Assembly (NCBI RefSeq): GCF_014698335.1
Contig: NZ_JACJSV010000036.1
Span: 1 to 45,803 of the forward strand
Direction of reading: 5' to 3'
Origin: Microcystis viridis FACHB-1342
GTDB taxonomy: Bacteria; Cyanobacteriota; Cyanobacteriia; Cyanobacteriales; Microcystaceae
DNA length: 45,803 bases
Within the stretch, counting starts at the first letter, position 1. Every line of letters begins with the position of its first letter. Positions 1 through 45,803 of the stretch are shown here, in pieces. Under the pieces are notes generated by a model. That model was not told the DNA's origin and made no database searches. It was given only the letters and a program-made list of their open reading frames with translations. Both the position numbers and the translations under genes were made by a program.

Positions 1-473
1 TCATTAGCAGAAATAGCTTGATATTGTCCCTCAATTAGTCTAAATCCTTGCCATTCTAAGGTATTAGGATCGAACCAAAAATAATTAGGAGTGCGAAAAG
101 TGTTTTGATAGAGAATTTTCTTTTTAGTTCGGTCAATATTGGCCGTGGAATCGGAGAGAATCTCGACGATCACATTGGGATATTTCCCCTGTTCTCCCCA
201 AACCACCCAACTTTTGCGGGGACGTTTTTCTGTATCTAAAACCACAAAAAAATCAGGACCACAGAAATCGCGCTTTTTCAGTTGTTCTTCGTTATAGTAG
301 ATAGTCAGATTACCAGAAGCGTAGTAATCGTTTTTCTCTTGCCATAATAATTCTAGACAACTGAGTAGAATTATGATTTGTTGCAGGTGTAAATCACTTT
401 CCAAGGGTGGTTCATCACTCCATAAATCCGTGGGGGGACAGGTAACTTCTGGTAAAATGTCGAGAGTTGTCAT
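1..473 (-). CDS. Uma2 family endonuclease (DUF820), 3' part cut by window edge
   Basis: The reading frame opens with ATG (complement of 471-473), begins MTTLDILPEVTCPP and stays open to base 1, so about 157 residues are visible and the C-terminus is missing. Seen: CGPDFFVVLD, VEILSDST and a downstream D-R-T-K-K-K stretch, which fit the PD-(D/E)XK-like core (GPD, E-x-x-S-x-S, K) of the Uma2/DUF820 family. The family is greatly expanded in cyanobacteria and its members are putative restriction-like nucleases; the biological role is not known. A second, complete but divergent member lies at 9509-10111. The family call is firm; function is inference. Confidence 0.85.
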   Translation of the reverse strand, partial: MTTLDILPEVTCPPTDLWSDEPPLESDLHLQQIIILLSCLELLWQEKNDYYASGNLTIYYNEEQLKKRDFCGPDFFVVLDTEKRPRKSWVVWGEQGKYPNVIVEILSDSTANIDRTKKKILYQNTFRTPNYFWFDPNTLEWQGFRLIEGQYQAISAN

Positions 474-532
474 AGTTTTTCCCCTGGCTGGGACATTTAT
501 CTAATTATAACAGCTATGAGTCAGTAGTAGTA

Positions 533-763
533 CAGGGTGAGAGCATCTCAAATGCTATTGACAATTGGCCAATTTTGTGATCCGCGTGGGCATTTCAAGT
601 GTTACCAGTCAATCAGAATAGCTACGAAATCGACCCATTTGGTCGATTTTTGCTTAACAATTGAGATAGCCAATTCTGATCAAATATGCCTGAATCGCTC
701 TCTGGGTAAGTAACTCACATCAAGTCCCTTTTGTCAAGGATTGTTAAGATGCGCTTACCCTGG
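533..763. repeat. MITE-like element, copy 1 (about 231 bp)
   Basis: This stretch matches 16196-16426 in the same orientation and at the same length, with roughly 20 substitutions counted by eye. The ends form imperfect terminal inverted repeats: CAGGGTGAGAGCATC at the left and the complement of GATGCGCTTACCCTGG at the right. There is no coding capacity. Unlike the second copy, its flanks show no convincing target duplication, so it may be older or its flanks may have recombined. Bases 631-645 form a small palindrome, CGACC-CATTT-GGTCG, whose loop is reversed in the other copy. Confidence 0.8.
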
Positions 764-818
764 GTCAAGTAGGATTAGTTGGAAAATCGCCAGTCAAGGA
801 AAAACCCGATAATTCAAC

Positions 819-1727
819 CTATTCCCTCGGATCAAAATCCGGCAGCGTCCCCAGCTTGCGAATGGTCACTTTAACATCCATAGACAAAAAGTCATCGGCA
901 TCACCAAACCAAGAACCGGAAAGAGGTATGATTTGACCGGGATGACGAGCGATCGCCACTCGAATTAAATCAAAGCCGGCGGTAATTTGATTAGTCGGAT
1001 CATAATTACGCCAACCGGCCCCCGGTAGATAAACCTGTAACCAAGCATGGGTAGCACCAGAGCCAGTCATCCCCACTTCACCACCGTCGAGGGCAGCATC
1101 GTAGAGATAGCCACTGACAAAACGACAGGCTAAACCCAATCTTCGCAAAGCTTCGATCATTAACCAAGCATAATCGCGACAAGTTCCCGACTTTAGCCGC
1201 AGGGTTTCTCCGGGGGATTGAGTTCCTTCACTCTCTCTGGATTGGTAGGTAAAATTATCTTTGATAGCGGCCATCATTCTTGCCATGGCATCGAGGGTAT
1301 TATCTTGGTCCCCCGCTACAAAACTTTTGGCCCAAGCTGCCAAGCTGCCGTCGGCATCCTCAGCGTGGGGACGCATAAACACCACTAGATCTAACCATTC
1401 ATCGGGGGTGTACTGGATGGGAATTTCGATCGCCCGTTGAGCGAGGGGAAAATCAGCGATCGCTTTTAAGCCAAAATGTTCCGCCCGTAATCGACAGGTA
1501 ACGATTAATTCTGACGCTGGTTCAGCAAATTCAATCCCTACCACGTTGTTAGATAGAGTATCCATAGTCCAGCGCGTTTTGGCGGCAATATTCGCTTCTA
1601 CAGAATAACTGATAATTCTTTCACCGTGACCGGCACTAGGCAAAAAAATCGCCCGATGTTCCCCAAAAGTTACCGGTTTACGATAATGATAGGTGGTGAT
1701 GTGTTCCAAGTCGTAGATGACACTCAT
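819..1727 (-). CDS. Transglutaminase-like cysteine protease family protein
   Basis: 302 residues. An N-terminal beta-rich domain of the type that precedes bacterial transglutaminase-like cores (from about residue 5, YDLEHITTYHYRKPV) is followed by the catalytic core. The triad is visible: Cys in SGTCRDYAWL (about residue 183), His in GATHAWLQVYLPG (about 228) and Asp in NYDPTNQ (about 243). In this superfamily the triad serves peptide-bond hydrolysis or amide transfer; the substrate cannot be read from sequence. No signal peptide is seen, so it is probably cytoplasmic. It is divergent from the GTPase gene at 1922, and the spacer carries a strong hairpin at 1800-1818. The start ATG is at 1727. 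Confidence 0.88.
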   Translation of the reverse strand: MSVIYDLEHITTYHYRKPVTFGEHRAIFLPSAGHGERIISYSVEANIAAKTRWTMDTLSNNVVGIEFAEPASELIVTCRLRAEHFGLKAIADFPLAQRAIEIPIQYTPDEWLDLVVFMRPHAEDADGSLAAWAKSFVAGDQDNTLDAMARMMAAIKDNFTYQSRESEGTQSPGETLRLKSGTCRDYAWLMIEALRRLGLACRFVSGYLYDAALDGGEVGMTGSGATHAWLQVYLPGAGWRNYDPTNQITAGFDLIRVAIARHPGQIIPLSGSWFGDADDFLSMDVKVTIRKLGTLPDFDPRE

Positions 1728-1799
1728 CCTGATTATCCTTAATAAAGTAGCTGGTTATAATTAAATTGAAGATGGTTCCCCCCTTGATCCCCCCTTAAT

Positions 1800-1818
1800 C
1801 CCCCCTTAATAAGGGGGG
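1800..1818. repeat. Perfect C6/G6 hairpin in divergent intergenic spacer
   Basis: CCCCCCTT, a three-base AAT loop, then AAGGGGGG. The hairpin follows two further CCCCCCTT-type units at 1778-1799. It sits between two divergent genes, so a terminator role is unlikely. This is an interspersed repeat motif, and any regulatory effect is unproven. Confidence 0.6.
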
Positions 1819-1854
1819 TATCTGACAATTTTTAACACCCACCCACTTAATCAC

Positions 1855-1921
1855 TGACAACTGATAACCGATAACTGATAACTGATAACTGATAACTGAT
1901 AACTGATAACTGATAACTGAA
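1855..1921. repeat. Short tandem repeats of ACTGATA type
   Basis: Near-perfect copies of a 10-base unit (CTGATAACTGATAA phase) run directly up to the GTPase start codon at 1922. The same motif family recurs at 3360-3602 and 40713-40822. There are no unique spacers, so this is not a CRISPR array. The repeat occupies the place where a ribosome-binding site would be expected. Confidence 0.8.
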
Positions 1922-3373
1922 ATGACCTCTGACCCGTTCCTCGATCAAGCTTGGAATACCGAAGACCTAGAACAAGCGCTTCGAGGTGTCGGCACTATTC
2001 AAGAAGAACTCAACTATAATCAGGCACGCAATTCTCTGGGCAAACTTGTTGAGCGTCTGGATCTTACCTCGATCGAGAAAATTGGTCTAGAAGCGGAGAT
2101 CGATCGCCTAGTGGCCCTGCTGGAAAAACTCGATCGCTCCCTGATTCAAATTGCCGCTTTTGGTCTGGTGGGCCGGGGAAAATCCTCGATTTTAAATGCT
2201 CTGGTCGGTCAAGAAATCTTTACAACCGGTCCTCTACACGGAGTTACCCGCACCATTAAAGGGGTAAATTGGCAGTTGAGCAGCGATGATACTTTCCCCA
2301 ATCTAGCGCGTCTGACCCTGAACGGCCAGGGTAATGCTCAGGTGCAATTGCTTGATACTCCCGGTATTGATGAGGTAGATGGGCAAACGAGGGAAATTCT
2401 CGCCTGTCAGGTGGCGCAGCAGGTGGATTTAATCCTTTTTATCATCTCTGGTGATATGACCAAAGTGGAATTTTCCGCCCTGGCCAAGTTGCGGGAAGCG
2501 GGAAAACCGATGATTTTGGTCTTTAATAAAATCGATCAGTATCCGGAAGTCGATCGCCTCGCTATCTATGAGAAAATCGCCTCAGAACGGGTGAAAGAAC
2601 TACTCTCCCCCGATGAGATCGTTATGGTGGCGGCCTCTCCCCTCTTGGCGGAGACGGTTAAAGGGCAGGATGGGCGGCTAAAAACGCAACGATTTCGGGG
2701 AAAACCCCAGATAGAAGCCCTGAAAATCAAAATTTTGGAAATTCTAGAGCGAGAGGGTAAATCCCTCGTAGCACTCAATTCTATGCTGTATGCGGACGAG
2801 GTAAACGAGCAAATTGTCGCCCGCAAAATGGCTATCCGTGATCGCGGCGCTAATCAATTGATTCAAAAAGCAGTGATGATCAAAGCATCGGCGATCGCTC
2901 TTAATCCGGTGACGGTGTTGGATCTGTTTACGGGGGCAGTTATCGATTTAGCCATGATTCTCGCTCTTTCTCGCTTATACGGCATCGATTTAACTCGTCG
3001 GGGGGCGATCGCTCTTTTACAAAAAATTGCCCTCAATATGGGGGGTATTAGTGCCAGCGAATTTTTAGCGGTTTTGGGCTTAAGTTCCCTCAAAGGACTG
3101 CTTGGCCTCTCGATTCCTGCCACTGGCGGCATTTCTCTCCTTCCCTATACTTCGATCGCCCTGACTCAAGCGGGGGTTGCCGGTGTATCCTGTTATGCGA
3201 TCGGCCAAGTGACGAAAACCTATCTCGCTAATGGGGCCACCTGGGGACCCGATGGCCCGAAGGCAGTGGTAGCCAGTATTCTCGATTCCCTCGATGAAAC
3301 CTCGATTCTCAACCGGATTAAGCGGGAATTAGGCTCAAAATTGGCGGGTGGGGGACTTTTCAGTGATCAGTAA
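1922..3373 (+). CDS. Era-like GTPase with C-terminal DUF697 domain
   Basis: 483 residues. GTPase motifs are in order: P-loop GLVGRGKSSI (about residue 82), a switch threonine region (GVTRTIKG, about 107), G3 DTPG (about 145) and G4 NKID (about 202). The second half (about 290-440) is hydrophobic and fits DUF697, a membrane-associated helical region found on cyanobacterial GTPases of unknown role. Family knowledge suggests a membrane-linked regulatory or stress GTPase; the client is unknown. The ATG directly follows a tandem repeat with no clear Shine-Dalgarno site. The last codons (S-D-Q-stop) are supplied by a repeat shared with the RodZ-like gene at 40809. Confidence 0.85.
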   Translation: MTSDPFLDQAWNTEDLEQALRGVGTIQEELNYNQARNSLGKLVERLDLTSIEKIGLEAEIDRLVALLEKLDRSLIQIAAFGLVGRGKSSILNALVGQEIFTTGPLHGVTRTIKGVNWQLSSDDTFPNLARLTLNGQGNAQVQLLDTPGIDEVDGQTREILACQVAQQVDLILFIISGDMTKVEFSALAKLREAGKPMILVFNKIDQYPEVDRLAIYEKIASERVKELLSPDEIVMVAASPLLAETVKGQDGRLKTQRFRGKPQIEALKIKILEILEREGKSLVALNSMLYADEVNEQIVARKMAIRDRGANQLIQKAVMIKASAIALNPVTVLDLFTGAVIDLAMILALSRLYGIDLTRRGAIALLQKIALNMGGISASEFLAVLGLSSLKGLLGLSIPATGGISLLPYTSIALTQAGVAGVSCYAIGQVTKTYLANGATWGPDGPKAVVASILDSLDETSILNRIKRELGSKLAGGGLFSDQ

Positions 3374-3602
3374 ACAGTAATCAGTAATCAGTGAACTGAA
3401 GGCAACAGGCAATAGGCTCCCAGAAAGAATCTGGCAATTCTCCTACCTAAAAAGAAGGTTAGAAACTGAGTAAATTAAAGCTTTTAGCTTAACAAATTGG
3501 GTACTAGATTCAGCCCTTGTGAACTGAAAATTCAAATCTGACCACTGATAACTGACCACTGATAACTGATCAGTGATCACTGATCACTGATCACTGACTC
3601 GA
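3360..3602. repeat. CAGTGATCAGT / ACTGATAAC repeat clusters
   Basis: Bases 3360-3390 are a 31-base match, in reverse complement, to 40792-40822. Bases 3540-3598 hold tandem ACTGATAACTGACC and TGATCACTGATCAC units up to the end of the toxin gene. The middle (3400-3530) shows no gene. The units are palindromic (TGATCA cores), and the family recurs at 1855 and 40713. Confidence 0.8.
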
Positions 3603-3899
3603 TCAATCCAAGAAATGCTTACTATGGACGATCGCCGCTATAATAACTACTGCTCCTTGAATTTGATAGATCAGACGGTAGGCATAGGCAGACTTTTCTC
3701 GGATGGTATCATCGCTAAATTCGGCGCATTTTTTCGCTTCTAGGGGACAATTTTCTAAAGAATAGCTTATATCAAGAATTCGACGCACGACGGCCGCCGC
3801 GTAGGACGGGGAATCTCGACTAATATAAGATGCGATCGCATCCACGTCTTCAATTGCTTTGGGCGACCAGACAAGGCGATAATTCACTCGATCAGCCAT
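3603..3899 (-). CDS. RelE/ParE superfamily toxin
   Basis: 98 residues. It has the ParE-like N-terminal signature YRLVWSPKAIEDVDAIASY (residues 8-26), a central arginine-rich helix and a C-terminal beta strand (YRLIYQIQGAVVIIAAIVH). RelE-fold toxins cut ribosome-bound mRNA and ParE members poison gyrase; the sequence alone does not settle which applies. It is translated after the antitoxin, with a 16-base overlap that implies coupled translation. The pair is flanked by repeats, as an addiction module in an accessory stretch often is. Confidence 0.85.
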   Translation of the reverse strand: MADRVNYRLVWSPKAIEDVDAIASYISRDSPSYAAAVVRRILDISYSLENCPLEAKKCAEFSDDTIREKSAYAYRLIYQIQGAVVIIAAIVHSKHFLD

Positions 3900-4072
3900 T
3901 TGTTTAAAAGACCCTCAACTTCTTCTTGGGGGATTGTATTCTCCAGAGAGGCAGCGCTCAAACTTTGACGCACCTTCTCCAGAACGTATAAATGATACTG
4001 AATATCTTCAATTGAACAATCATCTGGTAATTGATTCAAGAGGGATTCCACTTTTTGTCTAATGCTATTCAT
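3884..4072 (-). CDS. Antitoxin partner of the RelE/ParE toxin
   Basis: 62 residues, mostly helical, including DDCSIEDIQYHLYVLEKVRQ (residues 17-36). This type of short antitoxin precedes ParE-like toxins in many cyanobacteria. It lies upstream of and overlaps the toxin start, the usual antitoxin-first order. No separate DNA-binding domain is obvious in so short a protein. The call rests mainly on size, position and overlap. Confidence 0.78.
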   Translation of the reverse strand: MNSIRQKVESLLNQLPDDCSIEDIQYHLYVLEKVRQSLSAASLENTIPQEEVEGLLNKWLIE

Positions 4073-4546
4073 ACAAGTTTGACCGAAGTTTTTAAGGAAA
4101 AGTATAAATTTAAATTATCTATCAACTATAATCTATAGCAGTTATCTTAATAGTGAGGTACGAAGTATCTGGTTTTAGGGAACAGGGAACGGTTAACAGT
4201 AGCCGGTCGCCAAGAGATAATGCCAAATTTCTTTATACTTCATCTTTAAGAGAAACGCTATATCATAGATAGAAAACTAATAGTCACGCATCCTATCTTA
4301 TGCCATAGTCCCCAGAAAAGCGAGAAAAAGTTAAGAATAGATAAGGTGATTATCTCGCTTTTGTAACATTGGGGCGGGTATTCTGTTAAGAATACTTAAT
4401 AATTCTCCTATCTGCTCAATCCCCGCAACTTTTAGGGATTATTGACCAATAAGCATCGAGCGGCCACAAGACCCCCCCCAATCGCAGCAATTTTTTGTTA
4501 CATTAGTTTACAGTTCCCTCAACGCCCCAATGGGTTATTAATTTTA
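4073..4546. other. Intergenic region between the toxin-antitoxin pair and the CRP-family gene
   Basis: Divergent promoter region of 474 bases. No gene is visible. The frame of the downstream regulator is open back to a TTG at 4442, but the 35 extra residues look non-conserved and basic. The region contains the palindrome at 4378-4395 and a second TTAAGAATA word at 4331. Confidence 0.5.
4378..4395 (+). promoter_or_regulatory. Perfect 7-bp inverted repeat, candidate operator
   Basis: GTATTCT-GTTA-AGAATAC lies about 150 bases upstream of the chosen start of the CRP-family regulator, and a TAATAATTCT stretch follows. Dimeric CRP-family proteins bind such dyads, so autoregulation is plausible. 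It is not the NtcA consensus GTA-N8-TAC. Inference only. Confidence 0.4.
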
Positions 4547-5239
4547 ATGTCTTCTTCGGTTCCTTCGTCGGATTTTATACCCTTAATCGGTCAAGAAACA
4601 GAAATCTTTAACTGGGCAAAATCCCATTATCGTAATCATACCTTTGCCAAAGATGAAAAAGTCGCCACACGCCCCGGACTGTTATACTTTGTCGAATCTG
4701 GGGCGATTCGTATTGTTGGTAAGGCACAAGTTAACGTTATCGACCAAAAATTTCCCCGTCAACTACCTATTGCCGATAGTGAGGAAGTATTTCTCGGTTT
4801 TGTGGGTGCAGGTCAACCTTTTGAGATTGTTTCTCAATTTCCCTTTCAATTACAAGCCCAAGCTCATCTAGACGGAACCAAGTTAGTCTGGTTATACTGG
4901 GAAGACCTACAACAATGGCCGCAATTGCGATCGGCTGTTATGGAAACTTTTCGCCATCAATACCAGCGTAAGTTATTTTGGTTGAGTATTCTCGGTCAAA
5001 AACGCTCCCTCGATCGATTAATGGGGTTCTTGGTTTTATTACTGGAAGAATACGGTCAACCCTGTGTAGAAGGCTATTATCTTCCCTATCCCCTAACTCA
5101 CGCTCAAATTGCCAGCGCCATCGGCACTACCAGAGTAACAGTAACAAGATTAATCGGTAAATTGCGACAACAAAATTCGATCTTTTTTAAGCAGGATAAT
5201 CTTATCGGATTGCCCAGTTTATTTTTGAGTCAGAATTAA
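4547..5239 (+). CDS. CRP/FNR family transcription regulator, NtcA-like architecture
   Basis: 230 residues from the ATG at 4547 (MSSSVPSSDFIPLIG). This start is chosen because it gives the usual family length, while the longer frame from TTG 4442 adds a non-conserved tail. An N-terminal cyclic-nucleotide-binding-like beta roll (about 25-115) is followed by a dimerisation helix and a winged helix with LTHAQIASAIGTTRVTVTRL (about 184-203), very like the NtcA recognition helix. The rest differs enough from NtcA (for example SLDRLMGFLVLLLEEYG) that I treat it as a paralogue, perhaps nitrogen- or carbon-related. The ligand is unknown. No operon partner is visible. Confidence 0.82.
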   Translation: MSSSVPSSDFIPLIGQETEIFNWAKSHYRNHTFAKDEKVATRPGLLYFVESGAIRIVGKAQVNVIDQKFPRQLPIADSEEVFLGFVGAGQPFEIVSQFPFQLQAQAHLDGTKLVWLYWEDLQQWPQLRSAVMETFRHQYQRKLFWLSILGQKRSLDRLMGFLVLLLEEYGQPCVEGYYLPYPLTHAQIASAIGTTRVTVTRLIGKLRQQNSIFFKQDNLIGLPSLFLSQN

Positions 5240-5266
5240 TTTTTCTGCTTTGGAGAAATATCTATC

Positions 5267-5353
5267 TAGGACATTTTGGGCGCACGCGATGCACCCCTAC
5301 CATTGGCGCAATAATATTGTTTATTGTAGGGGCGAATTGCATTCGCCCTCTTT
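5267..5353. repeat. Interspersed palindromic repeat, copy 1
   Basis: The reverse complement matches 45667-45755 with a few changes. It contains a GGGCGAAT-TGC-ATTCGCCC hairpin near one end and a GGGCGCACGCGATGCACCC palindrome near the other. It is non-coding and lies between the regulator gene and a small ORF. Confidence 0.75.
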
Positions 5354-5528
5354 GAATAACTTCTGCTGCTCATCATAAGTGAGAGAAAGTCACCAAACTG
5401 TGCATCCTATCCAAAAGTTACTTTGGCTCCAGGTTTTAAAAACCCCACACAAGAAGATTCCCATCGCCAATCAGCAACCCCAGAAATCTATGACCCCTCT
5501 ATCTGACAACAAATAACCGAGGCAGCCA

Positions 5529-5714
5529 ATGACTGAGCCAATTCCTGATAAATTATCGGAACGAATCGATACAGGTGTCAGAGTCGCAATCGCAGAAGCA
5601 ATTGAGAGACACCGCCTCTTAGGAGAGTCTATCAGCATTTTCAAAGATGGCCAAATTGTCACCTTAACAGCCGAGCAAATTCCGCCAAAACCTGCCAAAA
5701 AAACGGAAGTGTAA
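5529..5714 (+). CDS. Small hypothetical protein (61 aa)
   Basis: A GAGG box lies about six bases upstream of the ATG. The product begins MTEPIPDKLSERIDTGVRVA, with an amphipathic helix (about 8-30), a short GESISIFKDGQIVTLTAEQI strand pair and a basic tail. I cannot name a family. The RBS, sensible composition and lack of overlap with any better gene favour it being real. No function is assigned. Confidence 0.55.
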   Translation: MTEPIPDKLSERIDTGVRVAIAEAIERHRLLGESISIFKDGQIVTLTAEQIPPKPAKKTEV

Positions 5715-5777
5715 AAAATTGGTTGACTGTCTCAAATTTCACTATTCATAGAAACAGTTTCACCTATCCGAGGGATT

Positions 5778-6003
5778 TATATAGGGCTTGCTGAATAAAT
5801 GTGAAATATAGACAAGGTAAGGGTTTTAGGGTTCTGTTTTGCTCTCACAGGTGCAAGATTTTGAGAGGATCGTCGTTCAAAACCTTGCGTCTTCATCGGC
5901 CCGTGTCCTGTAGGGGCGAAGCATTCGGGCAATAACCTATCGGTGAAACCGTAGATTTTCTATCCGAATGCTTCGCCCGTACTTTTTCAGCAGACCCTAT
6001 ATA
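5778..6003. repeat. Palindromic repeat element A with terminal inverted repeats
   Basis: Terminal repeats TATATAGGGCTTGCTGAA (5778-5795) and TTCAGCAGACCCTATATA (5986-6003) match as inverse complements at 16 of 18 positions. Inside is a perfect 15-bp inverted repeat, GGGCGAAGCATTCGG (5914-5928) and CCGAATGCTTCGCCC (5964-5978), around a 35-base loop. A related copy in opposite orientation lies at 36887-37044, but its loop points the same way on the plus strand. Probably a non-autonomous IS derivative. It lies just upstream of the winged-helix gene. Confidence 0.8.
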
Positions 6004-6087
6004 GATGTCGGTTTTAGCAAATTCCCGTTACGAAAATCAAAACTACATAGTATAATGGTACTGTTAATTATTTTTGGAGGTGTAAAT

Positions 6088-6870
6088 ATGAGTCTAACAG
6101 AAAATCAAAAAAACCTTTTACGATGGATAGTCAAAGAAGTACGGGCTGGTCATCTTAAAGAGGACAGTATTTGGTACTACTGTCCGACTGTTAACAGTCA
6201 TCTTTGGGTAGATTACAATGGTTTTGATATCACTCCTTATGTCGAATTCGCAACCTTCGATATATTAGAAGAATATGATTATGTTAAATGGCAAAAAAAA
6301 GACTCGAAGTCCGTTCAATACAAGGGCACTCTAACAGGAAAGGCTTATGAAGCGGTTGATTCTAACTTTGCTGAACCCGCCATCAGCAGCCCAAAGATTC
6401 ACGTGGAAAAATATTACAACCATGTAGAAACTATGACAGAAAATAAAGGAAACGTCAACATCAGCGGCGTACAGGGAAACGTGAGCGGAATTGCCGCCGC
6501 AGGCGAAAACCAAACCATGACCGGGGTTGCACTCGGACAAATTAGCGGTGTGGTCACGAACAGCATCGGTCAACTGCAATCGACGAATACCCCTGAAGCA
6601 ACTCAACTGGCCACACTGCTCGAACAGCTTCAATCTGCGATCAAAAATGAATCCCACCTAGCGCCGGAAGATAAAGCGGAGGCGATGGAACAGGTCAAAA
6701 CCCTCGCAGAAGCAGGACAGAAACCCGAAGATAATGCACTCCAAAAAGCGGCAAAAACTGCTTTGAAAATTCTCAAAGGAACGATTGCCGGTTTGCCCGA
6801 TGCTGCCAAACTGGCCGAGTCATGTGCAAAACTGCTCCCCGCAATCGCTACTTTGCTATCACTTTCTTAG
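6088..6870 (+). CDS. Winged-helix-like protein with GN-repeat linker and hydrophobic helical C-terminus (candidate conflict effector)
   Basis: 260 residues from the ATG at 6088, chosen because GGAGG lies seven bases upstream; a longer frame from 5968 would run through the repeat element. Residues 1-90 look like a winged helix: helix KNLLRWIVKEVRAG, then ILEEYDYVKW and a closing strand and helix LTGKAYEAV. Residues about 115-150 are low-complexity GNVNISGVQGNVSG/GQISGVV repeats. Residues about 165-260 are helical and end in KTALKILKGTIAGLPDAAK and a hydrophobic stretch. From memory, similar tails occur on cyanobacterial pentapeptide and NACHT-type conflict proteins; a membrane or pore role is inference. 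It stands alone between repeats and a housekeeping gene. Confidence 0.6.
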   Translation: MSLTENQKNLLRWIVKEVRAGHLKEDSIWYYCPTVNSHLWVDYNGFDITPYVEFATFDILEEYDYVKWQKKDSKSVQYKGTLTGKAYEAVDSNFAEPAISSPKIHVEKYYNHVETMTENKGNVNISGVQGNVSGIAAAGENQTMTGVALGQISGVVTNSIGQLQSTNTPEATQLATLLEQLQSAIKNESHLAPEDKAEAMEQVKTLAEAGQKPEDNALQKAAKTALKILKGTIAGLPDAAKLAESCAKLLPAIATLLSLS

Positions 6871-6945
6871 ATTGGCTAAATCTCCCCCAATCTCTTTACT
6901 GTTGCCTCTTGCCCCTTGCATGAGTGCCTCATCTCAACAAGCAAT

Positions 6946-7737
6946 TCAAATGCGCGGGCAGCTTAATTGTCTTCTAGCTTCGTAGAGGATGACAGCAGTA
7001 GCGATCGCAACATTTAAAGATTCTACACCACCAAAGAGGGGAATTTTCACCGTTTCATCGGCTAAAGTCGCTAATTGGGGTGATAAACCGGCTCCTTCAT
7101 TGCCTAATAATATTAAAGTCGGACGGGTAAAATCAATCTCCCAATGGCTTTTGGTGGCTGTGGGTAAAGTCGCGATCGCTTTTACCCCCTGTGCTTGATA
7201 TTTTTTCACTAAAGCCGATAAATCCGATTCTACCACCAGGGGCGATCGAAACCATTCCCCAGCCGAACTGCGGATCACTTTGGGGTTATCGATTTCGACG
7301 CTATCGAGACTTAACCAGATACCCTGTACTTCCGTAGCCACGGCAGTGCGGATAATAGTGCCGAGATTGCCTGGATCCTGCAATCTTTCCAAAACTAAGC
7401 CCAATTGTAGCGGATTTTGGGGGATTGGATGAAGGTGAGTACGGGAAATAGTGGCAATCACACCATCGGGATTAACCGTTGTCGCTAGGGAAGCGAGGAC
7501 TTCCGGGGAAACTATCTCGACTCGTTTCGCCTGATTTTGAAGCTTCTCCGCTAATTCTCCCTGTCTTTGCTGCCACTTTTCAGTATAACAAACCGTCTCT
7601 AGGGAACAATTCAGGGCTAAAGCCGTCTCTAGTAAGTGGGTTCCCTCAATTAAGGACAAATTCTGCTCCTGTCGCTCTCTAGTGCGGTGTAGCTTGCGAA
7701 TTTGCTTGATTAAAGGGTTTTGAACACTGCTAATCAT
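6946..7737 (-). CDS. SpoU/TrmH family RNA 2'-O-ribose methyltransferase
   Basis: 263 residues from the ATG at 7737; a TTG two codons upstream extends the frame but is less likely. An N-terminal substrate-binding domain (NPLIKQIRKLHRTRERQ, then EGTHLLETAL) precedes a SPOUT trefoil-knot domain with motif 1 LERLQDPGNLGTIIRTA (about 116-132), motif 2 LLGNEGAGLS (about 212) and motif 3 IPLFGGVESLNVAIATAVIL (about 230-249). It should methylate a ribose in rRNA (RlmB/TsnR-like) or tRNA; the target base is not readable. It is convergent with the winged-helix gene and next to tRNA-Leu. Confidence 0.88.
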   Translation of the reverse strand: MISSVQNPLIKQIRKLHRTRERQEQNLSLIEGTHLLETALALNCSLETVCYTEKWQQRQGELAEKLQNQAKRVEIVSPEVLASLATTVNPDGVIATISRTHLHPIPQNPLQLGLVLERLQDPGNLGTIIRTAVATEVQGIWLSLDSVEIDNPKVIRSSAGEWFRSPLVVESDLSALVKKYQAQGVKAIATLPTATKSHWEIDFTRPTLILLGNEGAGLSPQLATLADETVKIPLFGGVESLNVAIATAVILYEARRQLSCPRI

Positions 7738-7799
7738 AGCCAATCAGATTTTTCACCCCGCTAGGGCTGCCCTAAATAACTACGTTTTGAGGGAGATAA

Positions 7800-7883
7800 T
7801 GCGGAACTCGGGACTTGAACCCGAAAGTCTTTGCAGACACTAGAACCTGAATCTAGCGCGTCTACCAATTCCGCCAGTTCCGC
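7800..7883 (-). tRNA. tRNA-Leu (anticodon CAG)
   Basis: The complement folds as a class II tRNA: acceptor GCGGAAC/GTTCCGC with discriminator A, anticodon stem CTAGA/TCTAG around loop TTCAGGT, a long variable arm, and T-loop GTTCAAGTC. It is 84 nt and the CCA end is not encoded. Confidence 0.95.
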
Positions 7884-8062
7884 ATTTTTCTTTCACGATC
7901 TCTTATTATACTATCGGACAATCCATAAGTCAAGATAGTTGAGATAATTAAGACAAAAATCGTTTTTCGAGGTAGAATCACCGATAATTCGTTCAAAAAT
8001 CTGATAAGATGCAGTCTAATTTTACCGAAGCTTGCCTTAGCCAAGACTCCCAACTAAGATAA

Positions 8063-9388
8063 ATGAATGATCCTATGACTATCGATATCGAGCATCCCTA
8101 TTTAGAAATTCAAGGTCGTCACTCTCTCAAGGGTGAAGTTAAAATCAGTGGTGCCAAAAATGCCGCTCTAGTGATTATGGCGGGAGCTTTACTCTGCTCC
8201 GACGAGTGCCAGATTAGTAATGTACCTGCCCTAGCCGATATCGAGCGGATGAGTCAAATTCTCTCGGCTTTAGGCGTGCAAGTCCGTCACACCGGAGATA
8301 GACTAGAGATTGATGGCAGAGACCTCAAACAAGCTCAAGCGCCCTACGATCTCGTCTCCCAGTTGCGAGCCAGTTTTTTTGCCATTGGACCGATTTTAGC
8401 CCGTTTAGGAGAAGCAAAAGTTCCCCTCCCCGGCGGCTGCGCCATTGGGGCCAGACCAGTGGATTTGCACGTTAGAGGCCTACAGTCAATGGGTGCAGAT
8501 GTATTAATCGATGGCGGCATGGTACACGCCCGCGTTAAGGGTAATGGTCGTCTGAAAGGGGCGAATATTTATCTGGATTATCCCAGTGTGGGAGCGACGG
8601 AAACCTTAATGATGGCGGCGACTTTAGCGTTCGGGGAAACCATTCTCGGTAATGCGGCCCAGGAGCCAGAGGTGATTGATTTAGCCAATTTTTGTGTTTC
8701 CATGGGGGCAAAAATTCGCGGTGCTGGGACCAATACAATTGTTATTGAGGGAGTTTCCCGTCTGCACAGTACCGATTACAGTATCATTCCTGATCGCATT
8801 GAAGCCGGGACTTTACTGATAGCTGGGGCGATTACCCGCTCGGAAATTAGTCTTTATCCCGTGATTCCTAGCCATTTAGCTTCGGTAATTGCCAAACTGC
8901 ACGAAATCGGTCCGGAAGTGGTGGAAGATGGTCCCAATCGTCTCCGGATTATCCCTAGAGACTTAAAAGCCACCGATATGGAAACCCTGCCCTATCCCGG
9001 GTTTCCCACGGATATGCAGGCCCAATTTATGGCTCTATTAACTTTAGCCGAGGGCAGTAGCGTGGTTAATGAGACGGTTTTTGAAAATCGTCTGCGTCAT
9101 GTGGCCGAATTAAAGCGTCTGGGAGCAGATATCAAGGTCAAAGGAAATGTGGCTTTAGTGCGCGGTGTGCCTTTCCTGTCTGGGGCGCCGGTGATGGCCA
9201 CGGATCTACGCGCTTCGGCAGCTTTGGTGGTAGCAGGATTAGCAGCCCAGGGGACTACTATTGTGCAGGGACTCCATCACCTCGATCGAGGTTACGATAA
9301 TTTAGAGGGTAAATTAAGAGCATTAGGGGCAAATTTACGCCGGGTTGATCCTTTAGCCTTAGAATTGGCTACCCTGTCCCAATCTTAA
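8063..9388 (+). CDS. murA: UDP-N-acetylglucosamine 1-carboxyvinyltransferase
   Basis: 441 residues. The first committed step of peptidoglycan synthesis: enolpyruvyl transfer from PEP to UDP-GlcNAc. Seen: [18 protein letters not shown] (about 29-46, containing the conserved Lys-Asn), the catalytic-loop cysteine in [13 protein letters not shown] (about 130), [18 protein letters not shown] (about 171), and [19 protein letters not shown] near residue 315 with the conserved Asp. This is full length for the EPT family. The ATG at 8063 has a weak AAGATAA box; a second ATG four codons on is possible. No operon partner; convergent with the Uma2 gene downstream. Confidence 0.97.
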
Positions 9389-9404
9389 CAGGATGATTAG
9401 TTAT

Positions 9405-9482
9405 CGCTGTTCTATCAGTGTTGAGGATTCCCGTGAGCAACAATATAGAACAGCGTTAATCGTGCTTAGTTGTTCTATATTG
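9405..9482. other. Three-segment competing hairpin downstream of murA
   Basis: CGCTGTTCTAT (9405-9415) is the exact inverse complement of ATAGAACAGCG (9445-9455). The overlapping CAATATAGAACA (9441-9452) is also the exact inverse complement of TGTTCTATATTG (9471-9482). The middle segment can therefore pair with either side. It could be a bidirectional terminator between convergent genes or the remnant of a small repeat element. Confidence 0.6.
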
Positions 9483-9508
9483 ACGGAACCTTTCATCAGC
9501 GATCGCAT

Positions 9509-10111
9509 TTACCAAATCTTAGCCATTACTAATACAAACCCCGGCAATTCTGGATCACCACTAATGGTTTCAGGAGCATTTAAAATCTCCGGTTCTCGAT
9601 AGGGACGATAAATATAGACTTGGCGATTTTGGCGATCGATTAACCAACCCAATAAAGTACCATTGGCAATATATTCCTCCATCTTTTTCTGCAAACTGGA
9701 TACTGTATCACTAGCAGAACGTAATTCAATGACAAAATCGGGACAGATGGGGGCAAAAGAGGCTTTTTGTTTTTCTGTTAAAGCATTCCAGCGTTCTAAT
9801 TTAATCCAAGCAGCATCGGGTGAACGAGTCGCACCATTGGGCAGCGTAAAACCCGCACTGGAATCAAACCCAAGCCCCGTCCCATCTAGTTCTGACCAGT
9901 TCCCCAGTTGCAGAGCTATATTAAAATTGCGATTACCCGTATCTGAAAAAGCAGGAGGCATAACGATCACTTCTCCACTAGCACTGCGTTCAATGCGTAA
10001 ATCTCGATTGGCTAAACAAAATTCATAAAACTGCTCCTCCGTCATCGGCATAATCCAAGGAAGATCAATCATCAAAGGAGCCGAGGTCGCTTGCACAAGT
10101 AGTGTCGTCAT
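9509..10111 (-). CDS. Uma2 family endonuclease (DUF820)
   Basis: 200 residues, full family length. Motifs: MTEEQFYEFCLANRDLRIER (23-42), RSPDAAWIKLERW (about 96), PDFVIELRSASD (about 124) and KMEEYIANGTLLGWLIDRQ (about 142-160). These hold the Asp, Glu and Lys expected of a PD-(D/E)XK-like active site; the Q of the usual V-E-x-x-S variants is not critical. The role of the family is unresolved, and association with mobile DNA and defence is commonly assumed. It lies alone, convergent with murA. Confidence 0.88.
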   Translation of the reverse strand: MTTLLVQATSAPLMIDLPWIMPMTEEQFYEFCLANRDLRIERSASGEVIVMPPAFSDTGNRNFNIALQLGNWSELDGTGLGFDSSAGFTLPNGATRSPDAAWIKLERWNALTEKQKASFAPICPDFVIELRSASDTVSSLQKKMEEYIANGTLLGWLIDRQNRQVYIYRPYREPEILNAPETISGDPELPGFVLVMAKIW

Positions 10112-10528
10112 CGTTTACCCCCACTCAAGAATTACATGAGTTAACAACTGAATGCCCTTCAATCTTAACTTAGCTCTTGTCATCGGCATTATTGACTACT
10201 AAAAGATAGAAGGCGATCGCTCTTAAAGTTGCCAAAGAAGCCTGACGGAGAGGAATGTAAATATTTATAAAAATGTAGCTTAAAATACAGTTATAAAGAC
10301 AAAAGTGTGTATTTTCCTTTTATTGTCCGTCTTTTCAGAAAAAGAAACCACAAAAGTCTCCTAATACCATCAATAAAATCCTACAATTTCCCTTCATTAA
10401 TTGGAGGGGTTTTTATCAGTTGTCATACTAAATCCGTTGAGTAACGCACAGAAAACGGGTTTCTCCGAGAAAACCGTTTTCTATTAATGCTTGGGGATAG
10501 TTTTTCCTAGCTTAGGGGGAGTGAAAGT
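10112..10528. other. Intergenic region with a strong hairpin and an IS-end-like word
   Basis: No gene is seen in these 417 bases. A 15-bp near-perfect hairpin (10451-10465 with 10467-10481, one mismatch) ends in a GTTTTC run and could terminate the DUF4351 gene on the minus strand. Just upstream is CATACTAAATCCGTTGAGTA (about 10424-10443), repeated at about 21512-21531, which suggests an IS-end family. Confidence 0.5.
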
Positions 10529-10921
10529 TTAATTTTCCCTGAATCTTTCTAACAGTTCTGAGCGAGATAAATTAGCCAGAGAAAGAAGTAACCCGGTGCG
10601 TTCCGAGATAGGAAGTTGGGCAATCTGTTCCACCAGACCAGATAATTCTGTATCTAGGCTGCCAAAACGTCCTTCCAGAAGACTGCTTATCAGGGATAGT
10701 TGTCCTTCTAAAGTGCCTTCTTGCTTTCCTTCTTGTTTCCACTCTTCTCGTTGTTGTAAATAAGCTGGTGATAGGTTCATAATGTCCTCCTGTTCTTCGG
10801 CACTTAAATTATCTCTTAATTCCAAACTCTTGCGCCAGTTGGCCAGAATTTCCAGTAAATTCTCTTGGAAAGGATATCGATAACATTGTACTTCATATTT
10901 GTGAGAAAGGCTGTAAGAGTT
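10529..10921 (-). pseudogene. C-terminal part of a DUF4351 / Rpn-type PD-(D/E)XK protein
   Basis: The open frame starts right after an in-frame TGA at 10922-10924 with no good start codon; TTG 10825 is the first credible one and yields 98 residues. The frame upstream of it still reads family-like sequence (YEVQCYRYPFQENLLEILA), so the N-terminal nuclease half has been lost. The rest contains the charged linker QQREEWKQEGKQEGTLEGQL and the DUF4351 helical bundle. Rpn/DUF4351 proteins are transposase-like nucleases abundant in cyanobacteria. A broken copy rather than a short gene. Confidence 0.7.
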
Positions 10922-11039
10922 TCAGCAGTTGGAGTTAACGGGGATTTTCCGAAAGTGACAGAAAAGGGATAATCTTCCACTCAATTGCCCAAAATAAAGG
11001 CTAGAATCGAAATATAGTATCGATCGCTACGGATTTTTC

Positions 11040-11747
11040 ATGAATTACAGAAAATTTTGCTTGGCTTTTTTGCTGTCCCTTATCCTCATCAACACCGGAT
11101 TAGTTATGCCTAGTTACGCAAACGAAAGAGAATTGAGGACAATTACCGTAACGGGAGAAGGAATAGAAAATATCGCCACTTCTCAAGCAATAGTGCGCTT
11201 AGGGGTAGAAGTTCAAGGCAAAGAAGCGGGTAAGGTGCAGCGGGAAACCGCCACTCGTAGCGATGCGGTGGTTAAATTTCTCCGTTCCCGTCAAGTGGAA
11301 AAATTGGAAACCACCGGCATTAGTTTACAGCCCAATTACGACTTCAGCAACAATCAAAGACGTTTAATCGGTTATATCGGGGCTAATTTGATTAGTTTTC
11401 AGATTGATATAGCCCAAGCGGGTATTTTAATCGATGAAGCGGTCAAAGTCGGGGCAACACGCATCGATGGGGTCAGTTTTACTGCTGGAGAGTCAGCGAT
11501 CGCAGCTGCCCAAAGAACCGCTCTCATCAAAGCCACGGAACAAGCTAGAGAACAGGCTACAATCGTGTTACAAGCCCTCGGTTTAGTGCCGAAAGAAACG
11601 GTTTCTATCCAAGTGGGTAATACCAGTAATCCCGTACCAATAGCCCGCTCAGAAGCGGTTTTTCGGAGTGCCGATGCTGCCAGTAGCCCGGTTATCGGAG
11701 GGGAACAAACCCTGCGCGCTGCTGTCACCCTCGAAATTAGCTATTAA
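11040..11747 (+). CDS. SIMPL domain (DUF541) protein, exported
   Basis: 235 residues. Signal peptide at 1-27 (FCLAFLLSLILINTGLV, then SYA-N cleavage). The mature part is one SIMPL/DUF541 domain: TITVTGEGIENIATSQAIVR (about 36), a central LETTGISLQPNYD strand pair, and the closing LRAAVTLEISY. This periplasmic family includes oxidative-stress-related members (E. coli YggE), but the activity is unknown. No partner in an operon is clear: the next gene begins 151 bases later. Confidence 0.88.
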   Translation: MNYRKFCLAFLLSLILINTGLVMPSYANERELRTITVTGEGIENIATSQAIVRLGVEVQGKEAGKVQRETATRSDAVVKFLRSRQVEKLETTGISLQPNYDFSNNQRRLIGYIGANLISFQIDIAQAGILIDEAVKVGATRIDGVSFTAGESAIAAAQRTALIKATEQAREQATIVLQALGLVPKETVSIQVGNTSNPVPIARSEAVFRSADAASSPVIGGEQTLRAAVTLEISY

Positions 11748-11898
11748 AATAACCTTTAGCTATCAGTTAAGCTGTACTGCATTTAAACTGCCTATTGAGT
11801 ATTTTAGTACAAATGCTGAAACTCTCTCTCCTCGCTCTCCTGCTCATAGACAGTCCTAACGAGTAATTTAGATAGTCAACAGCTTAAAATCAGCACCG

Positions 11899-12822
11899 AT
11901 GCTCGGAAAATCTAGAAAACTTTCGCCCTCATCCGTGAATTATCCTAACTTTCTACCCACTGTTAGGGAGGGATTGAGTGAAGATACCTCCCTTGCTCTC
12001 CTCGAAAATATCCAACAAATTGCCATCGATAGCCCCATCTATCCTCGATCGATTCTAACTACCTATAGTCAACAAGGGCAAGGTCAACCGCCTTTTCTCC
12101 TTCTACACGGTTTTGATAGTTCCCTGCTGGAATTTCGGCGTTTACTACCCTTACTCGCCCAAAATAGGGAAACTTGGGCGATAGATCTGCTCGGCTTTGG
12201 TTTTACTGAGCGATACCCAGATTTACAAGTATCTCCGAAAACTATTAAAAGCCATCTTTACCATTTCTGGCAAACTGCGATCGCTAAACCGATGATTTTA
12301 GTCGGTGCTTCCATGGGGGGTGCAGTGGCCCTAGATTTTGCCCTCTCCTACCCGGAAATAGTGGCGAAATTAGTCCTGATTGACAGCGCAGGACTAGCTA
12401 ACCCCCCAGTTTTGGGTAAATTGATGTTTTCTCCCCTCGATAAGTGGGCAACTAATTTTTTAGCCAATCCCCGCGTGCGTCAAAATATCAGTCGTACTGC
12501 CTATTTTGATGCAACTTTAGCCACTGTTGATGCTTGCACCTGTGCCAATCTGCACCTGAATTGTCCCCACTGGAGTGCGGCTTTAATCTCCTTTACCAAA
12601 AGTGGCGGTTATGGGGCATTTTTGCCGAAATTAAGCCAAATAAACCGAGAAACGCTGATTATTTGGGGAGAAAACGATCAAATTTTAGGCACAAAAGACG
12701 CGAAGATATTTCAGCAGGCCTTACCCAATAATCAACTGGTCTGGATTCCTCGCTGTGGTCATGTTCCCCACCTCGAAAAACCGGAACTTACCGCGGCCGC
12801 GATAGTTAAATTTGCGAACTAA
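11899..12822 (+). CDS. Alpha/beta hydrolase
   Basis: 307 residues. Oxyanion motif LLLHGFDSS (about 72), nucleophile elbow GASMGGAVALD (Ser about 137), acid in WGENDQIL (about 256) and histidine in RCGHVPHLEKPE (about 288) make a complete Ser-Asp-His triad. No signal peptide. The cap domain is small. The family covers esterases, haloperoxidase-like enzymes and C-C hydrolases; the substrate is not predictable from this sequence. The secreted protein gene starts 42 bases downstream, so co-transcription is possible. Confidence 0.87.
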   Translation: MLGKSRKLSPSSVNYPNFLPTVREGLSEDTSLALLENIQQIAIDSPIYPRSILTTYSQQGQGQPPFLLLHGFDSSLLEFRRLLPLLAQNRETWAIDLLGFGFTERYPDLQVSPKTIKSHLYHFWQTAIAKPMILVGASMGGAVALDFALSYPEIVAKLVLIDSAGLANPPVLGKLMFSPLDKWATNFLANPRVRQNISRTAYFDATLATVDACTCANLHLNCPHWSAALISFTKSGGYGAFLPKLSQINRETLIIWGENDQILGTKDAKIFQQALPNNQLVWIPRCGHVPHLEKPELTAAAIVKFAN

Positions 12823-12864
12823 AAACTTATAATAGGATTATTTGACCCTATAGTGCCAACTTTT

Positions 12865-13239
12865 ATGAAATTTTTGCCGATCGCTCTCGCTACATTCAGC
12901 CTTCTGAGTTTATCTGTCAATATTCCCGCTACTGTAGCCACACAACAGCTTTTTTGTCGAGGCCGCATGAATAACGGTTGGTCCTATTCAGCAGAATTTA
13001 TCAATGGACGTTTTGAGCGCATTCGCTGGACACGCTCCGGTCAACCTCCCCAAGTTTCTAGTCTTAGTTTTAAAAATACTAACAACAAAGGACAGCCGAT
13101 TTATCGGGGCAGTTTATTCGCCGCAGTCAGTGTCACTCTGATAGACTTATCGAAAGGAGATGTCCGTCCCGGTTCGCAAATTTCCGTGGGAGTGGAAGAA
13201 TGGGGTTGGTCGCGGGGAAACTGCGGTCTTAACAGATGA
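12865..13239 (+). CDS. Small secreted hypothetical protein
   Basis: 124 residues from the ATG at 12865; a GTG four codons upstream is an alternative start. Signal peptide at about 1-25 (FLPIALATFSLLSLSVNIPA). The mature protein has Cys in QQLFCRGRMNNGWSYSAEF and a second Cys near the end (SRGNCGLNR), possibly one disulfide, with alternating beta-strand character. No recognised family. Its TGA overlaps the ATG of the HsdM stump (ATGA), an arrangement that looks accidental. Confidence 0.65.
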   Translation: MKFLPIALATFSLLSLSVNIPATVATQQLFCRGRMNNGWSYSAEFINGRFERIRWTRSGQPPQVSSLSFKNTNNKGQPIYRGSLFAAVSVTLIDLSKGDVRPGSQISVGVEEWGWSRGNCGLNR

Positions 13240-13481
13240 ACAACTTCGGTGACAAGGTAAGTTTTATTTGGAGTATCGCGGATTTGATCCGCGATACCTT
13301 TAAGCGCGGCAAATATCAAGATGTCATCTTGCCTTTCACCGTGCTGCGTCGCTTCGACTGCGTGTTAGAGCCGACCAAAGAGGAGGTCTTAGCAGCCTAT
13401 AACCATTACAAAGACAAGCTCGACAACCTCGATCCCCTCCTCTGCAAAAAATCAGGATTTGCCTTCTACAACCCCAAATAA
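13236..13481 (+). pseudogene. Truncated type I restriction-modification methylase subunit (HsdM N-terminal domain)
   Basis: 81 codons. FIWSIADLIRDTFKRGKYQD and VILPFTVLRRFDCVLEPTKE are hallmark HsdM N-terminal sequences, and the frame ends at GFAFYNPK, exactly where HsdM continues towards its methyltransferase domain (absent here). No methylase motifs, HsdS or HsdR follow. The stump overlaps the preceding gene by 4 bases. A transposase remnant lies downstream, consistent with loss by IS activity. Confidence 0.85.
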
Positions 13482-13695
13482 AAATCATTTTGTCTTTGGT
13501 ATAGTTAAACATTCAATATTGTCTTATCACTTTTTTGAAAATGATTTAGGATCGCTAATTATCTAAGCACAATTAATTACACATCTAAGCCACTACTCCG
13601 TCAGACTTCTGCTGTGAGTAAACAGTGAACTGAAAACTCAAATCCGATCCCTAACAGCTGTATCCCGTCTCCCGTCTCGGAGTCTCCTGTCTCGA

Positions 13696-13886
13696 CTAGG
13701 AAATTAATTTTGCACGACTACTTATATTAAGTTGACGCTGATATTCTAGAAATATTCATTCTGGCGAAAAAACTCGGCAAATGCCACTAATATTGAGTCT
13801 TTCAGACTGTAGCGGCTGGCATTGCTGGCATTTCGAGGGTCAGTTATCCCGGCGATAACTAACTGGAAATAGTTCAGCATCCCCAT
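13696..13886 (-). pseudogene. IS transposase N-terminal remnant with frameshift
   Basis: Minus strand from the ATG at 13886: MGMLNYFQLVIAGITDPRNA, then YSLKDSILVAFAEFFRQNEY in one frame. After a +1/-1 shift near 13740 it continues LEYQRQLNISSRAKLIS before TAG at 13696. The pattern (DPR...YSLKDxxLxAF..FF...FLEYQRQ) is typical of the start of cyanobacterial transposases whose catalytic DDE domain follows. That domain is missing, so this is a dead stump. Confidence 0.65.
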
Positions 13887-14559
13887 AAAATTCAGTTGTT
13901 TGACTTCCATTCCCCCGAAACCCACTATTCAAACCCTTCACTTGATTTTGAAGGGCAAGAGTAAGAATGATTCTGTATTCTGTGCTACCGTTTGCCTTGG
14001 GAATTACTGAAAAGCCATTAACGCCTCTTGCCAAAACAGACCACAACCTGATAAACTGGTTGAGCCAAGGCTTCAGGGAAGAGAATGGGGCGATTTATCC
14101 TTAAGAGGGATTGACTTTTACGAAGTTTTATGATTGCTCAACTAGAAAGTCCCCGAAATCTGGTGATTAAGAGTTTTAGCCTGTTGGCTACTGGACTGAC
14201 TAAGCAGACCTAACAAATTCAACTGTATGATACCGAGTCAAGACATCGGCGAGGCAGTAGATTCAGTCAGAAAAACTGACGCACAAGACTTCTCTAATTT
14301 AATGCCTAGACCTGGCTGGTAACAAGTGGCGGGTTTAGGTAAAGGTTGTTTTTGGTATTGAACCCCGATTCTTGTGGTTATTTACCCGCTTCAGTAATTG
14401 CCAATAGGGATTTTAAGCCCATAATTGGTTGAAAATTTCTATTTATTCGCAAAAATCCCCAGTCGCTCCCTGTACTAATCTTAGAGATCGACTTCATGAT
14501 CAGTAATTTTCCCCAACCAATTCTCTGGAAATCACCTTCCAGGACAATTTAGTTATTTT
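13887..14559. other. Intergenic region without recognisable genes
   Basis: Short open frames here (for example a 68-codon frame on the minus strand at 13840-14046) overlap the transposase stump in another frame and have no RBS or recognisable motif. The region looks like decayed mobile DNA ahead of the pentapeptide gene. No strong promoter or hairpin was seen. Confidence 0.4.
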
Positions 14560-15561
14560 ATGAGTAGCAATGCCTTAATCGATCGTGAGCATCTAATCGA
14601 ACTGTATAATCGAGGTGAACGCAACTTTGCGGAAGTCAGACTTAGCGGAGTCAATTTAAAGAGACAGTGTTTAAACCAGATTAACCTAAGTCATAGTTAC
14701 TTAAGACAAGCCAATTTAACCGAAGCTTGTTTAATTAACGCTAATTTCAAGGCTGCTGACCTAGAAGAAGTCAATTTAAGCAAAGCTTGTCTTATCGATG
14801 CTAACCTGACTAAAGCCGCTCTTTCTGGGGCAAATTTGCACCAAAGTAACCTAAGCGGCGCAATTTTGAGTAATACTGTTCTGAAAAAGGCTGATTTAAG
14901 TTCTGCCTGTTTAATTCACAGTAGCCTACTTTTTGCTCAACTGTTCAAGGCGAATCTGGAAGCGGCTAATCTCACCTCAGCCACTTTAACCCATGCCATG
15001 GCGGAGAAAGCTAACCTAAAACGGGCTATTCTCACTCGTGCTATTCTTAGCTCTGCTAATCTTAGCCATGCTAACTTAAAAGAGGCTAACCTAATTCGAG
15101 CCTATCTCTATCAAGCTAATCTGGAAAACTGCCACCTTCAATACGCCGACCTCAGCTATGCCGATTTGCGCGGGGCGGATTTACGGGGGGCGGATTTACG
15201 TTATGCTAACCTGGAAGGAGCTAATCTGACGGGAGCTAACCTCAATTGTAGTGATTTTGAGGGAGCTAACTTAACCGGTGCCGATTTAAGCAAAACTGAC
15301 GCGAATAAAGCCAATTTTCGCCAAGCTAACTTAACCGGTTGTAATCTTCTCGGCGCTAATTTAGCCTCCGCTAACCTTTCCGGTGCTAATCTACACCAAG
15401 CGGGATTACTCTTGAGTTATTTAGTGGGAAGCAATCTTAAACGAGCTAATCTCAAACGAGCTAATTTAATCGGGGCGATTTTAACCGAAAATAATCTTCT
15501 TTCCGCTTCCCTTGAAGAAACTATTCTTCCTAACGGTAGTCGCGGCAATCTCCTTTCCTAA
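14560..15561 (+). CDS. Pentapeptide repeat protein
   Basis: 333 residues, almost entirely A(N/D)LxxA repeats from about residue 25 to 325, for example ADLRGADLRYANLEGANLTG. This predicts a right-handed quadrilateral beta-helix of about 60 coils' worth of pentapeptides. No signal peptide or fused domain is seen. Such proteins are very common in cyanobacteria and mostly of unknown function; a few mimic DNA and protect gyrase. The short N-terminal cap (DREHLIELYNRGERNFAEVR) is usual for this group. A hairpin terminator follows. Confidence 0.92.
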   Translation: MSSNALIDREHLIELYNRGERNFAEVRLSGVNLKRQCLNQINLSHSYLRQANLTEACLINANFKAADLEEVNLSKACLIDANLTKAALSGANLHQSNLSGAILSNTVLKKADLSSACLIHSSLLFAQLFKANLEAANLTSATLTHAMAEKANLKRAILTRAILSSANLSHANLKEANLIRAYLYQANLENCHLQYADLSYADLRGADLRGADLRYANLEGANLTGANLNCSDFEGANLTGADLSKTDANKANFRQANLTGCNLLGANLASANLSGANLHQAGLLLSYLVGSNLKRANLKRANLIGAILTENNLLSASLEETILPNGSRGNLLS

Positions 15562-15570
15562 TATTCCTAG

Positions 15571-15625
15571 AAAAACCTGGTTGTAGAGACTTTTCCGCCA
15601 AGATTTCTATAACCGTGGGGTTTTT
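15571..15625 (+). terminator. Hairpin terminator after the pentapeptide gene
   Basis: AAAAACC with GGTTTTT, plus inner pairing of GGTTGTAGA with TCTATAACC, followed by a T run. It starts about 10 bases after the stop codon. It fits an intrinsic terminator with a long imperfect stem. Confidence 0.6.
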
Positions 15626-16134
15626 CTTCAGCAAAAGGGAGAGCCGGAGTTGGGAGTGGGAATTATGAATTATAAATTATATAACTCTTGAAAATTAGTT
15701 ATATGTTATAGTGGTGAGTTAAATAATTTTACCCAAAAAATTAGTTAATTAGTACAATAGTTCTAAGTGAAAACCTGAAGTTTAACTTTTAACTCAAAAC
15801 TCTTTAGATATGCTTTAATTTGGTTGTCAAAACCTCTTTATTTAAGCAGCACAAACTTTCTCAATTATGGTTACTAAGTAGTCGGACATAAATTCTGTTG
15901 TCTATCTTAAGAAATGTAAATTGCCGTAATTCTTACTGACGACCGACGACCGACTCCTTACCCCACAGTTAACTTTACTTTTTTCCAACTACTTATCAGG
16001 TATCTTCTTGATCAGAAATCACTTTATTTATTCACCCTTTTGCCTCTTGCATAAGTGCTTGTCCTCATAAGTAGCCTATACTCAGCGGATTTAGGATCAG
16101 GTGACGAAACTGGCATTTTCCCCTAATTCAAGGG
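15626..16134. other. Intergenic region, no gene seen
   Basis: A+T-rich, about 500 bases, with degenerate ACTT/AACT words and a GACGACCGACGACCGACT stretch near 15940. No start/stop frame with an RBS, no tRNA and no clear hairpin was recognised. Confidence 0.4.
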
Positions 16135-16173
16135 AAAAACCCCGCATGACTTCCAGAAATCACCGGGGTTTTT
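16135..16173 (-). terminator. Intrinsic terminator, probably the original one of psbM
   Basis: A perfect 10-bp stem AAAAACCCCG (16135-16144) and CGGGGTTTTT (16164-16173) with a 19-base loop. T runs on both strands make it bidirectional. It lies just beyond the MITE that separates it from psbM. Confidence 0.7.
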
Positions 16174-16186
16174 AGGAAGAATAGGG

Positions 16187-16435
16187 ATAGGGAAGCAGGG
16201 TGAGAGCATCTCAAACGCTATTGACAATTGGCCAATTTTGTGATCCGCATGGGCATTTCAAGTGATACCAGTCAATCAAAATAGTTAGGAAATCGACCAA
16301 ATGGGTGGATTTTTGCCTAACAATTGAGATGGCCAATTCTCCTCAAATATGCCTGAATCGCTCTCTGGGTAAGCAACTCACATAAAGTTCATTTTGTCAA
16401 GGCTTGTTAAGATGCGCTTACCCTGGATAGGGAAG
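16187..16435. mobile_element. MITE copy 2 with perfect 9-bp target duplication
   Basis: The element core is 16196-16426, the same length and orientation as 533-763. ATAGGGAAG occurs directly before it (16187-16195) and directly after it (16427-16435), a perfect 9-bp target duplication and direct evidence of transposition. The terminal inverted repeats are about 15 bp. No ORF, so a transposase must act in trans; 9-bp duplications are typical of some IS4-group DDE elements (inference). Insertion is four bases past the psbM stop codon (counting the duplication). Confidence 0.9.
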
Positions 16436-16439
16436 GAAT

Positions 16440-16547
16440 TTAACCCTCGGTTTCCTCTCTGGTTTGGATAAACAGAATCAAGAGGAAAACGGTGGGGACT
16501 AGGACGAATAGGATACTAGCGATAAAGCCGAGATTATTTACTTGCAT
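16440..16547 (-). CDS. psbM: Photosystem II reaction centre protein M
   Basis: 35 residues: MQVNNLGFIASILFVLVPTV followed by FLLILFIQTREETEG. The single transmembrane helix (about 6-27) and the MQVNNLGF start are diagnostic of PsbM, a low-molecular-mass subunit at the PSII dimer interface in the thylakoid. The length is normal. An AGGGAG box precedes the ATG by about seven bases. The gene is monocistronic, and its terminator at 16135 is now separated from it by a MITE. Confidence 0.96.
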   Translation of the reverse strand: MQVNNLGFIASILFVLVPTVFLLILFIQTREETEG

Positions 16548-16636
16548 GAGTTAGCTCCCTCTGTGACAACGGATTTACATAAAGATTAACTCCTAGAATA
16601 TCATCCTGGAGAAGCCAAGGCGTTGCTGATTTGAAA

Positions 16637-16712
16637 GGGAAGTGGGAAGTGGGGAAGTGGGGAAGTGGGGAAGTGGGGAAGTGGGGGAATGGGGGGAATG
16701 GGGGAATGGGGA
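16637..16712. repeat. G-rich 10-bp tandem repeat
   Basis: About five copies of GGGGAAGTGG-type units pass into GGGGGAATGG units. Many G4 runs on the plus strand could form a G-quadruplex. It lies between psbM and the AI-2E transporter gene. Confidence 0.75.
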
Positions 16713-16822
16713 GATGGAGAGAATAAATAAAAATAATCTCCCGAAGACTGAATCCTGAATCCTGACCACTGACGGCGGACTGCTGTATGATAAAATTTGT
16801 CCCGATAGGATAAATTAAGGTC

Positions 16823-17860
16823 GTGAAATTTGGTCAGTGGTTGGGGTTTATCTGTTTAATAATGGCTCTTTATGTATTGTGGCAGATTCGACAGCTGTTA
16901 TTATTGATTTTTATGGCGATCGTGTTTACCGTAGCCTTAAATAGATGTGTGAAAGGATTGCAGAGATTAGGTATTAAAAGGGGTTTGGCTATTTTAATTA
17001 CCCTGCTGACGAGTCTGGGAATTGCGATTTTATTTTTTATAATTATTGTTCCCCCCTTTATCGAACAGTTTCAAAAATTAATTGAACTTTTACCGCAAGC
17101 TTGGAATTTAGTCCGCAATAACTCGATTCAATGGCGACAACAATTTCAATTTGATTGGTTGCCATCGCTGCCTAATTTAACTGATTTAGGACAGCAGTTA
17201 CAACCTTTAGGAACTTTTGTTTTTAGTAACTTTTTTACTTTCTTTTCTAACTCGGTTGCGGCAATTTTGCAATTATTATTCGTGCTGGTGTTAGCAATGA
17301 TGATGTTAGCCAACCCCCAACCCTATCGACAAGCTTTCTTAAAATTATTTCCTAACTTCTATCGTCGTCGTGCTGAGGAAATTCTTACCCTATCGGAAGC
17401 GGGTTTAGGTAATTGGTTGTTGGGAATTGCCATTAGTTCAACTATGGTAGGATTATTAAGTGGGTTCGGTCTTTTGGTTCTACAAATTAATCTAGTTCTC
17501 GTTCATGCTATCCTAGCAGGATTGCTCAATTTTATCCCTAATATCGGACCGACTGCTAGTGTGATTTTTCCGATCCTCATTGCTGTTATCGATGCACCTT
17601 GGAAAATTGTCGCTATTCTGATTCTCTATTTTATTATCCAAAATGTCGAAAGTTATTTATTGACACCCACTGTCATGGCTAAACAGGTATCTTTACTACC
17701 GGCAATTACCCTAATCGCTCAAATTTTCTTCGCTCAAATGTTTGGCATCTTAGGTTTATTATTGGCTTTACCTTTGACAGTGGTAGTAAAAACATGGTTA
17801 GATGAATTATTATTCAAAGACATTTTAGATCAGTGGGATCAAGTCCATAACAAATCTTAA
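16823..17860 (+). CDS. AI-2E family (UPF0118/PerM) transporter
   Basis: 345 residues with about eight hydrophobic segments. Features: two N-terminal helices (LGFICLIMALYVLWQIRQLL), a periplasmic helical domain (about 75-140), and the conserved GLLNFIPNIGPTASVIFPIL (about 233-252) followed by LTPTVMAKQVSLLPAITLIA. The family includes TqsA (AI-2 export) and Na+/H+ antiporter-like members; the name does not fix the substrate. The start is GTG with AAGG nearby. It leads a tight run of three genes (gaps of 18 and 12 bases). Confidence 0.9.
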   Translation: MKFGQWLGFICLIMALYVLWQIRQLLLLIFMAIVFTVALNRCVKGLQRLGIKRGLAILITLLTSLGIAILFFIIIVPPFIEQFQKLIELLPQAWNLVRNNSIQWRQQFQFDWLPSLPNLTDLGQQLQPLGTFVFSNFFTFFSNSVAAILQLLFVLVLAMMMLANPQPYRQAFLKLFPNFYRRRAEEILTLSEAGLGNWLLGIAISSTMVGLLSGFGLLVLQINLVLVHAILAGLLNFIPNIGPTASVIFPILIAVIDAPWKIVAILILYFIIQNVESYLLTPTVMAKQVSLLPAITLIAQIFFAQMFGILGLLLALPLTVVVKTWLDELLFKDILDQWDQVHNKS

Positions 17861-17878
17861 ATAATCTCGGCAAAAACC

Positions 17879-18736
17879 ATGAAATTAATCATTCTTACTC
17901 TCGTTATTTTATCTAATGTTTTTGCTACTCTCCCAGCTAAATCTGAAACAGTGCTAGAAAAAATTAAACGCACGGGATTATTAGAAGTAGCGATGAGAGA
18001 AGATGCCATTCCGTTTGGCTATCGAGATAGTAATAATAATTTGCAGGGATTGTGCTTAGATTTTATCCAATTGCTTAGAGAAGAACTCAAGCACAAATTA
18101 AACCTCCAAATCATCAGTGTCAAAATTTATAAATCGACTTTATTTAATCGCTTCCAGTTATTGGAAAATAAAACCGTTGATTTTGAGTGTGGTCCTAATA
18201 GTATCAGAAAAAATATACCTGATGGTGTCAGTTTTTCTCGCCCTTTTTTTGTGACGGGAACTCAGTTTTTAGTTCGGAGTGATAATCAGAATAATTTTAA
18301 CTTTTCTTCGTCCTTAGAAGGTATAAGTATTGGAGTTTTGCGAGATACCACCACTCAAGAATTATTAAGACAAAAATATCCTCTTGCTACCTATCAAGAA
18401 TTTCAAGGAGTGACGGGAAGACTGCGAGGTATTCAAAGTTTAAGAAGGAATAGAATAGATGCTTTTGCTAGTGATGGGATTCTGCTAATTGGAGAAGCTG
18501 TCATTCTCGGTTTATCCTTAGAACAAGATTATCAACTTATCCCCCGCAATCCTTTAAATTGTGATTATTATGGTTTCATTCTTCCCGCTAATGATCCCCA
18601 ATGGCAAGAGTTTATTAATGGGGTTATCGTCACCAGTGAGAACAGAAATATTTTTAAAGCATGGTTTACTGAAGTTGCTTCTTATTTTAGAGATACTTGG
18701 CAGTATTGTCGTAATAATCCCGAAAGATCCCAGTAA
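17879..18736 (+). CDS. Family 3 extracellular solute-binding protein
   Basis: 285 residues. Signal peptide at about 1-22 (LIILTLVILSNVFATLPAKS). The mature start KIKRTGLLEVAMREDAIPFG and DSNNNLQGLCLDFIQLLREE are the standard SBP_bac_3 opening; SFSRPFFVTGTQFLV and ISIGVLRDTTTQELL mark the hinge and second lobe. Such proteins bind amino acids for ABC uptake or serve as sensors. No permease or ATPase gene is adjacent. Flanking membrane-protein genes are closely spaced, but no functional link is known. Confidence 0.88.
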   Translation: MKLIILTLVILSNVFATLPAKSETVLEKIKRTGLLEVAMREDAIPFGYRDSNNNLQGLCLDFIQLLREELKHKLNLQIISVKIYKSTLFNRFQLLENKTVDFECGPNSIRKNIPDGVSFSRPFFVTGTQFLVRSDNQNNFNFSSSLEGISIGVLRDTTTQELLRQKYPLATYQEFQGVTGRLRGIQSLRRNRIDAFASDGILLIGEAVILGLSLEQDYQLIPRNPLNCDYYGFILPANDPQWQEFINGVIVTSENRNIFKAWFTEVASYFRDTWQYCRNNPERSQ

Positions 18737-18748
18737 AATTTAACGATT

Positions 18749-20155
18749 ATGCACAAAAAGAATGATTTATTTTGGTTAATTGGTTGCGCTACAATAATCC
18801 TGTTTATTTGCAGTGCTATCAGACATATTTTATTTCAATCTAATGCTCTTGATCTTGGTTGGTTCGATCAGGGAGTTTACTTAATTTCTCAAGCTAAACC
18901 ACCGATTATATCTTTTGTTGGCTACCATATCTTAGGCGATCATATCGCTTTTATTCTCTATCCTATAGCCTTACTTTATAAAATTTATCCTAGCGTTTAT
19001 TGGCTGCTTTTCTTGCAAGCTTTTTCCCTTTCCCTTGCCGTTTTTCCCCTCTGGCAATTGGCAATACAAGCGGGATTAAAAGAAAAACAAGCTTATACAT
19101 TAGCCTTAGTTTATCTGCTCTATCCCCTGATTTTTAACGTTAATCTCTTTGATTTTCATCCAGAAGTTATCGCAGTGCCAGCCATTTTTTGGACGGTTTT
19201 AGCGGCAAGATTAAATAATCCCTGGGGATTTTGTCTAGGAATTATTATTATTCTCGGTTGTAAAGCAATTCTCTCTTTAACATTGTTGGGAATGGGTATC
19301 TGGTTACTTCTCTGGGAAAAGAAAAAAATCCCAGGAATAATTGCTATGATTAGCGGCATTCTTTGGTTTATTATCACCACGAAATTATTAATCCCTCTCC
19401 TGACAGGAAAATCGGCAGTTATTGAAATGGCTGATTCTCGATATAGTTATCTAGGAGATAGTTTGCCAGCAATTATCTTTAATCTTTTCCTCAAACCCGA
19501 TCTTGTCTTAGGAAAAATCTTTACTGGCAATAATCTAGAATACCTCATCCTATTAATTATTCCCTTAGTTTGGGGTTTATCTTGGCGCTATTCTACCGCA
19601 ATAATTGCCGCTATTCCCGCACTCGCTTTAAATTTATTAGCAGATCATGCCCCACAAAAAAACTTAACCACTCAATATTCCCTGCCAATTTTGCCCTTTT
19701 TATTTCTAGCGGTTATCGCCACTTTAGCCCATAATGGTAACTGGTTAAAAAAACCTAAATGGATAATTACTTGGGCAATTATTGCCTTTTTTGCCCTAGC
19801 TAAATACGGCTATTTTTGGTCACTGTATTTAAATTCCCTCGATACTTGGTCCGCCACCCAAAAAGCTCTTACCCAAATTACCACCAGTGACAGTGTCTTG
19901 ACTACTTCTAGAATTGCCCCCCATCTTACCCATCGGAAAATGATCAAATTAGCGATCGAAGGTTCCCAATCCCTGGATTTAAATCAATTTAATTATATCC
20001 TACTCGATCGCCGTCATCCCGGTTGGTCTAGTTCACCAGAACTAATTGATGATCACTTAAATAAACTGAATCAAAATGAGAACTTTCAGTTAATCGTTAA
20101 TCAGGATGATGTGTTTTTATATCGGGCCTTGACAACCCCTCAAGAAACAAAATAA
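18749..20155 (+). CDS. DUF2079 multi-pass membrane protein
   Basis: 468 residues, about 10-12 hydrophobic helices. The N-terminal DLGWFDQGVYLISQAKPP (about 29-46) and GDHIAFILYPIALLYK (about 62-77) are the DUF2079 signature, reminiscent of the periplasmic loop of GT-C glycosyltransferases and dolichyl-phosphate-mannose mannosyltransferases. A short soluble C-terminal domain (about 370-468) follows. A lipid-linked sugar transfer role is inference from fold resemblance. Its 3' end overlaps the 3' end of miaA by 59 bases (convergent). Confidence 0.85.
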   Translation: MHKKNDLFWLIGCATIILFICSAIRHILFQSNALDLGWFDQGVYLISQAKPPIISFVGYHILGDHIAFILYPIALLYKIYPSVYWLLFLQAFSLSLAVFPLWQLAIQAGLKEKQAYTLALVYLLYPLIFNVNLFDFHPEVIAVPAIFWTVLAARLNNPWGFCLGIIIILGCKAILSLTLLGMGIWLLLWEKKKIPGIIAMISGILWFIITTKLLIPLLTGKSAVIEMADSRYSYLGDSLPAIIFNLFLKPDLVLGKIFTGNNLEYLILLIIPLVWGLSWRYSTAIIAAIPALALNLLADHAPQKNLTTQYSLPILPFLFLAVIATLAHNGNWLKKPKWIITWAIIAFFALAKYGYFWSLYLNSLDTWSATQKALTQITTSDSVLTTSRIAPHLTHRKMIKLAIEGSQSLDLNQFNYILLDRRHPGWSSSPELIDDHLNKLNQNENFQLIVNQDDVFLYRALTTPQETK

Positions 20156-21032
20156 TTTTTCGTTCCACCAATTCCAATAAATTTTCTTTATCGACGGGAA
20201 ACCAGACAATATTAGCATCGGCACGAAACCAAGTGCGCTGACGTTTGGCAAATTGACGGGTGTGGAGGATAATTAGATCGATCGCCTGTTCTAAAGAAAC
20301 TTCTCCGAGGAGATATTGCTTAATCTCTGCATAACCCAAAGTCTGCAAAAGTGGCAAATCCCAACCGTATTTATCCCCCAAATTCTGCACCTCTGCTACT
20401 AATCCCCTTGTGATCATTTGATGAGTACGAACAGTGATCCGCTTGTCTAAACTTTCTGGGGAACAGTCTAAACCAATTTGTAAAATTGGATAAGTGGGGG
20501 GATTTTCTCCCTGCTGACTAGAGATAGGTTTTCCTGTCACATAAAAAACCTCTAAAGCGCGTAAAGTCCTGACCTGATCATGGGGATGAATTTTTTTAGC
20601 GGCCTCTTCATCTACCTGCATTAGAATTTGATAAAGATAGGATTGTCCTAAAGCTTGTAATTGCCGTCTCAAATCCGCTTGAGGAGAAACCCTCGGTATT
20701 TTTAAACCTTTGACAATGGACTTGATATAAAGTCCCGTACCACCGACCAAAAACAGAGGAGAATATTGGAGATTGCTGATTAAATTCTCAGCCTGTTCTT
20801 GGTACTGTGCTAGGGTAAAATTATCTTGAGGATCACAAATATCAATTAGATAATGGGGAATCCGCTGACATTCTTCTAAGCTAGGTTTAGCAGTACCAAT
20901 ATTAAATTCTCGATAGATTTGTCGGGAATCGGCACTGAGAATTACTGAATTAAACTTTTCGGCCAATTGTAGGGCTAAACTGGATTTTCCTGTGGCAGTT
21001 GCCCCACAAATAACAATCAGAATAGTTGACAT
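20097..21032 (-). CDS. miaA: tRNA dimethylallyltransferase
   Basis: 312 residues from the ATG at 21032 (MSTILIVICGATATGKSSLA). It adds a dimethylallyl group to A37 of tRNAs reading UNN codons. P-loop GATATGKS (9-16), ILSADSRQIYREFNIGTAKP (about 33-52), LVGGTGLYIKSIVKGL (about 98) and RQFAKRQRTWFR (about 274) are all present. A longer frame exists from 21101, but its extra 23 residues are encoded by an IS200/IS605-type right end; a GGTGGGAG ribosome-binding site just before 21032 supports the shorter form. Convergent overlap with the DUF2079 gene. Confidence 0.95.
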   Translation of the reverse strand: MSTILIVICGATATGKSSLALQLAEKFNSVILSADSRQIYREFNIGTAKPSLEECQRIPHYLIDICDPQDNFTLAQYQEQAENLISNLQYSPLFLVGGTGLYIKSIVKGLKIPRVSPQADLRRQLQALGQSYLYQILMQVDEEAAKKIHPHDQVRTLRALEVFYVTGKPISSQQGENPPTYPILQIGLDCSPESLDKRITVRTHQMITRGLVAEVQNLGDKYGWDLPLLQTLGYAEIKQYLLGEVSLEQAIDLIILHTRQFAKRQRTWFRADANIVWFPVDKENLLELVERKIILFLEGLSRPDIKTHHPD

Positions 21033-21100
21033 ACTCCCACCGTCAAGCTGCGCTGTGACGGGGGATTCTTGACCTATCACTATCGGAAATTGCTTGTTCA
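21026..21100 (-). mobile_element. IS200/IS605-type right-end footprint at the miaA start
   Basis: On the minus strand a hairpin stem CCGTCA/TGACGG is followed by GTGGGAGTATGTCAA. The same layout (CAAGAATC, hairpin, then GAGNRTGTCAA) occurs at 40121-40169, and GAGGATGTCAA ends the TnpB element at 34295. TCAA is the classic right cleavage site of the IS608 group. No transposase gene is attached here. Confidence 0.55.
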
Positions 21101-21705
21101 ACGGGGAGCATCCCAGATATGTAATGAGTATAAATGCTGATGGCTAGGAAGAGGGAGATAGAGGATAATTAGTCCTAAACTAACCATACCAGATGTAGGC
21201 ATCATGAATGCTCAAGAAGAACTGCAATTACAAGAACATCTGCAAGCTATCGGCAAAATCCTCAGCAATTCTCAGTTTTAGACACAGCAAGCCTTTTAGG
21301 GATTTAAAGAACATTTTAAAGGGGGATTTTTGGCGCAACTTTGGGTGTACTATCACGTCAAAAGCCCGAAGACTCGTGAAATGAAATTCGCCATCCCATT
21401 GAATTTTACCCCGTATTATGCGAACTAACTCCCAAAAGCCTTATTACAGGGCAAATTTAGAATTGCTGGCCTATTTTCCCCATACTTTCTTCCTGAGCCC
21501 TGAAATGCTTATCATACTAAATCCGTTGAGTATGGACTACATATCAAGAGAGGCACTCAGGCAAAACGGAGAATAAATAATCAGTTTTTAATAACTGAAT
21601 TTAGCATCAGTTGTACTTAATTTAAATGAATCAACCCTAGGGAGCAGGGGGGATCGAACCTAAAATCCATTTTAAATTTGATTATAACCAGCTACTCAAC
21701 CTCAG
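21101..21705. other. Intergenic region with decayed fragments
   Basis: An ATG at 21204 opens a 25-codon frame, MNAQEELQLQEHLQAIGKIL and five more residues, which resembles from memory the start of ISKra4-type transposases and ends at once: probably a remnant. At about 21512-21531 the word CATACTAAATCCGTTGAGTA repeats that near 10424. At 21677-21697 a TTATAACCAGCTACT word recurs in inverse at 1747-1761. Nothing else was recognised. Confidence 0.4.
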
Positions 21706-24700
21706 CTAATCCACGGAACTTTCTTTCTGGATTAATACCTCACCAGCGATTAAACGTTGGGCTGCTGAAAGTAAAACATCCTCAATATAGGGCTTGACAA
21801 AATAACCTTTTGCCCCTTTAGCGGCGGCAAGATGCTGCATTTTTTGCGTCCCTTGGTAGGCAATTATCGCCACTGGTATCCCCTGAAGTTGTTCATCCTC
21901 TTGCAGACGAGAGAGTAATTCTAACCCATTCAGGCGAGGCATTTCGATATCGCAGAGAATCAGATCACAAGCTAATCCGGCCTGTAATTTTTCCCATGCT
22001 TCTAAACCGTCCTGGGCCTGTTCAATGCGATAACCAGCTTTAACCAAAGAAATCGCTAACATTTCCCGCACTATTAACGAATCATCGACAATCAAGACGA
22101 GAGGACTCGATTGTGCTAACAAATTAGCGGGATCACTATCAATAATCGTTGTATCGGAGGATGAAAGCTGATTAGAGGTCGCTTTAATACTATTAGCTAG
22201 TAATACTTCCCCCGCAATCATTCTTTCAGCTGCCGAGAGTAAATCTATTTCCGTGTAGGGCTTGGTAAAATAACCACTGGCCCCTAATTTCGCCGCCACC
22301 TGACGATGACGTTCCGAGCCTCGGGAAGTCAACAAAGCCACGGGAATCGTCGCTAATCGGGGGTATTTTTGCAAATTAGACAGTAATTCCAGGCCATTCA
22401 TGCGGGGCATCTCGATATCACAAAAAACGATATCACAGGGCAAACCACCGCGTAATTTTTCCCAAGCTTCTTGACCATCCCGAGCTTGTTCCACACGATA
22501 ACCAGTTTTACTAAAGCTTAAAGAGAGCAATTCCCGAACAGTAATCGAATCATCGACAATCAGAACCATAGCCTCGGATTTTTGGCTAATTTCCACATCT
22601 ACAGGCGGTACGGATTGGCGCCAAAGACCACCGTTATCGATACGCAGACGACCGCTGGCGATGTCGATCAACTCTAACACATCGCCGACGGGCATCACCG
22701 TACCATCGCCTAAAACCGTCGCCCCAGCAATCCCAGCCGTTTTCGGAATCGGTCCTTCAATCTGTTTGATCACGATCTCCTGTTCCCCGATCACTTGATC
22801 CACCTGTACCGCGAGGAGATTATTACCACCGCGCAGGATCACGATCGCAAAAGAGTCTTCCCCCTGTTTGCCGGTGTAAAAACTACCGCGACTAAGTTGT
22901 CGATTGTAGGAAAGCAAATCGCTCAAGGGTTGGAAAGGTAGTAAAGTGTTTTGCCAGAAAACGCAGCGCCGTCCCTCCCGATCCATTTGGATATCCCTGG
23001 CCCGGAAATCCCTCACATCTTCCACTCCGTCCATGGAGAAACCGATGCGAGCATGATTACTAACACAACAGAGGGCCTTACAGATACTCAGGGTTAGGGG
23101 TAAACGGAGGGTAAAAGTGGTTCCTTGGCCCAGTACCGAGTCAATAGTAATCGTCCCGCGCACATCGATTAAACTGGTACGCACCACATCTAAACCCACC
23201 CCACGACCGGCAAAATCATCGGCCTGATCTTTGGTACTAAAACCGGGATGAAAAAGAATTTCATAGACTTCTTGGGTACTGAGGTTTTGAGCTTCCCGAT
23301 CGCTGATCAGGCCTTTTTCGATCGCCTTAAGTTTAACCAGATTAACATCAATACCGGCCCCATCATCACTAACGGTGATCACGGTTTGATTGCCCTGTAG
23401 GAATGCCCGAACCGAGATCGTACCGTGGACAGGTTTGCCTTTGGCCAGGCGTTCTTCGGGTGATTCAATGCCGTGGGTGATCGCATTGTTGACCAGATGG
23501 ATCATGGGACTATTGAGATTTTCGAGGATCATCTGATCGATGAGAACACCCCCTCCTTCCACTTTTAATTTGGCTTGTTTGTGCAGTTTCAGGGAAATAT
23601 CGTGAATTGCCCGGGGTAGATGATCGGCAGTTTGACTAAAGGGAACCATGCGCGATTTGGTCATCCCTTCCTGTAGTTGGGTGGTAGCCTGTCGCAGACT
23701 GCGCGTCACCTGATCGGTTTCATCGACGACAAATTGAAGATCAGAGGCCGATTCTCGCACTCGCACGATCAATTCGATCATCTCTTGGGATAATAAGTGG
23801 AAATCGGTAAAACGGTCGATCTCTAGGGCATCTAGTTCCCCAGTCATAGTCGAATTGCCCTGATTTTTTCCCTGAACTCCATCGTAACCGATGGCACCAC
23901 CAGCATTGCGACTAGCCAGTAAAGCCCCTTCTAGGAGGCTTCTTTCATAGAGATCCTGCATCCGAACGCCCACATCGCTGAGATTTTGGACGCAGGTTAG
24001 CAAATTATCTAAAAAGAGACGCAGGCGATCCTGTTCCTGTTCAAGGTGATTGCGTTTAACCACCAGTTCCCCGATCAGATTGCTGAGGTTGTCCAATTGT
24101 TTGATCGGCACCCGCATCGTCTGTTCAAAAGCTTTACCAACAAGGGGACGCAGGTTATTTAACCCGACCGGTGGATTGGTTTCTTCGAGGAGTTTTTCTA
24201 AATCCTTGAATTCAGGCTCTGGGGAGCTTTCCGTGGCAATTTCCAGTGATTCTAACCGTTGGAGAGGTTCTGTCGCGGCCAGAGGCTCCCCTGCTGTGGA
24301 TTCCCAGAGGAAGACCTCTAGGGATTCAAAGATGTCCGGCAGTGGCGATTGCGCTGGTGGAGTGGGTTTTTCCAGAAAAGCTTCTAAGTCTTCGAGGCTG
24401 TCGTAAAAATTCGGGTTGCTGATGGTTATAATTGCCTCTGAGTCCTGGACTGTTGCATTTTCTAGCAGCAGCGATTCCAGATCATCCCAATCTTCGGCTT
24501 CTGACTTGGCAGCAGTCCCACGGGTAGAATGAAGATCATTAGTGGCGGTTTCTTCCCAATTGATGCTATCGCTAAAAAGTTCTGCTAATTCCGGTTCTAA
24601 GGGCAAGAAAGACAGGGTTTGGTCAAGAGAAGCCCCATACCTCGCCGCTGGCGGGGAAGTCTGCTCAAATAAAAAGCTAAGTTCGTCTAGGGTCTCGTCA

Positions 24701-24783
24701 CCGTCGGTGTCTTTGTCTTCTAAACTCTCTAACAACTGTTCGAGATCTTCGTTAAAGAAATGATCCCAGTCGGGTTTCATCAT
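21706..24783 (-). CDS. CheA-type hybrid histidine kinase with two receiver domains and no HPt (PilL-C-like)
   Basis: 1025 residues from the ATG at 24783 (AGGAAG box upstream; an upstream TTG is less likely). Residues 1-215 are acidic and low-complexity without the H-x-x-K-G of an HPt. Then come the dimerisation region (VGKAFEQTMRVPIKQLDNLS, about 215), the HATPase (HLVNNAITHGIESPEERLA, DDGAGI, GRGVGLDVV), a CheW-like domain (about 590-720), REC1 (LIVDDS about 738, CDIEMPRMNG) and REC2 (LIVDDS about 896, CDIEMPRLNG). Such split CheA proteins in cyanobacteria (Synechocystis PilL-C, TaxAY3) serve pilus motility or phototaxis and need an HPt in trans; the exact pathway is inference. No che or pil genes are adjacent. 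Confidence 0.9.
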   Translation of the reverse strand: MMKPDWDHFFNEDLEQLLESLEDKDTDGDETLDELSFLFEQTSPPAARYGASLDQTLSFLPLEPELAELFSDSINWEETATNDLHSTRGTAAKSEAEDWDDLESLLLENATVQDSEAIITISNPNFYDSLEDLEAFLEKPTPPAQSPLPDIFESLEVFLWESTAGEPLAATEPLQRLESLEIATESSPEPEFKDLEKLLEETNPPVGLNNLRPLVGKAFEQTMRVPIKQLDNLSNLIGELVVKRNHLEQEQDRLRLFLDNLLTCVQNLSDVGVRMQDLYERSLLEGALLASRNAGGAIGYDGVQGKNQGNSTMTGELDALEIDRFTDFHLLSQEMIELIVRVRESASDLQFVVDETDQVTRSLRQATTQLQEGMTKSRMVPFSQTADHLPRAIHDISLKLHKQAKLKVEGGGVLIDQMILENLNSPMIHLVNNAITHGIESPEERLAKGKPVHGTISVRAFLQGNQTVITVSDDGAGIDVNLVKLKAIEKGLISDREAQNLSTQEVYEILFHPGFSTKDQADDFAGRGVGLDVVRTSLIDVRGTITIDSVLGQGTTFTLRLPLTLSICKALCCVSNHARIGFSMDGVEDVRDFRARDIQMDREGRRCVFWQNTLLPFQPLSDLLSYNRQLSRGSFYTGKQGEDSFAIVILRGGNNLLAVQVDQVIGEQEIVIKQIEGPIPKTAGIAGATVLGDGTVMPVGDVLELIDIASGRLRIDNGGLWRQSVPPVDVEISQKSEAMVLIVDDSITVRELLSLSFSKTGYRVEQARDGQEAWEKLRGGLPCDIVFCDIEMPRMNGLELLSNLQKYPRLATIPVALLTSRGSERHRQVAAKLGASGYFTKPYTEIDLLSAAERMIAGEVLLANSIKATSNQLSSSDTTIIDSDPANLLAQSSPLVLIVDDSLIVREMLAISLVKAGYRIEQAQDGLEAWEKLQAGLACDLILCDIEMPRLNGLELLSRLQEDEQLQGIPVAIIAYQGTQKMQHLAAAKGAKGYFVKPYIEDVLLSAAQRLIAGEVLIQKESSVD

Positions 24784-24889
24784 GATTTGCTTCCTGCCAA
24801 GTCTTCCTTTTTGGTCAACCAATGCGCTCTCTCTAGCTTCAGATTACCCAGAATTTTACCCGATAAATCCATCCACTAGGAATTTTTTT

Positions 24890-25552
24890 ATGGCTAATCA
24901 AACTCTTGGACTCGATCGACAATTTTATTCCTATTATCAATCTATCTGTCTGCGAGAATCTCCGATTTTAGCTCAATTACGTCAAGAAACTGCCTCTCAA
25001 CCCCTGGCAGTCATGCAGATTGCCCCCGAACAAGGTCAGTTTATGGCTTTTTTGGTACAGGCGATCGGGGCGAAAAAAGCCCTAGAAATAGGGGTTTTTA
25101 CCGGTTATAGTGCGCTAGTGGTAGCCTTAGCTTTACCCCCGCAAGGCAAGCTCATCGCCTGTGATCTGAGGGAAGAATATACCAGTATAGCCCGCCGTTA
25201 TTGGCAGCAGGCCGGTGTCGCCGATAAAATCGATTTAAGAATTGCCCCGGCCCTGGAGACTTTAGATCAATTAATCGCCGGGGGAGAAAGTAATAGTTTT
25301 GATTTTGTCTTTATCGATGCCGATAAAAGTAATTATGATTGCTACTACGAACAGGCGTTGCAATTGGTCAGAAGCGGCGGAATTATCGCTATTGATAATG
25401 TTTTTTGGTCAGGACGGGTAGCGACGGCCGATAGCAATGATAATCGCACCAAAATTATCCGTTCCCTTAATGCCAAAATTCAGCAGGATGAACGGGTCAA
25501 TATCAGTATTATTCCTATTGGTGATGGTTTGACCCTGGCCATGAAAAAGTGA
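24890..25552 (+). CDS. Class I SAM-dependent O-methyltransferase (CCoAOMT-like)
   Basis: 220 residues from the ATG at 24890, chosen because the extra 36 codons back to 24782 overlap the divergent kinase gene and are not conserved in character. SAM-binding motif I LEIGVFTGYSALVVALALP (about 65-83), motif II GKLIACDLREEY, metal and acidic residues FVFIDADKSNYDCYYEQAL (about 141) and AIDNVFWSGRV (about 169). The family methylates catechols and caffeoyl-like compounds using a divalent cation; the natural substrate in cyanobacteria is unknown. It shares a 106-base divergent promoter region with the kinase. Confidence 0.9.
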   Translation: MANQTLGLDRQFYSYYQSICLRESPILAQLRQETASQPLAVMQIAPEQGQFMAFLVQAIGAKKALEIGVFTGYSALVVALALPPQGKLIACDLREEYTSIARRYWQQAGVADKIDLRIAPALETLDQLIAGGESNSFDFVFIDADKSNYDCYYEQALQLVRSGGIIAIDNVFWSGRVATADSNDNRTKIIRSLNAKIQQDERVNISIIPIGDGLTLAMKK

Positions 25553-25663
25553 ATAAGCTAAGAGGTATTAGAAAAGCTTTTGCTCTTGCGGAAACCACCC
25601 AGGACAACGCTACATCCCTTAAGCTCCTTAACGACAGCACTAAGTTATAAGTTATCAGTTCAA

Positions 25664-25750
25664 CGGAGAGGGTGGGATTTGAACCCACGTTAGGTGTGAC
25701 CCTAAAGCAGATTTCGAGTCTGCCGCATTCAACCACTCTGCCACCTCTCC
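25664..25750 (-). tRNA. tRNA-Ser (anticodon CGA)
   Basis: The complement begins GGAGAGGTGGCAGAGTGG. The anticodon stem GCAGA/TCTGC encloses loop CTCGAAA (anticodon CGA), with a long class II variable arm, T-arm GTGGGTTCAAATCCCAC, and acceptor CTCTCC plus discriminator G. 87 nt; CCA is not encoded. Confidence 0.95.
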
Positions 25751-25812
25751 ACAGGGTTTGAGTCTGGATTATTATTTTAACAGATTACTTGTCCTAGGAT
25801 TGATTTTTTTTT

Positions 25813-26754
25813 ATGAATCAAGCTCCTTTTCTTCCAGTTAACCATCCCCGGCCTAACTTTCTCGACCGGTTAGGGAGTCTCTGGAAATTTTCCCGTCCCC
25901 ATACGATTATCGGCACTTCTTTAAGTGTTTTAAGTCTGTATTTGATTGCTTTAGGCAATATTAGCGATTTTTTTAGCCATTGGTCGGTTTTATTGCTCAC
26001 TTGGACTGCTTGTCTTGCGGGTAATGTCTATATTGTCGGTTTAAATCAGTTGGAAGACATCGACATCGATAAAATCAATAAACCCCATCTTCCCCTAGCC
26101 AAGGGCGAATTTTCTCGGTTAACAGGCGGGTTGATCGTGGGTTTTAGCGGTATTTTAGCAATCATACTGGCTTTTATCGGTGGTTTTTGGCTGTCAATCA
26201 CCGTGGGGATTAGTTTACTCATCGGCACTGCCTATTCCTTGCCACCAGTGCGGTTAAAACGCTTTCCCCTCTGGGCAGCCTTCTGTATTTTTACCGTCCG
26301 GGGTGTCATCGTTAATTTAGGTCTTTTTCGCCACTACAACACAGTTATTAATCAAAATCAGTCTATCTATCCCTCAGTCTGGGTTTTAACCGCTTTTGTT
26401 CTCGTTTTCACCGTTGCGATCGCTATTTTCAAGGATGTTCCTGACCTAGAAGGCGATCGCATTTACCAAATTACCACTTTTACCCTGCTGCTCGGCCCAG
26501 AAAAAATCTTAACAATTTCTCTCTTGACAATTTCTCTGTGTTATGCAGGTATGATTGTCGTCGGTCTCTTGGGAATAACGGGAATTAATTCTCCTCTGGC
26601 CATTGTCGCCCATCTGCTCCTACTTGTTCTTCTTTGGTGGCGTAGTCGCGGAGTAAATTTAGAAGATAAAAGCGAAATCAGCCGATTCTACCAATTTATT
26701 TGGAAATTATTCTTCCTGGAATACCTGATATTTCCCCTTGCTTGTTTAATATGA
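25813..26754 (+). CDS. hpt: Homogentisate phytyltransferase
   Basis: 313 residues, UbiA superfamily, about eight membrane helices. It condenses homogentisate with phytyl diphosphate, the committed step of tocopherol synthesis at the thylakoid or inner envelope-type membrane. The two Asp-rich motifs are visible: NQLEDIDIDKINKPHLPLAK (about 77-96) and FKDVPDLEGDRIYQI (about 203-217). SRPHTIIGTSLSVLSLYLIA near the start is typical of this subgroup and sets it apart from chlorophyll synthase. The ATG follows a T8 run with no clear RBS. tRNA-Ser lies upstream and a HigB stump just downstream. Confidence 0.9.
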   Translation: MNQAPFLPVNHPRPNFLDRLGSLWKFSRPHTIIGTSLSVLSLYLIALGNISDFFSHWSVLLLTWTACLAGNVYIVGLNQLEDIDIDKINKPHLPLAKGEFSRLTGGLIVGFSGILAIILAFIGGFWLSITVGISLLIGTAYSLPPVRLKRFPLWAAFCIFTVRGVIVNLGLFRHYNTVINQNQSIYPSVWVLTAFVLVFTVAIAIFKDVPDLEGDRIYQITTFTLLLGPEKILTISLLTISLCYAGMIVVGLLGITGINSPLAIVAHLLLLVLLWWRSRGVNLEDKSEISRFYQFIWKLFFLEYLIFPLACLI

Positions 26755-26815
26755 AAATATCTCCTTTTTTAGCGGCCATTCCCTCACTTTTGCTAGGTGG
26801 CACAAGCGCACCTAG

Positions 26816-26974
26816 TCAAGAAACCATCTCCGAATTCCACCAGGGAATAAGTTGGAGGCACTCCGAGGAGATAGGAAGGGGCAGTACAGCATCCGAATCA
26901 ACGACCAGTACCGCATCTGTTTCGTTTGGACAGAAAGCGGACCTTCTCAAGTAGAGATAGTGGACTACCATTGA
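26816..26974 (+). pseudogene. HigB toxin, 5'-truncated
   Basis: The frame opens after TAG at 26813 and reads [20 protein letters not shown] then [18 protein letters not shown] and VEIVDYH before TGA. This is the C-terminal half of a HigB/RelE-type mRNA interferase, including the conserved G-D-R-x-G-Q-Y-S-I-R-I-N region. The first roughly 40 residues are missing and no start codon is usable. The intact antitoxin follows 8 bases later. Confidence 0.82.
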
Positions 26975-26982
26975 GGTGAAAG

Positions 26983-27312
26983 ATGATCCGAGTACCAACC
27001 CATCGCGCCCCCAGCCATCCAGGAGAAGTTCTCCTTTATGATTTTCTGGAACCGATGAACCTGACACAGCGAGAGCTGGCTTTAAGACTTCACGTTCCTT
27101 ACCAGCGAGTCAACGAGCTAGTCAATGCCCGACGAGGCATTACCCCCAGCACGGCACTCCGTCTGGCAAAGTTCTTCGGCAACTCACCCGATTTCTGGCT
27201 GAATCTGCAATTGCGGTGGGATATTTATCAGGTAAAAAAGAAGGAGGACGGGGAAATAGAGAAAATATCTCCTCTAAAGTGTTGTAAAATGACAAATTTT
27301 AGTGAATTATAA
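26983..27312 (+). CDS. higA: HigA family antitoxin (XRE helix-turn-helix)
   Basis: 109 residues. APSHPGEVLLYDFLEPMNLT (9-28) followed by the HTH QRELALRLHVPYQRVNELVN and GITPSTALRLAKFFGNSPDF is the classic HigA profile. A GAGGTGAAAG box lies just before the ATG, and the order toxin-then-antitoxin is the normal hig order. Since the toxin is truncated, the antitoxin is now an orphan that may still bind its own operator. The tail after LQLRWDIY (about 88-109) diverges from the usual HigA ending, so its 3' end may also have been replaced. Confidence 0.88.
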   Translation: MIRVPTHRAPSHPGEVLLYDFLEPMNLTQRELALRLHVPYQRVNELVNARRGITPSTALRLAKFFGNSPDFWLNLQLRWDIYQVKKKEDGEIEKISPLKCCKMTNFSEL

Positions 27313-27338
27313 TACAAAAATTCGAGAAATCTACGAAT

Positions 27339-30300
27339 ATGCCCGACGAAAATACGGAGAACCAAGAAGCTCAAATGACAATCCCATTGGTTAGAGCTAC
27401 TGACATTGCTGAATATATTCGTTATCAATCATGCGATCGCCGTTTTAAGTTAAAGTACAAAAATTATGAACTTGCCAAAAAAGATATTCCTTTTTATGAG
27501 TTGATTTTTTCAACCTCTTTAGACCCGGTTTTAGAAGCAGAAGGTCGAAAAAGAGAGGATGAATGGGAGAAATCACTTCAGAAAGAAGGATTAGTAGATT
27601 TAACCCAAATAGAGCAGAATTCTAAGGAAGACAAATCAACTAATTGGAATGACTTTGTTGAAAAGTTAACAAATTTGTCAGTCGGACAAAAAGCTTATGG
27701 ACGGGAAATTGGTATCAATGGAAAACTGGGAGAATTTGAGATTAGTGGGCAAATTGATTTTGTAATTGTTTTTTGGGAAAATGAACAACCTAAACTGCGA
27801 TTAGTTGAGTGTAAAGCGTCTCGAAAAGATAGAACTTATCATCGAGTACAAGTTGCTTTATATAGAATGCTTTTACGTCAACTGATAAACGATAATCCAA
27901 TCACTATCAATGGAATAAATTTAAAGCCTAAAAATATTGAATGTGTTGTAGTTCGCATTGATGAAAATACTAATAAAAGTCAAGATATTATTAAATCTGA
28001 AGCTTTAAACCTAGATACAATAGAAGCTGATATTAATCGTTTAGTAGCTTCTGATGGTGTGCTAAAACGTATTATTGAAACTGATTTAACTGATTTAGAT
28101 TATCAATTAGACCAAAAATGTAGTGACTGCACATTGAGTGTTCATTGTTTAGCTGAAAGTGCAAGAGAACGCCGTTTAGAATTATTGGGAATAGATTCAT
28201 CAGTTGTTAAATCATTGAATAAAGTAGGTATTCAAAATCTTGATGATTTAGCCGAGATTGACTTAGCAGGAAATCAAGCTATTCAACTTCAAAAAGATAT
28301 AAGTTTTACAGAGAATCTAGAACTGCTTAAATTAAAGGCAAACACTCGTCGGCGGACTCTTCCTGGTGGAGACTTAGATCCAAGAACCTATGAAGTGACG
28401 GCACTTCCGAGTTATTCAGGTAAGAGTCAACTTCCAGAACATACAATTAATGGAAAACGCCTTATTCGTGTCTATCTTTCTGTTGAGTATGATTATGTAG
28501 AAAATAGAATAGGTGCGCTGGCTGCTCATGTTACTAAAAGTGAGGGAAAATTAGACCCAAAATTTGAGCAAAATGCAGATGGTAAATGGCAACCAGATCC
28601 TAACATTAAAGAATATTTAGAAGAAGGAATTGATGAAAATAATAAACCTATTTTTAAAGAAAAAGAACTTGAGGGAGAAGATTTAATTAAATTTAAAACT
28701 TCAGCATGGACAGGAGATTATAAAGAAGATAATGGTTCTGAAAAAGAGTTAATACAAGGATTTTTATTAGAATTAGTTGGTAAGATTGCCAAGATAGCTA
28801 AAACAGAACAAGCACCCATTCATTTTTATGTTTGGTCACGTCAAGAAATGACTCAATTAGTTGAGGGATGTTCTCGCGTTAATTCAGCACTATTGAGTCA
28901 TTTACGAGAGTTACTAGGATGTCGAGAAAGTTTAGAACAACTTATTTACTCTTGTCTTTCCGATGAAGTAGATCGCCGTTATGCTTTAGGATGGACAGGT
29001 AGAGATTTAGCGGTTGTCACTTCTCTTAAGTGGTTTGGAAGACGTTACCATTGGAGACGGGAGATCAATGGAAGGCTTGTTAATTTAGATCAGGCTTTTT
29101 CTCAAGATATATTTGACTTTAAAAATAATTTAGAAATAGATGATAATAATCAATGGGCGACATCACAATCTCAAAATGTTCGTAAGCATCAGTTTGAAGT
29201 TAGACTAAGATACTTTAATTCTCTAAGTGCAGCTTATTGGCGTGCCTTATGGCGAACACTTCCTGACCCTAATGAGCCAACACTTCCCCCCAAGTTAAAA
29301 AGCTCCATTGAACGCTACAATCAAGCACAAAAACCGAATTATTTAAAAGAGTATTTTCGCGCTCGTACTCATGCTATCAGATGGATTGAAGAAGGAATTA
29401 GATTTAAGAATCCAGAAATAACAAAAAAATCTTTGACTATTGCTGATTTACCCGTTTTTAGTTTAGATGTGGATGCTGCCCAGGCAGCTATTGATTTTCT
29501 TCGTTTGGATCAGCACGTTAAGGTAACAGATTGGATTGCTAATCATTTAATACCACCTATCTACCGTGTTTCTTTAGGGAGAACAATACCTGTAAAAAAT
29601 GTAAGGTTACAGGGTGATAATAGACTAACAGCAGAAATTAATCTTGATGGATATAATATTACGGCTGAAGTTTTACAAGCTAACTGTACCATTGATGTAG
29701 GTTCTTTTGTTAGACTTAGTCCTAGTTCCGAAGATCCACATCAAGGTCAAACAATCAGACAACTTTTTGCTGGTGGAAGTACCTGTGTTGTAGAAAAAAT
29801 TGACTGGGATACTGAGCAGATAGAGCTTTCTGTTATTCCTGGTAAGTCACAACTCTATCGACTTTACAGTAAATCTCATAACGGCGTAACACAAGTTTTT
29901 CAAAACGCGACTTTAGATGAAAGTCCATCGGATTTTATAGCTGGAAGGGTTGATCAAAAATTACAAAATGCTAAAGATAATCACATTTGTAAATGGTTAA
30001 ATCCGCAAACTCCTCAAATCCCCCCACAAACTCCTATTTCGGAGAATGATTTAGAACAATATTCTAATCTACTTGATACTTTACCGTTATCAAACAATCA
30101 AAAACTGGATGAAAAGCAACTTGAAGTAATTATTAAGGGATTGAATACAAGAATTCAACTTTTACAAGGACCACCGGGAACTGGAAAAACAGAAACAACT
30201 GCGATCGCTACTTTTCTAAGAATCTTGGCGCGTCGCAATGTTGGCGATATTGTTCTGATTGCGGCTCATACGCATACTGCTGTAGATAATTTACTCTTAC

Positions 30301-31559
30301 GTTTAGATAAATTGTTGCCAACTTTGCAAGAACACGCCAATGATTATCAACTTTCTGTTCCACCAATTAAGTTGAGTAAAGTGCATTCTAAAGAAATTAA
30401 GAGAACAGGCGGAAATATCACTGATTTTTCCGCAAAATCTTGCTTTGAAAAAATTAATAATTTACGAGGTAAGAAAACAGCTAAAAAAATAACTATATAT
30501 AACTGTATAGCAGTTATTGGTGGAACAACGGGCGCAATTTTAAAGATGTTAAATACACTGCAACAGGCAAAAACTTTTCCTCAATATTATCCTCAAGGTT
30601 TTAAAACAACTACTTTAATAGTCGATGAAGCAAGTATGATGGTATTTCCTCAATTTCTGGCTTTAGCTACATTAGTTAAAGATGATGGTGAAATTATGTT
30701 GGCAGGAGATCACAGACAACTCGCTCCTATTATTACTCATGATTGGGAAAATGAAGATCGTCCTCCTGTTTTACTTTATCAACCCTATGTCAGTGCTTAT
30801 CAAGCTATTCAAAATCTTAAAGAAAACTCAGATATTGAAATATCTGATGAAGCAATATTACGTTCAGCTTTAGATTATACTCATCGTTTACCCCATGAAA
30901 TTCGTGAACTTATTGCACGTCTTTATCGCAAAGATAACATTGAATTACAAGGAAAACCAAGAGATGAAAGTATAAAACAAGATGAAATTACGGGAACTTG
31001 GGAAAAACTTTTACAGGGAAATGGAGGTCTTTATCTTGTTGTTCATGATGAACGTGAATCAAAACGTAGCAATCAAATTGAAGTGAAAATAATCAAAAAA
31101 ATTCTTGATGCGGGAGGAGATATTCCTAATGGTTCTACTGCAATTCTTACACCCCATCGCGCTCAAAGATCGCTACTAAAAACCAAATTAGCAAATTATT
31201 ATGAAAACGCTGTAGATGTAATTGATACAGTCGAGAAAGTGCAGGGTGGTGAGCGTGACAATGTGATCGTTTCTGCAACAGCAAGTAATCCATCAGCAAT
31301 TGGCAAGACTGTGGAGTTCATTCTTAGTTTAAATCGCTCAAACGTTGCATTTTCAAGAGTTAAAAAGCGTTTAATAGTAGTTTGCTCTAAAACTCTCCTA
31401 GACTATATTCCAAAAGAGATTGAACACTATGAAGAAGCAACATTATGGAAAGCTTTACGTTCTGAATGTACCGATACTCTGTTTAATGACAATATTGATA
31501 AGCATCAAGTACAGGTTTTGACAAGATCACTAAAAAGCCGAACTAAGGAAGGCGATTAA
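27339..31559 (+). CDS. RecB-like Fe-S nuclease fused to SF1 (Dna2/UPF1-type) helicase
   Basis: 1406 residues. The N-terminal PD-(D/E)XK nuclease shows GQIDFVIVF (Asp about 139), RLVECKAS (Glu about 155, Lys about 157) and a QVALYRMLLRQL helix. Cys32 plus C-x2-C-x5-C (about 261-270, KCSDCTLSVHC) match the four-cysteine Fe-S staple of AddB/Dna2 nucleases. A helix-hairpin-like segment (LNKVGIQNLDDLAEIDLAG) and about 600 residues of unassigned middle follow. Then helicase: GPPGTGKTET (about 943), VDEASMM (about 1094), GDHRQLAP (about 1122), TPHRAQR (about 1270), VQGGERDN (about 1300). It resembles TM0106-type RecB-like proteins. It is visibly more A+T-rich than its neighbours, and HigA lies just upstream: probably acquired. 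An anti-phage role is inference. Confidence 0.85.
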   Translation: MPDENTENQEAQMTIPLVRATDIAEYIRYQSCDRRFKLKYKNYELAKKDIPFYELIFSTSLDPVLEAEGRKREDEWEKSLQKEGLVDLTQIEQNSKEDKSTNWNDFVEKLTNLSVGQKAYGREIGINGKLGEFEISGQIDFVIVFWENEQPKLRLVECKASRKDRTYHRVQVALYRMLLRQLINDNPITINGINLKPKNIECVVVRIDENTNKSQDIIKSEALNLDTIEADINRLVASDGVLKRIIETDLTDLDYQLDQKCSDCTLSVHCLAESARERRLELLGIDSSVVKSLNKVGIQNLDDLAEIDLAGNQAIQLQKDISFTENLELLKLKANTRRRTLPGGDLDPRTYEVTALPSYSGKSQLPEHTINGKRLIRVYLSVEYDYVENRIGALAAHVTKSEGKLDPKFEQNADGKWQPDPNIKEYLEEGIDENNKPIFKEKELEGEDLIKFKTSAWTGDYKEDNGSEKELIQGFLLELVGKIAKIAKTEQAPIHFYVWSRQEMTQLVEGCSRVNSALLSHLRELLGCRESLEQLIYSCLSDEVDRRYALGWTGRDLAVVTSLKWFGRRYHWRREINGRLVNLDQAFSQDIFDFKNNLEIDDNNQWATSQSQNVRKHQFEVRLRYFNSLSAAYWRALWRTLPDPNEPTLPPKLKSSIERYNQAQKPNYLKEYFRARTHAIRWIEEGIRFKNPEITKKSLTIADLPVFSLDVDAAQAAIDFLRLDQHVKVTDWIANHLIPPIYRVSLGRTIPVKNVRLQGDNRLTAEINLDGYNITAEVLQANCTIDVGSFVRLSPSSEDPHQGQTIRQLFAGGSTCVVEKIDWDTEQIELSVIPGKSQLYRLYSKSHNGVTQVFQNATLDESPSDFIAGRVDQKLQNAKDNHICKWLNPQTPQIPPQTPISENDLEQYSNLLDTLPLSNNQKLDEKQLEVIIKGLNTRIQLLQGPPGTGKTETTAIATFLRILARRNVGDIVLIAAHTHTAVDNLLLRLDKLLPTLQEHANDYQLSVPPIKLSKVHSKEIKRTGGNITDFSAKSCFEKINNLRGKKTAKKITIYNCIAVIGGTTGAILKMLNTLQQAKTFPQYYPQGFKTTTLIVDEASMMVFPQFLALATLVKDDGEIMLAGDHRQLAPIITHDWENEDRPPVLLYQPYVSAYQAIQNLKENSDIEISDEAILRSALDYTHRLPHEIRELIARLYRKDNIELQGKPRDESIKQDEITGTWEKLLQGNGGLYLVVHDERESKRSNQIEVKIIKKILDAGGDIPNGSTAILTPHRAQRSLLKTKLANYYENAVDVIDTVEKVQGGERDNVIVSATASNPSAIGKTVEFILSLNRSNVAFSRVKKRLIVVCSKTLLDYIPKEIEHYEEATLWKALRSECTDTLFNDNIDKHQVQVLTRSLKSRTKEGD

Positions 31560-32075
31560 GGATAACCTTGCTGCCTTGATTGACTACTGGGCGATCGATT
31601 GGGATTATGACGGCATAACCTGATTTGATGCTGACTTGTAATTGATAATAACTGAGTAATGCAGTATTAAGAGACAGGCTAAATCCTTAGGAGAGATTTA
31701 CAAAATTGTAACCAATCTTTTCAAATAGATAAATCGTGCGTCAATCTATTCCCAGCCTGAAACCTTATAAGTCTCTCTCTCCTAAACGTTTTGTGAGAAC
31801 TATTAACATTAATCAATTTCATTGTAATTTAAGAAAAGATGCTGATTTTTCGCCTATCTCAAGTGCGTAGATTTTTGAGGATTAAAGATGATGGTAGGAG
31901 ATTCTTAGATTTAGGCAAATTCCCCGAAAACCGCCCCCTTTGTCAGGAAGCATTTATAGAGATTATGATGACTATTTGAGCAATGATTTATGATATAATC
32001 AAGACGGCTGACCAAAATAGCACCTAAATTCAGAACTATCTAGAATTACAGCTTTAATTTCCGCCTAACTAAACT
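31560..32075. other. Intergenic region downstream of the nuclease-helicase gene
   Basis: 516 bases without an intact gene. A 24-codon frame at about 31550-31620 reads KDNLAALIDYWAIDWDYDG and stops, and could be the end of a lost DNA methylase or other gene (weak). The remainder is A+T-rich and includes GATTTATGATATAATCAAG near 31985, a plausible extended -10 for the ferredoxin gene. Confidence 0.4.
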
Positions 32076-32444
32076 ATGACTAAATATCATCAAATCACCG
32101 TTAACAATCGTCAGACGGGCGAAAAAATTACCACCACCGTTCCTGAGGATAACTATATACTCCACAGTCTGGAAAAACAGGGCTATCAATTACCCTTTTC
32201 CTGTCGCAATGGAGCTTGTACCAGCTGCGCGGTCAGGGTATTATCGGGAGATATCCATCAACCAGAAGCGATCGGACTATCGCCGGAATTAAAAGCCAGA
32301 GGTTATGCTTTACTTTGTGTCAGTTATGCCCGTGGCGATCTGGAAGTAGCCACCCAGGACGAAGATGAAGTCTATGAACTGCAATTCGGTCGCTTTTTTG
32401 CTCGTGGGAAAGTGCGTTTTGGTTTACCCTTAGATGAGGAATAG
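32076..32444 (+). CDS. FdC2-type [2Fe-2S] ferredoxin with C-terminal extension
   Basis: 122 residues. The plant-type ferredoxin fold has cluster ligands C-x4-C-x2-C in SCRNGACTSCAVRV (about 43-56) and a fourth Cys in ALLCVSYARGD (about 86). After the normal end, DEDEVYELQFGRFFARGKVR (about 96-115) forms the conserved tail that marks FdC2, a group shared by cyanobacteria and chloroplasts. Family knowledge links FdC2 to specialised electron transfer rather than bulk photosynthetic flow. It is followed after 14 bases by the IMPase gene, so probably co-transcribed. Confidence 0.88.
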   Translation: MTKYHQITVNNRQTGEKITTTVPEDNYILHSLEKQGYQLPFSCRNGACTSCAVRVLSGDIHQPEAIGLSPELKARGYALLCVSYARGDLEVATQDEDEVYELQFGRFFARGKVRFGLPLDEE

Positions 32445-32458
32445 ATTAGGGATTAATC

Positions 32459-33280
32459 GTGCTAGATACCAGCAGCCAATTAGAAAAATACTTAGACATT
32501 GCCAGCGAAGCCGCTCTAGCGGCGGGAACAATTATCCTCGATAATTGGGGTAAAATCGAGACAATAGAAGAAAAAGGGCGATCGGGCGATTTAGTGACGG
32601 AAATAGATCGTCGAGCAGAAACAGAAATTCTCAAAATTATTGGCCGTCACTTTCCCAAACACGGGATTTTAGCGGAAGAATCGGGAAAACTGCCAGGGAC
32701 CGATAGCGACTATCTCTGGGCGATCGATCCTCTCGATGGAACCACCAACTATGCCCACGGTTATCCCGTATCCGTCGTCTCCATCGGACTACTGATCGCA
32801 GGGATAGCAGCAGTGGGAGTCATCTATAACCCCTTTAGAAAGGAACTATTTCGGGCAGCCCGGGGTTTGGGGGCCACTCTGAACCGTCGTCCCATCCATG
32901 TCTCCCGGACCGGTGAACTAGAAAAAAGTTTACTGGTGACGGGTTTTGCCTACGATCGCTGTCAAACCTCCGATAATAATTATGCCGAATTCTGTTATTT
33001 GACCCATCTGACCCAAGGGGTACGCCGCAGCGGTTCCGCTGCCAACGACTTAACCGATGTGGCCTGTGGGCGCTTAGATGGTTATTGGGAACGAGGGATT
33101 AATCCCTGGGATCTGGCCGCAGGAGTTATTCTGATCGAAGAAGCTGGGGGTAAAATTAGCGCCTACGATGAGAGTCCTTTTTTGATAGAAACGGGGCGAA
33201 TCCTGGCTACTAACGGACAGATTCACACCCCCTTAAGCCAAGCTCTGCAAAAAGCGGCTTCTTGGAGCTTTCAGTTTTAA
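32459..33280 (+). CDS. Inositol monophosphatase family protein
   Basis: 273 residues from a GTG start. Metal-binding motifs: GILAEESG (Glu about 72), WAIDPLDGTTNYAHGYPVSV (about 91-110) and the C-terminal NPWDLAAGVILIEEAGG (about 217-233). These define the Mg2+-dependent, Li+-sensitive IMPase/FBPase-like fold. The substrate could be inositol phosphate, histidinol phosphate or another phosphate ester; the sequence does not decide. It lies in a run ferredoxin - IMPase - J-domain protein with short gaps. Confidence 0.92.
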   Translation: MLDTSSQLEKYLDIASEAALAAGTIILDNWGKIETIEEKGRSGDLVTEIDRRAETEILKIIGRHFPKHGILAEESGKLPGTDSDYLWAIDPLDGTTNYAHGYPVSVVSIGLLIAGIAAVGVIYNPFRKELFRAARGLGATLNRRPIHVSRTGELEKSLLVTGFAYDRCQTSDNNYAEFCYLTHLTQGVRRSGSAANDLTDVACGRLDGYWERGINPWDLAAGVILIEEAGGKISAYDESPFLIETGRILATNGQIHTPLSQALQKAASWSFQF

Positions 33281-33317
33281 TGCGATTATCATTTTGATTA
33301 AAGTTAGGATACTCTCT

Positions 33318-34256
33318 ATGACTTTTCCAATTTCCCAGGGATTATTTCAATATGATTTAATCGATCACTTCGCTATTTTAGGAGTCTCGATCGATGCCGA
33401 ACAGGAGGAGATTCGCCAGCGTTACTTAAAAATCGCCTATAAACTCCATCCTGATACCTGTCGCACTTACACCCCCGATGAAAAAGAACAGGCTCATCAG
33501 TTACTTTCAAAATTAGTTAACCCCGCCTACGAACATCTGAGCCACGATCTATCTCGCGAAGAATTTCGCCTTGTTTTAGCACAAATGGGCAAGGCAATGG
33601 GGAGAGATTTGAGTAAAATCACCATCAGTAGCGAACCAGCTAGAAAACTAGCCCAATCTAGCGCTAACTACGAATTAGTCTATCAAAAAATCCTGCAATC
33701 TTTGGCGATCGATCAATATACCGCTCTGGAAAATACCTATCAAAAAATCGCCCAACTCAGTGAACTCAATCTCGTTTATCTGATCTTAACCGAAGGTAGG
33801 GGCAACAGGAAAACCACCCCGAAAGTCTTTATCTCCCAGGGCAATACTAACCAGTCCGAGTTAGTGGTCGCGGCTGTCACCACGGCAGCCCCAGCTAAAG
33901 CGAAGGAATCGCCCCTAGAAGCCTATATTCGCCGCGCCCAAGCTTCTCTTGACGAAAATAACCCCGCCCAAGCTTTGCGAGAATTGCGCGATGCCCTGCG
34001 GCAAGAACCGGATAATGGCATCTGTCACGCCCTGATCGGTTTAGCCTACCTGCGACAAAATCAACTGTCCATGGCCCGGGTTCATATCAATCGCGCTTGG
34101 CAAACCAACCCCAAAGATGCGACGGTGATTAGGAGCAAACGGGAACTAGATAAAGTAATTAATTCTAATACTGAAATGCAAGACCAGAAAGGACAAAAAG
34201 AGGAAGGAGAGCGCAAGGGCGGTTTTTGGTCTCGATTTGGTGGTAAAAAGAAATAG
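33318..34256 (+). CDS. J-domain protein with C-terminal TPR-like region
   Basis: 312 residues from the ATG at 33318 (MTFPISQGLFQYDLIDHFAI); an upstream TTG at 33294 only adds eight residues. J-domain: HFAILGVSIDAEQEEIRQRY then the H-P-D motif in KLHPDTCRTYTPDEKEQ (about 46), the loop that stimulates DnaK ATPase. A linker and a TPR-like helical pair (SPLEAYIRRAQASLDENNPA, about 205, and ICHALIGLAYLRQNQLSMAR) follow, then a charged, Lys-rich tail. It is probably a specialised DnaK co-chaperone or scaffold in cyanobacteria; clients unknown. Third gene of the ferredoxin run. Confidence 0.85.
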   Translation: MTFPISQGLFQYDLIDHFAILGVSIDAEQEEIRQRYLKIAYKLHPDTCRTYTPDEKEQAHQLLSKLVNPAYEHLSHDLSREEFRLVLAQMGKAMGRDLSKITISSEPARKLAQSSANYELVYQKILQSLAIDQYTALENTYQKIAQLSELNLVYLILTEGRGNRKTTPKVFISQGNTNQSELVVAAVTTAAPAKAKESPLEAYIRRAQASLDENNPAQALRELRDALRQEPDNGICHALIGLAYLRQNQLSMARVHINRAWQTNPKDATVIRSKRELDKVINSNTEMQDQKGQKEEGERKGGFWSRFGGKKK

Positions 34257-34294
34257 GACTGACCAGTGCCACCGATTTTGATTAGCAAACTCCC

Positions 34295-35610
34295 TTGACA
34301 TCCTCGCCGCCGTAAAACGGACGGCGATTCCCAAACCTCACGATTTGGGTTTCTGCTTCTTTCCCGAAGGATTTTTCGCACCTGCCTTAACAGATTTACT
34401 CTGTTCTGGTCATCAGGTCGCTCTACAGACTGACACCGCAAGCCCTGCGGCCAAAATATTTTTACTGGCGTTAATATCTCGGTCATGGTGAGTCCCACAG
34501 CTTGGACAATCCCATTCTCGAACATTTAACGGCATTTTCTCAGCAATATACCCGCAATTACTACACCTTTTAGAACTAGGAAACCATCTATCTATTTCGA
34601 TGTAGTTTCTCCCATACCAACGGCATTTATAGGCTAATTGTCGGGTGATTTCTCCCCAGCTTACATCAGATATTGCCTGAGATAATTTCGGGTTTTTGAC
34701 CATATTCTTAACGGCTAAATTCTCAACCACAATCGTTTGGTTTTCACGAACTAATTGAGTGGTTAGCTTATGTAAATGGTCTTTTCTACTATCGGTGATT
34801 TGAGCGTGAATCTTGGCTACTTTGATTCTTGCTTTTTCCCGATTTTTTGACCCTTTCTGTTTTCTAGAAAGGCTTTTTTGGGCCTTTCGCAGTCTCCGAT
34901 AATGCTTTTTAAAATGCTTAGGATTAGATACTTTATCGCCGTCGCTGGTAATTACTAGGCTACTAATTCCTAAGTCAATTCCGATGGCTTTATCTGTTAC
35001 TGGTAATGGCTTAATCGTTGGGTCATCAAATCTAATTGAAATATGCCAGCGTCCAGAAGGATGTAATCTGACTGTTACTGTGCTTGGTTCACAGCTTTCT
35101 GGTATTTGTCTTGACCATCGAATAGGTAAAGGTTCTGTGCATTTGGCTAAATAGATTTGTTTGTCTTTAAATTTAAAAGCAGATTTGGTAAATTCGGCAC
35201 TTTCTCCTTGATGTTTTTTCTTAAAGTTAGGATACTTAGTACGACCAGCAAAGAAGTTAGTGAAAGCTGTTTGTAAATGTCTTAACCCTTGTTGTAAAGG
35301 TACACAGCTTACTTCATTGAGAAAGTTTAATTCTTCTTGTTTTTTCCAATCGGTTAGCATTGAAGAAGTTTGAACATATCCTACTCTTTCTTGTCTTTCG
35401 TACCATGCTTGTGTTCGTTCGTGGAGAGCTTTATTGTAAACTAATCTTACACAGCCCAAAGTGCGCCGCAATAGCGACTCTTGTGTTGGTGTGGGGTAAA
35501 ATCGAAACGAGTAGGCTTTTTCCATGTCTCACATTCTAGCATATATTTTGTAAATGTGCTAATATTTAACAGTAAAGCCGTCGTAGAACGACGGGGTTTC
35601 AGACCCAAAA
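34295..35610 (-). mobile_element. IS200/IS605-family element carrying only tnpB
   Basis: The right end on the minus strand is GAGGATGTCAA finishing at 34295, preceded by a GCCGTCCG/CGGCGGC-type hairpin (about 34304-34325). The left end near 35575-35605 has a perfect CCGTCGT/ACGACGG hairpin and a GGGT/ACCC one. No TnpA Y1 transposase gene is present. The exact left boundary is not fixed. The element sits directly upstream of hisZ, divergent from it. Confidence 0.75.
34413..35525 (-). CDS. tnpB: TnpB, RNA-guided nuclease of IS200/IS605
   Basis: 370 residues, full length for compact TnpB. An N-terminal helical/WED part (AYSFRFYPTPTQESLLRRTL) precedes a RuvC-like core with catalytic Asp in GIDLGISSLVITSDG (about 190), Glu in IVVENLAVKNM (about 271) and Asp in HDRDINASKN (about 350), plus the four-Cys zinc finger CSNCGY...CPSC (about 320-340). 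The triad is intact, so activity is plausible. TnpB cuts DNA next to a target motif using an RNA from its own 3' end. It is alone, without TnpA. The guide would be the sequence just outside the 34295 end. Confidence 0.93.
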   Translation of the reverse strand: MEKAYSFRFYPTPTQESLLRRTLGCVRLVYNKALHERTQAWYERQERVGYVQTSSMLTDWKKQEELNFLNEVSCVPLQQGLRHLQTAFTNFFAGRTKYPNFKKKHQGESAEFTKSAFKFKDKQIYLAKCTEPLPIRWSRQIPESCEPSTVTVRLHPSGRWHISIRFDDPTIKPLPVTDKAIGIDLGISSLVITSDGDKVSNPKHFKKHYRRLRKAQKSLSRKQKGSKNREKARIKVAKIHAQITDSRKDHLHKLTTQLVRENQTIVVENLAVKNMVKNPKLSQAISDVSWGEITRQLAYKCRWYGRNYIEIDRWFPSSKRCSNCGYIAEKMPLNVREWDCPSCGTHHDRDINASKNILAAGLAVSVCRAT

Positions 35611-35616
35611 TTTTCG

Positions 35617-36834
35617 ATGATTCATCAACCCCCGGCGGGGACAAGGGATTTATTACCCCTAGAAGTTACCCAAAAAGGCTGGATTAATGATCGCCTTCAG
35701 TCTGTCTTTCAGCGTTGGGGCTATCAAAGGATCGTCACCTCAACCATTGAATGGCTCGATACCCTCACCGCAGGCGGTACGATCGATCCCAGCACCGTGA
35801 TCCAACTCCACGGGGATAGTCAAGGACTATCGGGATTACGCCCTGAATTAACCGCTTCCATTGCGCGTAGTGCCGTCACCCGCATGAGTGGGGAGTCCTA
35901 TCCCCAACGTCTCTGTTATCGGGCCAACGTTTTTCGTCGCCCTAGCGCCGGTTATCACGGTCGTCAAGTGGAATTCTATCAAGCAGGGGTAGAACTGCTC
36001 TTTTCTGGCGGTTTACTAGCTGATGCCGAGATTTTACTGCTCCTGGCTGACTGTTTCGATAGTTTGGCCGTCCCTAACTGGCAGATTATTTTAGGAGAAG
36101 CGGGTTTGACTCGTTCCCTACTTTCCCCTTTTCCCGGTCCCTTACGCGAACAGGTGAAACGCTGTTTAGCCCTCCTGGACTATGTTAGCCTCGAAAATCT
36201 TCCCTATCCCAACGAAACCCTCCGGCAGCAAGCCCGAAAATTATTTCACCTGCGCGGTAATCCTCACGATGTCCTCGCACAAGTGGCCCTATTAGCCCAG
36301 GAAGAATCAGCCCAAAAAGCCGTTAATAACCTTAAATCCCTAGTAGAGCTGCTTAATGCCGATCGCTCTAGTCCTTTCCCCCTAATTCTCGATTTAAGTC
36401 TGATTCAAACCTTTGATTACTACACCGGCATCGTTTTTAAAGCGGTTAGTGATCACCAGCAAAATCTCAGTATTTTAGGCCAGGGCGGACGCTATGATCA
36501 ATTATTGGGCGTTTTTCATCCCCAGGGCCAATCGGCTCCGGGTATCGGTTTTTCCCTAAATATCGAAGAACTGCACGAAAGTCTATTATCAGGGCAGACT
36601 TTACCCACCCAAGCTCCCCCCCTCGACTGGTTGCTTATCCCTTTGGGTAATAACGCCCAGATAGCGACTTTTAGTAAAGCTCGCTCCCTTCGCACCAGTG
36701 ATCCGAATCTGAGGGTGGCGATCGATTTAGGTGGTCGCAGCGAGGCACAAATTCGCACCTATGCCCGCGATCGAATGATTAAAAATCTCGCCTGGGTGCA
36801 AGAAGATGGTTCCGTGATCGAAGAATCTCTCTAA
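35617..36834 (+). CDS. hisZ: ATP phosphoribosyltransferase regulatory subunit
   Basis: 405 residues, class II aaRS fold like HisS but lacking tRNA-binding parts. GLRPELTASIARSAVTRMSG (about 72-91), FRRPSAGYHGRQVEFYQAGV (about 108-127; EFYQ rather than the HisS pattern) and GQGGRYDQLLGVFHPQGQSA (about 288). HisZ pairs with short HisG to start histidine synthesis. Lack of a C-terminal anticodon domain and this length favour HisZ over HisS. Its promoter region has been invaded by the TnpB element, whose left end is about 10-40 bases from the ATG. Confidence 0.9.
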   Translation: MIHQPPAGTRDLLPLEVTQKGWINDRLQSVFQRWGYQRIVTSTIEWLDTLTAGGTIDPSTVIQLHGDSQGLSGLRPELTASIARSAVTRMSGESYPQRLCYRANVFRRPSAGYHGRQVEFYQAGVELLFSGGLLADAEILLLLADCFDSLAVPNWQIILGEAGLTRSLLSPFPGPLREQVKRCLALLDYVSLENLPYPNETLRQQARKLFHLRGNPHDVLAQVALLAQEESAQKAVNNLKSLVELLNADRSSPFPLILDLSLIQTFDYYTGIVFKAVSDHQQNLSILGQGGRYDQLLGVFHPQGQSAPGIGFSLNIEELHESLLSGQTLPTQAPPLDWLLIPLGNNAQIATFSKARSLRTSDPNLRVAIDLGGRSEAQIRTYARDRMIKNLAWVQEDGSVIEESL

Positions 36835-36886
36835 AAGGGGGCAAAAGCGGCGAAAATACTACCTTCTGCCCGCTGCTGTAGGACTC

Positions 36887-37044
36887 TATCTAGGGTTTGC
36901 GGCAAGAAGTACGGGCGAAGCATTCGGGCAATAACCTATCGGTGAAACCGTAGATTTTTTATCCGAATGCTTCGCCCCTACAGGACGGGGGCCGATGAAA
37001 ACGCAAGGTTTTGAAGCACGATTCCCTCAAAATCTTGCACCTGT
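36887..37044. repeat. Palindromic repeat element B (partner of 5778-6003)
   Basis: Flanks are the reverse complement of element A, and the left terminal repeat TATCTAGGGTTTGCGGCAAG is degenerate. The internal 15-bp arms at 36913-36927 and 36963-36977 are identical to those of A. The 35-base loop (36928-36962) runs in the same plus-strand direction as in A, with one mismatch. The match stops after CACCTGT at 37044, so one end is missing. Confidence 0.8.
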
Positions 37045-37356
37045 TTCGCGAGAATAGACCTCGTTCCCAAACATAAACCAGAAGAGCCGTTCAAAAAACT
37101 TTATCAATAATATTGATTGGTTTGTTTATAATAACCCCCATTAATACCCACTGAAACCATAATAAATCATAAGCAAAAATCAATGTTAATAATCGATTCT
37201 AATCTATACCAGAGGTGAACTTGGGTTGGGTTAAAGCATGAAACCCAACGCTGACGGCGATGATTGAGCCGCTTCTTGGCATGGTAACGACTAGGGCTGT
37301 CCCAAGTGCGGGAAACGGCGATTTTAAAATTTTCACCCTTTATTCAGGAAAAAATC
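37045..37356. other. Leader region of the exoprotein gene, with a shared repeat
   Basis: Bases 37054-37088 (ATAGACCTCGTTCCCAAACA and onward) match 39997-40031, so the exoprotein gene is bracketed by a short direct repeat. Near 37225-37255 a TTGGGTT/AACCCAA hairpin is present. No gene is seen. An AGGAA box precedes the ATG at 37357. Confidence 0.5.
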
Positions 37357-39798
37357 ATGTCAACTCCTTTTTTAGTTAAGGATATACGCCCCGGTGGCTA
37401 TAGCTCCGACCCCGGCCTTCTGACGGCAGTGGGCAACACCCTGTACTTCCGGGCAAATGACGGCGTGAACGGTTATGAATTGTGGAAAAGCGACGGCACG
37501 GCGACCAGTACGGTTCTGGTCAAGAACATCGGCCCCGGTTCCTATAGCTCCTACCCCCGCTATCTGACGGCGCTGGGCAACACCCTTTACTTCCGGGCTA
37601 ATAACAGCGTTAACGGTCAAGAATTATGGAAAAGTGACGGCACGGCGGCGGGCACGGTTTTGGTCAAGGATATCTACCCTGGTTTCTCCGGCTCTCACCC
37701 CCGCAATCTGACGGTGATGGGCAATACCCTGTTCTTCGCTGCCTATGACGACGTTAACGGTGGGGAATTGTGGAAAAGCGACGGCACGGCGGACGGTACG
37801 GTTTTGGTCAAAGATATCCTCCCCGGTTCCTCTTGGTCTTACCCCCGCCATCTAACGACAGTGGGCAGCACCCTGTTCTTCACTGCTTTTGACGGCGTTA
37901 ACGGTATGTTTGGATTGTGGAAAAGCGACGGCACAGCAGCTGGTACGGTTCTGGTCAAAAATACCCGCCCTGGTTTCTCTTTCCCTCTGACCTCTCCCCA
38001 CAGTCTAACGGCGGTGGGCAACACCCTGTTCTTCAATGCCTATGACGACGTTAACGGTGGGGAATTGTGGAAGAGCGACGGCACGGCGGACGGTACGGTT
38101 TTGGTCAAAGATATCCTCCCCGGTGCCTCTTGGTCTTACCCCCTTTCTCTAACTGCTGTGGGCAACATCCTATTCTTCACTGTCGATGACGGCGTTAACG
38201 GTCAAGAATTATGGAAAAGCGACGGCACGGCAGCTGGTACGGTTCTGGTCAAGAACATCGGCCCTGGTTCCTATAGCTCCTACCCCCGCTATCTGACGGC
38301 GGTGGGCAGTACCCTGTTCTTCAGTGCCCGTGGGGTAGGAGACGGCCATGAATTGTGGAAAAGCGACGGCACGGCGGCCGGTACAGTTCTGGTCAAAGAT
38401 ATCCGCCCCGGAGGTGGTAGCTACCCCCGCAATCTGACGGCGGTGGGCAACACCCTGTATTTCGCTGCCTATGACGACGTTAACGGTGGGGGATTATGGA
38501 AAAGCGATGGCACGGCGGCGGGTACAGTTCTGGTGGCCGACATCTCCCCCGGTGCCTCTAGCTCCTACCCCAACAATATGACGGTAGTGGGCAACACCCT
38601 GTTCTTCACTGCCGATAACGGCGTTAACGGTGAGGAATTGTGGGCCTTAAATGTGGGTGGTCCCACAGTTCCCACCCTCGCCATTGCCGCCACCAATGCC
38701 AATCAAACCGAGGGCAACAGTGGCAGTAAAGCCTTTACTTTCACCGTCACTCGTGGGGATAACACCACGGGAAGCAATAACGTTGACTGGGCAGTTACCG
38801 GCAGCGGCAGCAATCCTGCCAATGCCACTGATTTTGCTGGGGGATTGTTACCCAGTGGGGTAGTGAGTTTTGCCCCGGGAGAAAGCAGTAAGGTGATTAC
38901 TGTTGACGTTCAGGGAGATACAACAGTAGAACTGAACGAAAACTTTACCGTCACCCTCTCCAATGCCACCAACGGCGCTACCATTACCACCGCTACTGCC
39001 ACCGGAACCATCAATAATGATGACTTTATCGGTACTTCTGGTCCGGACACCCTTGTGGGAACCTCTGGAGCAGATGCCATGACTGGATTAGCCGGAAACG
39101 ATACTTATACGGTAAATAACGCCGGGGATTTGGTCATTGAAGCTCTCAACCAGGGAACCGATACCGTGCAAGCTTCCCTTTCCTATACCCTTCCTAACAA
39201 TGTGGAAAATCTCCTCCTCACTGGTAGTGGTAATCTTAATGGCACGGGTAATGGCTTAAATAACCAGATTACAGGGAATAGTGGCAATAATAACCTCAAT
39301 GGTGCTGCTGGTAACGATAGCCTCAATGGTGCTGCTGGTAACGATACCCTCAATGGTGCTGCTGGACGCGATACTTTAACCGGTGGGACAGGGACAGACA
39401 TCTTCATCTTCCAGTTTGGTCAGTCCACTGCCGCAGCCCTAGACCGAGTTACGGATTTTGCTATCGGTACTGATAAGATTGACCTGCTTAGTCAAGCTGG
39501 TGGGGCCATTAATGCCCCGGTCGCTTTTACCCGGGCAACAGATAGCACCACGACTAATATTGACACTATTGTTACTAACGTCTTTACCGATGCTAATGGC
39601 GCAACAGCCGGAAATCAAGCTCTCGGAACTAACAGTGCTGCTTTAGTGCGGGTTGCTAATGCTACTACCACTTACCTAATTATCAACGACGGTACAGCAG
39701 GTTTCCAAAGTGCTAATGATTTGGTGATTAATCTGACTGGGTTAACGGGTGCTTTCCCGGCGCTCGGCCCTATTGCAGTCAATAGTTTCTTTGTCTAG
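37357..39798 (+). CDS. Large secreted protein: ELW-type repeat propeller, Calx-beta, RTX repeats
   Basis: 813 residues from the ATG at 37357 (AGGAA box; 17 extra codons upstream are unlikely). Residues about 1-425 hold eight near-identical repeats of about 48 residues with ELWKSDGTAAGTVLVKDI, plus a partial ninth, probably a beta-propeller. A Calx-beta domain (about 435-550, ending SNATNGATITTATATGTINN) is followed by haemolysin-type Ca2+ repeats (GTSGPDTLVGTSGADAM, NGAAGNDSLNGAAGNDTLNG, about 560-690) and a C-terminal secretion region. There is no N-terminal signal, which fits type I secretion. Probably a surface or extracellular adhesin. The repeats are alike at DNA level too, so copy number may vary between strains. 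Confidence 0.88.
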   Translation: MSTPFLVKDIRPGGYSSDPGLLTAVGNTLYFRANDGVNGYELWKSDGTATSTVLVKNIGPGSYSSYPRYLTALGNTLYFRANNSVNGQELWKSDGTAAGTVLVKDIYPGFSGSHPRNLTVMGNTLFFAAYDDVNGGELWKSDGTADGTVLVKDILPGSSWSYPRHLTTVGSTLFFTAFDGVNGMFGLWKSDGTAAGTVLVKNTRPGFSFPLTSPHSLTAVGNTLFFNAYDDVNGGELWKSDGTADGTVLVKDILPGASWSYPLSLTAVGNILFFTVDDGVNGQELWKSDGTAAGTVLVKNIGPGSYSSYPRYLTAVGSTLFFSARGVGDGHELWKSDGTAAGTVLVKDIRPGGGSYPRNLTAVGNTLYFAAYDDVNGGGLWKSDGTAAGTVLVADISPGASSSYPNNMTVVGNTLFFTADNGVNGEELWALNVGGPTVPTLAIAATNANQTEGNSGSKAFTFTVTRGDNTTGSNNVDWAVTGSGSNPANATDFAGGLLPSGVVSFAPGESSKVITVDVQGDTTVELNENFTVTLSNATNGATITTATATGTINNDDFIGTSGPDTLVGTSGADAMTGLAGNDTYTVNNAGDLVIEALNQGTDTVQASLSYTLPNNVENLLLTGSGNLNGTGNGLNNQITGNSGNNNLNGAAGNDSLNGAAGNDTLNGAAGRDTLTGGTGTDIFIFQFGQSTAAALDRVTDFAIGTDKIDLLSQAGGAINAPVAFTRATDSTTTNIDTIVTNVFTDANGATAGNQALGTNSAALVRVANATTTYLIINDGTAGFQSANDLVINLTGLTGAFPALGPIAVNSFFV

Positions 39799-39803
39799 AT
39801 TGA

Positions 39804-39823
39804 TGGGGTAATTCTCCCCTTTT
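39804..39823 (+). terminator. Short GGGG/CCCC hairpin after the exoprotein gene
   Basis: GGGG-TAATTCT-CCCC followed by TTTT, five bases after the stop codon. The stem is short, so it is a weak terminator candidate. Confidence 0.45.
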
Positions 39824-39996
39824 AATGCCCCCGTTCAAGTAATTTTGATACAAAAAAAGTTAAGAGGCTCTTCTCGACTTTGTGTTATAATTTTTGCTGA
39901 TGAAACCGTGAAATACCTATCAAGCAAGACTTTTAGGGCTATTTTAACGTTCGGCGATGCTCAGTCGAGCCGCAGAAGAAACTAGAAAATATCAGT

Positions 39997-40169
39997 ATAG
40001 ACCTCGTTTCCACACATAAACCAGAAGAACCCAAATACTGATGGGCAGTCAGGAGTTTAAACTTGTGGAGAGACTGTAAGACTCCTTGGGATTCGTCTCA
40101 AAAAGCAGGTTTCTGTGAAGCAAGAATCTCCCATCACACAGCTTGGCATTGTGATGGCGAGAGTGTCAA
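39997..40169 (+). mobile_element. IS200/IS605-type right-end scar
   Basis: Bases 40121-40169 carry CAAGAATCTCCC, a CATCACA/TGTGATG hairpin and GAGAGTGTCAA, the same layout as at the miaA start. Upstream (40050-40120) lies GGAGAGACTGTAAGACTCCT, resembling the 3' end and guide-RNA scaffold region of cyanobacterial tnpB genes. No intact TnpB frame is present. Bases 39997-40031 repeat 37054-37088. The rest of the 39824-40199 spacer holds nothing I recognise. Confidence 0.5.
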
Positions 40170-40199
40170 AATTGTGTTCAATTACTCGTCATCCCAGTC

Positions 40200-40712
40200 A
40201 TGCCTTCCAGCGGTCAAGTGAAATCGATTTTTTTTCTGATCCTCTTTCTCCTCAGTATTCTAGGGGGTATTCTACTGGCTTCGCTACTTCAACAACCAGC
40301 GATCGCCCAATCTCCCTCCTCGGATACATTGCTAAATCGTTATCAAATTGGAGAGCAAACCTATCTAGAAAATTGTGCCACCTGCCATATTGCCATTCCT
40401 CCCAGCATCCTACCGAGTCAAACTTGGAAAAAAATCCTAGAAAATCCTAATTCTCACTATGGTATCCGTTTAAAACCAATTGTCGGCATTACTCAGCGTC
40501 TTATCTGGGATTATCTCAGTTATTCTTCCCGCCCTCTTAGGGAGACTACTTTTGTTCCCCTCCTAATTGAACAGTCCAGTTATTTAAAGGTTTTGCACCC
40601 TAGGGTCAATTTACCCACTCCTCTCGGTCACACCACCTGTGTCACCTGTCATCCCAACGCTTCCCGCTACGATTATCAAACCCTTACCCCCATCTGGGAT
40701 GATGCAGCCTAA
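40200..40712 (+). CDS. Diheme c-type cytochrome
   Basis: 170 residues. An N-terminal membrane anchor or signal (IFFLILFLLSILGGILLASL, about 10-29, then A-I-A) leads to two heme sites: CATCH (about 59-63) and CVTCH (about 147-151), each a covalent c-heme motif with an axial His. A single helical domain separates them. Presumably it acts in the thylakoid lumen or periplasm; the electron partner is unknown. The ATG directly follows an IS right-end scar, so its native promoter may have been changed. It ends beside a tandem repeat. Confidence 0.87.
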   Translation: MPSSGQVKSIFFLILFLLSILGGILLASLLQQPAIAQSPSSDTLLNRYQIGEQTYLENCATCHIAIPPSILPSQTWKKILENPNSHYGIRLKPIVGITQRLIWDYLSYSSRPLRETTFVPLLIEQSSYLKVLHPRVNLPTPLGHTTCVTCHPNASRYDYQTLTPIWDDAA

Positions 40713-40822
40713 TCAGTTATCAGTTATCAGTTATCAGTTATCAGTTTTCAGTTTTCAGTTTTCAGTTTTCAGTTTTCAGATGTGAGTTTTTAGTTCACTG
40801 ATTACTGTTTACTGATCACTGA
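40713..40822. repeat. CAGTTATCAGTTTTCAG tandem repeats
   Basis: About four TATCAGT units, then five TTTTCAGT units, then a 31-base block (40792-40822) that is the inverse of 3360-3390. Same family as 1855 and 3540. It lies between convergent genes and reaches into the last codons of the RodZ-like gene. Confidence 0.85.
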
Positions 40823-41672
40823 GAGGGGGTGCAGTGAGGGTGATTTCGCCGATTTGGTCAGCTTTACCCATTAATTGGGCAGGGTTGTCGTTAAGAGAGA
40901 TTTTAACAGCACCAGCATTGCCCGATCGAATATTTAAACTCTTTTGGGCTGTCCAAGTTCGTTTGGTCCCGGGTTGGAGATTGCCTTCGTGGACTTTTTT
41001 GCCATCGGCAATTACCCTTACCCAAGTGGCCTGTTCAATAGTTACTTCGGCTGAGAGGGGAACTTTTGGCGGAGGAGAAGGGGAAGGAGAGGCTACCAGC
41101 GCAGGAGGGACTACCGGTGCGAGGGAACCCACGGGGGAAGGAGAGGGAGTAACGGCAGGGGGATTAGAGAGAGGGGGACGGAGGAAAAGATAGCCAATAC
41201 CACAAAATATGCCCGCCAGTAAGCCTAACCAGAGATATATCCCGAAAAAGGTCGATTTAGCTGGTTGGGGGCTAGTTTCTGGGGCCGAGTTTTCTGGTTT
41301 CACTCGTTCCGCTTTTGGGGCAGCCGGTTCAGCCTTGGGGATGGGGGTAGCTTTTGTGGGCAGTGTTTTCGGGATAGTTACCTCTTGAGCTAATTGTTCC
41401 GCACTAGGAGACAAGCGATCGGCTAAAGCTTTACCATCAATTTTTAGGGCATCACCGTAGCGTTTAATAAATCCCTTGACATAAATTAATTCTGGTAATT
41501 TCTCCCAATTCCCCGTTTCCAACGCTTCTAGCATTGGCAATCTAATCATCGTCACGGCGGCGATATCGTCTATGCTCAGGCAGCTTTCTTCTCGTTTTTG
41601 ACGTAAATAAGTCCCGATTTCCTTGATTTGTTCGGCTTGTAGGGGACTGAGTTGACTCATAATTCCAGTCAT
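40809..41672 (-). CDS. RodZ-like protein: cytoplasmic HTH, one TM helix, periplasmic DUF4115
   Basis: 287 residues; a second ATG four codons in (41660) is a possible start. The N-terminal XRE-type HTH (IGTYLRQKREESCLSIDDIA, about 19-38, and YVKGFIKRYGDALKIDGKAL) is of the kind that in RodZ binds MreB. A Pro/Ala/Lys linker, a transmembrane helix (FGIYLWLGLLAGIFCGIGYL, about 147-166), a Pro/Ser-rich stretch and a C-terminal DUF4115 beta domain (ATWVRVIADGKKVHEG) follow. Role: cell-shape/MreB organiser, by family. The stop codon and last three residues (S-D-Q) come from the interspersed repeat. Confidence 0.87.
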   Translation of the reverse strand: MTGIMSQLSPLQAEQIKEIGTYLRQKREESCLSIDDIAAVTMIRLPMLEALETGNWEKLPELIYVKGFIKRYGDALKIDGKALADRLSPSAEQLAQEVTIPKTLPTKATPIPKAEPAAPKAERVKPENSAPETSPQPAKSTFFGIYLWLGLLAGIFCGIGYLFLRPPLSNPPAVTPSPSPVGSLAPVVPPALVASPSPSPPPKVPLSAEVTIEQATWVRVIADGKKVHEGNLQPGTKRTWTAQKSLNIRSGNAGAVKISLNDNPAQLMGKADQIGEITLTAPPLSDQ

Positions 41673-41905
41673 AATCTATACCAACTTAGATGATAATCTC
41701 GATTTTGTTATTTTGGGATAATCTGTTCTCTAGAAGTTCCCTTTACTTTGTCGTCATTACCAGCGAAAAGGTTGCAAAAACCAGCAAAAATCGGCAATAC
41801 TTGCCAAAGTTAAGTTTTTTATTTCACGGTGACTGCACTGGCTGGTCAGTACATACATTTGTTCTTAATGCTTGTTTTTCTCCAACTCTCATCTGATCGC
41901 TAATT

Positions 41906-42409
41906 ATGACCTTTATTCCCCATCCCGACACCGCCCCCCTTAATCTTACCTGTGCCGTAGTCACGGTGAGTGATACTCGTACCCCAGAGACGGATAGAAG
42001 TGGCCAAATAATTCAAGAGTTACTAACTCGATCGGGTCATGATATCGGCCTATACTTAATTATCCCCGATGAACCCTTACAAATTCAAGCAATTTTACCA
42101 GAGATTAGCAATCAAAATCAGATAAAAGTCTTAATTCTTAATGGGGGGACGGGTATTGCTCCCAGAGACACCACCTACGATGCTTTAGTACCTTTATTAA
42201 GGATTACTTTGCCCGGTTTTGGCGAATTATTTCGTTATCTTAGCTATCAGGAAATCGGCTCCCGTGCCATGGCATCGAGGGCAATAGCTGGGGTTTATCA
42301 AAACCTATTGGTCTTTTCTCTCCCTGGTTCCACTAATGCCGTTAAATTAGCCCTAGAAAAACTGATTCTTCCTGAAATTTTACATCTGGTTAAACAGATG
42401 AATGGATAA
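41906..42409 (+). CDS. moaB: Molybdenum cofactor biosynthesis protein B
   Basis: 167 residues, MoaB/MogA fold. CAVVTVSDTRTPETDRSGQI (about 16-35) and LNGGTGIAPRDTTYDALVPL (about 79-98) are the molybdopterin-binding motifs; GFGELFRYLSYQEIGSRAMA follows. It adenylylates molybdopterin before Mo insertion (MogA-type) or is the MoaB orthologue; the two are close in cyanobacteria. No other moa gene is nearby. It ends one base from the convergent membrane-protein gene. Confidence 0.92.
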   Translation: MTFIPHPDTAPLNLTCAVVTVSDTRTPETDRSGQIIQELLTRSGHDIGLYLIIPDEPLQIQAILPEISNQNQIKVLILNGGTGIAPRDTTYDALVPLLRITLPGFGELFRYLSYQEIGSRAMASRAIAGVYQNLLVFSLPGSTNAVKLALEKLILPEILHLVKQMNG

Positions 42410-42410
42410 T

Positions 42411-43022
42411 TTATTGAGATTTTATCTTGTCTGAAATTTCTTGAAAAGATACATCCCAAAAATAGCTGGCCAGATTCACTGCGCTTAACAGTTTAGGAAT
42501 TCCTTCACTTAGACTAGCAAAACCTTGATTGTTAATCTGGAGAAGATCGATAGTAATCGCAAAAGTTAAAAGTGCTAAAGCAATGATTAAAATTTGGTAA
42601 TAAGTTTGTCCTATTCGCCGCCAAAATGCTAACCCATAAATCAGAATTGCGAGGGCATAAACAGAGATAGTTAAGAATTTGGGAATATTAAAATAGAGGA
42701 GAATGATATGAATTCTGAAGATTTCATTGATGGCAAAAAGCCCCGTTACTATACCAGAAAAAAGTAAAAAATTGTCAGAATTATTGAAACTTGTCTTGCG
42801 GGACAATAAAGCATAACTAAAAAGGCAAACAATCGGAGGTAAACAACAAAGAAACTGAAAAGAATGGGTTAATAAACCAGCGATCGGAGTTGGGGGAGTA
42901 GCGGGAGGATAAAACAAAAGACTAGAGGGTAATTCTGCCCGATCAACCCCAGCAATCAAAGCTAAAATCAAGAGGAGAACGACAAGATTTATTTTCAGAA
43001 AATGCTGTTTTCGTGAGGACAT
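42411..43022 (-). CDS. Hypothetical multi-pass membrane protein
   Basis: 203 residues with about five or six hydrophobic helices, starting INLVVLLLILALIAGVDRAE (about 11-30), then a Pro-rich loop (PPATPPTPIAG), CCLPPIVCLFSYALL and further helices. No family recognised, no catalytic motif seen. Its composition and reading frame are consistent with a real gene. It is convergent with moaB and divergent from ureF. Confidence 0.65.
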   Translation of the reverse strand: MSSRKQHFLKINLVVLLLILALIAGVDRAELPSSLLFYPPATPPTPIAGLLTHSFQFLCCLPPIVCLFSYALLSRKTSFNNSDNFLLFSGIVTGLFAINEIFRIHIILLYFNIPKFLTISVYALAILIYGLAFWRRIGQTYYQILIIALALLTFAITIDLLQINNQGFASLSEGIPKLLSAVNLASYFWDVSFQEISDKIKSQ

Positions 43023-43156
43023 AAGTATAACAGTTGATAATTGTGCCTATTAATCACGGTATAATTCACAAAGTGCCGCTTTCTACCCGCTCAATCTAAA
43101 TAACGAAGCGCCAAGCATTTCCCTGATTGTGTTAAGGACAATTTTCTCGGTTTTCT

Positions 43157-43822
43157 ATGCTCGATCAAAAAGAACTTTTGTGTTTATTACAATTGGCTAG
43201 TCCCATTTTACCTGTGGGGGCTTATAGTTATTCTGAAGGGCTAGAAACCCTCGTCGAAAAGGGGATTATCTCCAATAGTGCCAGCTTAAATGATTGGTTA
43301 CAGCGATCGCTTTGTCAAGGCTCGATTCGCTTAGAAGCGGCTGTTTTGCTAAGGGTATATCGTTGTTTTTGTCAAGAAGATTTTACAAAACTTAATTATT
43401 GGGACAATTGGTTATCGGCAACGCGGGAAACGGCCGAATTAAGACAACAAAGCTGGCAAATGGGGCGATCGCTGTTAAACCTATTGCGGGAGTTAGCACC
43501 AGACAGAGATAATCTACCGGAACAGGCTAATTATGCCACCGCCTTTGCGATCGGGGCAAGTCATTGGCAAATTGGGGAAGAATTAGCGGTTTTAGGCTAT
43601 TTACACAGTTGGGCAAGTAATTTAATCAATGCAGGACTGCGTTTAATTCCCCTTGGACAAACCCTAGGACAAGCGCTTCTGATCGGTTTACAGCCCAGTT
43701 TATTAACAGCAACAGCAGATATTATCAGTTTAGCCGATGAAAACCTGACCAGTTGGAGTTGGGGGCTAAGTTTTGCCAGTATGAACCACGAAACCCAGTA
43801 TAGTCGTCTATTTCGCAGTTAG
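43157..43822 (+). CDS. ureF: Urease accessory protein UreF
   Basis: 221 residues. [20 protein letters not shown] (about 10-29) followed by ETLVEKGII is diagnostic. Middle part: [10 protein letters not shown] and [20 protein letters not shown]; the end has [20 protein letters not shown]. UreF works with UreG, UreD and UreE to load nickel into urease and gates GTP hydrolysis by UreG. The other ure genes are not adjacent, as is usual in many cyanobacteria where the set is scattered. There is no clear Shine-Dalgarno site. Confidence 0.93.
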
Positions 43823-43970
43823 CAATTTAGGGAGAAAAGCAGGAGAATGACTTAAAAACCAAATAAGGTATAGTATGATTGAAAAAAATCTTAAGTCCTA
43901 GTTCTCGCTTTCTGAGTGACGGAGGGTTTTAAGGAAAGATGCGAACACTTTACCTAGCCACAGTGTACCA

Positions 43971-44921
43971 ATGTTTAGTCAATCAGAAAAAATTCCCGTT
44001 TCGGTGTTAATTCCCGCCAAAGACGAGGAATCTAACCTTCCCGCTTGTTTAGAGAGTGTTGCTAGGGCTGATGAAGTGTTTGTCGTCGATTCCCAAAGTA
44101 TCGATCGCTCGATCGAAATATCTACCAACTATGGGGCTAATGTAGTCCAATTTTATTTTAATGGTCGTTGGCCGAAAAAGAAAAACTGGTCCCTTGATAA
44201 CCTGCCTTTTCGCAACGAATGGGTATTAATCGTCGATTGTGATGAGAGAATCACCCCCGAACTATGGGACGAAATCGCCACCGTGATCCAAGATTCCAAC
44301 TATAACGGTTATTATCTCAATCGTCGCGTTTTCTTCCTCGGACAATGGATTCGTTATGGTGGCAAGTATCCCGACTGGAATCTGCGTTTATTTAAACATA
44401 AGTCGGGTAGATATGAGAATTTAAACACGGAAGATATACCCAACACGGGAGATAACGAAGTTCACGAACACGTTATCCTTAATGGCAAGGTGGGCTATCT
44501 AAAAAATGATATGCTGCACATCGATTTCCGCGATATCTATCATTGGTTAGAAAGACATAATCGTTATTCCAACTGGGAGGCCCGGGTTTATTACAATATT
44601 CTCACGGGTAATGACGAAAGTGGCACGATCGGAGCGCACCTGTTCGGTGACGCGGTGCAGAGAAAACGTTTTTTAAAGAAAATTTGGGTAAAACTGCCCT
44701 TTAAACCGCTGCTCCGCTTTATTCTCTTTTATGTTATCCGTCTCGGTTTCTTGGATGGCAAAGCTGGTTATATCTACGGTCGTCTTTTGAGTCAGTATGA
44801 ATACCAAATTGGGGTTAAATTGTACGAATTACGGAGATTTGGCGGTAAATTAAACGTTAATACCCATGTTAATCCCCCGATTAAACCCTCGGAACCTCAA
44901 CCGGTAGAAATGATTAAATAA
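43971..44921 (+). CDS. Family 2 glycosyltransferase
   Basis: 316 residues, GT-A fold. PVSVLIPAKDEESNLPACLE (about 8-27), ADEVFVVDSQSIDRSIEIS and LIVDCDERITPELWDEI with the D-C-D metal motif (about 92). WNLRLFKHKSGRYEN and HLNGKVG-type segments follow; the C-terminus is membrane-associated (PLLRFILFYVIRLGFLDGKA). Similar to WaaE/KdtX-like GT2 enzymes of LPS core or exopolysaccharide synthesis. It overlaps transcriptionally with the acetyltransferase gene 5 bases downstream, so the two probably modify the same glycan. Confidence 0.88.
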   Translation: MFSQSEKIPVSVLIPAKDEESNLPACLESVARADEVFVVDSQSIDRSIEISTNYGANVVQFYFNGRWPKKKNWSLDNLPFRNEWVLIVDCDERITPELWDEIATVIQDSNYNGYYLNRRVFFLGQWIRYGGKYPDWNLRLFKHKSGRYENLNTEDIPNTGDNEVHEHVILNGKVGYLKNDMLHIDFRDIYHWLERHNRYSNWEARVYYNILTGNDESGTIGAHLFGDAVQRKRFLKKIWVKLPFKPLLRFILFYVIRLGFLDGKAGYIYGRLLSQYEYQIGVKLYELRRFGGKLNVNTHVNPPIKPSEPQPVEMIK

Positions 44922-44926
44922 GTCCT

Positions 44927-45517
44927 ATGTCCCCAGAAATCCGCACCGATGAGGAAGCATGGCTAGATCTGCGTACCTACGATCAATCTTGGTTTGATCG
45001 CGGTCGTTCTAATCCAATTATCCTACTTTGGTGGTTAGTACAGGGAATTCTTTTTCCCCTCAGTTTGCACCAGATGGATAGCTTTCGCTGCGCTATTTTG
45101 CGGCTATTTGGGGCTAAAATCGGCCTTGGGGTGAAAATTCGCCCGACGGTAAGGGTGACTTATCCCTGGAAAGTGGCGATCGGTGATTATACTTGGATCG
45201 GCGATGATGTGGTGATTTATAGTTTAGATAACGTTACCATCGGCAGTCATTGTGTGATTTCTCAAAAATGCTATCTTTGCACTGGCAGTCACGATCCCGG
45301 CGATCGCTCTTTTGGCTTAAAAACCACTCCCATCCTCATCGGTAATGGTACATGGATCGCAGCCGATTGTTTTTTGGCTCCGGGGGTAAAAATTGGCTCT
45401 AATGTTGTTATTGGGGCAAGAAGCAGCGTATTTGCCGATATTCCCGCTCAAAAGGTCGCTTGGGGTAGTCCCTGTCGTCCTCAATACGATAGAAAGATGA
45501 ATTCTTATAGTAGTTAA
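44927..45517 (+). CDS. WcaF-like hexapeptide-repeat acetyltransferase
   Basis: 196 residues. An N-terminal YDQSWFDRGRSNPIILLWWL membrane-proximal stretch (about 19-38) precedes a left-handed beta-helix of hexapeptide repeats: AKIGLGVKIRPTVRVTYPWK, IGDYTWIGDDVVIYSLDNVT and IGNGTWIAADCFLAPGVKIG. The catalytic-type His lies in GSHDPGDRSF (about 120). It resembles the colanic-acid acetyltransferase WcaF, which transfers acetyl from acetyl-CoA to a sugar of an extracellular polysaccharide. Two-gene operon with the upstream GT2. Confidence 0.9.
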   Translation: MSPEIRTDEEAWLDLRTYDQSWFDRGRSNPIILLWWLVQGILFPLSLHQMDSFRCAILRLFGAKIGLGVKIRPTVRVTYPWKVAIGDYTWIGDDVVIYSLDNVTIGSHCVISQKCYLCTGSHDPGDRSFGLKTTPILIGNGTWIAADCFLAPGVKIGSNVVIGARSSVFADIPAQKVAWGSPCRPQYDRKMNSYSS

Positions 45518-45803
45518 GCTAAGAGGCATTTTTGGCGGTCTTCCGCTCGCTTTTGTCCCACTGTTTCCCACGGGACATATTAAGCTGTTCGTAATTTAAT
45601 TAGCATTTTTATCGATTTTTGTCAAGATATATTTGACACAATTTATTAGAAAAAGGGTTTATAATTAAAGAGGGCGAATGCAATTCGCCCCTACAATAAT
45701 AATATTATTATTGTGCCAATGGTAGGGGCGCATCGCGTGCGCCCAGAATGTCCTAAGTAGGTAGGCACAATTATTTGGGCGAATGCAATTCGCCCCTACA
45801 ATA
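45518..45803. repeat. Interspersed palindromic repeats to the window end
   Basis: 45667-45755 is the inverse of 5267-5353. The hairpin GGGCGAAT-GCA-ATTCGCCC occurs at 45672-45690 and again at 45777-45795 with the same CTACAATA continuation, so a second partial copy begins at the window end. No gene is seen in 45518-45803. Confidence 0.75.

Follow-up and report, generated by a model that had tools for sequence, protein, structure and literature searches.

The bacterial DNA2-like enzyme Bad of Geobacillus stearothermophilus is described as an N-terminal Fe-S nuclease, a central domain without known homology and a C-terminal SF1B helicase (PMC7430649). The purified protein is a 5'-3' motor and single-stranded-DNA endonuclease that cuts by itself and prefers 5' overhangs and junctions of single- and double-stranded DNA; the bad genes of Geobacilli adjoin a type III Mod gene, and its authors propose a novel restriction enzyme (PMC7430649). 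That 2020 account did not settle what bacterial DNA2-like enzymes do; its sole clue is the type III methyltransferase neighbour in Geobacilli, and it presents eukaryotic DNA2 as being without a central domain of the Bad kind (PMC7430649). UvrD-Cas4-like fusions, which join a pfam12705 nuclease to an SF1 helicase and have Dcm or type III restriction–modification neighbours, have been predicted to serve defence (PMC5704561). Nhi is described as a single-gene nuclease-helicase against phage, linked to the phage single-stranded-DNA-binding protein SSB (PMC12904381), and DruE as a helicase-nuclease that acts on intermediates containing ssDNA (PMC13192584).

Here we compare with these systems a gene of Microcystis viridis FACHB-1342 that lies in a stretch of 45,803 nucleotides analysed as a whole (the window). 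Its open reading frame is genuine and intact, and comprises the following parts:

27339..31559, + strand: Fe-S RecB-type nuclease/SF1B helicase fusion, 1406 aa, intact
27339..28163, + strand: N-terminal PD-(D/E)XK nuclease with Fe-S cysteines, residues 1-275, Pfam PDDEXK_1
28164..30092, + strand: conserved central region, residues ~276-918, no Pfam family above cut-off
30093..31559, + strand: C-terminal SF1B helicase of Upf1/DNA2/IGHMBP2 type, from Pfam and structure matches
30168-30188, + strand: Walker A codons, helicase part
30624-30635, + strand: DEAS codons, helicase part

Every residue named in an earlier, sequence-only reading of an intact 1406-residue nuclease-helicase was found. Pfam places PDDEXK_1 at residues 100-270, with nuclease residues D140, E157-x-K159 and Q171xxxY175 all present, together with the Fe-S cysteines C32 and C261-x2-C264-x5-C270; AAA_11 and AAA_12 fall inside residues 922-1351, where the helicase motifs are the Walker A GPPGTGK (944-950), DEAS (1096-1099) and GDHRQ (1123-1127). 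In an alignment of 26 relatives, window included, every row that covers the nuclease and cysteine positions retains them; the absence of C32 from one relative, L040, reflects only a late called start, and two distant relatives, L041 and L042, carry D in place of E157. Conservation begins near residue 17, so that translation may in truth start at the ATG of residue 13. The helicase matches DNA2, Upf1 and IGHMBP2 structures (phmmer against DNA2 chains 5eaw/5ean/5eax, E 9e-11); its AAA_11 and AAA_12 scores are well above the Pfam cut-offs, and the UvrD-helicase family reaches 13 bits against a cut-off of 23. Purifying selection is evident from dN/dS values of 0.39 against the sister strain copy and 0.25 against an Aphanothece copy.

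The sequence-only reading could not place this architecture, which is the published layout of the Bad enzymes (PMC7430649). Set beside Bad by that description, the window protein has the same domain architecture, the four Fe-S cysteines with a RecB-type nuclease and SF1B helicase, and a sporadic distribution; its conserved central region may be homologous to that of Bad, and an adjacent methyltransferase is seen in part of its family, though neither in the window nor in the 14 other cyanobacterial loci. The protein differs in size (1,406 aa against 1,245), in the distance from nuclease to Walker A (D140-K950, 810 residues, against 665 between the mutated residues D150 and K815 of Bad, if D150 and D140 correspond) and in its partners, which are type III Mod (adenine) in Geobacillus and C5-cytosine methyltransferases or none in the subfamily here. 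Eukaryotic DNA2 shares its domain order and helicase class. The UvrD-Cas4-like fusions likewise combine a pfam12705 nuclease with an SF1 helicase, although theirs is of the UvrD type with 3'-5' polarity in the published description, whereas the window protein has an Upf1/DNA2-type helicase and a large central region. The TM0106 family (TIGR03491) has the same order of nuclease, helix-hairpin-helix and helicase, the helix-hairpin-helix match being weak here, but the window protein scores 27.5 bits against the NCBIfam cut-off of 97.45. Mokosh MkoA is similar in its SF1 helicase (9.4e-43), with the best-scoring stretches confined to that part. No PADLOC family covers the whole protein, no Nhi-named family stands among the 16 PADLOC matches listed, and within the one paper collection searched we recognised no description of this subfamily.

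The central region, earlier described as about 600 residues without a recognisable match, indeed has no Pfam family above cut-off and no credible PDB match, and distant relatives of full length align to its ~640 residues with a probability of 100%. A weak helix-hairpin-helix lies near its start (59% for the segment, 18% for the whole region). Motif spacing common to TM0106 proteins had raised the idea of an RNase H fold at residues 370-540. RNase_H_2 is found by Pfam in the three TM0106-type proteins scanned; no counterpart was detected in the window protein by Pfam or by profile comparison (0.8%, with only the helix-hairpin-helix matched), and the acidic residues expected of such an active site are not conserved among relatives; the idea was set aside as unlikely. 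PDB matches of the central profile to leucine-rich repeat proteins (best 0.0008) are limited to ~100 residues, on the side of the helix-hairpin-helix. They were judged chance, and so was Pfam ATP_sub_h, seen in 10 of 26 members (best 0.0003; 13.7 bits in the window protein against a cut-off of 25).

The surroundings of the gene were resolved by comparison among strains of the genus:

26700..26827, + strand: 5' stub of a gene for 765-774 aa, which the 11 other genus genomes examined all have intact
26826..26827, no strand: deletion scar, ~5.1 kb missing relative to the sister strain
26852..26974, + strand: 3' remnant of a gene for a HigB-type toxin, 40 aa still open, PF05015 1.6e-6
26983..27312, + strand: HigA-type antitoxin (HTH_3), TIGR02607 5.8e-31 and Pfam HTH_3
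31560..31964, no strand: A+T-rich right flank, from the nuclease-helicase gene to the ferredoxin region, by strain comparison
31965..33280, + strand: conserved right flank, in 12 of 12 genus genomes, in one split over two contigs
32076-32444, + strand: ferredoxin-like gene, named by eye
32459-33280, + strand: inositol monophosphatase, PF00459 3.1e-72

The HigA gene ends 26 bp ahead of the nuclease-helicase gene on the same strand. A truncated toxin had been taken to mark the left junction; the HigB fragment is real, covering positions 53-91 of the 91 in the PF05015 profile, whereas the junction is the scar of a later deletion and not an insertion edge. The sister strain carries an intact 97-aa HigB, with HigA and the nuclease-helicase gene together in one block, so the ~5.1-kb loss in the window came later; the scar fuses the stub of the ~770-aa gene to sequence ahead of the HigB remainder, the two sides overlapping by 2 bp. 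On the right, the flank from 31665 on is common to one other strain (G003), which has different extra genes there. The base composition is unlike that of the flanking genes, as had been noticed from the letters: GC is 0.349 against 0.432 for the window, the most A+T-rich stretch of that length (as low in 7 of 832 such stretches, all overlapping the gene; lowest elsewhere 0.371), and GC3 is 0.196, compared with 0.41-0.51 for six other genes. HigA is host-like (GC3 0.48). Two genes at 16.8-20.2 kb are likewise low in GC3 (0.32-0.35), and with this second A+T-rich stretch composition was rejected as sole evidence.

Distribution speaks against a core gene. Within the genus, 2 of 12 genomes have a full-length copy, at a variable site with strain-level presence; a phylum sample has 4 among 386 genomes, and one further copy there is cut at 1,066 aa. 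In all, 160 of those 386 matched, the remaining matches being partial and mostly to the helicase, with at most two candidates scored per genome. Under the same limit on candidates, three other phyla yielded 2 of 293, 1 of 397 and 0 of 395 genomes besides the centre genome (E 1e-100). The gene is thus patchy rather than core and syntenic in all cyanobacteria. Relatives ~41-91% identical occur in archaea as well as in cyanobacteria and other bacteria, with full-length similarity wherever contig and ORF permit, and some are carried on haloarchaeal plasmids. One scan of viral contigs with two short patterns gave no relative, and a viral origin was set aside, a single phage record having matched over just 21% of the query. 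Among the neighbours of six plasmid matches are two distant proteins, L100 and L105, which may or may not be Bad relatives. Alignments A4 and A7 omit L050, L056 and L063 (split ORFs) and the contig-cut L069 and L071; A7 further omits L061 and L064 (cut) and L065 (a near-copy of L051). L071 has in-frame stops.

An enzyme of DNA repair or replication, comparable to eukaryotic DNA2 and spread by transfer, would fit the domain order and the DNA2, Upf1 and IGHMBP2 matches, and single copies do lie by such genes (L048 and L049 adjoin polA-like ORFs and L047 is near a ruvA-like ORF, by eye). These settings are not a rule because the surroundings are unlike one another; the gene is missing from most relatives and elsewhere linked to methyltransferases, mobile or defence genes, and its patchiness over bacteria and archaea is not that of a universal, vertically inherited DNA2 orthologue. 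We regard this role as very improbable. Housekeeping of mobile elements (plasmid or transposon maintenance, or rivalry among elements), of no use to the host, seems to us more improbable still: copies do sit on haloarchaeal plasmids and inside a Cas12k transposon, some relatives lying near Cas12k, TniQ, TniB or transposase genes, but several others stand in stretches without visible element genes (by eye), and selection between the two Microcystis strains is purifying.

The neighbours of relatives point instead to defence. A C5-cytosine methyltransferase adjoins the gene in 9 of 19 non-cyanobacterial loci (the Obscuribacterales locus L058 counted among them), with gaps of -74 to +1454 bp; the ORFs overlap or stand <200 bp apart in six loci. 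The nine are not all independent, L061/L066 and L060/L099 being close relatives, and among the ten loci without an adjacent C5-methyltransferase, five (L059, L064, L069, L070, L071) are known for <1 kb to the left, the right or both. In six paired genomes tested, the neighbour accounts for 6 of all 8 C5-methyltransferase matches. A methyltransferase lies within 5 kb in 6 of 13 tested non-cyanobacterial genomes against 0.066 expected (P ~1e-10, Poisson), with gene pieces counted as matches and uniform placement assumed, a lenient null because defence genes cluster. The genome counts cover 23 of 30 genome-contig loci plus the gene's own genome, and leave out L045, L050, L056, L061, L063, L069 and L071. 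On a 28-row tree (L069, L071, L041 and L042 dropped; L050, L056, L063 and L099 not in it), pairing needs 5 changes, at least 3 of them forced by well-supported branches, with joined long branches flagged; clustering or dispersion of the label is no more than moderate, with as low a value in 14 of 500 shuffles. The partner itself differs while pairing persists: two 83%-identical relatives have methyltransferases that are 51% identical and lie on opposite sides of the gene.

Other defence genes accompany some relatives, among them DISARM DrmB and PLD; Planktothrix encodes a copy with a fused UvrD helicase, and a DruE-like gene stands 1.6 kb away from it. Together with the patchy distribution, the variable site and the Cas12k neighbours, these surroundings support the earlier proposal of a candidate defence gene, and since relatives often stand beside a DNA methyltransferase, the window protein probably helps to destroy invading DNA. 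In cyanobacteria an adjacent C5-methyltransferase was seen in 0 of 15 loci, window included (within the sequence covered), and several copies stand singly among housekeeping-like genes; both observations count against a methylation-linked reading. One of these loci, L048, has a C5-methyltransferase 8.8 kb off. Eleven cyanobacterial genomes tested hold 4-12 C5-methyltransferase matches each; the window contig has none, and the nine of this genome are on other contigs. The protein might attack phage replication intermediates (ssDNA, junctions, phage SSB) in the way proposed for Nhi or Druantia DruE, the methyltransferases elsewhere being separate residents of defence islands. The substrate preference of Bad, the link of single-gene Nhi to phage SSB and the ssDNA-containing intermediates of DruE, as published (PMC7430649, PMC12904381, PMC13192584), are in keeping with this, as is the Planktothrix copy. 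The concentration of C5-methyltransferases at the pair in the six genomes tested, the tight or overlapping ORFs and the persistence of pairing through a change of partner argue the other way, and we consider such methylation-free defence rather unlikely.

Some loci also have a separate restriction enzyme: a SacI-family gene in L039 and L055 and an HNH/DUF3427 gene in L060, while among distant relatives L042 and L088 are immediately followed by an Mrr-type gene. A partner enzyme could accordingly cut first, leaving the nuclease-helicase to degrade from the ends, and the neighbourhood data fit a restriction subunit and such an accessory alike. Beside the pair in L057, L066, L067 and L099 there is, however, no recognisable restriction enzyme among the ORFs, which were partly Pfam-scanned (the L061 contig ends shortly past the methyltransferase), and purified Bad is described as cutting unaided (PMC7430649). 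This makes an end-processing role improbable in our judgement.

We lean towards a horizontally acquired member of a Dna2-like (Bad-like) family of single-polypeptide nuclease-helicases that serves defence against foreign DNA and, in fuller loci, would be the DNA-degrading subunit of a restriction system with a paired C5-cytosine methyltransferase. The methyltransferase would mark self DNA. By analogy with purified Bad, the enzyme would load on a free 5' end or a ss/dsDNA junction, its SF1B motor would move 5'-3' and the Fe-S nuclease would cut the single strand ahead, while the central region may bind DNA and confer specificity. In the Microcystis genome the gene travels behind a HigA-type regulator gene without an adjacent methyltransferase; self DNA may then be protected by one of the nine C5-methyltransferases encoded on other contigs, or the enzyme may be licensed by a different cue, for instance intermediates of phage replication. 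The data show the make-up of the protein, its conservation, the purifying selection on it, its mobility and its link to the partner; biochemical activity, sensitivity to methylation and restriction of phage are inferred. More tentatively, and with our doubts outweighing our belief, these proteins could form a separate class of ATP-dependent restriction enzyme in bacteria and archaea, in which one polypeptide unwinds and cuts the strand ahead, the central region reads the site protected by the partner C5-methyltransferase, pairing is kept while the methyltransferase changes, and cyanobacterial copies are mobile and partnerless, relying on a methylation mark already resident.

A wide family of the same architecture thus has a statistically strong C5-methyltransferase link on several of its branches and is present as cargo of a Cas12k transposon. 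If the proposed role is true, restriction enzymes would gain a type that unwinds DNA while cutting it, and the compact pairs of a methyltransferase and one large gene make the role of bacterial Dna2-like enzymes testable in ordinary hosts.

The open reading frame at 27339–31559 on the forward strand runs uninterrupted through 1,406 residues, as the sequence-only reading had described, and is present in one copy in its own genome. Pfam assigns PDDEXK_1 to residues 100–270 and AAA_11/AAA_12 to stretches within 922–1351, with no family above cut-off in the region between them, which agrees with the earlier account of a middle part that matched nothing recognisable. NCBIfam returned sub-threshold matches only (PLuB_AAA, IGHMBP2 family, RecD2, TM0106 and others). 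The closest solved structures to the helicase, by sequence, are SMUBP-2, DNA2 and Upf1/NAM7. A PADLOC search placed its best matches (MkoA, DpdJ and others) on the helicase, the exception being weak Cas4 matches on the nuclease; on the nuclease the family profile also hits chain 4ic1_A (E 0.009), which bears the label uncharacterised and which we take to be a Cas4.

In a family alignment of 26 members (window counted), the nuclease residues D140, E157, K159, Q171 and Y175 and the four cysteines C32, C261, C264 and C270 are kept in every covering row, and Walker A and B vary hardly at all; L041 and L042, both distant relatives, have D in place of E157. Conservation of the central region is about equal to that of both catalytic parts and best at 501–550, and 9 of the 26 members give a weak helix-hairpin-helix match where the region begins (HHH_5, best E 0.0055). 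Its profile aligned over 599 columns (100% probability, E 6e-46) with five distant full-length relatives from haloarchaeal plasmids and Chlorohelix, about 25–27% identical to the window where listed, and the region is therefore a real shared one rather than low-complexity filler. Comparing the gene with the sister strain's copy gives a dN/dS of 0.39, and with the copy in Aphanothece 0.25; a pair of Microcoleus copies gives 0.21. For the helicase third only, the sister-strain comparison gives 0.78, with very few changes underlying (dS 0.033).

The gene is not core and syntenic in all cyanobacteria: full-length copies occur in 2 of 12 genomes of the genus and 3 of 59 near relatives (own genome included), and the phylum sample of 386 genomes has 4, with a further copy truncated at 1,066 aa. 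Any match at E 0.001 is found in 160 of those 386, the matches beyond the full-length ones being partial and mostly to the helicase. An alignment-based scan of genome_contigs gave 30 loci, 14 of them cyanobacterial and 16 from other hosts, with 43–91% identity in the best segments; some loci are truncated at contig ends or split. The hosts are cyanobacteria, Planctomycetota, Armatimonadota, Actinomycetota, Pseudomonadota, Bacteroidota, Methanoculleus, Bathyarchaeota and others, and ~41%-identical copies lie on two haloarchaeal plasmids. Three further phyla, searched at E 1e-100, yielded 2/293, 1/397 and 0/395 besides the centre genome; the only new locus was L099 (genome G1094), G440 being the genome of L072 and G492 the L040 plasmid again. 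Cyanobacterial copies form one clade in the tree (support 100/100), inside which the branching departs from family order and the Microcoleaceae rows are scattered. In Okeania, Hydrocoleum and a Microcoleaceae MAG (L050, L056, L063) the gene is broken up into several open reading frames, reflecting either gene decay in some hosts or faulty assemblies. The record of locus L055 is titled Oceanobacillus sp. HTM 045; its genome was sampled with Pseudomonadota and, since that 'phylum' sample shares genomes with the sample of L067 (Caulobacter), the title is probably wrong and the assembly probably mislabelled.

The flanks of the insertion, 25813–26827 and 31965–33280, were found in 12 of 12 genomes of the genus (with the right flank of G011 over two contigs). 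The left flank is followed by an intact 765–774-aa open reading frame in all 11 other genomes, the window keeping only a stub; the sister strain's copy of this 774-aa gene matched no family in Pfam. The inter-flank space is ~2.2–3.0 kb in 10 of the 11, and no nuclease-helicase copy lies between the flanks in 10 of the 11. Because genome G003, one of these ten, has a different two-gene module at the same place (L080, 3432–3960: two extra small genes, BrnT/BrnA-like by eye), the site between the 765-aa gene and ferredoxin may be a small insertion hotspot. In the sister strain, G006, the order is 774-aa gene, ferredoxin copy, transposase-like fragments (by eye), HigB, HigA, nuclease-helicase and second ferredoxin copy, with HigB intact (97 aa; PF05015, 7.8e-16) and the two ferredoxin stretches 97.3% identical over 512 bp:

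L078 (G006:C174:62754-75306), 3268–3757 and 11090 onward, reverse strand: ferredoxin duplicates bounding the acquired block

This duplication bounds an acquired block of transposase-like fragments, HigBA and nuclease-helicase. The window shows the G006 block minus ~5.1 kb; at its left scar the remnant of the 774-aa gene runs into sequence inside the hig module, the two overlapping by 2 bp. The truncated toxin gene, earlier taken to mark the left junction, thus results from a deletion that came later, and the block was larger when acquired. We infer that G006 keeps the older state, because the 765–774-aa gene is intact in all others. Elsewhere, the window has a second A+T-rich stretch (16823–20155; genes at GC 0.366–0.370) and a strong GC skew of 0.229 at 16001–17000.

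Clustering of 509 predicted proteins revealed a single recurrent partner, a C5-cytosine methyltransferase, at 10 of 32 loci with the window not counted. It adjoins the gene in eight (L039, L055, L057, L060, L061, L066, L067 and L068), as backed by annotation (L039), Pfam (L057, L061) or PF00145 genome search (L055, L057, L060, L066, L067, L068), and lies 8–9 kb off in L040 and L048. L099 also has an adjacent C5-methyltransferase (PF00145, 3.8e-51), next to which lies a small Xre-type regulator gene; this locus brings the non-cyanobacterial total to 9 of 19. The spacing from gene to methyltransferase is −74 to +1454 bp, the longest gap (L055) containing a SacI-type gene. Six tested paired genomes have 1, 2, 1, 1, 2 and 1 C5-methyltransferase matches, the neighbour accounting for 6 of these 8; across 13 non-cyanobacterial genomes tested, a C5-methyltransferase within 5 kb was seen 6 times against 0.066 expected (P about 1e-10). 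Cyanobacterial copies have no adjacent C5-methyltransferase, though 11 tested genomes hold 4–12 matches each.

At least three kinds of methyltransferase serve as partner: those of L055, L057, L060, L067 and L099 share 43–51% mutual identity, that of L039 is 30–37% identical to this group, and those of L061 and L066, and of L068, are about 24–28% identical to the other groups. L060 and L099 have nuclease-helicases 83% identical and methyltransferases 51% identical, placed on opposite gene sides; the pairing persists as the partner differs, an apparent exchange of partners. A SacI-family restriction enzyme is added in L039 and L055, an HNH/DUF3427 protein in L060, and a Mrr-type gene lies directly downstream in the distant relatives L042 and L088.

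Other neighbourhoods are more varied:

L044 (Aphanothece), 70–11765: nuclease-helicase and Schlafen/AlbA_2 protein amid Cas12k (3e-262), MerR-type regulator, TniQ, TniB and Mu-type transposase
L052 (Planktothrix), 8276–14179: single open reading frame of 1,967 aa, a UvrD helicase fused ahead of the nuclease-helicase
L040 (haloarchaeal copy), downstream, 14327–19012: HNH endonuclease fused to a Sacsin/HATPase-like ATPase, 1,561 aa

With the gene between Cas12k and the MerR-type regulator on one side and TniQ, TniB and the Mu-type transposase on the other, the L044 copy looks like cargo carried by a type V-K CRISPR-associated transposon; restriction systems are among the defence genes known to travel on Tn7-like transposons (PMC8649781). 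A DruE-like gene (2.3e-109) lies 1.6 kb from the L052 fusion, with a large NTPase gene nearby. In L068, DrmB (6.5e-84) lies downstream together with a PLD protein and a Schlafen-type helicase, and in L046 a PLD-helicase lies upstream. By eye, the surroundings of six cyanobacterial copies (L047, L048, L049, L051, L054 and L065) look housekeeping-like; L048 and L049 each have a polA-like neighbour, and L047 a ruvA-like one. The gene as first described is confirmed, and its first interpretation is supported in part: methyltransferase, SacI, Cas12k, DruE and DrmB genes near relatives speak for a defence role, and against it stand the housekeeping-like surroundings of several cyanobacterial copies and the lack of an adjacent C5-methyltransferase in the cyanobacterial loci. 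On a rhizobial plasmid, a TM0106-type nuclease-helicase (L087, 1011–6206) is followed by multiubiquitin, ThiF-type and DUF6527 genes.

The architecture, which the sequence-only reading could not place, is that of Bad (WP_053413574), the DNA2-like helicase-nuclease of Geobacillus. According to PMC7430649, purified Bad is an ssDNA endonuclease, 5′–3′ translocase and helicase with an Fe-S cluster, prefers 5′ overhangs and junctions, has a central domain described as without homology and a sporadic distribution, neighbours a type III Mod in Geobacilli and is proposed by its authors to be a new restriction enzyme. UvrD-Cas4-like fusions occur in Dcm or type III contexts (PMC5704561), but their helicase differs from the present one. 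Related Upf1/DNA2-type helicases were found on rhizobial plasmids:

L100, 1768–7118, and L105, 1720–7079: rhizobial plasmid proteins of 1,414–1,416 aa with a related Upf1/DNA2-type helicase

Their N terminus aligns with the nuclease in MAFFT, Pfam seeing no nuclease there, and an annotated anti-phage dGTPase lies next door in L105. Because both genes are convergent to an N6/N4 methyltransferase, we suggest that Dna2-like fusions have paired with unlike methyltransferases more than once. By its architecture the present protein probably represents a subfamily of the Bad-like kind, short of proven orthology to Bad. By analogy with Bad, it would cut ssDNA, translocate 5′–3′ and unwind DNA. Helix-turn-helix genes upstream (HigA in the window, Xre-type in L054) fit a putative control of a dangerous nuclease, and the partner evidence suggests that, where the methyltransferase pair exists, self is marked by C5 methylation.
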